64,000 bases of DNA from Chryseolinea sp. H1M3-3. GTDB taxonomy: Bacteria; Bacteroidota; Bacteroidia; Cytophagales; Cyclobacteriaceae. The notes under the pieces were generated by a model, which ran no database searches, was not told the DNA's origin, and saw nothing but the letters and a program-made list of their open reading frames with translations. Both the position numbers and the translations under genes were made by a program. The stretch is from assembly GCF_029360725.1 (NCBI RefSeq), contig NZ_JARKMY010000006.1, positions 1 through 64,000 on the forward strand. Reading direction: 5' to 3'. This document shows, piece by piece, positions 1 through 64,000 of this stretch (positions are counted from its first letter, which is position 1; each line of letters starts with the position of its first letter).

Positions 1-3000
1 GCTCACTACCGTCCAGGTACCTGTGCCTGTCGTTGCTGTATTGGCTGCAAGGGTAGCTGAAGTCGTACATAAAGTCTGGTCTGTGCCTGCATTGGCTGCT
101 GGGGAGGGAGCAGCATCAAAACGGATGGTTACCTGGTCGGAACTTGAGGCACATACCCCATTGCTGATCGTCCATTGTAATACATAAGTTGTGCCTGATA
201 CACCACTGAAAGTTGTAGCTTCATCGGTGGCATCTAAAAAGCTTCCTCCTGCTCCACTCACAATCGTCCACAACCCTGTGCCTATTACTGGAACATTACC
301 TGCTAATGTCGTTGAAGTGCTGCATAACGTCTGGTCTGCTCCTGCTGTAGCTATTGTGGGTGATTGATCAAATTGTATCTGCACAATATCGCTGCTCGGT
401 ACACATACACCACTACTGATCGTCCATTGTAAATCATAAGTCGTTCCTGCTACACCATTAAATACCGTCGTCGGATTGTTTGCATTCACAAAGCTTCCGC
501 CTGCACCACTCACTACCGTCCAGGTACCTGTGCCTGTTGTTGCTGTATTGGCGGCAAGGGTTGCTGACGTTGTACATAAAGTCTGGTCTGCACCTGCATT
601 GGCTGCTGGGGAGGGAGCAGCATCAAAACGGATGGTTACCTGGTCCGAACTTGAGGCACATACCCCATTACTGATCGTCCATTGTAATACATAAGTTGTT
701 CCTGATACACCGCTGAAAGTTGTGGCCTCATCGGTAGCATCTAAAAAGCTTCCGCCTGCACCACTCACAATCGTCCACAACCCTGTGCCTATCACCGGAA
801 CATTACCTGCTAATGTCGTTGAAGTGCTGCATAACGTCTGGTCTGCTCCTGCTGTAGCTATTGTTGGTAATTGATCAAATTGTATCTGTACAATATCACT
901 GCTCGGTGCACATACACCACTACTGATCGTCCATTGTAAATCATAAGTGGTACCCGCTATTCCATTGAATACCGTCGTCGGACTGTTTGCATTCACAAAG
1001 CTTCCGCCTGCACCGCTCACTACCGTCCAGGTGCCTGTACCTGTCGTCGCTGTATTGGCTGCAAGGGTGGCTGACGTGGTACATAAAGTCTGGTCTGTAC
1101 CTGCATTGGCTGCTGGGGAGGGAGCAGCATCAAAACGGATGGTTACCTGGTCCGAACTTGAGGCACATACCCCATTGCTGATCGTCCATTGTAATACATA
1201 AGTTGTTCCTGATACACCGCTGAAAGTTGTAGCTTCATCGGTAGCATCTAAAAAGCTTCCGCCTGCACCACTCACAATCGTCCACAACCCTGTGCCTATC
1301 ACCGGAACATTACCTGCTAATGTCGTTGAAGTGCTGCATAACGTCTGGTCTGCTCCTGCTGTAGCTATTGTTGGTAATTGATCAAATTGTATCTGTACAA
1401 TATCACTGCTCGGTGCACATACACCATTACTGATCGTCCACTGTAAATCATAAGTCGTTCCTGCTACACCATTGAATACCGTCGTCGGACTGTTTGCATT
1501 CACAAAGCTTCCGCCTGCACCACTCACTACCGTCCAGGTACCTGTGCCTGTCGTCGCTGTATTGGCGGCAAGGGTAGCTGACGTCGTACATAAAGTCTGG
1601 TCTGTGCCTGCATTGGCTGCTGGCGAGGGAGCAGCATCAAAACGGATCGTTACCTGGTCCGAACTTGAGGCACATACCCCATTACTGATCGTCCATTGTA
1701 ATACATACGTTGTTCCTGATACACCACTGAAAGTTGTGGCCTCATCGGTAGCATCTAAAAAGCTTCCGCCTGCACCACTCACAATCGTCCACAACCCTGT
1801 GCCTATTACTGGAACATTACCAGCTAATGTTGTTGAAGTGCTGCATAAGGTCTGGTCTGGGCCTGCGGCAGCGATCGTAGGCGATTGATCAAATTGTATC
1901 TGTACAATATCACTGCTCGGTGCACATACACCACTACTGATCGTCCATTGTAAATCATAAGTCGTTCCTGCTACACCATTAAATACCGTCGTCGGACTGT
2001 TTGCATTCACAAAGCTTCCGCCTGCACCACTCACTACCGTCCAGGTACCTGTGCCTGTCGTCGCTGTATTGGCGGCAAGGATGGCTGAAGTCGTACATAA
2101 AGTCTGGTCTGTACCTGCATTGGCTGCTGGTGAGGGAGCAGCATCAAAACGGATCGTTACCTGGTCCGAACTTGAGGCACATACCCCATTGCTGATCGTC
2201 CATTGTAATACATACGTTGTTCCTGATACACCACTGAAAGTTGTAGCTTCATCGGTAGCATCTAAAAAGCTTCCTCCTGCCCCACTCACAATCGTCCACA
2301 ACCCTGTGCCTATTACTGGAACATTACCAGCTAATGTTGCAGACGTTAAACACAAGGTCTGGTCTGGGCCTGCTGTAGCTACCGTGGGTGATTGATCAAA
2401 TTGTATCTGCACAATATCACTGCTCGGTGCACATACACCACTACTGATCGTCCATTGTAAATCATAAGTCGTTCCTGATACACCATTGAATACCGTCGTC
2501 GGACTGTTTGCATTCACAAAGCTTCCGCCTGCACCACTCACTACCGTCCAGGTACCTGTGCCTGTCGTCGCTGTATTGGCGGCAAGGGTGGCTGACGTCG
2601 TACATAAAGTCTGGTCTGTACCTGCATTGGCTGCTGGCGAGGGAGCAGCATCAAAACGGATGGTTACCTGGTCCGAACTTGAGACACATACCCCATTGCT
2701 GATCGTCCATTGTAATACATAAGTTGTTCCTGATACACCGCTGAAAGTTGTAGCTTCATCGGTAGCATCTAAAAAGCTTCCTCCTGCTCCACTCACAATC
2801 GTCCACAACCCTGTGCCTATTACTGGAACATTACCTGCTAACGTCGTTGAAGTGCTGCATAACGTCTGGTCTGCTCCTGCTGTAGCTATTGTTGGTAATT
2901 GATCAAATTGTATCTGTACAATATCACTGCTCGGTGCACATACACCACTACTGATCGTCCATTGTAAATCATAAGTGGTACCCGCTATTCCATTGAATAC

Positions 3001-4930
3001 CGTCGTCGGACTGTTTGCATTCACAAAGCTTCCGCCTGCACCGCTCACTACCGTCCAGGTACCTGTGCCTATTACTGGAGCATTACCAGCTAGGGTGACT
3101 GAAGTCGTACATAAAGTCTGGTCTGCACCTGCATTGGCTGCTGGCGAGGGAGCAGCATCAAAATGGATCGTTACCTGGTCCAAACTTGAGGCACATACCC
3201 CATTGCTGATCGTCCATTGTAATACATAAGTTGTGCCTGATACGCCGCTGAAAGTTGTAGCCTCATCGGTTGCATCTAAAAAGCTTCCGCCTGCCCCACT
3301 CACAATCGTCCACAACCCTGTGCCTATTACTGGAACATTACCTGCTAATGTCGTTGAAGTGCTGCATAAAGTCTGGTCTGGGCCTGCTGTAGCTATTGTT
3401 GGTGACTGATCAAATTGTATCTGTACAATATCACTGCTCGGTGCACATACACCACTACTGATCGTCCATTGTAAATCATAAGTCGTTCCTGCTACACCAT
3501 TAAATACCGTCGTCGGACTGTTTGCATTCACAAAGCTTCCTCCTGCACCACTCACTACCGTCCAGATGCCTGTGCCTATTACTGGAGCATTACCTGCTAA
3601 TGTTGCAGACGTTAAACACAAGGTCTGGTCTGTGCCTGCATTGGCTGCTGGTGAGGGAGCAGCATCAAAACGGAGGGTTACCTGGTCCGAACTTGAGGCA
3701 CATACCCCATTGCTGATCGTCCATTGTAATACATAAGTTGTGCCTGATACGCCGCTGAAAGTTGTAGCTTCATCGGTAGCATCTAAAAAGCTTCCCCCTG
3801 CCCCACTCACAATCGTCCACAACCCTGTGCCTATCACCGGAACATTACCTGCTAATGTCGTTGAAGTGCTGCATAAAGTCTGGTCTGGGCCTGCTGTAGC
3901 TATTGTTGGTGATTGATCAAATTGTATCTGCACATTATCACTGCTCGGTGCACATACACCACTGCTGATCGTCCATTGTAAATCATAAGTGGTACCTGCT
4001 ACCCCATTGAATACCGTCGTTGGACTGTTTGCATTCACAAAGCTTCCTCCTGCACCACTCACTACCGTCCAGGTACCTGTGCCTGTCGTCGCTGTATTGG
4101 CGGCAAGGGTGGCTGACGTGGTACATAAAGTCTGGTCTGTACCTGCATTGGCTGCTGGTGAGGGAGCAGCATCAAAACGGATGGTTACCTGGTCTGAACT
4201 TGAGGCACATACCCCATTACTGATCGTCCATTGTAATACATAAGTTGTTCCTGATACACCACTGAAAGTTGTAGCTTCATCGGTAGCATCTAAAAAGCTT
4301 CCTCCTGCCCCACTCACAATCGTCCACAACCCTGTGCCTATCACTGGAACATTACCAGCTAAAGTTGCAGACGTTAAACATAACGTCTGGTCGGGGCCTG
4401 CTGTAGCTAATGTGGGTGATTGATCAAATTGTATCTGCACATTATCACTGCTCGGTGCACATACACCACTACTGATCGTCCATTGTAAATCATAAGTGGT
4501 TCCTGCTACCCCATTGAAGACCGTCGTCGGACTGTTTGCATTCACAAAGCTTCCGCCTGCACCACTCACTACCGTCCAGATGCCTGTACCTGTCGTCGCT
4601 GTATTGGCGGCAAGGGTGGCTGAAGTTGTACATAAAGTCTGGTCTGCACCTGCATTGGCTGCTGGTGAGGGGGCAGCATCAAAACGGATGGTTACCTGGT
4701 CCGAACTTGAGGCACATACCCCATTGCTGATCGTCCATTGTAATACATAAGTTGTGCCTGATACACCACTGAAAGTTGTAGCCTCATCGGTAGCATCTAA
4801 AAAGCTTCCTCCCGCTCCACTCACAATCGTCCACAACCCTGCGCCTATTACTGGAACATTACCTGCTAATGTCGTTGAAGTGCTGCATAACGTCTGGTCG
4901 GGGCCTGCTGTAGCTAATGTGGGTGATTGA
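1..4930 (-). repeat. Tandem 507-bp higher-order repeat inside the giant surface gene
   Basis: About 9.7 head-to-tail copies of a 507-bp unit (169 codons). A landmark, the GAGGGAGCAGC segment, recurs near 96, 603, 1110, 1617, 2124, 2631, 3138, 3645, 4152 and 4659. Each unit encodes two related domains. Type A contains LAANTATTGTG and GGSFVNANSP; type B contains LAGNVPVIGTG and GSFLDATDE. Copies differ at scattered positions only. The B unit nearest the start of the gene, about 4770-4930, is the array edge. Confidence 0.93.
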
Positions 4931-6066
4931 TCCACTGTGACAGCGACAACATCTGTTAAATCAACTTCACAAAGTGTGGTTGCATGGCGTGCATATACTT
5001 TTATCGTGACATTAGCCGAAACAGGATCAGAATTAATAATGAGATTTGCGCCGGTACCAAGAAAAAATCCACTTAAAGGAGCATCTGTAGCATTATCTTG
5101 CAACTGATAAAGAACACCAGCTTCAGCAGTATTAATCGTGACAGGAACACTACTGCCCGAACAAACCGCCGGCGTGGCTGGCGATACTGTTAACGCTGCA
5201 GATGGAAGGGCGTTAATCGTTACAGTTTGAATGTCCAAACATGTGGGCACAAAAGAAACGAAATCATTCATTGCGTCCCACTGTGCATCATTGCGAGAAG
5301 CGATTCCATAAAAAGTTGTGATTCCGGAGCCTAGATCGTGACTCTCAATGCCCTGCGTTGCGGTCACTGTATTTGTCGCAAAAAGCGCATCCAACGTATG
5401 TATTTCAATAATATTGGTGGTCTCGTGAAGCTGCGCTTGTGCCGTGATCGTGAAAGCGCCAGCCCGATCTACAGCTATATAATCCACCACAAATTTGCGA
5501 AAAGGTGCGCTACCGGTAATAAAGTAACTTACTGCACCACCGAGGTCCGGGGTTAAATCATCCCAAGCCACAGCAATGATATTATTTGGATTGACCGCAT
5601 CGCCTAATGCCTGATTATCGTCGAGAGACGTTACTGTCGGAGCACCCCCAAGACCTAGTACACCATTACTGCCAATTCGCAGCTGCGTATAATCCGTACC
5701 AAAAAAATTAAATGTAAAACCTATGTTGACGAGTTGTTCAGAATTATCACCTAAAATCACGGAAGTAGGAGCAACCGGAGACTCAGGATTGTAAACTCCA
5801 GTTACCACAGCATAAGAAGTGGGATTGCCATCCGTTGTAACTAATTGATGTGTTCCAACTCCTGCACCAGCAGGATCAAATGTACTTCCTGTTACACCCG
5901 GACCATAATAATTTGTTCCACCGGTTAACGCGAAACTAGGTTCGTTGATGCAATAAGCAGCACCGAGATTGGTAAAATTACACTGAGCGTTTATAGCCGC
6001 ATTGTTGAGTAAAATACCCAGAAAGGATAGCAAAAAAATAAGCCCTGTCTTGTAAAATCTCAACAT
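1..6066 (-). CDS. Giant secreted tandem-repeat surface protein (N-terminal 2022 codons; C-terminus beyond the window)
   Basis: The frame is open from ATG at 6066 to the left edge, so the gene is partial. Residues 1-28 form a signal peptide (basic start, long hydrophobic core, ending INAQ). Residues about 29-300 are a non-repeated head, with a GPGVTGSTFDPAGAG segment of the kind seen in Bacteroidetes adhesins and then a beta-rich stretch (GFTFNFFGTDY, IGSNGVLGLGG). A short Ig-like segment follows. From about residue 380 the rest is a tandem array of Ig/PKD-like domains of about 84-85 residues, each with the core AGxDQTLC...LAxN...GTGxW...LQWTIS.GVC...SSD. The two Cys of each unit may form a disulphide. 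It is probably exported by type IX secretion, but the sorting domain would lie off the window, so that is inference. It lies 80 bp behind the lipoprotein gene and is probably its operon partner. Confidence 0.88.
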   Translation of the reverse strand, partial: MLRFYKTGLIFLLSFLGILLNNAAINAQCNFTNLGAAYCINEPSFALTGGTNYYGPGVTGSTFDPAGAGVGTHQLVTTDGNPTSYAVVTGVYNPESPVAPTSVILGDNSEQLVNIGFTFNFFGTDYTQLRIGSNGVLGLGGAPTVTSLDDNQALGDAVNPNNIIAVAWDDLTPDLGGAVSYFITGSAPFRKFVVDYIAVDRAGAFTITAQAQLHETTNIIEIHTLDALFATNTVTATQGIESHDLGSGITTFYGIASRNDAQWDAMNDFVSFVPTCLDIQTVTINALPSAALTVSPATPAVCSGSSVPVTINTAEAGVLYQLQDNATDAPLSGFFLGTGANLIINSDPVSANVTIKVYARHATTLCEVDLTDVVAVTVDQSPTLATAGPDQTLCSTSTTLAGNVPVIGAGLWTIVSGAGGSFLDATDEATTFSGVSGTTYVLQWTISNGVCASSSDQVTIRFDAAPSPAANAGADQTLCTTSATLAANTATTGTGIWTVVSGAGGSFVNANSPTTVFNGVAGTTYDLQWTISSGVCAPSSDNVQIQFDQSPTLATAGPDQTLCLTSATLAGNVPVIGTGLWTIVSGAGGSFLDATDEATTFSGVSGTTYVLQWTISNGVCASSSDQVTIRFDAAPSPAANAGTDQTLCTTSATLAANTATTGTGTWTVVSGAGGSFVNANSPTTVFNGVAGTTYDLQWTISSGVCAPSSDNVQIQFDQSPTIATAGPDQTLCSTSTTLAGNVPVIGTGLWTIVSGAGGSFLDATDEATTFSGVSGTTYVLQWTISNGVCASSSDQVTLRFDAAPSPAANAGTDQTLCLTSATLAGNAPVIGTGIWTVVSGAGGSFVNANSPTTVFNGVAGTTYDLQWTISSGVCAPSSDIVQIQFDQSPTIATAGPDQTLCSTSTTLAGNVPVIGTGLWTIVSGAGGSFLDATDEATTFSGVSGTTYVLQWTISNGVCASSLDQVTIHFDAAPSPAANAGADQTLCTTSVTLAGNAPVIGTGTWTVVSGAGGSFVNANSPTTVFNGIAGTTYDLQWTISSGVCAPSSDIVQIQFDQLPTIATAGADQTLCSTSTTLAGNVPVIGTGLWTIVSGAGGSFLDATDEATTFSGVSGTTYVLQWTISNGVCVSSSDQVTIRFDAAPSPAANAGTDQTLCTTSATLAANTATTGTGTWTVVSGAGGSFVNANSPTTVFNGVSGTTYDLQWTISSGVCAPSSDIVQIQFDQSPTVATAGPDQTLCLTSATLAGNVPVIGTGLWTIVSGAGGSFLDATDEATTFSGVSGTTYVLQWTISNGVCASSSDQVTIRFDAAPSPAANAGTDQTLCTTSAILAANTATTGTGTWTVVSGAGGSFVNANSPTTVFNGVAGTTYDLQWTISSGVCAPSSDIVQIQFDQSPTIAAAGPDQTLCSTSTTLAGNVPVIGTGLWTIVSGAGGSFLDATDEATTFSGVSGTTYVLQWTISNGVCASSSDQVTIRFDAAPSPAANAGTDQTLCTTSATLAANTATTGTGTWTVVSGAGGSFVNANSPTTVFNGVAGTTYDLQWTISNGVCAPSSDIVQIQFDQLPTIATAGADQTLCSTSTTLAGNVPVIGTGLWTIVSGAGGSFLDATDEATTFSGVSGTTYVLQWTISNGVCASSSDQVTIRFDAAPSPAANAGTDQTLCTTSATLAANTATTGTGTWTVVSGAGGSFVNANSPTTVFNGIAGTTYDLQWTISSGVCAPSSDIVQIQFDQLPTIATAGADQTLCSTSTTLAGNVPVIGTGLWTIVSGAGGSFLDATDEATTFSGVSGTTYVLQWTISNGVCASSSDQVTIRFDAAPSPAANAGADQTLCTTSATLAANTATTGTGTWTVVSGAGGSFVNANNPTTVFNGVAGTTYDLQWTISSGVCVPSSDIVQIQFDQSPTIATAGADQTLCSTSTTLAGNVPVIGTGLWTIVSGAGGSFLDATDEATTFSGVSGTTYVLQWTISNGVCASSSDQVTIRFDAAPSPAANAGTDQTLCTTSATLAANTATTGTGTWTVVS

Positions 6067-6146
6067 CCAGAGAAGGGATAATTTGAACGGATAAACTTAA
6101 TTTTTAAAGGCGTAGGAAAGTAGCCGCAAACCGCTTCGGCATTACA

Positions 6147-7394
6147 TCAGTCAGAAAATCGCCCATTCGCATTAGTCATCATGAATGCCATCTTTTTTTG
6201 GGTCTCCAATTGAATGGTTCCCAATAAAGCAATACGCCCATCAGGGAGCGCTTCTACGCCTCCGGCGGTATCATCGCCCTCTAATGACCCAAAACTTGTT
6301 GTCCAGCTAACGGCCCCGTCGCGTTCCACTCGAAGTAAAAAAATATCCTTTTTGTTGTTATCTCTTACCTCATTTGCCACAATGAAATACCCATCTGGTG
6401 ATGCATTTGCCCCTGCAATACCTTCAATTCTTTTACCAAGTGGAATTTTCTGATCAAATGTTCGCGTTGCAACATCGGGGTTCTGAGGTTTGCCGAATCT
6501 GGTCAAATACAAATCACTGGATCCGCTAGACGTCGAGGTTCCAATCATGAGATAGCCATCGCCTAATGTTTGCGGGATTTTTAAAGTGGAAGAAGCTACT
6601 TGCTCCTCGTTAATTTGATTATTAGAAAATTCATGCAACCCGGTTGGTACGCCGTTTATGTTCGAGGCGATTAATTGAAAGCAAAGCTTATAATCGACTG
6701 ACCCTTTCCGTGGCTTGTCCGAATAACCAAAAACCATGTAATAAATAGCATCATTCAGGCTGATTTCAAACGCTTTTGTCCCTGACCCGAGATGCTCACC
6801 ACCGCCTGGCGACAAATCACTGACAAGGTCCAGCGTATTATTGATTTTAAGAAGAAGAATGTCGGCTTGATCCGGGGGCGGTAAGTCCGGATTTCGTTCG
6901 GGATTAGGATCCTTATAACCAGTTATCAAGAAACCGTTGTCCGAAGATTCGCTTACCGCTTTAGCTACCTGATTCTTTGTATTGGTAATAAAAATGCTAT
7001 CAATTAAATTCCCGTCCTGTCCCAAAACATATAAACATGCATTTGTGGTAGCTCTTTCAACATTAGAGAGCACTGCTACTTGACTCCCACCATTTATCAG
7101 TTCAATATCAACAGCGGTTTCATTATCTGTTTTAAATTCACGCTGCCAAAGAACATTCCCCAATGCATCCGTTTTTACAATAAATGGAGACACGGGGTCG
7201 CTTTGCGAATAGGAATTTCCTAATAAAACAAAAGATCCGTCGTTGTTTCTTACAAGATCTACACCTTCTTGTTCACCGTCTTCGCCGTAATACTTAGTGA
7301 AATAGTTTTCGAAGATAGGCTCAACGTTGCTTGCGGTATCGCAAGACAGCATACAAATAATAAAAACGAGCGTGCTAAGACTGATCAGTCGCAT
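6147..7394 (-). CDS. Lipoprotein with predicted beta-propeller-like repeats
   Basis: The protein has 415 residues with a lipoprotein signal peptide; the lipobox is MLSC and the acylated residue is Cys18. The mature part shows repeated short strands of the type DGSFVLLGNS, DNGFLITGYKD, GDGYLMIGTST, DGYFIVANEV and DGRIALLGTI, spaced about 50-60 residues apart, as in delta-60 or PQQ-like propellers. No catalytic motif is visible. The start overlaps the end of the upstream barrel gene by 20 bp and the giant repeat gene follows after 80 bp. I infer a surface or periplasmic accessory of the giant protein; the individual function is unknown. Confidence 0.75.
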   Translation of the reverse strand: MRLISLSTLVFIICMLSCDTASNVEPIFENYFTKYYGEDGEQEGVDLVRNNDGSFVLLGNSYSQSDPVSPFIVKTDALGNVLWQREFKTDNETAVDIELINGGSQVAVLSNVERATTNACLYVLGQDGNLIDSIFITNTKNQVAKAVSESSDNGFLITGYKDPNPERNPDLPPPDQADILLLKINNTLDLVSDLSPGGGEHLGSGTKAFEISLNDAIYYMVFGYSDKPRKGSVDYKLCFQLIASNINGVPTGLHEFSNNQINEEQVASSTLKIPQTLGDGYLMIGTSTSSGSSDLYLTRFGKPQNPDVATRTFDQKIPLGKRIEGIAGANASPDGYFIVANEVRDNNKKDIFLLRVERDGAVSWTTSFGSLEGDDTAGGVEALPDGRIALLGTIQLETQKKMAFMMTNANGRFSD

Positions 7395-8517
7395 TACGTT
7401 GTCTGTTAATGAACCTGAATACTGATTTCGTCCTGGGTTTTTTCAATTTTCTGGGCTTGTAAAACGGGTGAACATATCCTATGGATATTGAAAGATTATC
7501 CAATCTGAAATCATCATCGACATATGGATACGGAAGACCCTCCGCATAATTGTTAAATCGATTTTCAGTATTCGCGATATTTTTGGTACCCAGCGCATAA
7601 CGTAGGTCCACAAAGAAAAAATCAAGCTTGTATTTATATTTAACTCCTCCACCAAAAAGAAATGATCCGTTTAATCTCCGACGATGTGAGTTCAAATTCA
7701 GATTTGGTGTTTCATTGTCTGCTGATGACAATTCTTCTCCAAGCCCGTTAGTGGAACTCATTCGGGAATCACGATTGAAAACGTTTAATATACCTTTATC
7801 TCTTAGCAGGAAATTGAGAGAGTACCCGACATAAGTATATGGTCGAATTTTTCCTTCATCATCGCCATATTTTACAGTTAGAGGCAAGGTTGCCCAAGTC
7901 TGTCTGTCTAAAAACTCAACAATATCTTTGTTGGGTCCAAAAAGATTGTTTGTTATGTGTTGGAACCCGGTAAAGACATAGCTAAAGCCGGCTGAAAAAG
8001 TAACGTTATTATTATAGTTATAATTTAACCCTGCCCCCATTTGCCATCCTAATCGGAGCTTGTATGATTGCTTAGTTTGCGATTCTCCACCGATAGTTAC
8101 ATCGTGAATAACGCGTATAGGGGATGTGTTAGGGCCGAGCATTGCATAGAATTCAAATATCGGTGTGGCGGTGAATTTTTTACTTAAATAAACAAGGTCG
8201 ATAGGGTCACGCTGCGGATCAGTTACATATTCTGGATTAGCGCGCAAAACTTCCAGATAACTATTTTCAGCACCAATAGGATCTTCTAATAGCAAGTAAG
8301 TTTCAGTCAAAAGCAGGTAAGCACGTTGTCGCCATTCATCATTCTGGTTTTTATTAAGGCAATCACTTAACATGGCAGGAATACCATACAAATGTCCAGC
8401 ATTAAATTCGTCGGTGGCCAGCGTAAGGGCTAATTCACATTCGGTCTGTGCCTGGATGTGACTAACCCCAAACAAAAACAACACCATCAATACTGAGCAT
8501 CTTATTTTTTTACACAT
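7375..8517 (-). CDS. Outer-membrane beta-barrel protein with N-terminal helical (TPR-like) domain
   Basis: I place the start at ATG 8517 (MCKKIRCS) and not at the in-frame GTG at 8547. The ATG gives a clean signal peptide ending HIQAQ, and the upstream stop TGA overlaps it as TGATG, which suggests translational coupling. Mature residues about 25-105 are helical and TPR-like (AYLLLTETYLLLEDPIGAEN). The rest alternates polar and aromatic residues as in an outer-membrane barrel (GWQMGAGLNYNYNNNVTFSA, VKYKYKLDFFFVDLRYALG) and ends near SIGYVHPFYKP. It resembles the generic Bacteroidetes outer membrane beta-barrel group. It sits between the membrane NTPase and the lipoprotein. Confidence 0.75.
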   Translation of the reverse strand: MCKKIRCSVLMVLFLFGVSHIQAQTECELALTLATDEFNAGHLYGIPAMLSDCLNKNQNDEWRQRAYLLLTETYLLLEDPIGAENSYLEVLRANPEYVTDPQRDPIDLVYLSKKFTATPIFEFYAMLGPNTSPIRVIHDVTIGGESQTKQSYKLRLGWQMGAGLNYNYNNNVTFSAGFSYVFTGFQHITNNLFGPNKDIVEFLDRQTWATLPLTVKYGDDEGKIRPYTYVGYSLNFLLRDKGILNVFNRDSRMSSTNGLGEELSSADNETPNLNLNSHRRRLNGSFLFGGGVKYKYKLDFFFVDLRYALGTKNIANTENRFNNYAEGLPYPYVDDDFRLDNLSISIGYVHPFYKPRKLKKPRTKSVFRFINRQRNATDQS

Positions 8518-11500
8518 CAGTAGTCTTTTATTAGGAGACGTACGCACGTATTCTCATATGGAGTTTCCTCACCGTAGCCAACATACTTTTTCCATTCCTC
8601 CTGTGTCATGTTTCGGTTCAACTTCGGGCAAATTTGTTCAGCCAACAATGAAGGGTTGGTGGGCCAAATCCTTATCTCAGACTCACTGCATGCGGCAATG
8701 AGATAATCAGATCCCTTGGCAAATTCGATATCCCAAATAAATCCACTGTTGTTATCCATGACTACAGGCAAATCTTCCGGCAAGTCCAGCACATAAAGCT
8801 GAAGCCGTTTATCCAATCCAGCGCTTGCAAGTAACTTTTCATCGGGACTAAATGCGACATCATTTACGCCAGCGCGATGGCCTGAGAATTGGCGGACCTC
8901 TCTGGTATTCAAATCATACAATTTAACGAGTCCCCTTTTATTGCTGATATCATCAACGCCATAAGCCAAATACTTGCCTGAAGGGCTGAACTTGACTGAC
9001 AAGATTCTGCTGGGTGATTCTTGTGCCAGTATAGAAATTGACTTGTTATCCAAGTTGTATAAAACAACTTGGCCTGACCATGCCGCACCTGCCAACCACC
9101 TTCCATCAGCGCTGATGGAAATGGATTTGAGTTCATAAGGCAGTGTTACGAGTGTTGTAACGTTGCCGGTATTTTGATTGACCAGCGATAACTTTTTGCT
9201 TCCACTTGAAACAATGAAACCGGAGTTGTCGGGCAAAAATTCAATATCATTTGTAGGACCATCAAAACCTCCTACAACCTTTGCCCTACCCCCATTCAAA
9301 ACACTATAAATTTGGACAAAGGAGGAATCGCTGCCATTGACTACGAAGGATTCATCCTTACTCAATGCAATAACTTTGGACGGATAGGGAGTAGCGTAAG
9401 TCGTCGCAGTATTCGTAAGCTTGGTCAGATCACCCTCGTAGATTCGTCCATCGGCGCCTGCAATATAGAAACCGCTTTTTGAAGAGACTGCCAGCGATCG
9501 CAAATGTGTCCTGGAGGGGCCATCAATTTTCATCGCATTGTAAGTGGTTCCATTAATTTTTTTCAGGGCCGCGTACAGACCGTTGTATATATATGGCTCG
9601 TATACTTTTCCCTCATACCTGCGGTTGTAAATAAATCCTTGCATTGCCATCAATCCCTTCAGGTCCTTATCGTCATCTTCCTGGACTGATTTGGTCGCCA
9701 GGTTTTGAGCAACCGCCAGCATATAGAGTTTGTTTGCAAGCCTGTAGTTTAACTGCGCTTCTTCAGATTTAAGTTCGGCAAGTTCTTTTGCCGCTCTCTC
9801 TTTTTCACCCGCCGCGATGGCCTTAGCTTCTTCTTCCTTCGCTTTTAAAAATGCTAACTCTGCCCTGTTCTTCTCGAACGTTAATTTTATGTATGCTTCT
9901 TTTAATTCATCGTTAGAAATCTGGAGTTGTTCTCTCGCATTCTCAGCTTCTATCGTCTTTCGTTCTGCCTCAAGTTTATTAGCCTCCGCTATTTTTGATT
10001 GAGCGATTGCTTCTTGCCTGCTTGATTCAGCAGCTAGCCGTTCTTGGTCGGCTTGAATTTTTTGAAGATATGCGAACACGAAAAATATAATCGCGACGAT
10101 AAAGGCTATTCCCAGAATAACGGCGGTTGCACGTGTACGTCTCAGTACACGCCGTTGCATCATCTCCTGATTTTTTAATTCCGCATCGTAGGTAATACGA
10201 CTCGTATCAAGGAATACAATGGCACGTTCAAACGCTTCATCATAACGCTGACCCCACTCACGGGTCGGTTTTTGTTTCTTTTGCCAGTTAAGTGCAAGCT
10301 GCAAATCCGGAGGCCGCCATAGGCCAGTCTTTCCGATCTGGTACATAGCGGCTGCTTCCGAAAGTCTTTTATACATGGAAGCAGATTCATACTCTTCATT
10401 GACCCATCCTTCTAACCTTGTCCATATGCGCATTAAGCTTTCATGCGAAAGCTCAATCATGGAATCACTGTGTAAAGGTATATTCGCCGCGGGCATCAGA
10501 AAGGAACGGCCTGGTCTTCTGAAATGATCGACCACACGAATTACGTCCTCTTCACTTGCCTCCGCCAATTCTGCGACCATACCCAAACGGCAGGGTCTTC
10601 TCATAAAACGATTCAGTTGGTTTCTCTCCGTGATATTCTTGAAAAGCACTTCGGCGATTTCTTTATCACGTGAGGCCAATTCTTCGTATGCTTCATTAGC
10701 GTGTTGGGCCAGTGCAGTACTGATTTTTCCAATGGCATTATAATGCCGGATATCCATCACCTCTCCGGGCTCGTGATTTGCTACCCAGTAATCCCAGGTA
10801 CGCATCAACGCATGTTGGAAAATGGGGAGTTGATCCTGGGTGTTCCCTATGTCATTTAATAAACGCTTGACAAGACGTTGTGAAATCTTCCCGCCTGCAA
10901 CCGCTACTGGCCCTTCAATAACGCTTCGTTTTTGCTCGCGCGTCATTTGTGGAACCAGGTAATTACTGTTGTTGATTTGTTCCGTCAGGCCCGCAAAGAT
11001 GGAGCATTCACCAATGAAATCAGATCTCATCGTAAGTGCCACATAGGTAGACACTTTATCCTGTTGTATGGCAGTCAATAACAAGTTTACATACAACTGT
11101 GCTTCGTTCAATGCTTCACTACTCTCAGCTAGCTCACGATAGCCGAAGATTTCTTCAAACTGATCAACCAGAAAAAAGGCATTTTCACTTTGACCACGTT
11201 GAAGATATTGTGAGACTTTTATTAACCCATCCGAACCACTCCGCAGAACGGAGTTAATGATCGCGCGTTGCATTTCAACACCGTCGGCATCCAGTCGATT
11301 TGTCTTCAGCATAAAATCCAGTACAGATTCCGTCAGATTGTTGATCGGTGATGTACCCGGACGCGTGGTGATTACATTCCAATAGGGCCCTGAGTTTGTA
11401 ACGAATCCCCCATACAGGATAGGGACTAATCCGCAAAACAACAACGATGACTTACCACTTCCGGAATACCCCATGATGGTGATAAATCGATTCTTAGAAA

Positions 11501-11669
11501 TCTTTAAAAGGATATCATCAATCTGATGTTCGCGACCAAAAAACAAATGCGTGTCATCGATGGAGAATGGCCTTAATCCCGGAAATGGGTTAGCATCAGA
11601 AAGCGGAACGTTTGAAAAAACGTCGGAATTAGATTGTGGATCGCCGCTATGAGAGGGCTGGTTTTGCAT
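8517..11669 (-). CDS. nSTAND1-type NTPase with one membrane helix, coiled coil and C-terminal WD40 domain
   Basis: The protein has 1050 residues. Residues 28-50 carry the nSTAND1 signature (NPFPGLRPF...FFGRE). Walker A is GYSGSGKSS at 67-75 and Walker B is FFLVDQFEEIF at 165-175; TMRSDF near 214 resembles a sensor arginine. A helical region runs to about 500. One transmembrane helix (about 514-536) follows the basic segment RRVLRRTR, so the NTPase should be cytoplasmic. A charged Ala/Glu/Lys coiled coil covers about 540-650. WD40-like repeats follow from about 715 to 1000 (e.g. FSPSGKYLAYGVDD, FSPDEKLLASAGLDKRLQLY). By the positive-inside rule the WD40 part would be periplasmic. It is the first gene of the set with the barrel protein, lipoprotein and giant protein. 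STAND proteins are signalling ATPases, but the signal here is unknown. Confidence 0.85.
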   Translation of the reverse strand: MQNQPSHSGDPQSNSDVFSNVPLSDANPFPGLRPFSIDDTHLFFGREHQIDDILLKISKNRFITIMGYSGSGKSSLLFCGLVPILYGGFVTNSGPYWNVITTRPGTSPINNLTESVLDFMLKTNRLDADGVEMQRAIINSVLRSGSDGLIKVSQYLQRGQSENAFFLVDQFEEIFGYRELAESSEALNEAQLYVNLLLTAIQQDKVSTYVALTMRSDFIGECSIFAGLTEQINNSNYLVPQMTREQKRSVIEGPVAVAGGKISQRLVKRLLNDIGNTQDQLPIFQHALMRTWDYWVANHEPGEVMDIRHYNAIGKISTALAQHANEAYEELASRDKEIAEVLFKNITERNQLNRFMRRPCRLGMVAELAEASEEDVIRVVDHFRRPGRSFLMPAANIPLHSDSMIELSHESLMRIWTRLEGWVNEEYESASMYKRLSEAAAMYQIGKTGLWRPPDLQLALNWQKKQKPTREWGQRYDEAFERAIVFLDTSRITYDAELKNQEMMQRRVLRRTRATAVILGIAFIVAIIFFVFAYLQKIQADQERLAAESSRQEAIAQSKIAEANKLEAERKTIEAENAREQLQISNDELKEAYIKLTFEKNRAELAFLKAKEEEAKAIAAGEKERAAKELAELKSEEAQLNYRLANKLYMLAVAQNLATKSVQEDDDKDLKGLMAMQGFIYNRRYEGKVYEPYIYNGLYAALKKINGTTYNAMKIDGPSRTHLRSLAVSSKSGFYIAGADGRIYEGDLTKLTNTATTYATPYPSKVIALSKDESFVVNGSDSSFVQIYSVLNGGRAKVVGGFDGPTNDIEFLPDNSGFIVSSGSKKLSLVNQNTGNVTTLVTLPYELKSISISADGRWLAGAAWSGQVVLYNLDNKSISILAQESPSRILSVKFSPSGKYLAYGVDDISNKRGLVKLYDLNTREVRQFSGHRAGVNDVAFSPDEKLLASAGLDKRLQLYVLDLPEDLPVVMDNNSGFIWDIEFAKGSDYLIAACSESEIRIWPTNPSLLAEQICPKLNRNMTQEEWKKYVGYGEETPYENTCVRLLIKDY

Positions 11670-11795
11670 GTCAGCCTATCGCGTTAACATTTAAAGAATC
11701 GACACTGAAAATCCTTGGTTGCACACCTCACAGTTTAAAAAATACCTCGCGAAAAAAAATGATGCGCTCGAATATATAGCAAAAATTCTGAAATG

Positions 11796-11822
11796 AAAAA
11801 AAGGGACTTTACGTCCCTTTTT
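11796..11822 (-). terminator. Intrinsic terminator after rplT
   Basis: The stem AGGGAC/GTCCCT with loop TTTAC is flanked by A- and T-runs, giving a nearly symmetrical hairpin. It lies just downstream of the rplT stop on the minus strand and separates the ribosomal operon from the nSTAND1 operon. Confidence 0.75.
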
Positions 11823-11847
11823 CACTATTTACCTTACTTGAATGCGA

Positions 11848-12192
11848 TTATTTGATCTTATTCACGATGGCTTCAAAAGCCGACGGATGATTCATTGCCA
11901 AGTCGGCAAGAACTTTTCTATTCAGATCTACATCGGCTTTCTTCAATTTACCCATGAATTCGGAATAAGAGAGACCATGCAGGCGGGCACCCGCGTTAAT
12001 CCGGGCAATCCAAATGCCCCTAAATTCTCTTTTCTTTTGCTTTCTGTCGCGGTAGGCGTACACCAACCCCTTTTCAATAGCGTTTTTAGCTACGGTCCAT
12101 ACATTCTTTTTACGGCCGAAGAAACCTTTGGCCAACTTCAAGATGCGTTTTCTTTTTGCTCTTGAAGCTACGTTGTTTACTGATCTTGGCAT
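11848..12192 (-). CDS. rplT: 50S ribosomal protein L20
   Basis: The 114 residues begin [18 protein letters not shown], the characteristic basic L20 N-terminus, followed by the conserved core with [13 protein letters not shown] and [12 protein letters not shown]. It is an early 50S assembly protein. It is last in the order thrS-infC-rpmI-rplT, 78 bp behind rpmI, and is followed by a terminator. In many bacteria L20 represses this operon through leader RNA; no such leader can be shown here. Confidence 0.97.
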
Positions 12193-12270
12193 TTTGCTGA
12201 ATTTTTGACGGATGGCGTCACACCTATTGAGTGATCTTTACGGCCAGCAATCGGGTTAAACATCTAAACC

Positions 12271-12465
12271 TTAAAGAACAAGCATGTCTTTTACATTATT
12301 CATATCTGCCTTGTGAACCAAAGACTTGTTACCGAGTCTTCTTTTTTGTTTGGTTTCTTTTTTTGTCAGAATATGATTCTTAAAAGCATTCTTGCGCTTT
12401 ATTTTACCAGTGCCCGTTACTTTAAAACGTTTCTTGGCTCCTGATTTTGTCTTTAATTTTGGCAT
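12271..12465 (-). CDS. rpmI: 50S ribosomal protein L35
   Basis: 64 residues, very basic, with the L35 signature [20 protein letters not shown] at the start and a conserved [14 protein letters not shown] segment. It lies 17 bp downstream of infC and upstream of rplT in the conserved order. Confidence 0.97.
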
Positions 12466-12482
12466 CCTTATAAAATTAAACT

Positions 12483-13055
12483 CTATTTTTTTCCTGCTTT
12501 TGGCATCACAATCATGCCCATTCTTTTGCCTTCCAATTTTGGTAACTGTTCCACTTTGCCAAAATCCTCAAGCCCTTGCGCAAACTTCAGAAGTAAAATT
12601 TCCCCACGTTCTTTGTATACGATGGATCTTCCGGCAAAAAAAACCGTGGCTTTTACTTTAGCGCCTTCCTTTAAAAAGTTCTGAGCATGTTTTAACTTAA
12701 AGTTGAAATCATGTTCGTCAGTATTTGGTCCAAAACGAATCTCTTTGAGTACGACCTTTACTGCTTTCGACTTTATCTCTTTCTGCTTTTTCTTCTGCTC
12801 GTACTTAAACTTCGAATAATCTACAATTTTACAAACAGGAGGATCTGCGTTAGGAGAAATTTCAACTAAATCCAAACCCTGGTCCTGCGCCAATTTAATG
12901 GCTTGCTGGATGGGATAGACATCTACTTTAATTTCATCACCTACAACTCTAACCTTTGGAGCAGTTATCCTTTCGTTAACTCGATAAGGTTCCTCCGGGC
13001 GTTGAGGCCCCCTTCTTAGTGGTTTGTTGTAACTCGGCTTGTTGTTATTAAAAAT
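12483..13055 (-). CDS. infC: Translation initiation factor IF-3, probable ATT start
   Basis: IF-3 binds the 30S subunit and controls start-codon fidelity. The N-domain ([20 protein letters not shown]), the lysine-rich linker ([20 protein letters not shown]) and the C-domain are all visible. Between the in-frame stop at 13121-13119 and the conserved core there is no ATG or GTG. The candidates are TTG at 13112, ATC at 13061 and ATT at 13055. I chose ATT, which gives 190 residues, because infC is known to use AUU in other bacteria as a self-regulatory start. If TTG is used the protein has 209 residues with an Asn-rich extension. Confidence 0.93.
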
Positions 13056-13140
13056 TGCGATACTATTATTATTTAAGTGGCTACTATTTACGTTTTGAAA
13101 AACAGGGTGCAAATATCGTCATTATTTCATTTTTTCAAAA

Positions 13141-15075
13141 TCAATTTGGCGCTGCACATTCTATCTTAAATCTATTTACGAACTCTTCGAGTGGAACACT
13201 CCCCTGATCTCCGTGCCCGTGCTTCCTTAGTGCGACAAGTCCTTCTGCGACTTCTCTCTCTCCCACAATAAGCATATAAGGGATTTTTTTGGTCTCGGCG
13301 TCACGGATTTTACGTCCGATTTTTTCATCACGATCGTCCAATAAACCCCTGATGTCCTGTTCCTTAAGCTTGTCGTATACAAGCTTTGCATAATCATTAA
13401 AACGTTCTGAGATGGGTAATACCGCGATCTGATCAGGAGCAAGCCAAAGCGGAAAATTACCCGCACAATGCTCGATCAACACGGCGACAAACCTTTCCAA
13501 CGAGCCAAACGGCGCACGATGAATCATAACCGGAGTATGTTTCTGATTATCTGATCCGACATACTCTAAATTAAATCGTTGCGGAAGTTGATAGTCTACC
13601 TGTATGGTCCCCAACTGCCAGTTTCTGCCCAATGCATCTTTTACCATGAAATCAAGCTTCGGACCATAAAAAGCAGCTTCACCCTGAACCGCCACAGTTT
13701 TTAAGCCTCTTTCGTCAGCCGCTTCCTGTATTTCACGTTCCGCCTTTTCCCATAAATGATCTTCGCCAATGTATTTCTCCTTGTTTGCAGGATCTCTTAA
13801 AGAAACCTGGGCTGTGTAATTCTCAAAACCCAAAGAATTAAAGACATGAAGCACCAAGTCGATCACTTTAACAAACTCTTCTTTTACCTGGTCGGGCCGG
13901 CAAAAAATGTGCGCATCGTCCTGTGTAAATCCACGAACCCGCGTTAAACCGTGTAATTCGCCGCTCTGTTCATAACGGTACACTGTACCGAACTCGGCTA
14001 ACCGAACCGGCAGATCGCGATAAGATCGGGGCTTAAGTTTATAAATTTCGCAGTGATGCGGACAATTCATCGGTTTTAACAAAAACTCTTCGCCTTCATC
14101 GGGGGTATGAATTGGTTGAAAAGAATCCTTTCCATATTTTTCATAATGTCCGGATGTAACATATAGCGATTTGCCACCGATGTGCGGAGTAACCACCGGA
14201 TCATAGCCGGCTTTAATCTGAGCCTTCCGAAGAAACTGTTCGAGGCGTTCACGAAGTATTGTACCTTTTGGTAGCCAAAGTGGCAAACCCATCCCTACTT
14301 TTTCGGAAAATCCAAATAATTCGAGTTCCCGTCCTAATTTGCGATGATCACGTTTTTTGGCTTCCTCTAAAAGATGAAGGTATTCCTCTAATTCCTTTTG
14401 CTTCGGGAAGGTGATCCCGTAAAGCCGGGTGAGCATTTTATTTTTTTCATTTCCACGCCAATAGGCACCGGCCACATTTAAAAGTTTTACAGCCTTAATG
14501 AAACCGGTATGTGGAATATGAGGCCCTTTACATAAGTCTACAAAACTTCCTTGTTGATAAAAGGTAATCTTGCCATCTTCTAAACCATCGATCAACTCAA
14601 GTTTATAAGGGTCATCTTTTTTCGTAAAGTATTCGAGCGCTTCTGCTTTACTAACCTCCCTCCTGTCGTATACACTGTCTTTTTTGGCTAGCTCTTTCAT
14701 TTTGTTCTCTACCGCCAAAAGATCTTCCTCTCCGAAGGGTTTATCCCCCAGGTCAATGTCATAGTAGAATCCATTATCAATGGGCGGTCCGATACCGAAC
14801 TTTACCCCCGGGTATAAGCTTTCCAATGCTTCTGCCATTAAATGTGCAGAGGAATGCCAAAATGTATTTTTACCTCCCTTGTCATTCCAGGTTAGAATTT
14901 TGATGGAAGCATCTTGTGTTATTGGACGAGAGAGGTCCCACACTTCTCCATTTACTTCTATTGCTAATGAAACACGGGCTAACCCTTCACTGATGCTGGC
15001 GGCTATTTCGGAACCTTTTACACCTTGCGGATACTCACGCACACTTCCGTCGGGGAGTGAAATTTTTATATTCAT
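13141..15075 (-). CDS. thrS: Threonyl-tRNA synthetase
   Basis: The enzyme charges tRNA-Thr in the cytoplasm. At 644 residues it has the full bacterial length. An N-terminal TGS domain covers residues 1-60. The editing domain shows [11 protein letters not shown] and [10 protein letters not shown]. The class II catalytic core contains [10 protein letters not shown] with the zinc Cys and [13 protein letters not shown]. The anticodon-binding domain has QIAVLPISE and ends near 640. It is the first gene of the thrS-infC-rpmI-rplT run and the next gene starts within about 85 bp. A Bacteroidetes-type promoter lies just upstream. Confidence 0.98.
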
Positions 15076-15095
15076 TTCAGAGTTGAATTAAACTA

Positions 15096-15123
15096 CAAAA
15101 TTAATTCGGGCACAAATATGCAA
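15096..15123 (-). promoter_or_regulatory. Candidate Bacteroidetes promoter of thrS
   Basis: On the minus strand, a TTG at 15123-15121 is followed after 17 bp by TAATTTTG (15103-15096), an exact match to the TAnnTTTG -7 element. The 5' leader before the ATG at 15075 would be very short. Confidence 0.45.
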
Positions 15124-15148
15124 AAAGTCATGGTAGAAAAGGCACGAA

Positions 15149-17677
15149 TTACAAAGTGAATTGAAAGCTAAAGAGTACGGCAAATTTCCGGATGTCGGGA
15201 TTACCGAGGTAGGACAGACGGTGGACAAAGTCCACGCGAAAAAATTTAAAGATATTTTCGACTCCATATCCTAATTCCACGTATGGACGATTCGGATCAA
15301 AATATCCGAAAGTCCGCGTTGGCTCACCTTCAAGTGTTATGGGGGCTATGATATCTTTATTCTTTTGACTCAACGAGCCATATATCACATTCGCGGTCCC
15401 GACCAGTCGCCATTTTAATTTTCGCATCAGTGGAATCTTGTTCAATAAAAATCCTTCGAAGTGATGTTCATATTTCAAAGATGCAAACTGGTCGCTGATG
15501 AATTCGCCATAGTTCATGAGGTTGTAGGTGACCGATGTATAAAACGGAGACTCGTTACCCAGGTGCAAAGCCATTAAGGGATACGGTAATGTAGCAAATA
15601 CTTTTTCAGCTGTTAGATTCATGTATCCCGCACCTAGGGGTCCAAATCTAAGGCGTCTATAAACACTTAATCGCAGCTTATCATATTCAAAATTGCTATT
15701 AAGAACACCCTTTAATCCCCGGGTGTATCGAATAGTGATAACGGGCCATCTAACGGTTCCGAGGCTTAAGCGTTCATTGTCCGATTGTATAAAAAGTTCA
15801 TCTCGTGCATACCTGGATTCAAGAATCAGTTCAGCAGTTTCAAAGTTTTCTCTGATCTGTGAATTGGCTATATCATCCGGGCGATCGTAATAGGCAAAAT
15901 TGAAAGTAGGCTCAAAGGTGGAATAACGGAAGGCTACACGTTGTTGAAACCCCTTAAAGAGTTCGCGCCTGAAATCAATTCTCCCCTCATTAAAATAATA
16001 GCCCGTCCTGAAAACACCGAAGCGCTGCGACGCGAGTAGCAAAAAATTATCAGCAGCGCTTTCGTCATCAATTCCTACACGGCTGATATCGCTTCGAGCG
16101 CGGACGGTTAAGGTTGTCCATCGACGCCTCGACATAATATTTTGAACGAATGCCATGTATTTAATTCGTTCGTCTTTAAATCCATACCCCAGCTGCCCCC
16201 CGAATACCCATTTCCCACTAAATTTTTCATTGGTTTTAAAACCAGGTTGTATCCGCAACCCCTCAATGTTATTGACCGCAAACAACGAGATATACGGTCC
16301 CACATCAAGTTTACCAACGGGGTGATAGCCACCCACAATGAGTTTGAAAATATCTGTATAAGTCTTAACCACCGGAATGTTTTGAAGTGTATCGATCATC
16401 TTATACACATTTTTTTCTGTCGGCGTTAGTGGCTCATGACGCAATGAATCCCAAGAATCTTCTTCTTCGTTGGCGCGTGCATCCTCCGCCATAACAATGG
16501 GTGTTTCGTAAAATGATAGAGGGCGTGGTTTGTTGATAACGAAATTCTTATTCGACGTGTAAAACTTTGCCAACATACCTGCCGAAGTTCCTGTGACCTC
16601 ACTAACATCAATAAGAACCCGATTCTTTACAGGTAGCCATGCACCCTCTGCAGTGGGTTCAAGCTCTTGTTGAATTTTTATTTTTTCGATAAAATTCAGA
16701 TTGGCTTGCTTCCCTATACTTACGTCAATTTGTTTCAATGCGAACTCGTCCCTTGTGATCCACATGCTTCCTGTAAAGGCAAGATCTTGTGGACTCTTTG
16801 GAAAAAAATCTAGTCGATAGCAATAGTCATCACCAACGTAAAGACTATCCATCAAATCGTATTCGTAATAAAGTCGCCATCCATCGGCTATCGGCGAAAC
16901 AAAATCTTTGGCTAAAATATTGAGCCAATTTTGATAAAAGTTGTATTCCTGAAATGAAGATCCTACCAGTTGAGTTACGGTAGTTCCATCTTCCACACCC
17001 ACACCATTGATCTTTGAACGTAAAATGTTCTCGAATTTAAGGGATGGATTATCACGGTAGTAAACTTTGGAAACACTTTCCGTAATAAATAAGGGCAATA
17101 TCGGTTTGCCGTCCTCGCCAGCAATCCGCTCAATACTGTCGAGTACTTGTGTGATCTTTTTAACAACTTTACGCTGACGAAATTTATCCGAAAGATTGTC
17201 TACGTCGATTTCTATTTTCGTATAGGTATCATACTCGTAAGCAGTCAGTTTTCGTTTGTCATTTTTGTTTTTATTGCGTACAACCTTTCTTAAAATATCA
17301 AAAGCTGGATTCTCGCCTGCAACAAAAACGATTTCCTGAAGTTTAGTAATATCTTCCTCGATCTGAAAGTTGACAACTTGTGTTGTTCCTTTTATAATAA
17401 ATCTTTTCTTTACCTTATAACCGATATAAGATACAACAACCGTATCGGCAGGTGTATTGGACCTCAATTCATAATTGCCATCGAAATCTGAAGTAACGCC
17501 AATGGTTGTACCTTGGAATATGACATTTACATAAGGAATAGGATCGCCGGAGTTAACATCTGTAATCTTTCCCCTGACAATCGTTTCTTGCGCTAGAACA
17601 GGACCCGTCATGAAACAGAAAACGATAACTAAGATGCGGTATGAATAAAAAAATAACCGATGAAAAATGTTCTGCAC
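15149..17677 (-). CDS. DUF5686 outer-membrane protein with carboxypeptidase-regulatory-like N-terminal domain
   Basis: 842 residues. The start is GTG at 17677, the only initiator that preserves the signal peptide ending PVLAQE. Residues about 30-110 are a CarboxypepD_reg-like beta-sandwich (VRGKITDVNSGDPIPYVNV, TSDFDGNYEL) as found at the N-terminus of TonB-linked proteins. Next comes the DUF5686 core with NPAFDILRKVVRNKNKND. The C-terminal half looks like an outer-membrane barrel and ends in the aromatic motif FAVLFSFQFTL. No TonB box or plug is evident. The family is common in Bacteroidetes and its function is not established. Monocistronic as far as can be seen. Confidence 0.85.
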   Translation of the reverse strand: MQNIFHRLFFYSYRILVIVFCFMTGPVLAQETIVRGKITDVNSGDPIPYVNVIFQGTTIGVTSDFDGNYELRSNTPADTVVVSYIGYKVKKRFIIKGTTQVVNFQIEEDITKLQEIVFVAGENPAFDILRKVVRNKNKNDKRKLTAYEYDTYTKIEIDVDNLSDKFRQRKVVKKITQVLDSIERIAGEDGKPILPLFITESVSKVYYRDNPSLKFENILRSKINGVGVEDGTTVTQLVGSSFQEYNFYQNWLNILAKDFVSPIADGWRLYYEYDLMDSLYVGDDYCYRLDFFPKSPQDLAFTGSMWITRDEFALKQIDVSIGKQANLNFIEKIKIQQELEPTAEGAWLPVKNRVLIDVSEVTGTSAGMLAKFYTSNKNFVINKPRPLSFYETPIVMAEDARANEEEDSWDSLRHEPLTPTEKNVYKMIDTLQNIPVVKTYTDIFKLIVGGYHPVGKLDVGPYISLFAVNNIEGLRIQPGFKTNEKFSGKWVFGGQLGYGFKDERIKYMAFVQNIMSRRRWTTLTVRARSDISRVGIDDESAADNFLLLASQRFGVFRTGYYFNEGRIDFRRELFKGFQQRVAFRYSTFEPTFNFAYYDRPDDIANSQIRENFETAELILESRYARDELFIQSDNERLSLGTVRWPVITIRYTRGLKGVLNSNFEYDKLRLSVYRRLRFGPLGAGYMNLTAEKVFATLPYPLMALHLGNESPFYTSVTYNLMNYGEFISDQFASLKYEHHFEGFLLNKIPLMRKLKWRLVGTANVIYGSLSQKNKDIIAPITLEGEPTRTFGYFDPNRPYVELGYGVENIFKFFRVDFVHRLSYLGNPDIRKFAVLFSFQFTL

Positions 17678-17726
17678 GCGTGAGTAATTAAAAAACAGTT
17701 ATTAAACCCATGTACACCCTATAAGG

Positions 17727-18392
17727 TTATTGAGCTTCTTGTACATTCACCTCTTCTTTCTGCCCTAGAAACCGCGGCGCGGTTTTTAAAACATAGAGGT
17801 CAAGTACAGCTTTCGTCCTTGCAAGATACTCCCGAATTCTGACTTTGAAAGAGTATTCAAAATCGGGTTCCTCGGCTACCATTGCAATCGCGTTGATGTT
17901 ATGATAACGGCTGATGAATAACGCTCTGTAGCTATGAAACGGTTGAGTAATAATGATGAATTTGTTCTGTCCAAAAATTTCTTTGCAGCGTACGATGGAA
18001 TCTAAAGTGCGCAAACCGGCGTAATCGAGGGTAATCGCGGATGCTGGTATGCCCTTTTTAAGCAAGGCCTTCAACATCGCCATAGGTTCATTATAGTATA
18101 TGGAACGGTTATCGCCACTCAGGATCAAGTGATCAATTTTACCTTTTTTGTAGAGTTCAGCGGCGGTTTCAATTCTATTTTCGAAAAAGGGGTTTGGATC
18201 GCCTTTGGCTGTTCGGTGACTCGTTCCTAACACTAAGGCAATTCGATGATGAGGTACCTTGTTCAAATCAGAAAATACCCTGCTTTTTGTACTTCTGACG
18301 ATCCATAGATTAGAGAATATGAAAAGCGAAATAAATAAAATAAAAAGTGTAAGAAATATTCTCTTCATCCAGCGCATCAACGAAATAGCCAT
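17727..18392 (-). CDS. SanA/YdcF-like (DUF218) membrane-anchored protein
   Basis: I start at ATG 18392; the longer frame begins at TTG 18416 and would overlap the methyltransferase gene. Other ATGs are at 18377 and 18368. One N-terminal membrane helix (IFLTLFILFISLFIFSNLWI) is followed by the DUF218 domain: ALVLGTSHRTAKG, FFENRIETAAELYKKGKIDH, LILSGDN and IITQPFHSYRALFI. The family includes SanA and YdcF of E. coli, linked to envelope integrity and vancomycin sensitivity; the substrate is not known. It lies 16 bp behind the RNA methyltransferase gene. Confidence 0.82.
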   Translation of the reverse strand: MAISLMRWMKRIFLTLFILFISLFIFSNLWIVRSTKSRVFSDLNKVPHHRIALVLGTSHRTAKGDPNPFFENRIETAAELYKKGKIDHLILSGDNRSIYYNEPMAMLKALLKKGIPASAITLDYAGLRTLDSIVRCKEIFGQNKFIIITQPFHSYRALFISRYHNINAIAMVAEEPDFEYSFKVRIREYLARTKAVLDLYVLKTAPRFLGQKEEVNVQEAQ

Positions 18393-18408
18393 TATAGGAC
18401 AACCAAAT

Positions 18409-19089
18409 TTACTCAATTGTGCGGATAAACTCTCGTTCTATAAGGTCTGACTTCCTAACTATTTTACGGTACCATTTCAACTTAAGGAAGTCTTTCTCGT
18501 GATCTGTCAATCCAATAAATCGACCCTCGGCATGCATTTTAGGGATGGTCATGCTTAGACAAATCGCTACGCTTACCGATAGATTGTAACTTTCCGTAAA
18601 TCCATACATGGGAATTCTAACCTTTTGATCACAAAGCGCCAATGCTTCTTTCGAAACGCCGCGGAGTTCATTTCCAAAGACAAATGCTATCTTATTCTCA
18701 AGGCTAATTTTTTCGATAGAAATGCCATCTTCGGCAGGGTCGGTTGCCAAAATTTTATAGCCTTGATCCTTTAGTTGACTCAAAACTAATTCAGTATTAT
18801 TAAGAGTCTTAGATGCATGATGCTTGATGTCAATCCATTTGTTCGAACCCTTCAAGACTTTTGGATTGGTGCTGTACTTGGTAATATTTTCAACCATGTG
18901 AATATCCTGGATCCCCATACATTCACAAGTTCTTATTACCGCACTTGCGTTTTGAGATTGAAAAATATCTTCCAGGACAACTGTGACCTGTCTTGTTCTC
19001 GCACTCAGAACCTTTTCAATAACTTCTTTCTTATGATCAGAAACGAATTGGGAAAGGTGCTCAAAAACTAATCGTTCACGATCGGTCAT
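18409..19089 (-). CDS. SpoU/TrmH-family RNA 2'-O-methyltransferase
   Basis: The start is ATG 19089 (MTDRERLVFEH). The longest frame begins at TTG 19176, inside the transporter gene. Residues about 38-70 match TrmH motif 1 (VTVVLEDIFQSQNASAVIRT). The SPOUT knot is visible as AFVFGNELRGVSKEA and IPMYGFTESYNLSVSVAICL, which form the SAM-binding trefoil. Homology points to tRNA Gm18 methylation (TrmH), but RNA targets vary within SpoU, so the substrate is inferred. Confidence 0.85.
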   Translation of the reverse strand: MTDRERLVFEHLSQFVSDHKKEVIEKVLSARTRQVTVVLEDIFQSQNASAVIRTCECMGIQDIHMVENITKYSTNPKVLKGSNKWIDIKHHASKTLNNTELVLSQLKDQGYKILATDPAEDGISIEKISLENKIAFVFGNELRGVSKEALALCDQKVRIPMYGFTESYNLSVSVAICLSMTIPKMHAEGRFIGLTDHEKDFLKLKWYRKIVRKSDLIEREFIRTIE

Positions 19090-19153
19090 AGATGAAGCTA
19101 GTAATTCTTTTAGGTTAAAATGATGATAAGATAAACGTGTTAATTTTTTGAGA

Positions 19154-20467
19154 TTAACCGAACAAAGCGCCAGCAATAGTGCCAGACATCATGGTTGCAA
19201 GTGAAGCCGCTAACAGCGCCCTCATGCCCAGCCTTGATAGATCGCTTTGACGATCAGGGGCCATCCCTCCTATTCCGCCAATTTGAATTGCTATCGAACT
19301 AAAGTTCGCAAAACCACAGATGGCATAAGTTGAAATGATAATGGCTTTGTCGCTAAGAAGACCGGCAGTCTTCATGTCAGACAAACTTAAGTAAGCGACA
19401 AATTCGTTGATCACCATCTTTTGTCCGAGCAAGCTGCCTACCTGAAGGGCCTCCGACCAGCTTACTCCCATGGCAAAGGCAAAAACACGAAATATCTGAC
19501 CAAAAATATATTGCAGTGAAAATCCGGTGAAAGCTCCATTGGTTGATTCCACTACCCAGGCATTTAAACCTGTCCATGAACCTATACCATCTACCAGTAT
19601 CCAATTCATTGCATAAATAACAGCAATGAATGCCAACAACATACCCCCAATGTTCAAGGCGAGTTTAATACCATCCGCGGCACCGGTAGCCAACGCATCG
19701 ATGACATTCACACCAATGGATTCTTTGTTTACCCGAAGAGATTTGTCAATTTTTTCCGGCTCAGTTTCAGGAAGAAATATTTTTGACATTACAATTGCAC
19801 CTGGTGCATTCATGATCGATGCGCAGAGCAAATAAGTTGCAAATTTCACAAGCTGCTCTGGATCTGTTCCACCCAGGAAAGTGATGTAAGCTCCCATCAC
19901 ACTACCGGCAATCGTTGCCATTCCGCCGGTCATAAGGCAATGAAGTTCCGACTGTGTCATACGGCCGATGAAAGGCCTTACCAACAACGGCGCTTCGGTT
20001 TGACCTAAAAAAATGTTACCTGCGGCTGAGAGACTTTCAGCACCCGAGAGCCGCATGGTTTTTGTCATAATCCATGCGAAGCCATAGACTACCTTTTGAA
20101 GGACTCCTAGATAGTATAGCCCAGAGGTGATGGACGAAAAAAATATCACTGTGGGGAGTGCCTGAAAAGCAAACAAGAAACCCAGGTTATGTCGCGAGTG
20201 AGTAACGACGTCGCTATTGCGCGCCAAGTCTCCAAATAAGAACTCGGCACCATAAGCGGCGAATCCAAGAAATTTCACAAAGCCGCTGCCTATTAACTCA
20301 AAACCATTTCTGATGAATGGAACTTTTAAAACCAGGATCGCTATAACAACTTGAAGAAATAAACCGGCTCCTACCAGTTTCCAATCAATCTTTTTTTTAT
20401 GACTGGAGAACAAATAAGCAATGGAAAGAAGAACAATAATCCCAACAAGTCCGTGCAGGTATGCCAT
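19154..20467 (-). CDS. NupC/CNT-family concentrative nucleoside transporter
   Basis: 437 residues with about ten membrane segments. Family motifs include FLGQTEAPLLVRPFIGRMTQSE (middle), MGAYITFLGG and the C-terminal ALGQ-like GSLLGQKMVINEFVAYLSL followed by YAICGFANFSSIAIQIGGIG. CNT proteins import nucleosides with Na+ or H+ across the inner membrane. The stop at 19154 lies 64 bp before the methyltransferase start. Specificity (pyrimidine or purine) cannot be read from sequence alone. Confidence 0.92.
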   Translation of the reverse strand: MAYLHGLVGIIVLLSIAYLFSSHKKKIDWKLVGAGLFLQVVIAILVLKVPFIRNGFELIGSGFVKFLGFAAYGAEFLFGDLARNSDVVTHSRHNLGFLFAFQALPTVIFFSSITSGLYYLGVLQKVVYGFAWIMTKTMRLSGAESLSAAGNIFLGQTEAPLLVRPFIGRMTQSELHCLMTGGMATIAGSVMGAYITFLGGTDPEQLVKFATYLLCASIMNAPGAIVMSKIFLPETEPEKIDKSLRVNKESIGVNVIDALATGAADGIKLALNIGGMLLAFIAVIYAMNWILVDGIGSWTGLNAWVVESTNGAFTGFSLQYIFGQIFRVFAFAMGVSWSEALQVGSLLGQKMVINEFVAYLSLSDMKTAGLLSDKAIIISTYAICGFANFSSIAIQIGGIGGMAPDRQSDLSRLGMRALLAASLATMMSGTIAGALFG

Positions 20468-20533
20468 CCGGGTTTAGTTTAAAGCTGAAAAGCCTTTAGC
20501 TGACAGATCAACGTGCTGAGAGCTTTCTGCTTC

Positions 20534-21133
20534 TTAATTTCTTTTGCTTAATTCGTCTCTGATTTTTGCCGCCCGTTCGTAGTCTTCTTTGTCGATAGCA
20601 TCTTTGAGGAGATCATTAAGTTTTTCGATGGAGTAATTTTTGAAATCGTCTTTTCGTGACGCTTCTTTTTTTACCCTCACTTTAGCTTCCGTCTTAGGCT
20701 CTGGCTTATCCTCTTCGGCTTCATCAGTCAACACAATGCCTGCTTCAGCGAGAATGTTCTCGTATGTATAAATAGGAGAATCAAATCGAAGACCAATGGC
20801 AATCGCATCGGACGGACGGGCATCAATCTCGGATTTTTTCAAGCCATCGGAGCAAACTATTTTGGCAAAGAATACACCCTCCTTAAGATCAGAAATTATA
20901 ATTTCTTCAACGGTAAAATGGAAATTGCTTGCGAATGCTTTAAACAAATCGTGGGTCATTGGACGATTCGGAATTATTTTCTCGATTTCAATAGCAATGG
21001 CTTGCGCCTCAAACATTCCAATAATAATAGGCAATCGCCGGTTTCCTTCTGTTTCTCCAAGCACTAAGGCAAAGGAACCGGTCTGTGATTGGCTTGAGGA
21101 CAACCCTAATATTTCTAATTTAATTTTCTTCAC
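20534..21133 (-). CDS. Bifunctional nuclease (BFN, DUF151) domain protein with C-terminal UVR motif
   Basis: 199 residues. The start is GTG at 21133; the overlapping ATG two bases upstream is followed at once by a stop. Residues 1-125 form the BFN/DUF151 domain (LEILGLSSSQSQTGSFALVL, RLPIIIGMFEAQAIA, DARPSDAIAIGLRF). A charged linker leads to a UvrB/UvrC-type motif at about 168-199 (KLNDLLKDAIDKEDYERAAK). This fusion is common in Bacteroidetes. Nuclease activity is reported for plant BFN proteins; the bacterial role is unproven. Confidence 0.88.
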   Translation of the reverse strand: MKKIKLEILGLSSSQSQTGSFALVLGETEGNRRLPIIIGMFEAQAIAIEIEKIIPNRPMTHDLFKAFASNFHFTVEEIIISDLKEGVFFAKIVCSDGLKKSEIDARPSDAIAIGLRFDSPIYTYENILAEAGIVLTDEAEEDKPEPKTEAKVRVKKEASRKDDFKNYSIEKLNDLLKDAIDKEDYERAAKIRDELSKRN

Positions 21134-21177
21134 ATCAATTCAAATTTAATCTTCGAAGGGTCTTAGTATAATTAGTT

Positions 21178-22131
21178 CTACTGTGCTTTTTTGATTGCCT
21201 CAGTCAATTTGGGCAAGATTTCAAAGGCATCGCCCACAATACCATAATCAGCAGCTTTAAAAAAAGGGGCTTCTGCATCTTTATTAATCACGACAATATA
21301 CTTGGAAGAATTAACTCCTGCCAAATGTTGAATTGCACCTGATATCCCAACAGCAATATACAATTGAGGAGCAACCTTAATACCGGTCTGACCAACATGT
21401 TCATGGTGGGGTCTCCATCCCATATCAGAGACAGGTTTGCTACAACCGGTTGCTGCATGAAGGGTTTTCGCGAGGTCCTCCAGCAGATGCCAGTGCTCAG
21501 GCCCTTTCATGCCCCGTCCTCCCGATACAACAATATTAGCTTCTGGCAACAACACTTCACCAGTCGCCAGTTCTGCAGAAGTAATGGTTACTGCGAAATC
21601 GGCATCAGAGAGCGATACTGAATAGGGTGTTACTTTAACTGGTGCGCCAACTTCTTTAATATCGGCTGCATTCTTTCTTAACACTAGAACTTTCTTTTGA
21701 TTTTTTAATTCTACGTGCGCAAACGCCTTACCGGAATAGATACTGCGCTTTACAACAAATCCGGAGGTTGTTTCAGGCAAAGATACAATGTTCGCCGCCA
21801 GACTAGCTCCTACCTTCACGGCTACACGCGCCGCCACCGGTGTACCTAAAGATGAATTCGATATTATTAAAATATCCGCTTGTTCATCCTGCATCGCTTT
21901 CGACAACACCGAGGCGTATACTTGGATAATACCTTTGTTGAGTTTGGGGTCTGCAGCGTGCAAAACTTTTGACGCGCCATATTTTCCGAGCCCTTCTAAT
22001 TCCGCAGTCTCAACATCGCCTAACGCAATAGCGGTAACCGGGCCGCCCATTGCATGAGCATAAGCGACCCCCTCAAGAGATGTTTTTTTTATCTTTCCTT
22101 CTGCAGTCTCAACAAAAACTAATATGGGCAT
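21178..22131 (-). CDS. etfA: Electron transfer flavoprotein alpha subunit
   Basis: I place the start at ATG 22131 (MPILVFVETAEG), three codons inside a TTG frame. The C-terminal FAD domain has VVSGGRGMKGPEHW, VGQTGIKVAPQLYIAVGISG and INKDAEAPFFKAADYGIVGD. With EtfB it forms the soluble heterodimer that carries electrons from acyl-CoA and other dehydrogenases to ETF:quinone oxidoreductase. It lies 14 bp downstream of etfB. Confidence 0.96.
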   Translation of the reverse strand: MPILVFVETAEGKIKKTSLEGVAYAHAMGGPVTAIALGDVETAELEGLGKYGASKVLHAADPKLNKGIIQVYASVLSKAMQDEQADILIISNSSLGTPVAARVAVKVGASLAANIVSLPETTSGFVVKRSIYSGKAFAHVELKNQKKVLVLRKNAADIKEVGAPVKVTPYSVSLSDADFAVTITSAELATGEVLLPEANIVVSGGRGMKGPEHWHLLEDLAKTLHAATGCSKPVSDMGWRPHHEHVGQTGIKVAPQLYIAVGISGAIQHLAGVNSSKYIVVINKDAEAPFFKAADYGIVGDAFEILPKLTEAIKKAQ

Positions 22132-22145
22132 AGGCTTCAATTATT

Positions 22146-22883
22146 CTACAGAACTTTTGCTTCGTTTTTCAATAAGGTCACTAACTCCTCCACCTTATCA
22201 GCGGAAACCATTTTTACCGCTCCTTTTGGCGGAGGTAGTTCAAATTTGGTGAGCTTAACGCCGCCATCAATGGTTGTTGGTTCAACCACCTTTAATGGTT
22301 TCGTCCTTGCGGACATAATACCTCTCATGTTCGGTATCTTCCATTCGGCAATAGGTTCCTGGCATCCGGCTACAAAAGGAAGATTGACTTCAAGATATTC
22401 TTTCCCACCTTCAATCTCGCGGGCGACTTTAGCTTTATTACCTTCAATATCCAGCTTCATAACAGGAGAAACCGACGGCAGGCTTAAGAGTTCTCCGACG
22501 ATGCTATGAACCACACCGCTATTATAATCGATGGATTCCCGGCCCATCAATATCAAATCATAGCCATTTGCCTTTGCTTGGGATGCTATTTGAGATGCCA
22601 CGAAAAATGAATCGGTAGGTTCAGCGTTTATACGAATTGCTTCATCTGCACCAATAGCCAATGCTTTACGCAGTGTTGGCTCTGTATCAGCGAGACCAAC
22701 ATTCAAAACATGGACAGTTGAACCTGTTGATTCCTTTAGCTCAATGGCACGCGCCAAAGCATAATCGTCATAAGGTCCTATGATATATTGAACTCCGGCG
22801 GTATCAAACTTGGTATTATTATCAATAAAATTGATTCGCGAGGTTGTATCGGGCACATGACTAATGCATACTAAAATCTTCAT
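22146..22883 (-). CDS. etfB: Electron transfer flavoprotein beta subunit
   Basis: 245 residues with the ETF beta fold and AMP-site segments: MKILVCISHVPDTTSRINF, DDYALARAIELKE, LILMGRESIDYNSG and LPFVAGCQEPIAEWKIPNMR. It partners with the downstream etfA as a two-gene operon and is transcribed divergently from the small TPR gene. A TTCAAATTTGAA palindrome lies in the intergenic region. Confidence 0.96.
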   Translation of the reverse strand: MKILVCISHVPDTTSRINFIDNNTKFDTAGVQYIIGPYDDYALARAIELKESTGSTVHVLNVGLADTEPTLRKALAIGADEAIRINAEPTDSFFVASQIASQAKANGYDLILMGRESIDYNSGVVHSIVGELLSLPSVSPVMKLDIEGNKAKVAREIEGGKEYLEVNLPFVAGCQEPIAEWKIPNMRGIMSARTKPLKVVEPTTIDGGVKLTKFELPPPKGAVKMVSADKVEELVTLLKNEAKVL

Positions 22884-23063
22884 CTCTCTCTAAATCAATT
22901 AGTTCAAAACTCATTTTGGAAACACGGCTCAAGATACAAAAAACCACTTTCCAATTAAGAAAAACCCAACAAATTTCAAATTTGAAGGAAAGTACAAGTA
23001 ACTGATTGATAGTGTCAGAAGAATTCAATTTATTTTTTTAATTGGCAGAATATTAGTTGTCGC

Positions 23064-23378
23064 ATGTCTGATCGAATTAAGCAATTGAAGCAATTCATAA
23101 CGGAGGAACCGGACGATCCGTTTAATCACTATGCCCTTGGACTGGAGTTGCTACACATTGATCAGTATCAAGCGCTTGATATATTTCTGCAACTGAGTAA
23201 AACAAAAAAAGATTACTTGCCTACCTACTACCAGCTCGGTAAGTTGTACGAACAACTAGGAAAGAAAGAGGAAGCCATTCAGGTAGTTAATGAGGGTATA
23301 ATAGTTGCCCGTCAACAACAAGATTTAAAAACCCTTAGAGAATTAAATTCCGTCTTGGAGGAGCTGAATGACGATTAA
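23064..23378 (+). CDS. Small TPR protein
   Basis: 104 residues without signal peptide. Two or three tetratricopeptide helices are visible: DPFNHYALGLELLHIDQYQA, LPTYYQLGKLYEQLGKKEEA and IVARQQQDLKTLRELNSVLE. This is probably a cytoplasmic scaffold for protein contacts. It is the only plus-strand gene between 1 and 27000 and sits in the gap between etfB and the hydroxylase-like gene, convergent with the latter (20 bp apart). Partner unknown. Confidence 0.82.
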   Translation: MSDRIKQLKQFITEEPDDPFNHYALGLELLHIDQYQALDIFLQLSKTKKDYLPTYYQLGKLYEQLGKKEEAIQVVNEGIIVARQQQDLKTLRELNSVLEELNDD

Positions 23379-23398
23379 TAATTTTTCCGCCTAGAACA

Positions 23399-24337
23399 TC
23401 AGAAAAATACCAGGTAGATAATTAAAGCGAAGAGAATATATTTTGAAATGTAGTAAAGCGTTCTGTTATATTCTTTCAGGCGTTTGCCTACCAACCTGAT
23501 TTGATAAACATATCCAAATATTTTATTGAGGCCTCCTGTTCTATCTGTGGGCAAGTTTGGTGACTCCGCAGAGGCAAGTATTAGCCAACTAAAAAAACGA
23601 TTAAGTATAACACCTACTTTCGACTTCATAGGACGTTCTACATCACAGAAAAATATTAACCTGTCCTTGTCGGTTTTATTTTCGGCATAATGAATATAGG
23701 TCTCATCAAAAAGAACATCTTCACCGTCACGCCAAAAATATCCTTCGCCATCTACAACAATCTTACAACTCTCTGAATTGGGTGTAATCAATCCCAAATG
23801 ATAACGTAAGGAACCAGCATATGGATCGCGATGGACGGGTAGATAGCTGCCTGCAGGTAATACTACAAACATGGCTGCCTTGATATTAGGCATCGACTTT
23901 AAAAGCTCGATTGTTTTAGGACAATATTCGACCGCAGATGGATGAAAATTATTATACCACTTTAAATAAAAACGTTTCCATCCTCTTCTGAAAAAGGAGT
24001 TGAAACCGATGTCATTATATTTATTCGAACCTTTGATAAGTTTGCTACTCTCCAGGGTAAGCGCTTCGCCCTTGATGATTTCCCAATTATCTCTTATTTG
24101 ATTTAATGAAGGTATGCTGGTAACAGGCAAATAGGGAGTTTTAGGAACCGATGAAAATGCATACATCATGGCATTGATCGGCGCCATAAATGTTGAATGG
24201 TCAAACAACTGCCTGAAAAAAGAATATTTTACTTTACCCCTGAAATGAATGTATAAAGTAGTCGCTAGTAAAACTAAAACGACTGCTATTTTTATAATAA
24301 GTTCCAACGTCATGACGATTAAAAACGGTTGCAACAT
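23399..24337 (-). CDS. Aspartyl/asparaginyl beta-hydroxylase-family (LpxO-like) membrane protein
   Basis: 312 residues with a membrane helix at each end (IIKIAVVLVLLATTLYI near the start, YILFALIIYLVFF at the C-terminus). The central double-stranded beta-helix of the Fe(II)/2-oxoglutarate dioxygenases shows PVHRDPYAGSLRYHLGL (His-x-Asp iron ligands and Arg) and DETYIHYAENKTDKDRLIFF (distal His and the 2-oxoglutarate Arg). LpxO members hydroxylate lipid A acyl chains, but the family is broad; the substrate is inferred only as a membrane-proximal molecule. Confidence 0.8.
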   Translation of the reverse strand: MLQPFLIVMTLELIIKIAVVLVLLATTLYIHFRGKVKYSFFRQLFDHSTFMAPINAMMYAFSSVPKTPYLPVTSIPSLNQIRDNWEIIKGEALTLESSKLIKGSNKYNDIGFNSFFRRGWKRFYLKWYNNFHPSAVEYCPKTIELLKSMPNIKAAMFVVLPAGSYLPVHRDPYAGSLRYHLGLITPNSESCKIVVDGEGYFWRDGEDVLFDETYIHYAENKTDKDRLIFFCDVERPMKSKVGVILNRFFSWLILASAESPNLPTDRTGGLNKIFGYVYQIRLVGKRLKEYNRTLYYISKYILFALIIYLVFF

Positions 24338-24394
24338 TTCAAAGTTTCAAACTTTAGCCAAAAAAATAAAAAACTTAAAGGCTAGAATTTTCAC

Positions 24395-25183
24395 CTAATT
24401 CATTTTTGCTCCGTCATCAACCCAACACGATATAAGATCGATTTGACTTTGCGTGAGCGTTCCGTCAAAAGGCATGCTCCTATCCTGAGTTTTCGACTTA
24501 ATACTTTTAGCATGTGTTTTAGCAGAGGTATAATCGCTAAAATTATTAGAGCGGGAAACTCCATTGTGGCACCCGGTGATGGCACAGTTTTTTTCAAGGA
24601 TAGGCTTGACATCACTTACCCAACTGGTACCCGTAGTCCCTTGTGGAATTGTAACAGATAGTGTAACCGTACAGTTGTTGTTGTCTTTGACTGTGATAAC
24701 ATGGTTGCCCGTTGTCAAACCGGTGAAGAGATTGTCGGATGTAAAACTACCGCCACCTAGTTTAAAACTATAAGGCGGGTTGGTATTGACGACATTTATT
24801 GTAACGGCGCCGTTGCCCGATAAACAGGAAGTGTTAGAGACAATGCTGGTGGTGAAAGAGAAATCATCTGACAATATGGTGATGTTATCCAAGGATGTCG
24901 TGCAGCTATTTGCATCTGAAACTAATATTGAGTAGCTGCCCGCGGCTAAATTTTCAATCTGGCCAGTGCTCAACGTAGGCATATCATTAGCGAATATTTG
25001 GTAAGGTTCCGTACCACCGGTTATTGAAACCCGTATGCTTCCATCTGGAGTACTGCAGCTGGTTGCATTAACAACCTGGCCAAGACTAATTGAAGGTCCG
25101 GAAGCCTCACAGTCCACCGGATCATCATCGGACGAACAAGCCATCAGGATCAAGAGAAAATAAATCGCGAAATATTTTTGCAT
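24395..25183 (-). CDS. Lipoprotein with two SprB-like repeats and a CX4CH cytochrome-like domain
   Basis: 262 residues. The lipobox is LMAC with acylated Cys16. Residues about 30-185 hold two SprB-type repeats (SCSTPDGSIRVSITGGTEPY and SCLSGNGAVTINVVNTNPPY). The C-terminal 75 residues contain VKPILEKNCAITGCHNG, i.e. C-x4-C-H, and a downstream SMPFDG methionine followed by LTQSQIDLISCWVDDGA. That pattern is typical of Bacteroidetes and planctomycete haem-binding domains with CxxxxCH. Haem attachment is inferred. It may be an anchored electron-transfer or structural surface protein. Confidence 0.78.
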   Translation of the reverse strand: MQKYFAIYFLLILMACSSDDDPVDCEASGPSISLGQVVNATSCSTPDGSIRVSITGGTEPYQIFANDMPTLSTGQIENLAAGSYSILVSDANSCTTSLDNITILSDDFSFTTSIVSNTSCLSGNGAVTINVVNTNPPYSFKLGGGSFTSDNLFTGLTTGNHVITVKDNNNCTVTLSVTIPQGTTGTSWVSDVKPILEKNCAITGCHNGVSRSNNFSDYTSAKTHAKSIKSKTQDRSMPFDGTLTQSQIDLISCWVDDGAKMN

Positions 25184-25279
25184 AAATAACTTATCATCAA
25201 GTTATGAAGACGAATGCAAACGGAAGAACAACGTTCTTCTAACGTGATGATAAAAGGGTTAAAATATCAAATACGCTTT

Positions 25280-26803
25280 TTAGAAGGGAGTTTCATCGCC
25301 GCTAAATGGTGTTGGCGGTTCAGCATCAGGTTTAAAGGTATTCAGTCTGCTTTCCCTTGTTATCATTCCAGAAAACGGGTTTTCGTAAGATGACGATGGC
25401 GCATCTAAGTCACCAAACTTAGTGTATTTACCAATGAACTTCAATTTGGCCGTTCCGACAGAGCCATTCCGGTGCTTGGCAATAATAACTTCACCAACGC
25501 CTTGTGTAGGCATGCCTTCCTCATCGACAGTGATCTTATAGTATTCCGGACGATAAAGGAACATAACGATGTCGGCATCTTGCTCGATAGAACCAGATTC
25601 ACGCAAGTCGGAAAGCTGTGGACGCTTATCTCCACCGCGGGTTTCCACACCACGACTTAATTGAGATAGTGCGAGTACAGGTACATTGAGCTCCTTTGCT
25701 ATGCCTTTTAATGCACGCGATATGGAAGCGATTTCCTGCTCGCGATTTCCACCCTGGTCACCACGCATCAATTGAAGATAGTCAACGACCACCAACTGGA
25801 CATTATGTTCCGCCTTTAATCTTCGGCATTTAGCTCTTAATTCAAGAACAGATAGGGCTGGCGTATCATCAATAAAAATCGGCGCGGTTGCCAGCTTGTT
25901 GGTTTTATGGACGAGTTGAGTCCATTCATGATCAGCCAATTGTCCCCGTTTTATTTTTTCACCTTCCAACTCTGCTTCGGCAGAAATCATTCTGTTAACT
26001 AACTGAATAGACGCCATTTCCAACGAGAATATGGCGACTGGAATTTTAAAGTCAACTGATGCATTTCGAAGTGCCGAGACTACGAAAGCAGTTTTACCCA
26101 TACCAGGTCTTGCGGCGATGATGACTAAATCCGATTTTTGCCAGCCCGATGTCATCCGGTCAAGTGCAGTGAAACCGCTCGGAACTCCCGTCAAGCCATC
26201 TTTGTGCTCCTTTAATATTTGAAGCTCTTGAATAGCACGCGACATCAAGTTGCGCATGTTATCATAGTTCTTGCGCAAGTTCGAATCTGAAATTTCAAAA
26301 ATTGACTGCTCAGTCTTATCTAAAAGCTCAAATACGTCGGTGGTATCTTCATATGCATTGTGATGAATTTCAGAGGCAACCTGGATAAGCTCCCGTTTGA
26401 TCGCCATTTCCATGATCACACGTGCGTGGTATTCGATGTTTGCTGCAGAACTTACTTTCGACGTTAACTCAGCAATGTAGTAAGCACCTCCTACCAACTC
26501 GATCTTACCTGTCTTACGCAACTGATTGACGACTGTACGCATATCAACAGGATCGGACGCTTTAAAGAGATCAATGATAGCATTGTATATCTCTTTATGC
26601 ATTTCCGAATAGAAGTGATCTGGCTTAAGAAATTCAACAACAGCATTAAGTGCGTTCTTTTCTAACATGAGCGCACCCAATACTGCTTCTTCCAGATCGA
26701 GCGCCTGAGGTGGCAGCTTACCAAGACTTTCCGAAATATCTCTCGGGATTAACTTAGTAGACTTGTTGCCGAACCTCAGTGACGTTGATCTGCTTTGCTC
26801 CAT
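25280..26803 (-). CDS. dnaB: Replicative DNA helicase
   Basis: 507 residues. The N-terminal DnaB domain (PPQALDLEEAVLGALMLEK) is followed by the RecA-like ATPase with Walker A ARPGMGKTAF at about 231-240, Walker B VVVDYLQLM, and the LRESGSIEQDADIVMFLYRP segment. It is a hexameric 5'-3' helicase that unwinds at the fork and recruits primase. No intein is present. The C-terminal tail is Pro-rich (PPTPFSGDETPF). Confidence 0.98.
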   Translation of the reverse strand: MEQSRSTSLRFGNKSTKLIPRDISESLGKLPPQALDLEEAVLGALMLEKNALNAVVEFLKPDHFYSEMHKEIYNAIIDLFKASDPVDMRTVVNQLRKTGKIELVGGAYYIAELTSKVSSAANIEYHARVIMEMAIKRELIQVASEIHHNAYEDTTDVFELLDKTEQSIFEISDSNLRKNYDNMRNLMSRAIQELQILKEHKDGLTGVPSGFTALDRMTSGWQKSDLVIIAARPGMGKTAFVVSALRNASVDFKIPVAIFSLEMASIQLVNRMISAEAELEGEKIKRGQLADHEWTQLVHKTNKLATAPIFIDDTPALSVLELRAKCRRLKAEHNVQLVVVDYLQLMRGDQGGNREQEIASISRALKGIAKELNVPVLALSQLSRGVETRGGDKRPQLSDLRESGSIEQDADIVMFLYRPEYYKITVDEEGMPTQGVGEVIIAKHRNGSVGTAKLKFIGKYTKFGDLDAPSSSYENPFSGMITRESRLNTFKPDAEPPTPFSGDETPF

Positions 26804-26842
26804 ACAGTGGTTGTTGGATTTAAGTTGCTTTTATAAGGGTGA

Positions 26843-26850
26843 CAAACGTA
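26843..26850 (-). promoter_or_regulatory. Possible -7 element upstream of dnaB
   Basis: TACGTTTG matches TAnnTTTG exactly on the minus strand, 40 bp before the dnaB ATG. No TTG is found at the expected distance upstream, so this is only a weak call. Confidence 0.28.
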
Positions 26851-27041
26851 TAAAAACCAAAACATGATTAGATTTTTAATATCAACAACTTATAAACATT
26901 CCACAAACATTAACAGATGTGTGTGTGAATAAATTTCATCCTTTCATATAATGTGAAATAATTTCCACTTGTTGTGCGATCATCAATCAATTTTCAAACA
27001 CCAAACATTTTCAGTTACTTTAGCCGAAATTTTTTGGTTTC

Positions 27042-28415
27042 ATGCAAAGTAAAAAACAAAAAATACATTTTATTGCAATTGGTGGAAGCGTAATGCATAA
27101 TCTGGCAATAGCTTTGAAACAAGCCGGGCATGAAGTGAGTGGATCGGACGATGAAATTTTTGACCCTTCACGCGCCACATTAATTAAGCATGGATTACTT
27201 CCTGAGAAAGAAGGATGGTGGCCTGAGAAATTAGACCAATCTTTTGATGCCGTTATCCTCGGTATGCACGCCAAGAAGGATAATCCGGAACTTATCAAAG
27301 CACAAGAACTCAGCTTGAGAATATTTTCATTCCCGGAATACATCTACGAACAATCAAAAAATAAGCAACGAATTGTCATCGCAGGAAGTCATGGTAAGAC
27401 TACCATTACCGCCATGATAGTGCATGTGCTTAATTTTTTGAAGCACAAATTTGATTACGTTATTGGTGCAAAAGTTAATGGGGTTGAATACACGGTTAAG
27501 CTTTCTGATGCTCCTATTATAATAATAGAGGGAGACGAATATTTATCTTCTGCGTTAGATCCCACGCCGAAATTTGTACGATATCAACATCATCTGGGGC
27601 TTATCAGTGGAATCTCATGGGATCATGCCAATGTCTTTCCTACTGAAGAAGAGTATGTAAAACAATTCGACTTGTTTGCAGACCAAACTCCTAAAGGAGG
27701 AATCCTGATTTATTGCGAACAGGATTCAATGGCCCTCATCATTAGCAAAAAAGAAAGAGCTGATGTTCTCGCCATCCCCTATCGCAGTCACCCACACGTT
27801 TATGAGAAGTCTCAGTTCTTCTTGACGAACGGAAAAGAAAAATATCCGATCAAAATATTTGGTAGCCACAACTATCAAAATATCAGTGGGGCAAAAGAAG
27901 TCTTAAAGAAAATCGGCGTAACAGACGACCAGTTTTTTGCTGCGATATCAAGTTTCGAAGGAGCTTCCGGAAGGCTGCAAAAAATCAAGGAAGTGGATGG
28001 ATTTTCATTTTACAAAGATTTTGCACATGCACCTTCCAAAGTAAAGGCAACTGTCAAGGCACTTAAAGAAATTCATCCTACCCGGGACTTGGTTGCCTGT
28101 CTTGAACTTCACACCCTGAGTAGCCTAAGTAAAAATTTTCTACCACAGTATAAAGACAGTATGAAATCTGCCCAGGTACAAATTATTTACGTGAATTCAG
28201 AAAAAATGAAACTTAAAAAATTGGAACCGTTAGAAGATACAGAAATAAGAAAAAGTTTTGCTGCGCCGGCCGCGCACATCTTCAACGACCAGCAAAAATT
28301 GCAAGAGTTTCTACTTCAACAGTCATGGAAAAATAAAAACCTTCTCATGATGAGCTCAGGCAATTTTGGTGGCCTGAATATTACCCAACTCGCTGAAAAA
28401 ATAAATTCGATATAA
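27042..28415 (+). CDS. mpl: UDP-N-acetylmuramate:L-alanyl-gamma-D-glutamyl-meso-diaminopimelate ligase
   Basis: Mpl attaches recycled murein tripeptide to UDP-MurNAc, a cytoplasmic shortcut in peptidoglycan recycling. 457 residues. The N-terminal Rossmann-like domain starts HFIAIGGSVMHNLAIAL, and the Mur-ligase P-loop AGSHGKTTITAM lies at 114-125. VIIEGDEYLSSALD and SGISWDHANVFPT correspond to the central-domain motifs of Mpl. The C-terminal domain has FYKDFAHAPSKVKAT. It is preceded by a 238-bp divergent region shared with dnaB and followed after 16 bp by an exonuclease gene. Confidence 0.93.
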   Translation: MQSKKQKIHFIAIGGSVMHNLAIALKQAGHEVSGSDDEIFDPSRATLIKHGLLPEKEGWWPEKLDQSFDAVILGMHAKKDNPELIKAQELSLRIFSFPEYIYEQSKNKQRIVIAGSHGKTTITAMIVHVLNFLKHKFDYVIGAKVNGVEYTVKLSDAPIIIIEGDEYLSSALDPTPKFVRYQHHLGLISGISWDHANVFPTEEEYVKQFDLFADQTPKGGILIYCEQDSMALIISKKERADVLAIPYRSHPHVYEKSQFFLTNGKEKYPIKIFGSHNYQNISGAKEVLKKIGVTDDQFFAAISSFEGASGRLQKIKEVDGFSFYKDFAHAPSKVKATVKALKEIHPTRDLVACLELHTLSSLSKNFLPQYKDSMKSAQVQIIYVNSEKMKLKKLEPLEDTEIRKSFAAPAAHIFNDQQKLQEFLLQQSWKNKNLLMMSSGNFGGLNITQLAEKINSI

Positions 28416-28431
28416 TCCGCCGGTTCCTTTC

Positions 28432-29235
28432 ATGAAACTCAATCTAAGAAATCCACTTTGCATTTTTGACCTGGAAACTACTGGAACAAACATAACCCAA
28501 GATCGTATTATTGAAATTGCTGTTATCAAATTAATGCCCAACGGAGAAACTATCCGAAAAGCAAACGTACTGAATCCTACAATTCCAATTCTTCCTGAAT
28601 CAACAGCAATCCACGGAATCAGTCCTGACGACGTGAAAGACAAACCTACCTTCAAAGAGGTGGCCAAAGATTACATACGTTTTTTTGAAGGTGCAGATTT
28701 AGCTGGTTTTAATGTATTGAAGTTCGACATCCCCATGCTGGTTGAAGAATTTCTGCGAGCGGGTGTAGACTTTGACTATGGTCGAAAGAAAATCGTGGAC
28801 GCTCAAAAGATCTTCCATTTAATGGAGAAAAGGACATTGGCTGCCGCTTATCGTTTTTACTTAAATAAGGATTTCGAGAACTCACATACCGCAGAAGCCG
28901 ACACGCAGGCGACTATGGAAGTCCTACTCGCCCAGGTTGCAAAATACGAAGGACAAGATGTGGTCGACTCCTTGGATAAAAAGATCGGGCGAATCCAAAA
29001 TGATGTAGAAACCTTAAGTAAGCTTACATCCTCCGGAATGGTAGATTTGGCCTGTAGAATGGTTCTTAATAGCAAAGGTGAGGAAGTTTTTAACTTCGGG
29101 AAACACAAAAATAAGCTTGTAACCGCCGTTTTTAAAGAAGAACCCTCCTACTACGACTGGATGATGAATGGAGATTTTCCGCTCGACACCAAACGCAAAC
29201 TGACCGAAATAAAGCTTAGAAGCTTCAAAAAATAG
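28432..29235 (+). CDS. DEDDh 3'-5' exonuclease (DnaQ/PolC-epsilon-like) with extra C-terminal domain
   Basis: 267 residues. Exo I is FDLETTGTNITQDRIIEIAV with the paired Asp/Glu, Exo II is around LAGFNVLKFDIPML, and Exo III is HTAEADTQAT, giving the DEDDh set. After a helical linker, residues about 210-265 (FNFGKHKNKLVTAVFKEEPS, YYDWMMNGDFP) resemble the small C-terminal domain of exonuclease X-like proteins (DUF3820-like). It is probably a stand-alone proofreading or repair exonuclease. It lies 16 bp behind mpl, probably cotranscribed. Confidence 0.88.
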   Translation: MKLNLRNPLCIFDLETTGTNITQDRIIEIAVIKLMPNGETIRKANVLNPTIPILPESTAIHGISPDDVKDKPTFKEVAKDYIRFFEGADLAGFNVLKFDIPMLVEEFLRAGVDFDYGRKKIVDAQKIFHLMEKRTLAAAYRFYLNKDFENSHTAEADTQATMEVLLAQVAKYEGQDVVDSLDKKIGRIQNDVETLSKLTSSGMVDLACRMVLNSKGEEVFNFGKHKNKLVTAVFKEEPSYYDWMMNGDFPLDTKRKLTEIKLRSFKK

Positions 29236-29412
29236 CCTTTTTTCAATACTCCATTAAACTTTCCTTTCTCAAGAAAGTCAATCCACCGTAGATATTGTAT
29301 CATGAACGGAAATAAGAAGGGTTATTAGAGGTCACCTTCTTAAAATTGACATTATTAAAGAAATATATTACATGGCCGATCTCCGATTGGTGGGCTAAGA
29401 TCAAACAACCCT

Positions 29413-31881
29413 ATGCGGCTCCTCGTACGTACATTACTAATAGTTTCTCTATCCAACGGACTTAACACAGTTGCATTCAGTCAATTATTTAATTTAAATG
29501 CCCCTACAATTACCGGCCAACGTCCTACCCCACTCATCACCGAAAAGAACACTGCGATAACAATAGCTTTTCAAAATCTTAGAGTATCCGACCCAGATAT
29601 TTTTGTACCCGCATACCCTCAGGGATTTACACTAAAGATATTTGAGGGAAGTAATTACACGCTGGTAGATGCAACTGTAACCCCGAATGCCAATTTCGTC
29701 GGAACATTAACGGTACAGGTACAAGTAAATGATGGAAAATTCGATAGTAATATTTTCGATTTAAAAATTGATGTAATAAACATTAAACCTGAAATAACCG
29801 ACCAGGAATCAATCAGCATCAAAGAAGGATCCTCTGTTACGCTACAGCTTTCTCATCTTAAAGTGAAAGATGATGATAACATTTTTCCTGACGATTTTAC
29901 TTTAACCGTTTCGGATGGGAATAACTATAGTATCAACGGAAATACAATTATTCCTGACCCAAACTTTACTGGCGATCTGAAAGTTCTGGTCAGTGTGAAC
30001 GATGGTCATGAAGAGAGCGATAAGTTTGAAGTTAAAATTCAGGTTAAGCCAAACATCATTCCCGTAATCAAAGGGCAGGTGCTGCTTTCCGTTAATCAAG
30101 GAAAAAAAATCACAATTGAATTAGGCCACTTGACGGTTGAGGACGCTGATAACGCATACCCTACTGGCTTTACACTTAAAATTTACGAAGGAACCAATTA
30201 TGCTGTTAACGGGAATACAATCACACCAATCATAAGCTTTACAGGTACCCTTAAAGTCCCAGTAACGGTTCATGATGGTCAGGATGAAAGCAAAAAATTT
30301 GAATTAAAGATTGAAGTTTTACCTAAAAATAATATTGCCCCAAAAATAAACGGACAAGATGCGCTTGTTACCAATGAAGACCAAAGCATAACAATAACAC
30401 TGGCTGATTTAATCGTCTCGGATCCCGACAATACTTATCCTACCGACTTTATCTTAAAAATACCGCAAGGAGCCGGCGCCTCTTACTCCGTTTCGGGGGC
30501 TAAAATAACACCTGCCGTAAATTTTAACGGAGTTATAACTGTGCCAGCCAGAGTCAACGACGGGCTTGATGATAGTGAGCCATTTCAGTTATCCATTACT
30601 ATTACCCCTGTAAATGACGTGCCTGTTATAACGGGACAAAATCCGATTTTCGTACCGGCGAACAGGACAACTTCTCTGGACATCTCCCGGTTAAGCGTAA
30701 GCGATCCCGACAAGCAGGACGTATCGGCCTTTCCGGTAAAAATCCTGCCGGGAACAAATTATACGGCTTCAGGAAATTCAATCACTCCCGCAAACGGATT
30801 TACAGGTACATTAACGGTAAGGGTAGTGGTTAACGACGGGGTGGTCGACAGCGCGCCTTTTAACCTCAAGGTCGAGGTAGTTCCACCGGGCTCTAAACCC
30901 CTTATCACCGGCCAGCAACCGCTGGTTGTTGATGAAGACAAAAGCATAACAATAAAGTTGGGAGATCTTTTTGTTACCGATGAAGATGATCACTACCCTG
31001 ATGGATTTACCATGAAAGTGCTCCCTGGCGGGCCAGATAGCGAGTATAATTTCGACGGTCTTATCGTTACACCTCCGCAAGATATGAATGGTCTACTGGT
31101 TGTGAATGTTACAGTTCACGATGGAAATGAAGACAGCCCGGTATTTCCTTTGAAGATTTATGTTATTCCAGTGAACGATGCTCCACGAATAACGAATCTC
31201 GAGTCAACACTCATACCGTATGAGCCCGGCGTCAACCCTACCCCTATCACCGAAGCACTTGAAGCCGAAGACATCGATAACGAGTTTTTGAGTTTCGCTG
31301 AGATCGGATTAATTGACACTACTTTTAATGTGTTGCATGACGAATTACTTTTTGAAAATACGGATGAAATAAGAGGCATTTTCGATTCTTCCCGAGGAAT
31401 TTTATCGCTGATTGGATATGCGTCGTTAAGTAAATTTGACTCGGCTATCAGATCGGTAAAATACAATTACAAACTAACTCGTGATGATCAAGGCAATCAG
31501 TCAGAAGTTCTACCTGGTCAGAAAAAGATCTATTTTTCATTAAGTGACGGCCAACTTGCAAGTGAAAAAGCTATCCGAACGCTCACGATTGAAAGTTCCG
31601 TCGACCTTGATATTCCAAACACATTTACGCCTAATGGCGATAAGGCCCACGACACTTGGAAGGTAAGGCCAGTGGTCAGCACGCAACAATTCGATAAGGC
31701 CATCGTCAAAGTTTATAATAAAAAAGGCTTGCTGGTTTTTGAAACCAAGGGCTTCGATTCCAGTTGGGATGGTTCTTTCAACGGTGAGGTAATGCCAGTT
31801 GACACCTACTATTACACAATTGATTTAAAACTCTCCTATACAAAAAAAACGTATAAGGGTACCGTTACCATCTTAAGGTAA
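29413..31881 (+). CDS. Secreted cadherin-like repeat protein with gliding-type (CHU_C) C-terminal sorting domain, paralogue 1
   Basis: 822 residues with a signal peptide (about 1-23, ending AFSQ). Six repeats of about 90-95 residues each start near ITGQ or a variant (IKGQ, INGQ) and contain the cadherin-like core LxVxDxDNxYPxGFTLKI and VxVNDGxxxSxxFxLKI. Residues about 590-730 form a distinct module beginning YEPGVNPTPITEALEAEDID. The last about 90 residues (LDIPNTFTPNGDKAHDTW through TYKGTVTILR) are the CHU_C domain that directs type IX secretion. The protein is expected on the cell surface or secreted. Asp/Asn-rich repeat edges suggest Ca2+ binding. Close paralogue of the next gene. Confidence 0.9.
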   Translation: MRLLVRTLLIVSLSNGLNTVAFSQLFNLNAPTITGQRPTPLITEKNTAITIAFQNLRVSDPDIFVPAYPQGFTLKIFEGSNYTLVDATVTPNANFVGTLTVQVQVNDGKFDSNIFDLKIDVINIKPEITDQESISIKEGSSVTLQLSHLKVKDDDNIFPDDFTLTVSDGNNYSINGNTIIPDPNFTGDLKVLVSVNDGHEESDKFEVKIQVKPNIIPVIKGQVLLSVNQGKKITIELGHLTVEDADNAYPTGFTLKIYEGTNYAVNGNTITPIISFTGTLKVPVTVHDGQDESKKFELKIEVLPKNNIAPKINGQDALVTNEDQSITITLADLIVSDPDNTYPTDFILKIPQGAGASYSVSGAKITPAVNFNGVITVPARVNDGLDDSEPFQLSITITPVNDVPVITGQNPIFVPANRTTSLDISRLSVSDPDKQDVSAFPVKILPGTNYTASGNSITPANGFTGTLTVRVVVNDGVVDSAPFNLKVEVVPPGSKPLITGQQPLVVDEDKSITIKLGDLFVTDEDDHYPDGFTMKVLPGGPDSEYNFDGLIVTPPQDMNGLLVVNVTVHDGNEDSPVFPLKIYVIPVNDAPRITNLESTLIPYEPGVNPTPITEALEAEDIDNEFLSFAEIGLIDTTFNVLHDELLFENTDEIRGIFDSSRGILSLIGYASLSKFDSAIRSVKYNYKLTRDDQGNQSEVLPGQKKIYFSLSDGQLASEKAIRTLTIESSVDLDIPNTFTPNGDKAHDTWKVRPVVSTQQFDKAIVKVYNKKGLLVFETKGFDSSWDGSFNGEVMPVDTYYYTIDLKLSYTKKTYKGTVTILR

Positions 31882-31916
31882 ACTAATCGGAGATTTCAGG
31901 GCAAATTCTTTCTACT

Positions 31917-31957
31917 GCTGTGGATTAAAATCTACAGTAAACGCTGTGGCGTTTTTA
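31917..31957 (+). terminator. Tandem hairpins after the first repeat-protein gene
   Basis: A 9-bp hairpin (CTGTGGATT/AATCTACAG with one G-T pair) is followed immediately by AAACGC-TGTG-GCGTTT and a short T-run. It is a plausible intrinsic terminator within the 168-bp spacer. Confidence 0.5.
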
Positions 31958-32049
31958 CCTATATCGTTAAAAACCATTTACGTCTACCATAGTGGCGATG
32001 GCACAGTTTTGAATGAACAAATTCAGAACATCATTTTCTCTTCAGCACC

Positions 32050-34800
32050 ATGAGACCTTTTTTCAATCGGGCAGTGCTCCTATTTCTATTTTTATTTTTT
32101 TCAATAAATTCATTTAGTCAATTCAATTTATTCCGACCCGAAATTATTGGCCAAACGCCGTCACCACTTACAACGAATACAAACGAGCCCATCACAATTC
32201 AACTCAGCAATCTTATTGTATTGGATGGCGATGCTCTTCCGGTATACCCAAATGGTTTTACACTAGAGGTCTCTGAGGGTAAGAACTACAAACTCGATGA
32301 CGCCACAGTAACTCCAGATGATAATTTTAGCGGCAGGCTAAAGGTTCCAGTCCGCGTAAATGATGGCCGTTTCAACAGCAAGCGATTTGAGGTAGAAATT
32401 GAAGTTGCCGGAAACAGCAACGCAAGGCCTGAGATAACAGGACAGATTCCCCTGGTAATCAATCAAGAGCAAACCCTAACGGTAGCGTTGACGCATTTGC
32501 AGGTTAATGATCCAGATAATCTATATCCGGACGATTTTACGCTCCATGTATTTGACGGAAACAACTATTCATTAGATGGAACCACAGTAAAACCACGAGC
32601 GGGTTTCACAGGCAATCTAAAGGTTCCTGTATCTGTTAACGATGGCATGATCGAAAGCAGACGTTATGATTTAACTGTCGAAGTCACAAAAGTGCAAAAT
32701 ACTGCCCCGGTAATTACGGGCCAAGCGCCGGTGAACACTGTCCGGGCAACTCCTGTAGAGATTACATTGAGCCACCTTACTGTAACAGATCCTGACAATG
32801 AGTATCCCGATGATTTTTCACTCAAAGTCTCACCTGGAAATAATTATACTGTGAATGGAACTACCATCACACCATTGAATGACTTCGTTGGTGAATTAAC
32901 AGTGAAAGTAAAAGTAAATGATAGTCACAGCGATAGTGAGGCATTCGATCTGAAAGTTCAAGTTAATGATGACTACAAACCGCCGATAATTACAGGGCAA
33001 ACTGAACTAAATGTAAATGAGGACGAACCTATTGCTTTACAACTTTCTTATCTTACTGTGACCGGCGGGGCCAACACCTATCCCAACGGATTCTCCTTAA
33101 TAGTCTCACAAGGATCTAACTATACGTATACCGGAACCACAATTACCCCTAAGCAAAATTTTTCAGGCGCCCTTTCGGTTAATGTAAAGGTAGATGACGG
33201 CAAAAGTGAAAGTGCTCCATTCAAACTGGCTATAGCTGTTAAAGCGCTTAACGACGCTCCGGTTATTACGGGGCAAGTACCCCTGAGCACTAATAAAGGC
33301 ACACCATTGCTTATTGATCTTTCGCATTTAAAGGTTAGTGATGTAGATAATACTTATCCTGATGGCTTTACGCTTAAAATATCCAAGGGCGATAACTATT
33401 CGGTAATTGAAAATAATGTTCATCCTGCACCGGATTTCGTAGGGATACTGACAGTTAGCGTGAGCGTAAACGATGGATTTGCAGAGAGTGACAATTACCA
33501 GCTGAAAATTAATGTCGCCCCCGTTGTCGAAAATAAACCGCCTGTTATCACTGGACAGAAAACAATTAGCATCGTTCAAAATTCTGCGTTGGCTATACAT
33601 TTATCGCACCTTATCGTAAGTGATCCCGACAATAAATATCCGACGGGATTCACGCTAAAGGTTCTACCCGGCGATAACTACAGCGTTGAGGGAACTACCA
33701 TCAGGCCATTGCCCACTTTTAGAAACAATACGCTATCTGTTGGTGTAATCGTAAATGACGGGACTGATGATAGTCCCCCTTATGATTTAAAAATACAGGT
33801 AGTTCCATCCAGTTCAACTCCTATAATAAATGGCCAGAAAGAGCTTGTTATTCAAGAAGACAGCTCCATCGTAATTTTACTTTCTCATTTAGAAGTGACA
33901 GACGCCGACAACCCTGCTTATCCCAAAGGTTTTTCACTTATTCTATTACCGGCCAACAACGATATGTATACTGTTTCAGGCAGTACCATTAAACCCGCTT
34001 CAAATCTTAATGGGTTTATCGAAGTTGGCGTTAAAGTGAGTGATGGTGTAAATACCAGCAATGAGTTCAAGGTTTCAATCTTGGTGACGCCTGTTAATGA
34101 TCCGCCTGAGATTCTGAATTTCACAAACACTGAACTTGCTTATGAACCCGGCAGTGAACCGATTGCTGTTTTTGATGCGTTAGATTTAACCGATGTTGAC
34201 AATGATCATCTTAGCATGGCTGAAATTGGATTTAAGAAGGATAACTATAGCGCAATAAATGATGAACTTCTTCTCACAAGTGATTCAGCAAAAATTAAAG
34301 CCATTTACGACCCAGCAGGAATTCTATTCCTGGTAGGATATGCAACATTGGATGAATACAAGACCGCTATCCGCTCGATCCATTATAATTATAAGATGAC
34401 GCTGGATGAAAATGGTAATCCATCGGAAATCCTGGCAGGGACCCGCACGATCTATATTAATCTTCATGACGGACAACAGGTGAGCGATACGCACGAACTT
34501 AAAGTAAACATGGAAACGGAGGTGTCGCTGGATATCCCAAATACGTTCACGCCCAACGGTGACATGTCAAACGATACCTGGCATATTCACACCATCAATA
34601 AAGATCAATTAGATAAAGCAGTAATTCGTGTTTACAACAAACGGGGCCTGTTGCTATATGAATCCATTGGTTTGGAAAACGACTGGAATGGCATCGTCAA
34701 CGGCCAGCAATTGCCCGTCGATACTTACTACTATACCATCGATCTCAATCTTTCCTACATGAAGAAAACCTATAAGGGAGCAGTAACAATTTTAAGGTAG
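32050..34800 (+). CDS. Secreted cadherin-like repeat protein with CHU_C sorting domain, paralogue 2
   Basis: 916 residues; signal peptide ending NSFSQ, then the same FNLFRPEIIGQTP entry as its neighbour. Seven ITGQ-type repeats of about 95 residues are present, one more than in paralogue 1. Residues about 685-825 are the shared pre-terminal module (YEPGSEPIAVFDALDLTDVD, AEIGFKKDNYSAINDELLL). The C-terminal CHU_C domain starts LDIPNTFTPNGDMSNDTW and ends TYKGAVTILR. Its separate leader and the terminator upstream suggest an independent transcript. Probably an adhesin or matrix protein exported by type IX secretion; no enzyme motif was seen. Confidence 0.9.
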   Translation: MRPFFNRAVLLFLFLFFSINSFSQFNLFRPEIIGQTPSPLTTNTNEPITIQLSNLIVLDGDALPVYPNGFTLEVSEGKNYKLDDATVTPDDNFSGRLKVPVRVNDGRFNSKRFEVEIEVAGNSNARPEITGQIPLVINQEQTLTVALTHLQVNDPDNLYPDDFTLHVFDGNNYSLDGTTVKPRAGFTGNLKVPVSVNDGMIESRRYDLTVEVTKVQNTAPVITGQAPVNTVRATPVEITLSHLTVTDPDNEYPDDFSLKVSPGNNYTVNGTTITPLNDFVGELTVKVKVNDSHSDSEAFDLKVQVNDDYKPPIITGQTELNVNEDEPIALQLSYLTVTGGANTYPNGFSLIVSQGSNYTYTGTTITPKQNFSGALSVNVKVDDGKSESAPFKLAIAVKALNDAPVITGQVPLSTNKGTPLLIDLSHLKVSDVDNTYPDGFTLKISKGDNYSVIENNVHPAPDFVGILTVSVSVNDGFAESDNYQLKINVAPVVENKPPVITGQKTISIVQNSALAIHLSHLIVSDPDNKYPTGFTLKVLPGDNYSVEGTTIRPLPTFRNNTLSVGVIVNDGTDDSPPYDLKIQVVPSSSTPIINGQKELVIQEDSSIVILLSHLEVTDADNPAYPKGFSLILLPANNDMYTVSGSTIKPASNLNGFIEVGVKVSDGVNTSNEFKVSILVTPVNDPPEILNFTNTELAYEPGSEPIAVFDALDLTDVDNDHLSMAEIGFKKDNYSAINDELLLTSDSAKIKAIYDPAGILFLVGYATLDEYKTAIRSIHYNYKMTLDENGNPSEILAGTRTIYINLHDGQQVSDTHELKVNMETEVSLDIPNTFTPNGDMSNDTWHIHTINKDQLDKAVIRVYNKRGLLLYESIGLENDWNGIVNGQQLPVDTYYYTIDLNLSYMKKTYKGAVTILR

Positions 34801-34855
34801 CATTACAAATGCGATAATTAAAAACGGAGAGGCCAAGAAACACAATTGTGCATTT

Positions 34856-35905
34856 CTAGGTTCTCAACTCCGCATCTAAAGAATTAGCAACGAATTTCTT
34901 TTCATGTTCAGGCAGGGACGATGTCCGGCCCTTTGTTTCGGCATTGGTTTGCGCCAGGTCTTCAGTTTCCTGCGCAACAAATTTATGCTCAGCTATCCTA
35001 AGCAGATTGTCGTAGGGACCTTTGGTCGAAATGAGCTTCACAAAAACAGGAGCGGTTTCTATGGCTATAAATAATAATATTATAAACCAGTGCGCCCATG
35101 TAACCGCATCACTATTTGCTGTTATTCTGTCCAGCGCTTCCATTCGGGCCGCTAATCCATCGATTTTAGATTTTTCCAGTGCGTTAAATTGGTATGCCAT
35201 CGCCGAATCGGTTACGGAAATATTTTTCTCCAGTAGGGCAATGCTCTTTTGATTTCTTTCGGTTAAGCGCATCAGTTCTTGTTCGGCGGCATCAGCATCT
35301 GCTTTTTTGACTTTATATATTGGTCCAAGGTTTTTTCTACGACTTCCTCCAGTGCCATCGGCTTCCTCTTGCGCGAGTTTTTTTAGTTCGTCGCGTCGGC
35401 GGCTTTTTTCAGTTATCTCCGTTTTTAAGGATTGAATCTCGCTTTTAAGGCTATCGAGCGTCGGAGAAAAACGCGCGCGAAGCTCTTTCTCTTGTCGGCC
35501 ATATGCTTCTTGCTCCATGATCACAAGTTCGGGCTGAATTTCCTTATCAAAGACTTTGAGCTCTAATGGTTTGGCGATGACGATAGAAATTAAGATGGCT
35601 AGTACCAGTCGAGGTGAAGCCAATAGAAATTCCCGCAAGAATTTCCCTTCTTTACGCATACTCGATACGATGTACCGGTCAAGATTGAAAATCATTAAAC
35701 CCCACACCAAACCAAAAGCAATTGCAATTAAAACTGAGTCAAAAACAGTGAAGAGTGCATACGCTCCGGATAATGCAGCGAACAAACCCGTAAAGAATAT
35801 TGTAGCGCCTATGCCTACATATTTGCTAGACTCGGTCGGACATTTTTCTAGGAGATTAATATCAGCGCCTGAACAGCGATGGAAAAAAAAGGTTATTTTA
35901 TGCAT
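34856..35905 (-). CDS. DUF4407 membrane protein
   Basis: I start at ATG 35905 (MHKITFFFHRCSGADINLLE), which matches the usual DUF4407 beginning; the longer frame opens with TTG at 36001. The first two membrane helices are YVGIGATIFFTGLFAALSGA and a following FDSVLIAIAFGLVWGLMIFN. Next comes the basic RYIVSSMRKEGK loop, a third helix (LVLAILISIVIAKPLEL), a long charged coiled coil (about residues 125-260), and a last helix (HWFIILLFIAIETAPVFVKL). The family is widespread in Bacteroidetes and uncharacterised. It lies convergent to paralogue 2 and between it and paralogue 3. Confidence 0.83.
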   Translation of the reverse strand: MHKITFFFHRCSGADINLLEKCPTESSKYVGIGATIFFTGLFAALSGAYALFTVFDSVLIAIAFGLVWGLMIFNLDRYIVSSMRKEGKFLREFLLASPRLVLAILISIVIAKPLELKVFDKEIQPELVIMEQEAYGRQEKELRARFSPTLDSLKSEIQSLKTEITEKSRRRDELKKLAQEEADGTGGSRRKNLGPIYKVKKADADAAEQELMRLTERNQKSIALLEKNISVTDSAMAYQFNALEKSKIDGLAARMEALDRITANSDAVTWAHWFIILLFIAIETAPVFVKLISTKGPYDNLLRIAEHKFVAQETEDLAQTNAETKGRTSSLPEHEKKFVANSLDAELRT

Positions 35906-36061
35906 GCAAGCCTTTAACGCAAAACATATTCTAAAATTGTTATAGCTTACCGCTATCCACGTGCCACTAATGTTTTCTTGTTGATTGATTCCCAATGGCA
36001 ATCAGGGTGTACAATATTGAACAGCGCGCTGTACGGAAATAGGCGGCTTGATATCAAGCCA

Positions 36062-36547
36062 TTACCTATGTCCCCTCATATTTTTTTTAGATAACAAGTC
36101 AACTTCCCGATTTAGGTACGACTCATTACTTGAAAGTTTTTGATGAGATTTGATTTTTTGAAATTGGATGTTGGGATAATCGATATAAGCCATTAGCATA
36201 TGGACCAAATCTGCGTTACGGATTGGTTTCAGTTTCTTCGTTTGAAAATTAGCGAGCCTCAATTTTTCTTTCCGCCTTAGAAAATCGACAACATATTGGC
36301 TATCAGAATAAATACAAATATCTTCCTCAATAAGATTTTTCAGCTGAAGGTATTTTAGGGATTCAAGAACTGCGGTAAGCTCCATCCGTTGATGTGTTGT
36401 CTTATGACATGTGCCTTCAAGTATAATCTTTTCGCCTTGGTGTAAAATAATTGACGCCCATCCTCCCGTCTTTATTTGAGTATGACAGCTTCCATCAGTG
36501 AAAATGGTTATTGCTTGTTTCATTGAATTAAAGAAATTTGCCGCCAT
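36062..36547 (-). CDS. RNase H-family ribonuclease
   Basis: 161 residues. It starts at ATG 36547, with an internal ATG at 36523 that gives the more usual MKQAITIFTDGS. The four acidic catalytic positions are visible: Asp in FTDGSCH, Glu in QRMELTAV, Asp in YSDSQYVV and Asp in NREVDLLSKK. RNase HI degrades RNA in RNA-DNA hybrids. The loop with KIKSHQKLSS replaces the usual GHxG segment, so this is a divergent member and not certainly the main RnhA. Confidence 0.85.
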   Translation of the reverse strand: MAANFFNSMKQAITIFTDGSCHTQIKTGGWASIILHQGEKIILEGTCHKTTHQRMELTAVLESLKYLQLKNLIEEDICIYSDSQYVVDFLRRKEKLRLANFQTKKLKPIRNADLVHMLMAYIDYPNIQFQKIKSHQKLSSNESYLNREVDLLSKKNMRGHR

Positions 36548-36671
36548 TTAAAATCTTTTAAAACGTTAAAACGTTTGCTTCTACGGCTGCTGAAAAAAAC
36601 AAAGCTGTGTTTCATGCGTTACTTTCAAAAGTAATAATGGGGTTAAGATATTTAATTACTTTTAGGGTCCT

Positions 36672-39600
36672 ATGATGCGTCTCTATCTTTTATTGTTCAT
36701 TTCTTTTTGTCTTCTGAGTTCATTTCGCGTTAGCAGCAGCCAGTTCGCAATCAGCATAACTGGTTCGGACGACGTACCCCCCACGATTTCATCAATTGGG
36801 GATCAGACAACGCCTGTAAACACACCAACCGGTGCCATTAGCTTTACGATCGGTGACGCAGAAACGCTTCCCGCCGATCTTACAGTTTCTGGCTCTTCCA
36901 GCAATACTACGTTGGTCACCTCATCTAACATAATTTTTGGTGGCACTGATAGTGATCGAAATGTGACGATAACTCCTGAAACAGATCAAACGGGATCTGC
37001 CACGATAACCATTGAAGTAAACGATGGCTCTGAAACGTCAAGTACAACATTTATATTGACTGTTACAGCCTCGAACGTTGCACCAACCATCTCAACAATT
37101 GGCGATCAATCTACAAGCGAAAGCACGGCCACCAGCGCGATTCCTATTACTGTGGGTGATACGGACGATCCGGTGGCAGATCTAGTTCTTTCAGGGTCTT
37201 CAGGCAATACAACATTAGTCCCTAACGCGAACATAGCATTTGGAGGAAGTGGTGCTGACCGCACCGTAACGATTACTCCTGCCGCCGGCCAAAGCGGCAC
37301 GGCTACCATAACTGTAGAAGTAAGTGATGGAACCGATGTAGCATCTACCAGTTTCACTTTAACTGTGACTGCTATCAATGATGCCCCAACCATCTCAACA
37401 ATCAGCAATCAATCGACAAGCGAAAGCACAGCCACGAGTGCGATTCCTATTACTGTAGGTGATACGGACAACCCGGTAGCCGGTTTAACACTTTCAGGGT
37501 CATCAAGCAATACAACGTTAGTCCCTAACGCGAACATTGTTTTTGGGGGAACTGGCGCTGATCGCACTGTAACCATTACTCCTGCCGCCGGCCAAAGCGG
37601 CACAGCTACCATAACTGTAGAAGTAAGTGATGGAACCGATGTAGCATCTACCAGTTTCACTTTAACTGTGACCGCTACCAATGATGCCCCAACCATTTCA
37701 ACAATCAGCAATCAATCGACAAGTGAAAGCACAGCCACGAGTGCGATTCCTATTACTGTAGGTGATACGGACAATCCGGTAGCCGGTTTAACACTTTCAG
37801 GATCGTCAAGCAATACAACATTAGTTCCTAACGGGAACATTGTTTTTGGAGGAAGTGGTGCTGATCGCACTGTAACCATTACACCCTCTACCGGCCAAAG
37901 TGGGACTGCTACCATAACGATTCAAGTAAGCGATGGCGCGGATAATGCATCGACAAGTTTTGCATTAACAGTTAATGCTGTTAACGACCCCCCTACTATC
38001 TCAGCCATCACCGATCAAGCCACACCTGAAAATACAGCCACGAGTGCGATTTCTATTACTGTAGGTGATACGGACAATCCGGTGGGCGGTTTAACACTTT
38101 CAGGGTCATCAAGCAATACAACATTAGTTCCTAACGGGAACATTGTTTTTGGAGGAAGCGGTGCTGATCGCACTGTAACCATTACACCGGCTACCGGCCA
38201 AAGTGGGACTGCTACCATAACGATTCAAGTAAGCGATGGCGCGGATAATGCATCGACAAGTTTTACATTAACAGTTAATGCTGTTAACGACCCCCCTACT
38301 ATCTCAGCCATCACCGATCAATCCACACCTGCAAATACAGCCACGGGCGCTATTCCCTTCACCGTTGGTGATCCGGACAATCCTGTAGGTGATCTCACTG
38401 TATCGGGTTCGTCAAGTAATGTAACCGTCGTACCGAATGCAAGTATTGTTTTTGGAGGCAGTGGTGCAAATAGAACAGTAACCATTACACCTGCTGCCGG
38501 TCAAAGTGGTGCAACAAACATCACCATCACCGTAACCGATGGAACTGCGAACGCATCCACATCCTTTACATTGAGTGTGAACGATGTAAATGATCCACCA
38601 ACAATTTCCACGATAGCCAATCAAACAACTGCTGAAAATACGGCGACAGCAGCTATTCCTTTTACTATTGGAGACGCCGAGACTTCGGCGTCCAGTCTAA
38701 CCGTTACGGCGTCGTCCAGTAATACTTCTTTGGTCCCAGCAGCCAATATTACATTCGGCGGCAGTGGGGCAAATCGGTCTGTTTCGATCGATCCAGGTGC
38801 CAGTCAAAGTGGTACTGCCACCATTACCATTACCGTAAGTGATGGATCATCGAGTACTTCGACAAGTTTTGATTTAACGATCACGCCAGTCAATGATAAT
38901 CCCACCATTACACCAATAAGCAATCAGACCACGGCTGAAAATACACCAACGCCAGCTATACCCTTCAATATTGGTGATGCTGAAACACCCGCTGTTAATC
39001 TTGTGCTAAGTGCTACGTCAAGCGTCACAACGTTGGTTTCCAACGGCAATATTACTTTTGGAGGCAGTGGCTCCGACAGGACCGTTACCATCACTCCAAC
39101 CTCCGGGCAAAATGGCTCAACAGAAATTACTATTAGTGTTAGCGATGGTTCCGCCGTTACTTCAACAAGCTTTACCCTAACAGTAAGCTCTGTGAACGAT
39201 GGGCCAACGATAACTTCGATATCCAATCAAACCACCAATGAAGAAGTTGCAACGGCTGCGTTACCTTTTACATTGAGTGACCCAGATACGCCAATTGGAT
39301 CTCTTACAGTAACTGCGATTTCAAGCAATGAAACGTTGGTACCGAATAATAACATTGTTTTGTTTGGCGATAACATCAGCCGAACCGTAACAATAACGCC
39401 CGCCTCCGACCAGACTGGGACAACAACCATCACGCTGACAGTAACAGATGGAACAGCAAGTGCTTCTACTTCATTTCAGGTTACTGTAACAGCTGTTAAT
39501 GATCCTCCATCCATAACAGCGATAAACAATCAGACAACAGGTGAGAATGACCCAACGGACGCCATTGCATTTAAAGTAAATGATGCTGAAACTGCCAGTG

Positions 39601-41657
39601 CAGCCTTGGTTGTAACCGGAAGCTCCAGTAACGTAGCTTTGGTGCCTAATGCAAACATCGTCGTAGGGGGATCGGGTGAAGATCGGACAGTTACTATAAC
39701 ACCTGCCAGTGGACAAAGCGGAACAACCACCATTACCCTTAGTGTAAGTGATGGTTCAGCTACCTCTTCTACGGCGTTTCAACTTACTGTAGCATCCGTG
39801 AATGATGCACCTACTATAACCAGTATAGTAGCTCAGACAACAAATGAAGATGTGGCAACCACAGCTGTCACGTTTACTATTGGTGATGGCGATTCACCGA
39901 TAAATAGCCTAACCGTTAGTGGCACATCCAGCAATAAATCACTGATACCTGATGCTAACATCAGCATTTCCAACACTGGGGCTACACGTACAATTACGGT
40001 AACCCCCGCTAGCAATCAAAACGGAAAATCGACGATCACACTCACCGTTAGCGATGGCTCGGCAAGTGCCCAAACGACCTTTGAATTGACCGTTAACCCG
40101 GTTAATGACCCTCCTGTGATTACGGGTCAGGATCTGCTCACTACCCAAGAAGAAACTTCCATCACACTCCTGCCCGAAAATTTTACAATCGTTGACCCAG
40201 ACAACACACCAACGGACTTTAGCCTCGTAATACTTCCTGGCAATTATAGCGTTTCTACTAATGTAGTGACGCCGCCAACTGATTTTGATGGTGAGTTGCA
40301 GGTACTTGTTCGGGTCCTGGATGGAAAATCCAGTAGCCCGGAGTTTGTGGCCATTATCAATGTGACGGATGTCAATGTAGCACCGTCAATAACCGGTCAA
40401 TTTCCAAACCCAGTTATCAGAACTATGAATCAATCCTTTACATTGACCACCGCTACGAGTTCTTTAACGATTCAGGATCCGGATTCGGAGATAAAGGATT
40501 TGGTATTAATTGTGTCGCCTGGCGAAAATTATTCTTTATCAGGAGCAGATCAGACAACCGTTACACCGCTGCTTAATTATGTAGGTCCACTCAACGTTGT
40601 AGTAAGGGTCAGTGATGGCAAAGCGGAAAGTGCGCCATTCACGCTTAAAATTAATATCGTTTTACCCAGCGCAACCCCTTTGATTAACGGACAAGAGCCA
40701 TTGATTATAAATGAAGATGAAGTTCTTACATTGGCTTTCGAACATCTCAGCGTGACAGATACGGACGATAATTATCCAACCGGATTTACAATGAATGTGG
40801 GAAACGGGCCAAATTATTCTGTAGTCAGTAATCAGATTACACCGGCTGCAAATTTCAACGGTATATTGTCAGTAAACGTAACGGTAAGCGACGGAGAAAA
40901 CTTAAGCGAGCCATTTGCAGTGAGAGTATATGTCGTACCTGTAAATGACGCCCCGCAAATCACTTATCTGGAACCAACGCCGATTCGTTATGAGCCAGGT
41001 TCCGGTTCAATTCAGCTTACTGAAATGTTTGAATGCGTTGACACAGATAATGAATTTTTAAGCTACGCAGAAGTTGGGTTAATCGATGTTAATTATAGTG
41101 CGGCTAACGATGAGTTGATTTTTGAAAACAATGACGCATCGCCTATCAGAAGCGTTTACGATGCCTCCAAAGGCGTATTATCGCTAATAGGCTATGCAAC
41201 CGCCGCTGATTATATGCAAGCAATAAAGACAATTAGATATAATTATCGACTGACACTAGATCCAAATGGTGAACCTTCCCAGATATCCACCGAATCAAAA
41301 AGGATATATATTAATATCAGTGATGGCTTATTGGTTAGCGAAAACAAAGAACGGGCGATCGAACTGGAAACATCGGTCGAACTTAGTATCCCAAATGCAT
41401 TTACTCCTAACGGCGATGAAGAAAACAGTACTTGGGTTGTTCAGCCTGTTACAAAGACAGATCAGTTTAACGACACTGTTGTACGCGTTTACAATAAACG
41501 CGGATTATTGGTATTTGAAACTGTCGGCTTAGAGAACGAATGGGACGGAACTTATAAGGGCGAGCAACTTCCAGTTGATACCTATTATTATACAATAGAT
41601 CTAAAACTATCTTTCATTAAAAAAACTTATAAAGGTTCTGTAACGATCTTGCGTTAG
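36672..41657 (+). CDS. Large secreted two-type repeat protein with CHU_C sorting domain, paralogue 3
   Basis: 1661 residues with a signal peptide ending VSSSQF. From about residue 36 there are eleven repeats of about 101 residues (pattern PTISxIxxQ...AIPxTVGD...SGSSSNTTLVPN...TVTITPAxxQSGTATIT). They are followed by three ITGQ-type cadherin-like repeats as in paralogues 1 and 2, then the shared module (YEPGSGSIQLTEMFECVDTD) and the CHU_C terminus (LSIPNAFTPNGDEENSTW to TYKGSVTILR). The gene therefore joins a second repeat family to the paralogous C-terminal half. Expected extracellular; ligand unknown. Confidence 0.9.
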   Translation: MMRLYLLLFISFCLLSSFRVSSSQFAISITGSDDVPPTISSIGDQTTPVNTPTGAISFTIGDAETLPADLTVSGSSSNTTLVTSSNIIFGGTDSDRNVTITPETDQTGSATITIEVNDGSETSSTTFILTVTASNVAPTISTIGDQSTSESTATSAIPITVGDTDDPVADLVLSGSSGNTTLVPNANIAFGGSGADRTVTITPAAGQSGTATITVEVSDGTDVASTSFTLTVTAINDAPTISTISNQSTSESTATSAIPITVGDTDNPVAGLTLSGSSSNTTLVPNANIVFGGTGADRTVTITPAAGQSGTATITVEVSDGTDVASTSFTLTVTATNDAPTISTISNQSTSESTATSAIPITVGDTDNPVAGLTLSGSSSNTTLVPNGNIVFGGSGADRTVTITPSTGQSGTATITIQVSDGADNASTSFALTVNAVNDPPTISAITDQATPENTATSAISITVGDTDNPVGGLTLSGSSSNTTLVPNGNIVFGGSGADRTVTITPATGQSGTATITIQVSDGADNASTSFTLTVNAVNDPPTISAITDQSTPANTATGAIPFTVGDPDNPVGDLTVSGSSSNVTVVPNASIVFGGSGANRTVTITPAAGQSGATNITITVTDGTANASTSFTLSVNDVNDPPTISTIANQTTAENTATAAIPFTIGDAETSASSLTVTASSSNTSLVPAANITFGGSGANRSVSIDPGASQSGTATITITVSDGSSSTSTSFDLTITPVNDNPTITPISNQTTAENTPTPAIPFNIGDAETPAVNLVLSATSSVTTLVSNGNITFGGSGSDRTVTITPTSGQNGSTEITISVSDGSAVTSTSFTLTVSSVNDGPTITSISNQTTNEEVATAALPFTLSDPDTPIGSLTVTAISSNETLVPNNNIVLFGDNISRTVTITPASDQTGTTTITLTVTDGTASASTSFQVTVTAVNDPPSITAINNQTTGENDPTDAIAFKVNDAETASAALVVTGSSSNVALVPNANIVVGGSGEDRTVTITPASGQSGTTTITLSVSDGSATSSTAFQLTVASVNDAPTITSIVAQTTNEDVATTAVTFTIGDGDSPINSLTVSGTSSNKSLIPDANISISNTGATRTITVTPASNQNGKSTITLTVSDGSASAQTTFELTVNPVNDPPVITGQDLLTTQEETSITLLPENFTIVDPDNTPTDFSLVILPGNYSVSTNVVTPPTDFDGELQVLVRVLDGKSSSPEFVAIINVTDVNVAPSITGQFPNPVIRTMNQSFTLTTATSSLTIQDPDSEIKDLVLIVSPGENYSLSGADQTTVTPLLNYVGPLNVVVRVSDGKAESAPFTLKINIVLPSATPLINGQEPLIINEDEVLTLAFEHLSVTDTDDNYPTGFTMNVGNGPNYSVVSNQITPAANFNGILSVNVTVSDGENLSEPFAVRVYVVPVNDAPQITYLEPTPIRYEPGSGSIQLTEMFECVDTDNEFLSYAEVGLIDVNYSAANDELIFENNDASPIRSVYDASKGVLSLIGYATAADYMQAIKTIRYNYRLTLDPNGEPSQISTESKRIYINISDGLLVSENKERAIELETSVELSIPNAFTPNGDEENSTWVVQPVTKTDQFNDTVVRVYNKRGLLVFETVGLENEWDGTYKGEQLPVDTYYYTIDLKLSFIKKTYKGSVTILR
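36777..40110 (+). repeat. Eleven tandem 303-bp coding repeats
   Basis: The period is almost exactly 303 bp (101 codons). Copies 2 to 6 (about 37080-38590) are the most alike, with long identical DNA stretches around the SESTATSAIPITVGDTDN and ADRTVTIT segments. Copies 7 to 11 are more diverged. Confidence 0.88.
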
Positions 41658-41774
41658 TACTTAAGGGCTATATTTCTAATATTATCTGATTTTTACTATC
41701 TCGGGGTTACTTTTACCCGCTTTTAAAGAAAACTAATTAACATCCGTTCGTTTCAGATTAATTTTGACCCCTCC

Positions 41775-41804
41775 TTGCGAAATAATTATCGTCTGTTAAT
41801 TTCG
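41775..41804 (+). promoter_or_regulatory. Candidate promoter of amtB-glnB
   Basis: TTG at 41775-41777, a 19-bp spacer, then TAATTTCG at 41797-41804, one mismatch from TAnnTTTG. The leader to the amtB ATG would be about 120 bases. Confidence 0.3.
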
Positions 41805-41930
41805 CGTCATAATTTGGAAGCCATAAAAAATCATGTTCCTGAAAGGATGGAAGGGTGAAGAACGAGCATGTATTTCCGGATCGCACATTTATAAAACATC
41901 AGCTATACATAACGGAATCTACAACGCCCA

Positions 41931-43256
41931 ATGAAAACAGTTCTACGACCTGCCCTCCTTTTATTAATGATGACCATTCCCTCTGGCGTATTTGCTGCTG
42001 ACACCCCTGCAATTGACTCGGGCGCCGCAGCATGGATGCTAACATCTACCGCACTGGTTTTGCTTATGATTCCCGGTCTGGCAATGTTTTATGGAGGGTT
42101 GGTGAGGACTAAGAACGTACTTGGTACAATGATGCACAGCTTTACGGCGATGGGCATTATGACTGTTCTTTGGGTGATTTGTGGTTATGCTATGGCATTT
42201 GGACCTAATATTTTGGGTGGATGGTTTGGATGGAACTGGGACTACTTCCTATTGCAGGGCATTGACGATGTGATTTTGGAAGCAGGTATTCCCGAATACG
42301 TGTTTTCAATGTTCCAGGCAAAATTTGCAATTATTACACCCGCGCTTATAGCTGGTGCTTTTGCCGAACGAGTTTCTTACAAAGCTTATTGTTTTTTTAT
42401 TGCTTTGTGGGGATTGTTAGTCTATAACCCATTATGTCATTGGGTCTGGGCGCCCGATGGGTTCTTATTTAATCTGGGACCAAAGGGGGCAATTGACTTT
42501 GCCGGTGGAACAGTTGTACATATATCGGCGGGTGTGAGCGGCTTGGTGGCGGCAATTTATTTAGGCCCGAGAAAATCGTTTCCTCATTTGCCAATGCGCC
42601 CGAGCAATTTAGTGATGACACTGATCGGCGCGGGACTGCTTTGGGTAGGATGGTTTGGATTCAACGCTGGAAGCAGTATCTCCAGCGGATTAAGCGCTGC
42701 TCAAGCACTCACAGCAACCCAAATTGCTGCGGCTGCTGGTGCAATTGCCTGGGTCATCATTGAAGGTGTACATCAGGGGAAAGCAACGGCATTGGGTTTT
42801 GTCAGTGGTATATTGGCTGGCCTCGTAGCAATAACACCGGCTGCTGGTGTTGTACAACCTGCTGGAGCTTTGGCGTTGGGGGCACTCGCGACGGTAATTT
42901 GTTACCTGGCTATTATTCTGAAAAACAAATTGGGCTACGATGATACATTGGATGCCTTTGGAATACATGGTGTGGGTGGTATAGTTGGGGCAATTTTCCT
43001 ATCGTTTTTTATCCGCGATAGTTGGATGGCTGATGCGGCGTCAATTGCGGGCGGCTCCTGGACAGCATTTCAGCAGCTCGGCATCCAAGCACTCGCTGTG
43101 TTGATGGCCGTTGCATACTCGGCATTTGGTACTTTAGTGATTTTAGCCATATTGAACAGATTTACCAAAATAAGAGCTAACAGCGAGGCCGAAATGAAAG
43201 GGCTTGACAACTACTATCATGGGGAAAGAGGGTACGGCATGATTAATCCTAGCTAA
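41931..43256 (+). CDS. amtB: Ammonium transporter Amt
   Basis: 441 residues; a cleavable signal peptide (ending GVFAA) precedes eleven membrane helices, as in E. coli AmtB. Family motifs are AAWMLTSTALVLLMIPGLAM, FYGGLVRTKN, and the twin pore histidines in PLCHWVW and FGIHGVGG. It moves ammonium across the inner membrane as a trimer. The cytoplasmic tail (EMKGLDNYYHGERGYGM) is the PII-binding region. glnB follows after 46 bp, the usual pairing. Confidence 0.97.
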   Translation: MKTVLRPALLLLMMTIPSGVFAADTPAIDSGAAAWMLTSTALVLLMIPGLAMFYGGLVRTKNVLGTMMHSFTAMGIMTVLWVICGYAMAFGPNILGGWFGWNWDYFLLQGIDDVILEAGIPEYVFSMFQAKFAIITPALIAGAFAERVSYKAYCFFIALWGLLVYNPLCHWVWAPDGFLFNLGPKGAIDFAGGTVVHISAGVSGLVAAIYLGPRKSFPHLPMRPSNLVMTLIGAGLLWVGWFGFNAGSSISSGLSAAQALTATQIAAAAGAIAWVIIEGVHQGKATALGFVSGILAGLVAITPAAGVVQPAGALALGALATVICYLAIILKNKLGYDDTLDAFGIHGVGGIVGAIFLSFFIRDSWMADAASIAGGSWTAFQQLGIQALAVLMAVAYSAFGTLVILAILNRFTKIRANSEAEMKGLDNYYHGERGYGMINPS

Positions 43257-43302
43257 GCTTAATCCTATATTCATTTCATTATTCCTACAAACGAACAAAT
43301 CC

Positions 43303-43647
43303 ATGAAACTCATTATAGCAATAATTCGCGAAAATCAATTAGACCAGGTCCGTGAAGCACTGATCGAAGCGGGCATAACCAGAATTACAGTGAGTCATGT
43401 GGCCGGTCATGGCCGAAGCAAAACAGAGGAAATCTACCGCGGGCAAATTGTTGTGCCAAATTTGGTCCCGAACTCTCGTCTGGAGATTGCTGTTAACGAC
43501 GAATTTGTTGACGCAACATGCAACGCTATTATCAACGCTACTAAAGCAAATGATGATGGTTTGATTGGAAGCGGTAAAATCTTTATTACAAATCTTGAGG
43601 AGTGCATTCGCTTGAGAACCGGAGAACGAGGACAAGAAGCAATATAG
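43303..43647 (+). CDS. glnB: PII signal-transduction protein, atypical ligand site
   Basis: 114 residues with the PII fold: VREALIEAGITRITVSHVAG, then a T-loop with EIYRG, GSGKIFITNLEECIRLRTGE at the C-terminus. Against E. coli GlnB, Tyr51 (the uridylylation site) is Val. Gln39 is Ser, with the T-loop base one residue shorter, and Lys58, which contacts 2-oxoglutarate, is Asn. Lys90 and the two Arg of IRLRTGE are kept. It should bind and block AmtB, but covalent control by GlnD is unlikely and 2-oxoglutarate sensing may be altered. The gene is in an operon with amtB. Confidence 0.92.
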   Translation: MKLIIAIIRENQLDQVREALIEAGITRITVSHVAGHGRSKTEEIYRGQIVVPNLVPNSRLEIAVNDEFVDATCNAIINATKANDDGLIGSGKIFITNLEECIRLRTGERGQEAI

Positions 43648-43656
43648 GATCTTCTC

Positions 43657-45096
43657 TCAGTCGATCACTTTAATCAGCATTCCTTTATCCACCCGGTCCG
43701 TTAATTGCATACCGTTCAAGATAGCCACCTCCTCCAGTCGTTTTTCATTAGTACCCAAACTTCGTAAGGCTTCTGACAATGATGCATTTTGCTTTATTGT
43801 TTTAATCCGAATACGCTCCGGCTGTTTATTGATCTTCGAAGGATCGCTCAAAGTATTAAAATTCTGCATTGATGCTTTAAATGTTGGTGCGAATGAATTG
43901 AACAAGGGAATCGAAGTAACACCAATCATGGCATAAATATTTTTTCCGTGTTCAATTACATAAATTAACGTTCGCAGGCTTTGCTGTTCCTGCGAAGTCT
44001 GGTCAGCAACCATAGCAATCACCGGCAATCCGTTCACGTTATTTTTTTGAGATTCAACTAAAGTAAGCTGATAATTTTTTAACAACGCCTCTGCAGCCGC
44101 CTCTAACGATTGCCCTGGAGCAAATGTAAAAAGCATCATTGCCTTGCCATCCTTGGAGGCTAGTTGTACTTGTTCTGGAGTGTTTTGGATAGACCACTGT
44201 TGTGGAATAGGGAACTGAAATTTCAGACCTGGATGATAAAATATGTTATTTTCGACGAAGCCTTGTTTAGGGTCTTCACCATAGATAATTCCGTCAATCA
44301 TTTTTAAATAACTTTCACGATTGACCTTAAGTGTTGTGGATTTTGTCTTCCTTTTCCAATCATCTGCAAGCTTCGCCACTTTGTTTTCCCGGTCGGCAGG
44401 ATCAGGATGTGTTGAAAGAAATGTTGGAACTTCCTCACCTCCGGACTGCGATTGCAACCGATCTAAAGTTTGAAAGAAGCCAGCCATTTCGTGCGCATCA
44501 TAATTTATTTTCGTACTATACTCCACTCCTAACTTATCGGACTGGCTCTCGGCATCTCTTCCAAATTTTAAAAACAAAAGACCAATCCCGTTTTGTGCCA
44601 AGTCCGCGAACTGCGCAAATTCAGGAGCGAGCGCCATTCCGGCTACCAACCCTATTTGAGCAAGCATGGCGTTACTGTATTGTTTTGCAGAATGCCGGGC
44701 GGTAATATGACCGATTTCATGCCCCAATACGCCTGCAAATTCTGCTTCATTGTTAAAATGGGCCATGATGCCTCTCGTAAAATAGACATAGCCACCCGGA
44801 ACCGCGAATGCGTTTACAACCGGCGAATCGACAATTTTAAATTCATATTTCAAATCCTTACGGTGTGATATAGCGGCCATTTGCTGCCCCTTTTCTTCGA
44901 TAAACTTTTGAAGATTTTTATCATCGTAAAGACCGAAAAATTTAATGATATCGGGGTCGGATTGCTGACCCATGGCAATTTCCTGACTTTCAGACAAAAG
45001 CATGAGATCTCGTTTTCCGGTCACGGGATTTTTTGCGCATGAATCAAGTAATAAAAACGCGGCGAGAATTATCAGTGTCTGCAAGATTTTTTTCAT
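43657..45096 (-). CDS. M48-family metalloprotease lipoprotein
   Basis: 479 residues. The lipobox is LDSC with acylated Cys20. The zinc motif HEIGH lies at 126-130 and the third ligand Glu is near 183 (GRDAESQSDKLG). The N-terminal CAKNPVTGKRDLMLLSESQE segment is typical of periplasmic M48 (LoiP/BepA-like) proteases. The C-terminal about 45 residues (SLSEALRSLGTNEKRLEEVA) resemble the LysM-like tail found in this group. It probably trims outer-membrane or lipoprotein substrates. It is convergent with glnB (9 bp apart). Confidence 0.9.
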   Translation of the reverse strand: MKKILQTLIILAAFLLLDSCAKNPVTGKRDLMLLSESQEIAMGQQSDPDIIKFFGLYDDKNLQKFIEEKGQQMAAISHRKDLKYEFKIVDSPVVNAFAVPGGYVYFTRGIMAHFNNEAEFAGVLGHEIGHITARHSAKQYSNAMLAQIGLVAGMALAPEFAQFADLAQNGIGLLFLKFGRDAESQSDKLGVEYSTKINYDAHEMAGFFQTLDRLQSQSGGEEVPTFLSTHPDPADRENKVAKLADDWKRKTKSTTLKVNRESYLKMIDGIIYGEDPKQGFVENNIFYHPGLKFQFPIPQQWSIQNTPEQVQLASKDGKAMMLFTFAPGQSLEAAAEALLKNYQLTLVESQKNNVNGLPVIAMVADQTSQEQQSLRTLIYVIEHGKNIYAMIGVTSIPLFNSFAPTFKASMQNFNTLSDPSKINKQPERIRIKTIKQNASLSEALRSLGTNEKRLEEVAILNGMQLTDRVDKGMLIKVID

Positions 45097-45232
45097 GTGT
45101 TGCCTTTATAAGAGAGGCACAAGTGGAGAAATAAAATCAAGCCAACGACGTAGCTATTTATTTTCGTTCACCCTAGTATTTCGCCATAAATTGTGAGGAA
45201 GAACTTCCACGCGAATGTGTAGAATAATATTC

Positions 45233-45502
45233 TTACCAATGTTTATTCCTTCGCTTGATTTTTTCAATCCAATCGTTCGCCTCCTTCATTTTTTTTATGT
45301 TTCCGCCGGCAAGATGTTCTTGCAACTTCTTGCTGATAGTTCCTTTGGAGGTTAAATGATAATTTCCACAATCTTCACAGCGGTACACGCCTATGGGGCC
45401 ACTGCCAGATGAATATTCAAAAGTTACCCAGGCAGCCACCAAAGCTTCTTCCGCAAGAGATTCGGATGCATACATTTTCTTATGGCTTGGGCAAGTATTC
45501 AA
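45233..45502 (-). CDS. Small hypothetical protein with Cys motifs
   Basis: Up to 89 residues. The start is uncertain: the frame opens with TTG at 45502 (NTCPSHKKMYAS) and the first ATG, at 45475, would drop Cys4. CPSHKK near the start and YRCEDCGNYHLTSKG in the middle together look like a single zinc-ribbon-like site. The C-terminus is basic. No signal peptide. Function unknown; may bind nucleic acid. Confidence 0.6.
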   Translation of the reverse strand: MNTCPSHKKMYASESLAEEALVAAWVTFEYSSGSGPIGVYRCEDCGNYHLTSKGTISKKLQEHLAGGNIKKMKEANDWIEKIKRRNKHW

Positions 45503-45590
45503 AGCAAAACTCGCATTTATGATTCAATCGTTCATTAAGGAACGTGTTAAAATAAATATCTGTTCTAAATTAGCATTTTAAACCAAAGCA

Positions 45591-46031
45591 ATGAAGAAAG
45601 CAGAAATCCACACCAAGAAAGGCGTTATGAAAATTAAATTTTTTGAAGAAGACGCGCCAAACACAGTGAAAAATTTTATTAGTCTGGCAGAAAAAGGTTT
45701 TTATGATGGACTAACTTTTCATCGGGTAATTCCAAATTTCATGGTCCAGGGAGGATGTCCAAATGGAATAGGTAATGGTGGCCCGGGTTATCACATCGAT
45801 TGTGAATTAACAGGAAAGAACCAGTATCATGACCGTGGCGTAATTTCAATGGCACATGCAGGAAGAAACACGGGCGGGTCTCAATTTTTCATTTGCCACA
45901 CGCGCGATACCACAAAACATCTGGATCGAAACCATACTGTGTTCGGAAAAGTTTATGAAGGTGTGGAAATTATCGATTCCATCCGGCAAGGCGACGTAAT
46001 GGAAAAAGTGGTTATTCTTGATGAGAATTAA
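45591..46031 (+). CDS. Cyclophilin-type peptidyl-prolyl isomerase
   Basis: 146 residues, full-length compact bacterial cyclophilin without a signal peptide, so cytoplasmic. Motifs include NTVKNFISLAEKGFYDGLTF, HRVIPNFMVQGGCPNG (catalytic Arg), GSQFFICH and HTVFGKVYEG. It catalyses cis-trans isomerisation of prolyl bonds. The gene is convergent with the esterase gene; an inverted repeat lies between them. Confidence 0.95.
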   Translation: MKKAEIHTKKGVMKIKFFEEDAPNTVKNFISLAEKGFYDGLTFHRVIPNFMVQGGCPNGIGNGGPGYHIDCELTGKNQYHDRGVISMAHAGRNTGGSQFFICHTRDTTKHLDRNHTVFGKVYEGVEIIDSIRQGDVMEKVVILDEN

Positions 46032-46047
46032 TTAAAGAATCAAGTTT

Positions 46048-46087
46048 TTGTAACAAGTCAAAGTCTAAGACCATTGGCTTGTTACAA
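46048..46087. terminator. Inverted repeat between convergent genes
   Basis: Ten-base perfect arms TTGTAACAAG and CTTGTTACAA are separated by 20 bases in the 66-bp space between the cyclophilin and esterase stops. There is no T-run, so its action as a bidirectional terminator is inferred from position. Confidence 0.4.
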
Positions 46088-46097
46088 GAATCATCCA

Positions 46098-46958
46098 TTA
46101 ATATTGGTGGAAACCTTCTGATACAAAACCCAGCACTGTAGGCAGTGCGTTTCGCCAATAAGTCCAGGTGTGACCTCCATTGTTAATTCTAAATTCGTGT
46201 GGGATTTCTTTTTTCCGCATTGCAATATGAACCAGAGAATTACCTTCATAGAGGAAGTCATCATCGCCACAGTCAATATACCAGCGTACGGATTTTTTCT
46301 GCTCATCAGGCATTGCCTCCACCAGCGCCAATGCACTGTGCTTCTTATAATACGCCTCAATCTGCTCGTCGGTGCCTTTTACGTTTCGTTGTTCCAGCCA
46401 TGCCTTTGCAGACTCAAGTGAAATCGGACCTGTAGAAGCACTCAACGGACATGCAGATGAAAATAACTCCGGATGGTGTAATGCATACATAAAAGATCCT
46501 CCTCCACCCATGGAAAGTCCGGCGACTGCACGAAACCGTTTGTCACCCTTTATCCGATAAGTTTTTTCAACAAAGGGCATGAATTCTTCAAAGAAAAAAT
46601 CTTCGTAACGCCACTCACCTTTCAAATCATTAAAATATCCTCTTGTGCCAGTGTTAGCATCAGGCATAACAATGATCATTGGTGTTGCTCGGCCAGCCAA
46701 TATTTCCCGGTCAGCGATCGTTAATACCTCACCAAACTGAACCCACCCCGTCTGGTCGTCTCCTCCTCCATGCAATAAATAAAGGACGGGGTAGCTACGC
46801 TGTGATATTTCATAATCAGGCGGTAGGTATACAGCATATTTTCTATTTCCTTTTAATATTTTACTTGGCAACGAGAGGTTATCGAATACTTTTCCACTCT
46901 GCGCAAGCACCAGGAATGGCAGGAAGAACAGGAGCGAAAGCATGAGTTTTGTTTTCAT
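46098..46958 (-). CDS. Secreted esterase (alpha/beta hydrolase, esterase D/PF00756 type)
   Basis: 286 residues with a signal peptide ending LVLAQS. The fold is shown by YPVLYLLHGGGDDQTGW (oxyanion region), the nucleophile elbow AGLSMGGGGS, the acid region around WYIDCGDDDFLYEG and the final His in INNGGHTWTYWR. The family includes feruloyl and other carbohydrate esterases. A periplasmic or extracellular role in deacylating plant or surface polysaccharides is possible; the substrate is not readable. Confidence 0.85.
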   Translation of the reverse strand: MKTKLMLSLLFFLPFLVLAQSGKVFDNLSLPSKILKGNRKYAVYLPPDYEISQRSYPVLYLLHGGGDDQTGWVQFGEVLTIADREILAGRATPMIIVMPDANTGTRGYFNDLKGEWRYEDFFFEEFMPFVEKTYRIKGDKRFRAVAGLSMGGGGSFMYALHHPELFSSACPLSASTGPISLESAKAWLEQRNVKGTDEQIEAYYKKHSALALVEAMPDEQKKSVRWYIDCGDDDFLYEGNSLVHIAMRKKEIPHEFRINNGGHTWTYWRNALPTVLGFVSEGFHQY

Positions 46959-47086
46959 TAGCTGATGGTTTAGACGAAAATGATAAATAACATGGAGGTG
47001 AGCAAGCGGCAGTTTAATTTGATGAGCTTGCTCTCGACAGATGATAAGATTGGCATTATTTTTCTACGCCGTATGAAAAAACTTCT

Positions 47087-47848
47087 ATGCGAGCAATTTG
47101 GACAGGAGCAATCGGATTTGGCTTGGTAAACATTCCGGTGAAATTATATAGTGCTGCGCAGCAAAGTGATCTCGACCTTGACATGTTAGACAAGAAAGAT
47201 CACGCGCACATTAAATTCAAAAGAGTAAACGAAGAAACAGGAAAGGAAATTAGTTGGAATAACATTGTTAAAGCTTATAAATATAAGGGTGAATATGTTA
47301 TCCTAAATGATAAGGATTTTGAACAGGCAAGCCCAAAGAAAAGCAAGTTCATCGAGATAGATGAATTCATAATGGAGGAAGAAATCGACAGCATTTATTT
47401 TGAAACGCCTTATTTTCTCGAGCCAGAGAAATCGGGTACGAAAGCTTATGCCCTTTTACGGGAAGCTCTTAAAAAAAGTGGGAAGGCAGGACTCGGAAGT
47501 TTTGTCCTTAGAAATAAAGAACATCTCTGCATTCTACGCCCTTATAAAAACGCCATCGTTTTAAATCGCCTGAGATTTGCAGAGGAGGTACGCGACCCCG
47601 GCGAATTGAGCTTGCCCGCTGGCAAAACGAAGGCAACCGAAATGAAAATGGCACTGAGTCTTATCGACCAACTTACCAAACCTTTTGATATCAAAAAGTT
47701 TAAAGACACTTATACTGCTGAATTATTAAAACTTATTAAGGAAAAGGCAAAGGGTAAAGAAATCAAGCATCAACCGTTGAAAGTCACTCACCGTAAAACG
47801 AAGGATCTTATGAGCCAACTAAAAGCCAGCTTGAAGAAGGCATCATAG
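47087..47848 (+). CDS. ku: Ku-family DNA end-binding protein
   Basis: 253 residues, normal for bacterial Ku. It begins [20 protein letters not shown], and the beta-barrel core has [35 protein letters not shown] and [20 protein letters not shown]. The C-terminal tail is Lys-rich ([20 protein letters not shown]), as in Ku proteins that thread along DNA. Homodimeric Ku binds double-strand ends and recruits LigD in non-homologous end joining. No ligD lies in this window. Confidence 0.95.
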
Positions 47849-48305
47849 CAATAAATAACGCGTAGATAGAAGAATTATACCCTTTCGATAAAAATCTTGA
47901 TCTATGATGATTGCAGTCATGACCCCAGGTTAACCGTCGCTGTACCTTTTCATCGTCTTGATTAGGGAGGCATGTCCGGTCAGGTCAGGATGGGTAGAGA
48001 TAATTATCGTAACAGATAAAAAACTAATCATCTGGAATCAGAAACAAAAACTGGGTTTGATCAAGGAGGTATCCCTGATTAAGAAAGACCCAATAGAATA
48101 ACTGTTTTAAAAGGCACTAAACTATTTGGTCCGAAAGCGGGGTAATCCCGCTTTTGTTTTTTTACCCCGGTGTATTACCTTTTTAGATATCTCTGAATTT
48201 GATGACGAGGGTCATTTAATTGATAAAACGAAATGCCCTACCTTCGCTGGAAATTAATTGTTAAGGGAATAAAATGAGTCTGTTAAGGAACATTTTTAAT
48301 AGATT
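47849..48305. other. 457-bp intergenic region between ku and the histidine kinase
   Basis: It holds no gene I can defend. A 47-codon frame from TTG 47958 to 48101 reads SGWVEIIIVTDKKLIIWNQK but matches nothing known. A strong terminator at 48134-48160 ends this stretch, and a 13-codon upstream frame (48274-48315) overlaps the kinase start. Confidence 0.5.
48134..48160 (+). terminator. Intrinsic terminator in the ku-kinase spacer
   Basis: AAAGCGGG/CCCGCTTT (8 bp) with loop GTAAT, followed by TTGTTTTTTT. It ends plus-strand transcription about 285 bp after ku. Confidence 0.8.
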
Positions 48306-49823
48306 ATGCAGGTAAATCGTTTTGATAGGCTCGGCGTAGGGTTAATATTGGTGTTGGGAATTTTCTTTTTGGAATATTTCGGCCATTTAGGAAACATATC
48401 TTATTTAATAGTTGCACTTTATCTTTTAAGATACACGGGGGCATTTCGGCATGTTATTTATCTCGGAGTCATTTCCACGATAGCGATACTAACTGGACAT
48501 TTTATAACACATAACAGCTCAGATTTTAATAGTCTAATCAATCCTCTACTTTCCCTGTCGCTTCCATGGTTAGCAGTGTATGCAAATTCCAGATTTAAAA
48601 AATACGATAAAGATCAAATGGTGAAGCGTGAGTTGATCCAATCACTTACAATTCAAAAGGATGATGCATTAAAAAAATTAGAATCAGTTTCTGGGAATCT
48701 ACTGCGGCAAGTTGATGAAAAAAGACTAATCGAAAAAGAATTGGTCAAACGGAAAACGTTGCAAGAGGCGATGGCTCATAATTTTCCCGATGGCGTTATT
48801 TGCGTGCTCAATACCGACATGAAGTTTATATTGGCAGATGGTGGTGAAATAAAAGAATTGGGATTGGCAAGAAATAGTAAGAAAAGCGAAAATACTGCGC
48901 TCAACTTAGCCGGTATACCAGAACTTCAAAATGCCTTCAAAGGCGAGCAAGTGTCCATGGAAATAAAAATTAATAATAAATCCTATACGCTGAATGCGGT
49001 ACCTATCCCAGACACCAATAGGGTTATCAACGAGGTCCTGGTAGTTATTAGAAATATTACAGATCAGAAAAATCTGGAGAATAATCTGATCAAAGCACTG
49101 GAAAGAGAAAAGGAACTCAACGCTTTGAAATCACAATTTGTGACAATGGCTTCCCATAAATTCCGAACGCCGCTAAGCACCATCCTTTCCTCAGTCTTTC
49201 TTCTTGAAAATTATACTGATGCGGATTATGAATTGGAAAAGACAGCTTTCTTTGACAAAATAAAAAGATCCGTCCATAATCTTACAGCCTTGCTTAACGA
49301 TTATCTATCACTTGGTAAATTGGAAGAAGGCAAGCTAAAGGTTACCTATACAGAGACTAACGTCAAAGCTTTCTTTGATGAGTTTCTACAGGAGATTGGA
49401 TCCATAAAAAAGGTAAAGCAGAAAATTCATTTTACGCATGATGGAATAGACTGCACTGTGATGACGGACAAGTTCCTGCTCAAAAATATCCTGACAAATT
49501 TGCTTTCAAATGCCATTGAATACTCCCCTCATGACGCTGAGATACAGCTATCAGCTGAACTCAAAAAAGACACCTTAAAGATTCGTGTGACCGACCAGGG
49601 TATCGGTATCCCCGAAAATGAACAGCATCAAATTTTTAAACGTTTCTACCGCGGACAGAACGCCAATAACGTTGAAGGAACCGGATTGGGACTGAATATT
49701 GCCAAGAAATACATACGCCTTTTAAAAGGCACCATCGAATTTACTAGCCAGCTTAACAAAGGCACCACTTTTATTGCCATTATTCCTGTAATGAATATAA
49801 ATGTTTTAGAAAAACAAGCTTAA
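48306..49823 (+). CDS. Membrane sensor histidine kinase
   Basis: 505 residues. Three to four N-terminal membrane helices lie in residues 9-92, with almost no periplasmic domain. A coiled coil (about 98-150) and a PAS-like domain (about 152-255) follow. The HisKA box is ASHKFRTPLS with His284; the residue after His is Lys where Glu is usual. The HATPase domain shows NLLSNAIEYSP, VTDQGIGIPENE and GTGLGLNIAKKYI. It phosphorylates a response regulator, surely the one encoded 29 bp downstream. The signal is unknown, perhaps membrane or cytoplasmic. Confidence 0.92.
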   Translation: MQVNRFDRLGVGLILVLGIFFLEYFGHLGNISYLIVALYLLRYTGAFRHVIYLGVISTIAILTGHFITHNSSDFNSLINPLLSLSLPWLAVYANSRFKKYDKDQMVKRELIQSLTIQKDDALKKLESVSGNLLRQVDEKRLIEKELVKRKTLQEAMAHNFPDGVICVLNTDMKFILADGGEIKELGLARNSKKSENTALNLAGIPELQNAFKGEQVSMEIKINNKSYTLNAVPIPDTNRVINEVLVVIRNITDQKNLENNLIKALEREKELNALKSQFVTMASHKFRTPLSTILSSVFLLENYTDADYELEKTAFFDKIKRSVHNLTALLNDYLSLGKLEEGKLKVTYTETNVKAFFDEFLQEIGSIKKVKQKIHFTHDGIDCTVMTDKFLLKNILTNLLSNAIEYSPHDAEIQLSAELKKDTLKIRVTDQGIGIPENEQHQIFKRFYRGQNANNVEGTGLGLNIAKKYIRLLKGTIEFTSQLNKGTTFIAIIPVMNINVLEKQA

Positions 49824-49852
49824 TATAGCATCCTGAATGACTATCAAATTTT

Positions 49853-50941
49853 ATGAAATATACCGTATTGTTGATTGAAGACAATCAGGAGATGGCTGAG
49901 AACATCTGTAGTATATTGAAGCTTGCTCATTACAACGTTTTAAGTGCCCCAAATGGCAAAATAGGGGTCGAAATTGCACAACAAAAGCATCCTGATCTCA
50001 TATTATGCGATGTGATGATGCCCGAACTGGATGGATATGGGGTATTGCACATCCTTAATAACGACCCGGAAACCGCTCATATCCCTTTCATTTTCTTAAC
50101 TGCGAAGGCTGATAAAAACGACTTGCGGATGGGCATGAACTTAGGGGCCGATGACTACATCACCAAGCCATTTGAAGGTCATGACCTATTGAAGGTTGTT
50201 GAAATAAGGCTAAAGAAAAATGAATCACTTAAAGCCAACGTGAAGAATGACCTTTACGATGTTAATACATTTTTCAATAAGGCAAGAGAACTAAAGGAAT
50301 TTCAAAAGCTTTCCGAAAACAGGCCTGCGCGCATATTCAAGAAAAAGGAATTTGTTTTCATGGAAGGTCAGACTCCCTCCGATCTTTATTTCATCATAAG
50401 TGGGGAAGTGAAAACCTATAAGGCGAATTACGATGGAAAAGAACTAATTACCGGTATTCATTCCGCTGGGGATTTCCTGGGCTATGTTCCCCTGCTTGAA
50501 GAAAAACAACACAACGAAAGTGCAGAAGTGTTGGAAGAAGCAGAAATCTCCATTATCCCTAAACAGGATTTTCTTACGGTAATTTATTCCAGCAAAGACA
50601 TTGCAAGGAAATTTATCAAGATGCTGTCGAATAACCTGATGGAGGCTGAAAACCGTCTCTTGGATTTGGCCTATCAATCAGTTCGTCAACGCGTTGCAGG
50701 TGCTTTGCTTAAAATATACAATCAGCATAATGTCCCGAACAAAAAGGAAATTATCACCATTGCAAGAAAAGATATTTCCAATATGATCGGTACGGCTACC
50801 GAATCTCTAAACCGAACCCTTGCTGACTTTAAAGATGAAGGTCTCATTGAAATTTCAGATGAGGGCATTAAGATCAAAGAAAAGGCAAAGCTTGAGCATT
50901 TGGTAATGGTTTTTGCCAACAAAATTTCGAAAATGCGGTAG
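49853..50941 (+). CDS. Response regulator with REC, cyclic-nucleotide-binding-like and Crp-type HTH domains
   Basis: 362 residues. REC domain at 1-122, with acidic pocket Glu9/Asp10, phospho-acceptor Asp53 (LILCDVMMPELDG) and Lys in YITKPFEG. A cNMP-binding-like beta-barrel covers about 150-265 (EFVFMEGQTPSDLYFIISGE) but lacks an obvious cAMP-binding RxS pair. The Crp-type winged helix (about 275-350) is SNMIGTATESLNRTLADFKD. It couples phosphorylation to a Crp/Fnr-like DNA-binding unit. The kinase gene precedes it and exopolysaccharide genes follow, so control of those genes is a reasonable inference. Confidence 0.92.
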   Translation: MKYTVLLIEDNQEMAENICSILKLAHYNVLSAPNGKIGVEIAQQKHPDLILCDVMMPELDGYGVLHILNNDPETAHIPFIFLTAKADKNDLRMGMNLGADDYITKPFEGHDLLKVVEIRLKKNESLKANVKNDLYDVNTFFNKARELKEFQKLSENRPARIFKKKEFVFMEGQTPSDLYFIISGEVKTYKANYDGKELITGIHSAGDFLGYVPLLEEKQHNESAEVLEEAEISIIPKQDFLTVIYSSKDIARKFIKMLSNNLMEAENRLLDLAYQSVRQRVAGALLKIYNQHNVPNKKEIITIARKDISNMIGTATESLNRTLADFKDEGLIEISDEGIKIKEKAKLEHLVMVFANKISKMR

Positions 50942-51253
50942 CAATTTCCGTTCACTGTTTGTTACACTGCAGGGTTAGAAATCGATTGTGAAAATTTTAA
51001 AAGCTTATTCTGCATTGCAGATTAAAATATATTCAACCTTTTTTCAGGTATTAACTCGTCCAACGAGGTTTTGAAAGCCGTTTTACCCTTGTCCAACATT
51101 CTGGTTTTCAAATTGTTAATTAATCATTGAGGTTCCGCTCACGGAGCTTCGCAATCAGATGAGAAAGATTTTGCGAACCGATGATTTTGGTCATCCAAAA
51201 CGAGTATTGCACCGTATATTTTTACATCATGTTTGGCTTTAAAATCATTTTTT
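50942..51253. other. Intergenic region between regulator and sugar transferase
   Basis: 312 bp without a gene. A weak hairpin CTCGT-CCA-ACGAG followed by GTTTTG lies at 51055-51072, a possible regulator terminator. The inverted repeat TTTTGG-TCAT-CCAAAA lies at 51185-51200, 54 bp before the sugar transferase ATG and operator-like. No exact TAnnTTTG element with a proper TTG was found. Confidence 0.4.
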
Positions 51254-52642
51254 ATGGAAGATAAATATTATTCGCGCCTGATCAAGATGATGGTATTTAT
51301 CCTAGATTTTTATCTCATCTCTTTAGCGTTTTCACTAACCAAGAAATTAGGGTTCACGTCTGGAATACCCACCAATCAAGAAACTTCATTTTTTGTAATC
51401 TTTAGCCTTGTCTGGGTAATCGCGGGCTTTCTAAATGAGATTTATCGTATTAATAAATTTAGCTTAATCAGAAGCATAAGCATTAGCTTATTTGGAACGC
51501 TACTAGCACATTTTTGCTTACTAAGTATTATTTTATACACGACGAAATCCTATCAGCTTAATGTTCAATTTTTACCTTTTGTTTATTTGCTGACTGCGGC
51601 ATTCTTCATCGGTTCTAGAGTAGTTTATAAACTTACGTGGAAGTACTTCGAGTTCTCCGGATTCGATCAACGCCAAGTAATCATCATTGGGGCTACCCGC
51701 TCAGGGAGAGCTCTTTATAATTTCTTTGAATCACACGATTTTTCGAAATACAATTTCAAAGGATTTTTTGATGATAATCCAGATCCACTTTTGGTTCACA
51801 AAGAATTGGTAAAAGGTAAAATCAAAGATGTAACTGCTTTCTGTTTAAAAGAAAACATCGATGAAATCTACTTCGCTTTGCCTCCTGGAAATGATGAGTT
51901 ATTAAAGGAAATCTCAAAATTTGCTGATGATAACTTTATCTACTTAAGAATTACTCCAGATCTGGGTGAAGCAGTAACAGACAAGTACAACGTATTCATG
52001 TTGGATTCAATCCCGGTATTGACAACCAGGAGAGAGCCTCTAGGCGTGACGTTAAACGCTTGGTTGAAGAGAGGTTTTGATATCGTGTTTTCTAGCCTGG
52101 TAATCCTGCTTATCTTCCCCATTATCGTTCCGATCATTGCAATAGCCATTAAGTTGGATTCCCCTGGGCCGATTATTTTCAAGCAATTACGCCAAGGCAA
52201 AAAGAACAAACTGTTTGAATGCTATAAATTCAGAACAATGTATGTTAATAATAACTCCGAGCGGCAGGCAACCAAAGACGATCCAAGAGTTACAAAGGTT
52301 GGTCGCTTTTTGAGAAAATCGAATTTGGATGAAGTACCTCAGTTTGTTAATGTGCTTATGGGTAACATGTCGGTTGTAGGTCCTAGGCCACACATCAGTG
52401 CGCAACAGGAACAATATTCAAAAACTATCCAAAAATACAAGGTGAGACATTTTGTGACGCCAGGTATAACCGGGTACGCACAGGTAAATGGTTTCCGTGG
52501 AGAGACAAAGGAAGTTGGCCTGATGGAAAAACGCGTTGAGTATGATGTGAATTACATGGAAAATTGGAGCCTTTCTTTAGATATCAAGATCATATTTTTG
52601 ACAGTATGGAATATGGTAAACGGTGAGAAGAGTGCTTATTAA
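51254..52642 (+). CDS. Polyprenyl-phosphate sugar-1-phosphate transferase (WcaJ/WbaP-like)
   Basis: The start is ATG 51254 (MEDKYYSRLIKMMVF); the frame also opens at TTG 51233. About five N-terminal membrane helices precede a Rossmann-like CoA-binding domain (QVIIIGATRSGRALYNFFES). The C-terminal Bac_transf catalytic part has KRGFDIVFSSLVILL, DSPGPIIFKQLRQGKKN, YKFRTMY, LRKSNLDEVPQF and VVGPRPH. It loads the first sugar phosphate onto undecaprenyl phosphate to prime exopolysaccharide or O-antigen synthesis. The next gene is a WecG-type transferase. Confidence 0.94.
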   Translation: MEDKYYSRLIKMMVFILDFYLISLAFSLTKKLGFTSGIPTNQETSFFVIFSLVWVIAGFLNEIYRINKFSLIRSISISLFGTLLAHFCLLSIILYTTKSYQLNVQFLPFVYLLTAAFFIGSRVVYKLTWKYFEFSGFDQRQVIIIGATRSGRALYNFFESHDFSKYNFKGFFDDNPDPLLVHKELVKGKIKDVTAFCLKENIDEIYFALPPGNDELLKEISKFADDNFIYLRITPDLGEAVTDKYNVFMLDSIPVLTTRREPLGVTLNAWLKRGFDIVFSSLVILLIFPIIVPIIAIAIKLDSPGPIIFKQLRQGKKNKLFECYKFRTMYVNNNSERQATKDDPRVTKVGRFLRKSNLDEVPQFVNVLMGNMSVVGPRPHISAQQEQYSKTIQKYKVRHFVTPGITGYAQVNGFRGETKEVGLMEKRVEYDVNYMENWSLSLDIKIIFLTVWNMVNGEKSAY

Positions 52643-52739
52643 CAAAGCCATTGGCTTACTCGTTTCGATTTGAGCTTTCTAAATATCTTGGTTGGAACGA
52701 GCTTTCTTAAATAGTGTTTTACAAACGCCTCCACGAGAA

Positions 52740-53522
52740 ATGGTGAAAGAAAATATTTTTACGTTCCCTATATCAATAGGATCCTATAAAAGGTTTATTA
52801 ATGAGATCTTTTATCTCGCTGAAAGCAAACCCTCGTCATACGTGTGTTTTGCAAATGTCCACATGACGATAGAAGCGTACGAGGACAACGATTTCAACTC
52901 AGTAGTAAAAAATGCTGATATCGTCGCTCCGGATGGACAACCGTTATCTATTTTTCTAAAGTACCTGAAGAATATTAACCAGGAACGGGTATGCGGCATG
53001 GATGTTTTTCCTGATCTGCTAAGAGAAGCAGCTGCGAGAGGAAAATCTGTTTTCTTCTACGGAACAACGGATGATGTTCTGGCGAAAATCGCTGCAAAAG
53101 CCAGTCGTGAATTCCCAGCGCTTAATATTTGTGGCTTGTATTCGCCCCCTTTCAGAAAGCTTTCAAGCGACGAGAAAGCCGGAATCATTAATCGTATCAA
53201 CGAATCTAAGGCGGACTTAATATTTGTTGCGTTGGGATGTCCTAAGCAAGAACGCTGGATGGCCGAACATAAGGGTAAAATTCATGGATGCATGCTAGGA
53301 CTTGGACAGGCTTTTCATGTGTATGCCGAAACCGCGAAACGCTCACCAGCATGGATGCAAAGATTCTCCTTAGAGTGGGCTTACCGCCTATACCTTGAAC
53401 CAGGAAGGCTTTGGAAGAGATACTTCTATACCAATACTTACTTCCTGCTTCTCACCTTCAAATACTTTATCCATTCTAGAATGGGAAGTGTAACTGCTAG
53501 AACCGCCAACAAATTTCATTAA
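52740..53522 (+). CDS. WecG/TagA/CpsF-family glycosyltransferase
   Basis: The start is ATG 52740 (MVKENIFTFPISIGSYKRFI), inside a longer frame opened by TTG 52692. Conserved features are VCFANVHMTIEAYED, the catalytic Asp region ADIVAPDGQPL, SVFFYGTTDDV, FVALGCPKQERWM and GLGQAFHVYAET. The C-terminal membrane-associating tail is EWAYRLYLEPGRLWKRYFYT. It adds the second sugar, often ManNAc or ManNAcA, to the lipid-linked primer. It pairs with the upstream priming transferase. Confidence 0.93.
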   Translation: MVKENIFTFPISIGSYKRFINEIFYLAESKPSSYVCFANVHMTIEAYEDNDFNSVVKNADIVAPDGQPLSIFLKYLKNINQERVCGMDVFPDLLREAAARGKSVFFYGTTDDVLAKIAAKASREFPALNICGLYSPPFRKLSSDEKAGIINRINESKADLIFVALGCPKQERWMAEHKGKIHGCMLGLGQAFHVYAETAKRSPAWMQRFSLEWAYRLYLEPGRLWKRYFYTNTYFLLLTFKYFIHSRMGSVTARTANKFH

Positions 53523-53803
53523 GCGACGGTATCCTTGTGAATGCTTCGCAGCGAAAAGCGATGCAATCTGTAAAAGATAAGTCGTGATTGATTTGTAGGT
53601 ATATTTATCTTTGGCCAGACCCCTGGTCACTGATTCAATGCAATAGAGCAATAGAACCAAGCAAGCAAGACCACTGGGTCTTAAAGACTCGATTCATCAC
53701 ACCCCAATTGCCTTTGATTCGCAAATAGCTTAGCAAATACAAGATTGTCTCTTAGGGGAAATCTTTAGTTCAAACAAACGGAATTTTTACAATCTCCTTT
53801 GCT

Positions 53804-55000
53804 CTACAACCTCTTTTTTGCCCAATCGGCCACGGTTTGTCCAATGGCAAGAGAAGAGGTAGCTGCCGGCGACGGTGCGTTGCACACATTGATCACTTGC
53901 TTGTCTTCCACTATTAAAAAGTCATCAAGGAGTCCGCCAGTTCGATCGCATGCCTGTGCTCTCACCCCTGCGCCACCAACAATTAAATCCTCTTCTCGGA
54001 TTTCAGGCATAAGCTTTTGAAGAGCTTTTGTAAATGCTGCTTTGGAGTAAGATCGGTGCATCTCACCCAAGCCCGTGCGCCAGTATTTTGAAACTATTTT
54101 TCGGAAACCGGGCCACATTAACGTTTCACTCAACTCAGAGATGTTTACGTCTGATTTCTTGTAGCCTTCCCTAGCAAAAGCAAGGACGGCGTTGGGGCCA
54201 CATTCTACCCCCCCTCCGACCATAGTCGTAAAGTGAACTCCTAAGAATGGGAAGTTAGGATCGGGAACAGGATAAATTAATGTCTTGACTAAATATTCCT
54301 TTTCCTTTCGCAATTTATAATACTCACCCCTGAAGGGAATAATTTTTACATCCACGTTGGGAGAAGTAAGTTTGGCAATCTTGTCTGAATAAAGCCCAGC
54401 ACAATTTACAATCAACTTTCCTGTATAGGTAGATTTCTGAGTAACAACACTGACTTCACTACCCCCCAACTTAATATCATTTACTTTTTCACCCAATTTT
54501 AATTCTCCGCCTTGCTGTTGCAACACCTCAGCATATTTTTCAGCAACAACCCGATAGTCGACGATGCCAGTTTGAGGCACATGTATCCCAGCTATTCCAG
54601 CAACGTGAGGCTCATATTCCTTTAGCTGCTCTGCATTAAGCATCTTTAAGTTTGGTAGCCCATTTTGCTGTCCACGATCGAAAATCGTTTTTAAGAGTGG
54701 AAGTTCTTTCTCATCTGTGGCCACGATAACTTTGCCGCAGAGGTTAAAAGGCACGCCATTCTTCTGACAAAAATCAATGAGCAAATTATACCCATGGATG
54801 CAATTTTTCGCCTTGAGGCTACCTGGTTTATAGTAGATACCCGAATGTATTACATTGCTGTTATTCCCAGTTTGATGGTTCGCTACCACCGGTTCCTTCT
54901 CAATAACTACAACCTTTAACTTTGGATTTTGGGTTTTAAGTTGCAAGGCCGTGGCGAGTCCTACAGCACCACCGCCTACAATGATAACATCGTATTGCAC
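53804..55000 (-). CDS. lhgO: L-2-hydroxyglutarate oxidase
   Basis: 398 residues, starting with GTG at 55000; no ATG fits. The N-terminal FAD fold is YDVIIVGGGAVGLATALQL, followed by DAO-type motifs NVIHSGIYYKPGSLKAKNC, QTGIVDYRVVAEKYA, LIVNCAGLYSD and GAGVRAQACDRTG. It oxidises L-2-hydroxyglutarate to 2-oxoglutarate and passes electrons to quinone. It follows the polysaccharide cluster on the same strand, separated by a hairpin, so it may be an independent gene. Confidence 0.93.
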   Translation of the reverse strand: MQYDVIIVGGGAVGLATALQLKTQNPKLKVVVIEKEPVVANHQTGNNSNVIHSGIYYKPGSLKAKNCIHGYNLLIDFCQKNGVPFNLCGKVIVATDEKELPLLKTIFDRGQQNGLPNLKMLNAEQLKEYEPHVAGIAGIHVPQTGIVDYRVVAEKYAEVLQQQGGELKLGEKVNDIKLGGSEVSVVTQKSTYTGKLIVNCAGLYSDKIAKLTSPNVDVKIIPFRGEYYKLRKEKEYLVKTLIYPVPDPNFPFLGVHFTTMVGGGVECGPNAVLAFAREGYKKSDVNISELSETLMWPGFRKIVSKYWRTGLGEMHRSYSKAAFTKALQKLMPEIREEDLIVGGAGVRAQACDRTGGLLDDFLIVEDKQVINVCNAPSPAATSSLAIGQTVADWAKKRL

Positions 55001-55050
55001 AGAAATTTTTTTGTGTGAAACTAGCGATTAAAATGATTATAAAAAGTGCA

Positions 55051-55087
55051 AAGTATCTGAAAATTGCACATCAACCTTCAGATACTT
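55051..55087 (-). terminator. Long inverted repeat, probable terminator of the polysaccharide operon
   Basis: Perfect 11-base arms AAGTATCTGAA and TTCAGATACTT are separated by 15 bases. On the minus strand the hairpin lies 33 bp after the oxidoreductase stop and is followed by TGCACTTTTTAT. Confidence 0.5.
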
Positions 55088-55119
55088 AAGCAAAAATACG
55101 TTTACTTGGTTTGATTTCT

Positions 55120-56421
55120 TCAGGCAGTTACTTTAAAGTACTCATTTTGCTCTTGCCTTAGCTTGTCGCTGAATCTTCCTTCTGGGAGAATAACATCGTC
55201 ATAAGTCAATACCTGGTCTTTAGCGATATCACGTTTCAATACACATCCTTCTGAAAGCCCCATTGGTAACAGACGCTGTTCTCCGGTGATCTCCGCCGTT
55301 TCGCATTGTCCATAGGTCATATAGAATCCAATGCCATCGAGTTTTTGCCCTGCTTTAAGATCTATTTTAGCAGTTGTTACAACTTCTACCAATGGTGCAC
55401 CAAGCGGCGTAATCGCTGCATCGTTAAAAAGTACGGCCCTTGCGCACGTCATCGGAACCTCAAAATGACAAAGGTGGTATGGTGTATAGAACAGGTATAA
55501 AGGCCCCTCGCCTAACTTGTACAAGTTTAAATAATGTTTTTGTAACGGATGGTCATGTGTACCAAGAACATAGACACCAGGACCTGGTTCGGCGCCAACG
55601 CAATAATCCACAATGCCTGGACCTGAGGTTAAAACATCCAACGGGTATTTACTCATGATTTCCTTTAACGGAGTGCCTGTGGGCACAGTAGGCCCAAACA
55701 TACCGCGCTGTCCGATTGTCATTCCAGTTGCATTAGCTACGATAGCTTGCTCGAAAGAAATCTTGGTGCCGTCTGCAAATGAAGTAACCATTGCGGGGTT
55801 CTGTCCCCACTTTTTTGCGAATCCCTCTTGTGTGGTCGGATTTCTATAAGGATCCTGCAGCCCTTTGATGTTTCCGCATAACACCGGCTTCACACCTATG
55901 CCTTTTACAAATCGGAACAAATTCATTTGAACCCCAGGTTGATCACCATCGGCGTTCGTAATTACAACGCCTGCCTTATCCGCATGGACCTTTAGAATCG
56001 CGCCTACTGTTCCATCGAGCTCAGCGTCCATGATGACGACATGCTTTTTATTTTTGATCGCTTCATATACTACCCTGGAGCTAAATTCAACCGCGCCTGT
56101 AACTTCAACCAAAACGTCAATGTTCTCGGCTTTGCACAGCAGAAAAGGGTCTTCAGTGATGGAGTACTTTCCTTTTGCTATTCGGTCTTCCAATTCAGCT
56201 TGTGTGTTAACAATTTGAAAATCGTTAATACCAGCTTCTCGATAAGCCCGCTTGGATCCTTCAACACTCCGATTATAAATGGCTACCAGCTCCATGCCGG
56301 GAACGGAGTTTGCTATTTGCAATACAATTCCTCTTCCCATAAATCCTGCGCCAACCAGGCCTACCCTTATCGGATTTTTTTCTTCATGGCGTTTGGCGAG
56401 CGCGGTATCTACAATAATCAT
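55120..56421 (-). CDS. NAD(P)-binding oxidoreductase with C-terminal SAF domain
   Basis: 433 residues. The Rossmann motif is RVGLVGAGFMGRGIVLQIAN, followed by a homoserine-dehydrogenase-like middle (VLVEVTGAVEFSSRVVYEAI, ITNADGDQPGVQMN) and a C-terminal SAF-like segment (KRDIAKDQVLTYDDVILPEG). Such proteins recur beside CDP-sugar and dTDP-sugar genes and are predicted sugar-nucleotide reductases or dehydrogenases; the reaction is unproven. The gene lies 25 bp behind the epimerase gene. Confidence 0.83.
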   Translation of the reverse strand: MIIVDTALAKRHEEKNPIRVGLVGAGFMGRGIVLQIANSVPGMELVAIYNRSVEGSKRAYREAGINDFQIVNTQAELEDRIAKGKYSITEDPFLLCKAENIDVLVEVTGAVEFSSRVVYEAIKNKKHVVIMDAELDGTVGAILKVHADKAGVVITNADGDQPGVQMNLFRFVKGIGVKPVLCGNIKGLQDPYRNPTTQEGFAKKWGQNPAMVTSFADGTKISFEQAIVANATGMTIGQRGMFGPTVPTGTPLKEIMSKYPLDVLTSGPGIVDYCVGAEPGPGVYVLGTHDHPLQKHYLNLYKLGEGPLYLFYTPYHLCHFEVPMTCARAVLFNDAAITPLGAPLVEVVTTAKIDLKAGQKLDGIGFYMTYGQCETAEITGEQRLLPMGLSEGCVLKRDIAKDQVLTYDDVILPEGRFSDKLRQEQNEYFKVTA

Positions 56422-56446
56422 AGCGTGAAATTTTTAAGTTGGGCTT

Positions 56447-56995
56447 TTATTTTAATTTAAATAGTTTTTCATCAAACAATGGATGGCTTTTATCTTTATC
56501 CGACACAACATCGGCCTTAATGGGCCACTGAATATTAAAAGCCGGATCATCAAATTTTATTCCTGCTTCTGCTCCTGGCGTATAATATTCTGTTACCATA
56601 TAATGCACGGAAGTATGGTCCTTAAGCGTGATAAATCCATGTGCAAATCCCTCGGGGACATAAAGCATTCTAAAACTTTCTTCTGTTAATTCTACCCCTA
56701 TCCATTGTTTAAAAGTAGGTGAATCAGGCCTGATGTCAATAATAACGTCGTATATCGCACCCGATGTGCATCGTATGGTTTTACTTTCCATATAAGGTGC
56801 TACCTGATAATGCATTCCCCGAATCGTACCTTTAACTTTGTTATAAGATACGTTCGCTTGCACGGCGTTTGGATTTAAGCCGTGTTCCTGAAATTCCTTT
56901 TTACACCAAGCGCGTCCAAAAAATCCGCGTTCATCTTCGAGCCGTTTAACATCAATGATGAAAGCTCCCTTTAATTTAGTTTCAGTAAAGATCAA
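56447..56995 (-). CDS. rfbC: RmlC-like dTDP-4-dehydrorhamnose 3,5-epimerase family protein
   Basis: 182 residues. The start is TTG at 56995, supported by GGAGG five bases upstream; no ATG is available. The cupin shows GTIRGMHYQVAPYMESKTIR (catalytic His, substrate Lys), YVPEGFAHGFITLKD and the C-terminal YYTPGAEAGIKFDDPAF with the conserved Asp. The active site is intact, so it should epimerise a 4-keto sugar nucleotide. Neighbouring cytidylyltransferases suggest a CDP- rather than dTDP-linked substrate; this is inferred. Confidence 0.86.
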   Translation of the reverse strand: MIFTETKLKGAFIIDVKRLEDERGFFGRAWCKKEFQEHGLNPNAVQANVSYNKVKGTIRGMHYQVAPYMESKTIRCTSGAIYDVIIDIRPDSPTFKQWIGVELTEESFRMLYVPEGFAHGFITLKDHTSVHYMVTEYYTPGAEAGIKFDDPAFNIQWPIKADVVSDKDKSHPLFDEKLFKLK

Positions 56996-57000
56996 TTTAC

Positions 57001-57005
57001 CCTCC
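57001..57005 (-). promoter_or_regulatory. Shine-Dalgarno GGAGG before the TTG start of the epimerase gene
   Basis: On the minus strand GGAGG ends five bases before TTG 56995. Strong SD sites are uncommon in this window, so it helps to fix the start. Confidence 0.55.
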
Positions 57006-57032
57006 GCTTTTTTTGTTTGATATTTTTTTAAA

Positions 57033-58076
57033 TTATTTCTGCCACTTCAAATCGCTGTTCAATTGAGATGAACTTTGCAAAGATGTAAGCACTTTAAGTC
57101 TCATCAGTTTCGAATCTCTGAAATCAGCATCGCCGAATTTCATTTCCTCTAGACCTTTCTTAAGATCTTTAATGGTTGTGATCAGATCGAACTTAGGTTG
57201 ATGATTTGGCGCTATCTTTTTATATAAATCAAAGTTTACGCGATAAGATCTTTTATCTGGAGGAGCGTCAGTATTAATAGAAACTTTAACACCGGGGATA
57301 ACGGAGGCAACGGCTTCAGCTAAATCTTTAACTTGATAGTTCCATGCCTCGCTTCCAGTATTCACGGCTAAAAACTCACCAAGTGATGCCGATCTGCCAA
57401 TAGCCCAATCGATAGCAATCGCCATGTCTTTAACATTTATTAATGGCCTCCACGGCGTTCCGTCGCTTAGTATGGTAATGTGCTTTGATGCAAGTGCACA
57501 GGCAACAAAATCATTCAACACAAGGTCCAATCTCAAACGAGGGCTCATTCCACATGCCGTAGCAAATCGTAAGCAGGTAACCGTAAAGTTTTTATCCGCT
57601 AACGGTCTTAAGTCCTGCTCGGTAAACACCTTGGAACGCGCATATGCCGTCAAAGGGTTGAGTGTAGAATCTTCTGTTTTAGCACCGTCACTTGCTGCTC
57701 CATACATGCTGCAGCTCGAAGCAAACACGAAAGATTTTACGCCTAATTCTTTGGCTTTTTTTGCAAGCTTAATGCCCGATTTATGGTTAACGTCCAGGGT
57801 GACTTCTTCGAACTTCGTACCCATCGGGTCATTCGAGATTGCAGCTAAATTTACAACAACATCTGCCCCTTCAAGTACACTGTCAGGGACGTTACGTATA
57901 TCTCCGAAATATTGGTGGTCAAGTTTTCTTTCAGGTAAATAATCAACATTGGTAAGACAACTTGCAAAGAAGCCGGTATCATAGCCAATTAAAGTTCCAG
58001 TAGGGTAAGTTTCTCTAAGTCGTTCAATAACACCTGGGCCAACGTAACCCATGTTTCCAAAAATGATGATCTTCAT
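57033..58076 (-). CDS. Extended SDR NAD-dependent sugar epimerase/dehydratase
   Basis: 347 residues. The glycine-rich NAD motif is IIIFGNMGYVGPGVIE. VVNLAAISNDPMGTKFEEVT is followed by SSCSMYG and YARSK, the catalytic Ser and Tyr-x-x-x-Lys set. It resembles NAD-dependent epimerases placed next to glucose-1-phosphate cytidylyltransferase genes. It could be the 4,6-dehydratase step or a 4-epimerase or reductase; sequence alone does not decide. It lies 37 bp upstream of the epimerase gene. Confidence 0.86.
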   Translation of the reverse strand: MKIIIFGNMGYVGPGVIERLRETYPTGTLIGYDTGFFASCLTNVDYLPERKLDHQYFGDIRNVPDSVLEGADVVVNLAAISNDPMGTKFEEVTLDVNHKSGIKLAKKAKELGVKSFVFASSCSMYGAASDGAKTEDSTLNPLTAYARSKVFTEQDLRPLADKNFTVTCLRFATACGMSPRLRLDLVLNDFVACALASKHITILSDGTPWRPLINVKDMAIAIDWAIGRSASLGEFLAVNTGSEAWNYQVKDLAEAVASVIPGVKVSINTDAPPDKRSYRVNFDLYKKIAPNHQPKFDLITTIKDLKKGLEEMKFGDADFRDSKLMRLKVLTSLQSSSQLNSDLKWQK

Positions 58077-58119
58077 AGCAAAAATTTATAAAAGGGTTAA
58101 AAGATTTAGTTGTGGTGGA

Positions 58120-58896
58120 CTACCATTTTTTCCAGGGAGCTTTTCCCGACTTCCAAAGTTCTTCGAGATAATGTTTATCGCGGAGTGTGTCCATTGGATG
58201 CCAGAATCCAGAATGCTTGAAAGCGGCTAGATTTCCCGAAGATGCTAACGCTTCCAACGGCTCACGCTCCCAAGTGGTAGTATCGTCTTTTATTAGATCT
58301 ATAACTGAAGGCTCGCACACAAAAAATCCTCCATTAATCCACGGTGACTCGCCAGTTAGAGGCTTTTCTTGAAAATTTGAAACTTTAACGTCTTCACTTC
58401 CCAATGTGAAAGCACCAAATCGACCTGGTTGTTGTACAGCTGTTAATGTAGCTTTTGTCCCTTGACTTTTATGGAAGGCAATTAGTTTTGAAATATCAAT
58501 ATCACATACACCGTCACCGTACGTCAAGCAGAATGTCTCGTTACCTATAAAATCTTTTACACGCTTAAGACGTCCGCCTGTCATTGTATCTTCACCCGTA
58601 TCCACCAGTGTTACTTTCCAAGGTTCAGAAAAAGCATTGTGAACTGCCATCTTGTTGTATTTCATATCGAAAGTAACATCAGCAGTATGAAGAAAGTAAT
58701 TTGAGAAATACTCTTTGATAACGTAAGATTTATAACCACAACATATGATGAAATCATTGATTCCATAGTGTGAATAGATTTTCAGGATATGCCAAAGGAT
58801 AGGTTTGTGACCAATTTCAACCATTGGCTTAGGCCGGACGCCACTCTCTTCACTAATTCTGGTACCGAATCCACCAGCAAAAATTACTGCTTTCAT
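58120..58896 (-). CDS. rfbF: Glucose-1-phosphate cytidylyltransferase
   Basis: 258 residues, full RfbF length. [20 protein letters not shown] is the nucleotide-binding loop. [50 protein letters not shown] and the end [20 protein letters not shown] match the family. It makes CDP-glucose from CTP and glucose-1-phosphate, the entry to CDP-linked dideoxy and branched sugars. It heads the run of four same-strand genes 58896-55120. Confidence 0.93.
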
Positions 58897-59051
58897 ACTT
58901 TAGTTTAAGTTAAACAAACGCTTTTTATGCACGAACAATATTTACTGCAAACAAATAACATCTGAATACCACAACCAATGATTCGCATCATGCCTTTGCT
59001 GGATTGAAATCATTCATGTGGTATAACAATGGTTTTCGGTAGCACATTTTT

Positions 59052-59954
59052 TCAATTAAAAGGTCTTTTAATTAATCTTTTAATTTTACCACCAATGGTT
59101 AAAGGAAAAATTTTTGCATAATAGCCCAAGAAAATACCTGTAAACGACGAAACGGCTAACGTCAGTTTGGGTACTGCAGGCATAGCCAGAAATATCTTTG
59201 AGTTCTGCATCACTTCCAAAAACGCGTCGCATGCCATCTTAAGATGAGGAAAATTTCCTGCGAATTCGGAATCACCCATAGCCTTAGCGTATTGTTTAAA
59301 GGATCTAGAGGTTCCTCCAAAGTTTTTGTTATATCCAACAAAATCAAAATTCTTTATTTTACCTAAGTATGCGAGGTTAGCGATAAAGTGATAGTCGTTT
59401 CCAATGACGTTTCTTAGTGTTATATTTTCAGTTAAGGATCTCTTCATCATTCCATGAATCATTCCTCCGTGCACCACTTTAAAGTAATAACCTGCTGCTC
59501 GGATCCATGATGAGCCTTGCTCAAAAGTAAAACCTCGTTCATAAAAATGTGTATCCTTGTTAGCATACCAATATTTAATTTCACCAGAGACAAGTGAATA
59601 ATCCGGATGACTCTCCAAAAATTCCACGTATTTTTCTATGATTCCTGGTTCTAGCTTGTCGTCATCGGCAACCCACATAAAATACTTTCCCTGGGCTTTT
59701 CTCAAGGTAAACATGAAGTTTGGAATCATCCCGATATTTGACTTTTGTCGATAATAACTGATTTGTGGATGATTTTCGCAAAAGGATTGAATTACTTCCT
59801 GGGTGTTGTCTGTAGAACAATTATCTGAAATAATGACTTCTATATTAGGATACTGTTGTTCCCAGATAGAGTCCAGTGTTCTTTTAATTCCGTAATTTCT
59901 GTTATAAGTAGGAATACCGATGCTGACCAACGGGTATTCATTTTTATTAATCAT
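59052..59954 (-). CDS. GT2-family glycosyltransferase
   Basis: The start is ATG 59954 (MINKNEYPLVSIGIP). The GT-A fold shows SIGIPTYNRNYGIKRTLDSI, IEVIISDNCSTDNTQEVIQ and the DxD motif in WVADDDKLEPGII. It is an inverting transferase using a nucleotide sugar at the inner face of the membrane. No multi-helix membrane domain; the C-terminus is basic (KIKRLIKRPF). It lies 9 bp behind the GT4 gene. Confidence 0.9.
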   Translation of the reverse strand: MINKNEYPLVSIGIPTYNRNYGIKRTLDSIWEQQYPNIEVIISDNCSTDNTQEVIQSFCENHPQISYYRQKSNIGMIPNFMFTLRKAQGKYFMWVADDDKLEPGIIEKYVEFLESHPDYSLVSGEIKYWYANKDTHFYERGFTFEQGSSWIRAAGYYFKVVHGGMIHGMMKRSLTENITLRNVIGNDYHFIANLAYLGKIKNFDFVGYNKNFGGTSRSFKQYAKAMGDSEFAGNFPHLKMACDAFLEVMQNSKIFLAMPAVPKLTLAVSSFTGIFLGYYAKIFPLTIGGKIKRLIKRPFN

Positions 59955-59963
59955 ATTCAATTT

Positions 59964-61151
59964 CTACTGTTTAACCGCTGGGTTTTTACGCAGCAGCAAC
60001 TGGGTGTAAATATCGAGTAAAATCGTATAGTTCTTTTCAGGCGTATATAAATCCATGTAAGTTTTTCGTGCATTTTGTGAGAGTTTTTGGGCAAGATCAG
60101 GGTCCTCGTTTATCAAATTTATTTTGTCGACCATATCTTGCGGATTTCCCGGTTCGAAATGTAACCCATTTTCATGATCCTGAACAATCTCTGCCATGGA
60201 ACCCAACTTTGAAGCAATTACTGGTGTACCAGCAGAAAACGCTTCTAAAAGCGTCATTGAGAACCCTTCATAACAAACAGAAGGGAACAGCAAGGCTCTG
60301 CATCGCTTTAAATAATCCATAATTACTGGTTTTTGCTGAAATCCCAAATACGTGACGTTGGGTTTCGCGCGTATAGCGCTTTGAACTTGGTCCTTTAAAG
60401 GTCCATCGCCAATAATCACCAGTTTGAAAGTACCAAGGTTAAGGGATTCCAGAATGGTAAGAATTCCTTTCTCCTCTGATAGCCTGCCAACAATTAGAAA
60501 AAAATCTTCCCTCGCTTTTTGAGCGTACCCATTGTCCTCTACGAAATTAGGTTTTACAGCAAACTGATCTTCCGAAACGCGCAGGATAGAATCCTTAAAT
60601 TTCTTTTGAGCAAATTCAGTAAGGACAATAAACTTATTAACCTTGTTTCTCCATGTTCCAATAAGATTGTGAAATGTTGTAATAACGGCCAGGCCAGCCG
60701 TTTGAAGTCTTGAGTTCCGATATACTCCCTTTAAAATGCCATCCCAGGGTATAATACTATGTATGTTTTTTTCATATATTTTCCCATGGAAATACAATAC
60801 TGCTGTTGGACATATTAGCCTAAAATTATGAAGGGTTACAACGACTGGGATATGCTTTCTCTTGGCTACGTAAAAAATTGAAGGCGACGCGAGTGGAAAA
60901 AAATTATGCACATGAATTATATCCGGCGAAAAACGCGCAATCACTTTCTCTAGTTCTTTGGCACTTTGTGAATTATAAATCCCTCTCAACACCAATAAAA
61001 ATTTTTCAAAAGCTCCTTTAATTTCTTTGTTGTCAAATATCAATTGTTCAACCTTGTGACCATGTTTTGATAACATATCAGATTCAATCTGAAATACCGA
61101 GTCTTCTCCGCCCTGGAATTGATATTTATTATGGATCATTAATATTTTCAT
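59964..61151 (-). CDS. GT4-family glycosyltransferase
   Basis: 395 residues. The N-terminal GT-B half begins MKILMIHNKYQFQGGEDSVF and holds DIIHVHNFFPLASPSIF. The C-terminal half has the retaining GT4 signature CYEGFSMTLLEAFSAGTPVI with the Glu pair, and GRLSEEKGILTILE. It transfers a sugar during repeat-unit assembly; donor unknown. It lies 13 bp behind the DUF4910 gene. Confidence 0.93.
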   Translation of the reverse strand: MKILMIHNKYQFQGGEDSVFQIESDMLSKHGHKVEQLIFDNKEIKGAFEKFLLVLRGIYNSQSAKELEKVIARFSPDIIHVHNFFPLASPSIFYVAKRKHIPVVVTLHNFRLICPTAVLYFHGKIYEKNIHSIIPWDGILKGVYRNSRLQTAGLAVITTFHNLIGTWRNKVNKFIVLTEFAQKKFKDSILRVSEDQFAVKPNFVEDNGYAQKAREDFFLIVGRLSEEKGILTILESLNLGTFKLVIIGDGPLKDQVQSAIRAKPNVTYLGFQQKPVIMDYLKRCRALLFPSVCYEGFSMTLLEAFSAGTPVIASKLGSMAEIVQDHENGLHFEPGNPQDMVDKINLINEDPDLAQKLSQNARKTYMDLYTPEKNYTILLDIYTQLLLRKNPAVKQ

Positions 61152-61164
61152 AATCGCGAAGGCA

Positions 61165-62487
61165 TTAAATAATCTCCGCGATTAACCCCACTTCTAATAA
61201 CCGCTCGGCGGCTTCTTCAATTAACTGCAAATTCAATTTGCTGCGTGTTTGAATGTCCAGCAAAGTATGTTTACCATCTGAAAAGCTGAGCACCCATAGC
61301 AATGCCATTTGAAATTCTTTATGATCGTTATTTCCACCGCGTAAGTTATACAGCCCCCTTTTGCCAAGTTGAGGCTCGCACTTTGGGTTCAAGTTAACGA
61401 ACTTCTTGCTATTCTCGAGTTTCAAAACAATCTCCTTTGTGACGCTTAAAGATTCTTCTAAGCAAAATGGTTCTATTAAATCCAGATTATCTGCGGAAGT
61501 ATGGTATTCTGGATACTGGCCGTACGTGGTTCGCGATAAACACCCAACGGGTAAATTAAAACCGGGCGAACAATATTGTCTCTCATCATAACCATAAGGT
61601 ATGAAATCAATTATTCGGTTCTCATTGTTCATTGATTTCAACACGTGTGTAGTTACACGGTCTATTTCTGCAGAATCTTGCCTTGATTTTTTGTAGGTAA
61701 ATTTACCACTATCACCCAGAAGCGACAGCACGAGACCATGCTTAATCCTGGATACTTTATTTTCATTAATGGAGAGCCACGCAATTGCGCCTATTGTTCC
61801 CGGTATAAAAACAAAGCGATATGAATACCGTAGGTTTAACTGGGATAAATGGTGTGCCAGGAAAGCCGCCACACTAATGCCCGAAAGGTTATCATTTGCC
61901 AATGAAGGATGGCAAATGTGCGTCGATATCAAAACCTCGTCAGTTGTTGCTCCCGGAATATAGTACTCGCCATACGTAAGCGATCCGGGTTGAAGACTAG
62001 AATCTATAAAAACTTCATAGATATCATCTGTCAAATCCAGAAATTGATTATAGCTGATACAAAAACCCCAATCTTCCTTATAGTAGGAGGTCCGATAAGG
62101 AATCCATTCAGGATGTTCTGGAAGATAAAATAAATGGGACTTAAGTTCTTCCAAGGAAACTTTTGCGTGAATAGGGGCGCTATAGTTCAATACATGAAGA
62201 TTCGAATTAGAAAAGTCTACTATCTTCTCTCCTTTTGAGTTTTTAATGTATGCCTCCCTGATGCTCCACTCCTTGGGAATTTCCCAATCGAACACTTTCG
62301 TGCCTGACGGGACCTCATGCACTTGAAGCGGAATGATTTTATTAATAATCTCCAGTGTTTTTCTTACTCCGTCACCGGTAATACTTCTGCAAATTGGAAA
62401 CATATCTTCTATCAAAGAATACATTTCATTACCAACCCCCAGGGTATTTGCGGATTTTTGCATTGAATTTCTTACTGTAAATAACAT
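61165..62487 (-). CDS. DUF4910 aminopeptidase-like protein with C-terminal winged-helix segment
   Basis: 440 residues. The start region YSLIEDMFPICRSITGDGVR is diagnostic of DUF4910. An M28-peptidase-like core follows, with metal-ligand candidates in LISTHICHPSLANDNLSG (His and Asp) and PEYHTSADNLDL (His). The C-terminal about 70 residues (LLDIQTRSKLNLQLIEEAAE) look like a winged helix. The family occurs inside polysaccharide loci with PIG-L deacetylases and is thought to act on sugar modifications and not on peptides; this is unproven. Confidence 0.86.
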   Translation of the reverse strand: MLFTVRNSMQKSANTLGVGNEMYSLIEDMFPICRSITGDGVRKTLEIINKIIPLQVHEVPSGTKVFDWEIPKEWSIREAYIKNSKGEKIVDFSNSNLHVLNYSAPIHAKVSLEELKSHLFYLPEHPEWIPYRTSYYKEDWGFCISYNQFLDLTDDIYEVFIDSSLQPGSLTYGEYYIPGATTDEVLISTHICHPSLANDNLSGISVAAFLAHHLSQLNLRYSYRFVFIPGTIGAIAWLSINENKVSRIKHGLVLSLLGDSGKFTYKKSRQDSAEIDRVTTHVLKSMNNENRIIDFIPYGYDERQYCSPGFNLPVGCLSRTTYGQYPEYHTSADNLDLIEPFCLEESLSVTKEIVLKLENSKKFVNLNPKCEPQLGKRGLYNLRGGNNDHKEFQMALLWVLSFSDGKHTLLDIQTRSKLNLQLIEEAAERLLEVGLIAEII

Positions 62488-62492
62488 CGCTT

Positions 62493-63140
62493 TTAAAAAC
62501 TTACTTTCTTCACATGGAATGCTTCGGCATATCTTGTTGGGGAAGCTATCTCCAACCCTCTTACTCTTAAAAGCGACACGAACGTTTCATTGTCAAACCA
62601 ATGTTTTTGTTTTTGAGAAACATAATAATTCAACAACGCTTTAATCTTTTTTGTGACGTATCGTTCTTCCAAAGTAATAAAAAAATTAGGGTGGCCCAGA
62701 TCACCGTCATATTTGGGGATTTCATATTCAAGGACAAGATGGTTCCGAAAAATATTCCATGTCAGTTCGCTCAACAATTTATGATCTTGATGGAGGTCAT
62801 GGCGGTGATGCGTGAAAATTAAATCAGGAGAAAAGTTGTTCTTAATTGAAACGAGTACATTCTTAATCTCAGATTTACTTTCGTTGAGTATAGTGTCTTC
62901 AAAGTTCAACACTACAATCTCTTTTGATTCGACGCCACGTAGAAAAAACTCAGCACAGTCTATTGCTTCTTTTTTTCGTTCCGCTGTGGAGGCAAAGACA
63001 ACCCATTTTACGTGTTCTATTTTGTTCTCTTCCACCAATCTCAGCAACGTACCTCCACATCCAATCTCTATATCATCGCAATGCGCTCCCAGCAGTAACA
63101 GATTTAACTTTTTACTATTCCCAAAGTCAACAGAAAGCAT
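62493..63140 (-). CDS. PIG-L/LmbE-family deacetylase
   Basis: 215 residues. The zinc motif AHCDDIEIGCGG lies at about 19-30 and the second metal region is FTHHRHDLHQDHKLLSE. The family removes acetyl groups from N-acetylglucosamine-like substrates. The gene is 2 bp behind the nucleotidyltransferase and 5 bp ahead of the DUF4910 gene, so the three are surely cotranscribed. The likely target is an N-acetylated sugar or sugar nucleotide in this pathway. Confidence 0.9.
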   Translation of the reverse strand: MLSVDFGNSKKLNLLLLGAHCDDIEIGCGGTLLRLVEENKIEHVKWVVFASTAERKKEAIDCAEFFLRGVESKEIVVLNFEDTILNESKSEIKNVLVSIKNNFSPDLIFTHHRHDLHQDHKLLSELTWNIFRNHLVLEYEIPKYDGDLGHPNFFITLEERYVTKKIKALLNYYVSQKQKHWFDNETFVSLLRVRGLEIASPTRYAEAFHVKKVSF

Positions 63141-63142
63141 GA

Positions 63143-63946
63143 TTAAGCAACACGTTTTTGTGAACTACTACTCTTCCACACTTCCCAAGGTGCATCTCCT
63201 CTGGCATACATGTCATCTAACATCTGTTTTTCCTTAAAAGTGTCCATTGTAAAAAATGAGCCGGAATATGGATAAGCAGCAAGTTGTTTCTTGGCAATCA
63301 GCCTTTGCATCGGTTCTTCTGCGAGATCTTCCCCTGGCTTGATATAGTCAAAAATTTCTTTCTTGAAAATAAAATACCCAGCATTGATCCAAACACCGAA
63401 TAGCTTGTTGAGCGAACAAAGCTCTTGCACGTTATTATCTCGGTCCATAGAAGCGACGTGGAACGTTCGTGACGGCTTTGATGACATGAGCATCCCTATT
63501 TTATCAAGTTGCTTAAAGCGCTCTATCATTTGGGGAAGTGGCAGATCAGTCAGGCCGTCAGAATAATTAGCCAAGAAAACATCTTCTCCTTCTAAATATT
63601 TTTCTACAGCCTTTAATCGCTCACCAATATTGGCAGTAACTCCAGTATCTGCGAAGGTAATTTTCCAATCGTCAATGTCCTTGTTGAGCAAATCAAGTTT
63701 TGCCCCACCTTTGGTGAATACAAAGTCATTGGAGACGTACTCGCTGTAGTTAATAAAGTAATTTTTAATTTCATCCGCCTGATGGCCCAAGCACAAAATG
63801 AAATCCTTGTGCCCGTAATGAGCGTAATATTTCATGATGTACCAAAGAATTGGCCGGTATCCGATTGGAACCATTGGCTTAGGAATTTTGTCTGAATACT
63901 CCCGCAGCCTCATACCCTGACCCCCGCAAAATAATACGACTTTCAT
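63143..63946 (-). CDS. Sugar-1-phosphate nucleotidyltransferase, second RfbF-like paralogue
   Basis: 267 residues. VVLFCGGQGMRLREYSDKIP is the nucleotide loop. KPMVPIGYRPILWYIMKYYA, FLANYSDGLTDLPL and INAGYFIFKKEIFDYI align with the rfbF gene at 58120-58896, with the same FTMDTFKEKQMLDDMYARGD ending pattern. It lacks several RfbF-typical residues (GFGTR is GQGMR), so a different sugar or nucleotide is possible. It is the first visible gene of the run 63946-59052; upstream genes lie outside the window. Confidence 0.88.
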   Translation of the reverse strand: MKVVLFCGGQGMRLREYSDKIPKPMVPIGYRPILWYIMKYYAHYGHKDFILCLGHQADEIKNYFINYSEYVSNDFVFTKGGAKLDLLNKDIDDWKITFADTGVTANIGERLKAVEKYLEGEDVFLANYSDGLTDLPLPQMIERFKQLDKIGMLMSSKPSRTFHVASMDRDNNVQELCSLNKLFGVWINAGYFIFKKEIFDYIKPGEDLAEEPMQRLIAKKQLAAYPYSGSFFTMDTFKEKQMLDDMYARGDAPWEVWKSSSSQKRVA

Positions 63947-64000
63947 GCGATAAAAATTTAAGGTTATAACTAAAAAAAATTGGGGGTTGCTTAGCTATAC

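Follow-up and report, generated by a model that had tools for sequence, protein, structure and literature searches.

What do four tightly packed genes do whose predicted products are spread over the whole cell envelope? The window, a stretch of 64,000 nucleotides of Chryseolinea sp. H1M3-3, begins with such a set: the genes for an nSTAND1 NTPase (N), an outer-membrane protein (B), a lipoprotein (L) and a giant protein (G). So far, STAND NTPases have mainly been known as sensors in the cytoplasm. The question is whether the set forms one trans-envelope system, and in which direction such a system would act. Two further genes enter the answer: M, encoding a nucleotide-carrier-like/HEAT/cNMP-binding protein, and T, encoding a TIR/DUF4062-like protein.

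The packing of the four genes on the minus strand was re-read from the sequence and is real. N (8517..11669, minus strand, 1050 aa) comprises the nSTAND1 NTPase, one transmembrane (TM) helix, a heptad coiled coil and a WD40 propeller. It is followed by B (7375..8517, minus strand), with a signal peptide recognized by eye, a periplasmic tetratricopeptide (TPR) module and an OmpA-type barrel, then by L (6147..7394, minus strand, 415 aa), a lipoprotein with one β-propeller, and by the 5′ part of G (1..6066, minus strand, 2022 aa), a giant secreted repeat protein. The open reading frame (ORF) list starts B at a GTG at 8547; an in-frame ATG at 8517 is also present and yields a TGATG overlap with the stop of N. 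L and B overlap by 20 bp and G begins 80 bp beyond L. The ORF coordinates thus bear out the spacing in the preliminary description, which had listed four minus-strand genes with overlaps. G is open at the window edge. As the first base of the window is also base 1 of contig C16 (genome of 6.88 Mb in 19 contigs), G is cut by an assembly break and not by biology. Between 5900 and 12300, both promoter-like sites (14 versus 13.5 expected) and terminator-like sites (9 versus 5.4 expected) were uninformative, and the TANNTTTG motif is not enriched (55 observed versus 64.7 in shuffles).

Judged by its profile match, N is a genuine nSTAND1 protein: residues 28-444 (10338..11588, minus strand) match PF20703 with 301 bits (cut-off 27.1, E 2e-89). 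The WD40 domain is likewise confirmed by Pfam. In an alignment of 32 sequences, with homologues 33-71% identical to the window protein, K73-S74 and the DQFEE box at 169-173 (D169-E173) are invariant (32/32); we take these to be the Walker A and B motifs. The predicted TM helix spans residues 515-535 (10065..10127, minus strand), its basic side being cytoplasmic. All 32 homologues carry an excess of Lys and Arg on the N-terminal side of the helix, and the mean net charge falls from +5.4 before it to 0.0 after it. By the positive-inside rule, the WD40 propeller and C-terminal tail (residues 700-1042; 8544..9572, minus strand) are therefore predicted to face the periplasm. A periplasmic WD40 domain had been proposed earlier from the basic segment and the single helix, and the uniform charge bias upholds this as a prediction. 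Cys1014 and Cys1042 in the outer half are present in 32/32 sequences, which is suggestive; cysteine parity in the same half is even in 17/32 and lends no support.

Between the helix and the propeller lies a coiled coil (residues 540-645; 9735..10052, minus strand) with alanine at one heptad position. The alanine fraction is 0.65-1.00 at the best phase versus 0.02-0.22 elsewhere. The distance from the first to the last alanine column takes only the values 85, 92, 106, 113 and 120, all of the form 7k+1, so that coil lengths differ among the homologues solely by multiples of 7 (32/32). A slightly wider segment measures 111 residues in 15 sequences, 118 in 13, 97 in 2, 90 in 1 and 125 in 1. With the helix rise taken as 0.15 nm per residue, the coil would be ~13-18 nm long as a single helix.

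The gene order is retained in relatives. Among 34 complete N loci (N profile at least 600 bits, mechanical gene calls), B stands at +1 of N in 31. At two of the three misses B is present, found by a B search (L081) or behind a split N (L079), and we regard both as artefacts of gene caller or frame; the third (L080) is a variant with a TPR-bearing receptor, described below. With the misses explained, N has behind it in 34/34 an outer-membrane protein that includes a small TPR domain. L occupies +2 in 29 of the 31 loci with B, a long or cut same-strand ORF lies behind it at +3 in 25/29, and T is found at -1 of N in 21 of the 34. A scan of named genomes, restricted to the best 80 of 575 loci (71 with complete N), gave B in 57/69, L in 53/57 and G in 46/48 of the loci with complete N, and T at -1 in 44/71. 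In 12 loci of this set B is missing from +1, and these loci are divergent. In six of them a gene of 851-887 aa with the TPR module takes its place, with Pfam receptor domains in L172 and L176 only; three (L168, L180, L190) have M-N without B, two (L189, L191) consist of T-N only, and at L181 a cut M-like ORF occupies +1. L191 (8488-13939) comes from a cyanobacterium (Nostocales HT-58-2), where a T-like gene precedes an nSTAND1 protein with ~15 WD40 repeats; no M, B or L match was found near this pair.

Whole-genome searches of 39 genomes, that of the window included, detected N in 29 genomes (E 1e-30) and B and L in 26 each (E 1e-5 and E 1e-3, respectively), many of the L hits being weak propeller matches elsewhere. 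The B search returned 47 match rows, 37 of which include the TPR end, and 36 of these 37 abut N. The exception (G023:C155, L206) is a B-L-G set on a 10.1-kb contig in which no N was detected and whose G carries a type A signal. Nine of the remaining rows are barrel-only and away from N, and one is the second piece of a split match. At the scale of the phylum N is rare (14/296 genomes at 1e-100), and a single order supplies most of the counts given here. Pairs of ~1350-aa nSTAND1-like proteins in three genomes (L091, L092 and L093 in G009, G021 and G026) belong to a different branch; those in G009 and G021 adjoin TIR-like genes. The preliminary description had claimed a single trans-envelope system of co-occurring, ordered genes. 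The linkage in relatives supports this, and when other genomes were inspected for a lack of co-occurrence, the linkage exceeded chance and the claim stands.

The architecture of B suggests what may connect it to N. The TPR module (8182..8445, minus strand) comprises five helices, which fall within residues 25-111 as numbered in the alignment row (first residue at codon 2), and the remainder (7459..8163, minus strand) is modelled as a small, eight-stranded OmpA-type barrel. Matches to OMP_b-brl_2 occur in 28/33 B members, the window protein itself lying under Pfam's curated barrel cut-offs. An assignment as PorP/SprF was rejected, as no such model matched in the 33 members. A role as export pore was also set aside: the modelled eight-strand barrel looks too small, making a pore unlikely.

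In four loci the barrel is exchanged. A TonB-dependent receptor follows N in L172, L176 and L080, identified by Pfam, and on a Runella rosea plasmid, identified by its PLSDB annotation. The first ~110 residues of the receptor correspond to the TPR module of B, with an hhalign E of 1.8e-20 between the modules; for L172, L176 and L080, the only Pfam domains are Plug and receptor barrel, and the N-terminus is the TPR module. Four N proteins of the receptor variant were examined; they keep the helix and the alanine phase (0.83-1.00), those of L208 and L080 being near-identical. Neither an L match nor a giant repeat ORF was found after N in L172, L176 and L080. Behind the receptor, L080 and Runella have a GNAT gene and the other loci a different small gene; an M-like gene comes next and, in 3/4 of these loci, the gene of a histidine kinase. 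In L172 and L080, where Pfam was run, this kinase has two-component propeller repeats. In Runella rosea, where N is annotated as 'hypothetical protein', it is preceded by a STAS gene, an anti-sigma factor antagonist and an ATP-binding protein, the last presumably of RsbW type.

Since the TPR module stays with N while the barrel changes, the module is probably the docking partner of N, and its constancy across the swap is the best available evidence for such docking. The presence of a receptor together with linked regulators favours outside-in signalling. A TPR-module HMM matched 108 of 1626 ORFs in the collected loci, 106 of them with N just upstream; as most loci had been fetched around N, this count does not constitute independent evidence. 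Against plasmids, B gave nothing at 1e-5, and N gave five records at 1e-60, none spanning 80%.

The two remaining products point to the cell surface. L is, by its sequence features, a lipid-anchored β-propeller, with the lipobox Cys18 present in 30/30. The repeats of G are ~84-85 aa each and usually hold two Cys, as read by eye. The 3′ end of a relative's G matches near the start of contig C11, where an ORF of 2570 aa, open from the first bases of the contig, belongs to the same repeat family as the window's G. The longest placements of C11 repeats on the window's G are 92-95% identical, and the pieces on C16 and C11 were treated separately. The C11 part ends in a type A sorting domain of the type IX secretion system (T9SS; TIGR04183, 33.5 bits, cut-off 23). 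The same model scores above cut-off in 20/21 complete +3 ORFs (23 candidates less two running into masked stretches), L077 being the exception. These matches identify G as type IX secretion cargo of type A, and the T9SS should therefore export it. SprA is found in 228/296 genomes of the phylum, so commonly that it adds little about T9SS dependence at this scale. All seven genomes with matches reaching the WD40 part of N have SprA; the five N-positive genomes without it come from one family, and their matches extend up to position 570 only. Elsewhere in the window, three Ig/cadherin-repeat proteins (29413-31881, 32050-34800 and 36672-41657, plus strand) bear T9SS signals of type B (CHU_C), whereas that of G is of type A.

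In many relatives the locus is wider, with M and T ahead of N; both genes are outside the window. T (~490 aa) matches DUF4062 over the Pfam cut-off, flanked, in one protein or another, by TIR_2 matches below cut-off. M (~1060 aa) has HEAT and cNMP-binding matches, and its profile matches ADP,ATP carriers (E 5e-18) and cNMP-binding domains among structures. In one locus (L102), M and T are separated by the gene of a HAMP-SpoIIE phosphatase, and another (L104) has a gene of the same cluster. At 49853-50941 (plus strand), the window also encodes a fusion of a response regulator with a cNMP-binding domain and a Crp-type HTH.

Across 241 genomes of the order, N was found in 70, M in 57 (E 1e-100) and T in 46 (E 1e-60), with three candidates scored per genome for N and M and up to six for T. 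Neither M nor T was detected at these cut-offs in the 171 N-negative genomes. Co-occurrence with N is strong by Fisher's test (M 4e-43, T 5e-32), kinship being ignored apart from a genus tally, in which M is present in 33/38 and T in 24/38 N-positive genera versus 0/66 of the others (4e-22 and 4e-14). At the cut-offs used, 24 of the 70 N-positive genomes are without T and 13 without M; the two genes are either not universal or too divergent there. Some of the counts without M can be cut-off artefacts, as an M-like gene lies three genes behind N in G034. Within the set of 39, N occurs without T in G015 and G034. One genome without N (G010; L201 8874-12128) carries M in two adjacent frames, possibly a decaying remnant.

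In the genome of the window, T lies on contig C10 and M on C7, neither adjoining the N locus. M on C7 has 211-aa and 171-aa neighbours, matched by eye on their first residues, like those beside M-N-B-L-G in other genera. The N-B-L-G set therefore appears to have been relocated in this genus, behind a 114-aa gene at 11848-12192 that we take to be rplT. The T site on C10 is that of a second locus: its flanking genes share 81% (775 aa) and 88% (251 aa) identity with the genes around M-T-N-B-L-G in G002. T is the sole system gene left at this site in G000, G004 and G005 (one flank gene is missing in G005), and G023 also has a solitary T. Where the N copy has no T beside it, nine of its proteins fall into one group (support 100/99), and two other T-less N proteins, from G015 and a further copy in G023, lie apart from it. 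All 11 genomes with the copy of this group carry one full-length T elsewhere; in G004 the contig ends inside N, so that the preceding gene is out of view. The solitary T proteins cluster with second-locus T with moderate support (86/94), and T of G000, G004 and G005 groups with that of G001 and G002 (100/99). Solitary T is under purifying selection (pN/pS 0.24-0.32, at saturated dS). Most simply read, the window copy of N uses T in trans.

A function of T as NADase effector is not supported, and the evidence leans against it. Among 19 T proteins, no Glu column reaches 90% conservation. In a weak alignment of the first of the TIR domains with SNC1 (E 0.21), which covers that domain only, 6/7 rows read by eye have another residue at the catalytic Glu, and L071 keeps it.

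Taken together, we judge it rather probable that N-B-L-G, M and T constitute one trans-envelope signalling system that acts outside-in through the STAND NTPase. Computed support comes from gene linkage, domain make-up, the T9SS signal, the shared TPR module and the retention of T and M in trans; the topology, docking, signal direction and output are inferred as follows. N would sit in the inner membrane with its NTPase in the cytoplasm, and the long alanine-heptad coil would carry the WD40 propeller toward the outer membrane, where it may dock onto the periplasmic TPR domain of B. The barrel of B, the propeller of L and the T9SS-exported G would make up a part on the outer surface by which contact or a ligand is sensed. 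Binding would shift B, then the WD40 domain, the coil and the STAND switch. The switched NTPase might then assemble T as a TIR-like adaptor and act on M and, in some loci, on partner-switching regulators. Points against this reading include the window locus without adjoining M and T, the N-positive genomes in which M or T was not detected, the M of G010 and the B-L-G set of G023:C155 without N, and the ability of TonB-dependent receptors to work inside-out as well.

With doubt slightly outweighing belief, we further propose a new receptor class. It would consist of an NLR-like STAND NTPase whose periplasmic sensor propeller is held on a coil of measured length and which uses exchangeable outer-membrane receptors (an OmpA-type barrel or a TonB-dependent receptor) via a common TPR plug; inward, the signal would be carried by a multi-TIR scaffold without catalytic activity, which paralogous receptors share in trans. 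A conserved system with its sensor half in the periplasm, coupled to outer-membrane receptors and a T9SS surface protein, would be a new route for surface information inward in diderm bacteria, and unnamed operons of Cytophagales and Bacteroidales would gain a shared meaning. Through the receptor swap and the heptad-stepped coil, the docking model is open to direct tests.

The direction of action could be the reverse, with N using ATP, via B and L, to act on the export, anchoring or display of G as a giant adhesin. G is the last gene and would be the cargo, L and B lie beside it in most loci, and the Walker-type boxes of N are intact. Such inside-out control is nevertheless unlikely, since B is modelled as an eight-stranded barrel and hence an improbable pore, G has a T9SS signal of its own, as do nearly all complete +3 ORFs, and the receptor variants have neither L nor a giant repeat ORF after N. 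The preliminary description had favoured energised control or display of G. This part of it is now less supported in view of the small modelled barrel and the type A signal, while the receptor variant and the linked regulators shift the balance to signalling.

STAND domains are typical of immunity, as are TIR/DUF4062 domains, and T, the neighbour of N, matches DUF4062 over cut-off. The system could be an NLR-like, trans-envelope alarm that, on sensing a phage or rival at the cell surface, kills the cell by the NADase activity of TIR; according to one study, DUF4062 NADases defend in the Swarozyc system (PMC13174449). We consider such a defence role quite improbable, given the lack of a Glu column with at least 90% conservation in T, the catalytic position substituted in 6/7 rows of its first TIR under the weak SNC1 alignment, and the conserved chromosomal sites of the loci in the genus examined. 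With one representative each, no PADLOC model was found for T, B, L or PP2C, and N and M gave only partial NTPase, WD40 or cNMP-domain matches; known PADLOC antiphage systems do not fit. A purely structural tether, in which the coil and B merely hold both membranes together at sites of G, would account for the heptad-stepped coil length and the OmpA-type barrel. It would need neither the invariant NTPase motifs nor the co-occurring TIR-like and M partners, and we regard it as very improbable. Outside-in signalling thus remains our preferred reading.

How does this signalling system compare with known ones? FecA-FecR is an example of TonB-dependent cell-surface signalling, in which an outer-membrane receptor contacts an inner-membrane protein that passes the signal inside. 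Signalling of this kind is the topic of two papers (PMC11637429, PMC7186176). An outer receptor would likewise address an inner partner here, and one variant of the N locus uses a TonB-dependent receptor. In place of an anti-sigma factor, however, the inner partner here is a STAND NTPase whose WD40 domain is predicted to be periplasmic, and the extra receptor domain is a TPR module, with an OmpA-type barrel in the window. Pfam models for FecR-type anti-sigma and ECF sigma factors matched none of N, B, L and part of G in the window, nor the M and T representatives. A TonB-dependent receptor with an N-terminal signalling domain was not encountered; B of the window is OmpA-type, and the N-terminus of the variants is TPR. 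By analogy, the system may work like TonB-dependent cell-surface signalling without the defining features of that family.

Two other families share parts of the architecture. SprB-SprF type T9SS adhesin loci place a giant T9SS repeat protein beside an outer-membrane barrel gene, as G lies near B, but G has a type A instead of a type B signal and B matches no PorP/SprF model. TEP1 pairs DUF4062 with an NTPase and WD40 repeats. T shares the DUF4062/TIR-like module with TEP1 and with Swarozyc, as far as passages on the latter describe it (PMC13174449), whereas no conserved Glu is apparent in T and the N system is envelope-bound.

Passages of the nSTAND1 literature, in which nSTAND1 is named among bacterial STAND/NLR-like NTPases (PMC8195603), mention no such envelope system, and the N-B-L-G system is undescribed in the open-licence literature searched, where no paper joins 'STAND NTPase' and 'T9SS'. 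N resembles STAND/NLR-like NTPases in its nSTAND1 core, its C-terminal superstructure repeats and its TIR-like partner. It differs from them in a sensor half predicted to lie across the membrane, in the periplasm, and in its fixed outer-membrane, lipoprotein and T9SS partners. The N-B-L-G set looks like an undescribed link of the cell surface to the interior.
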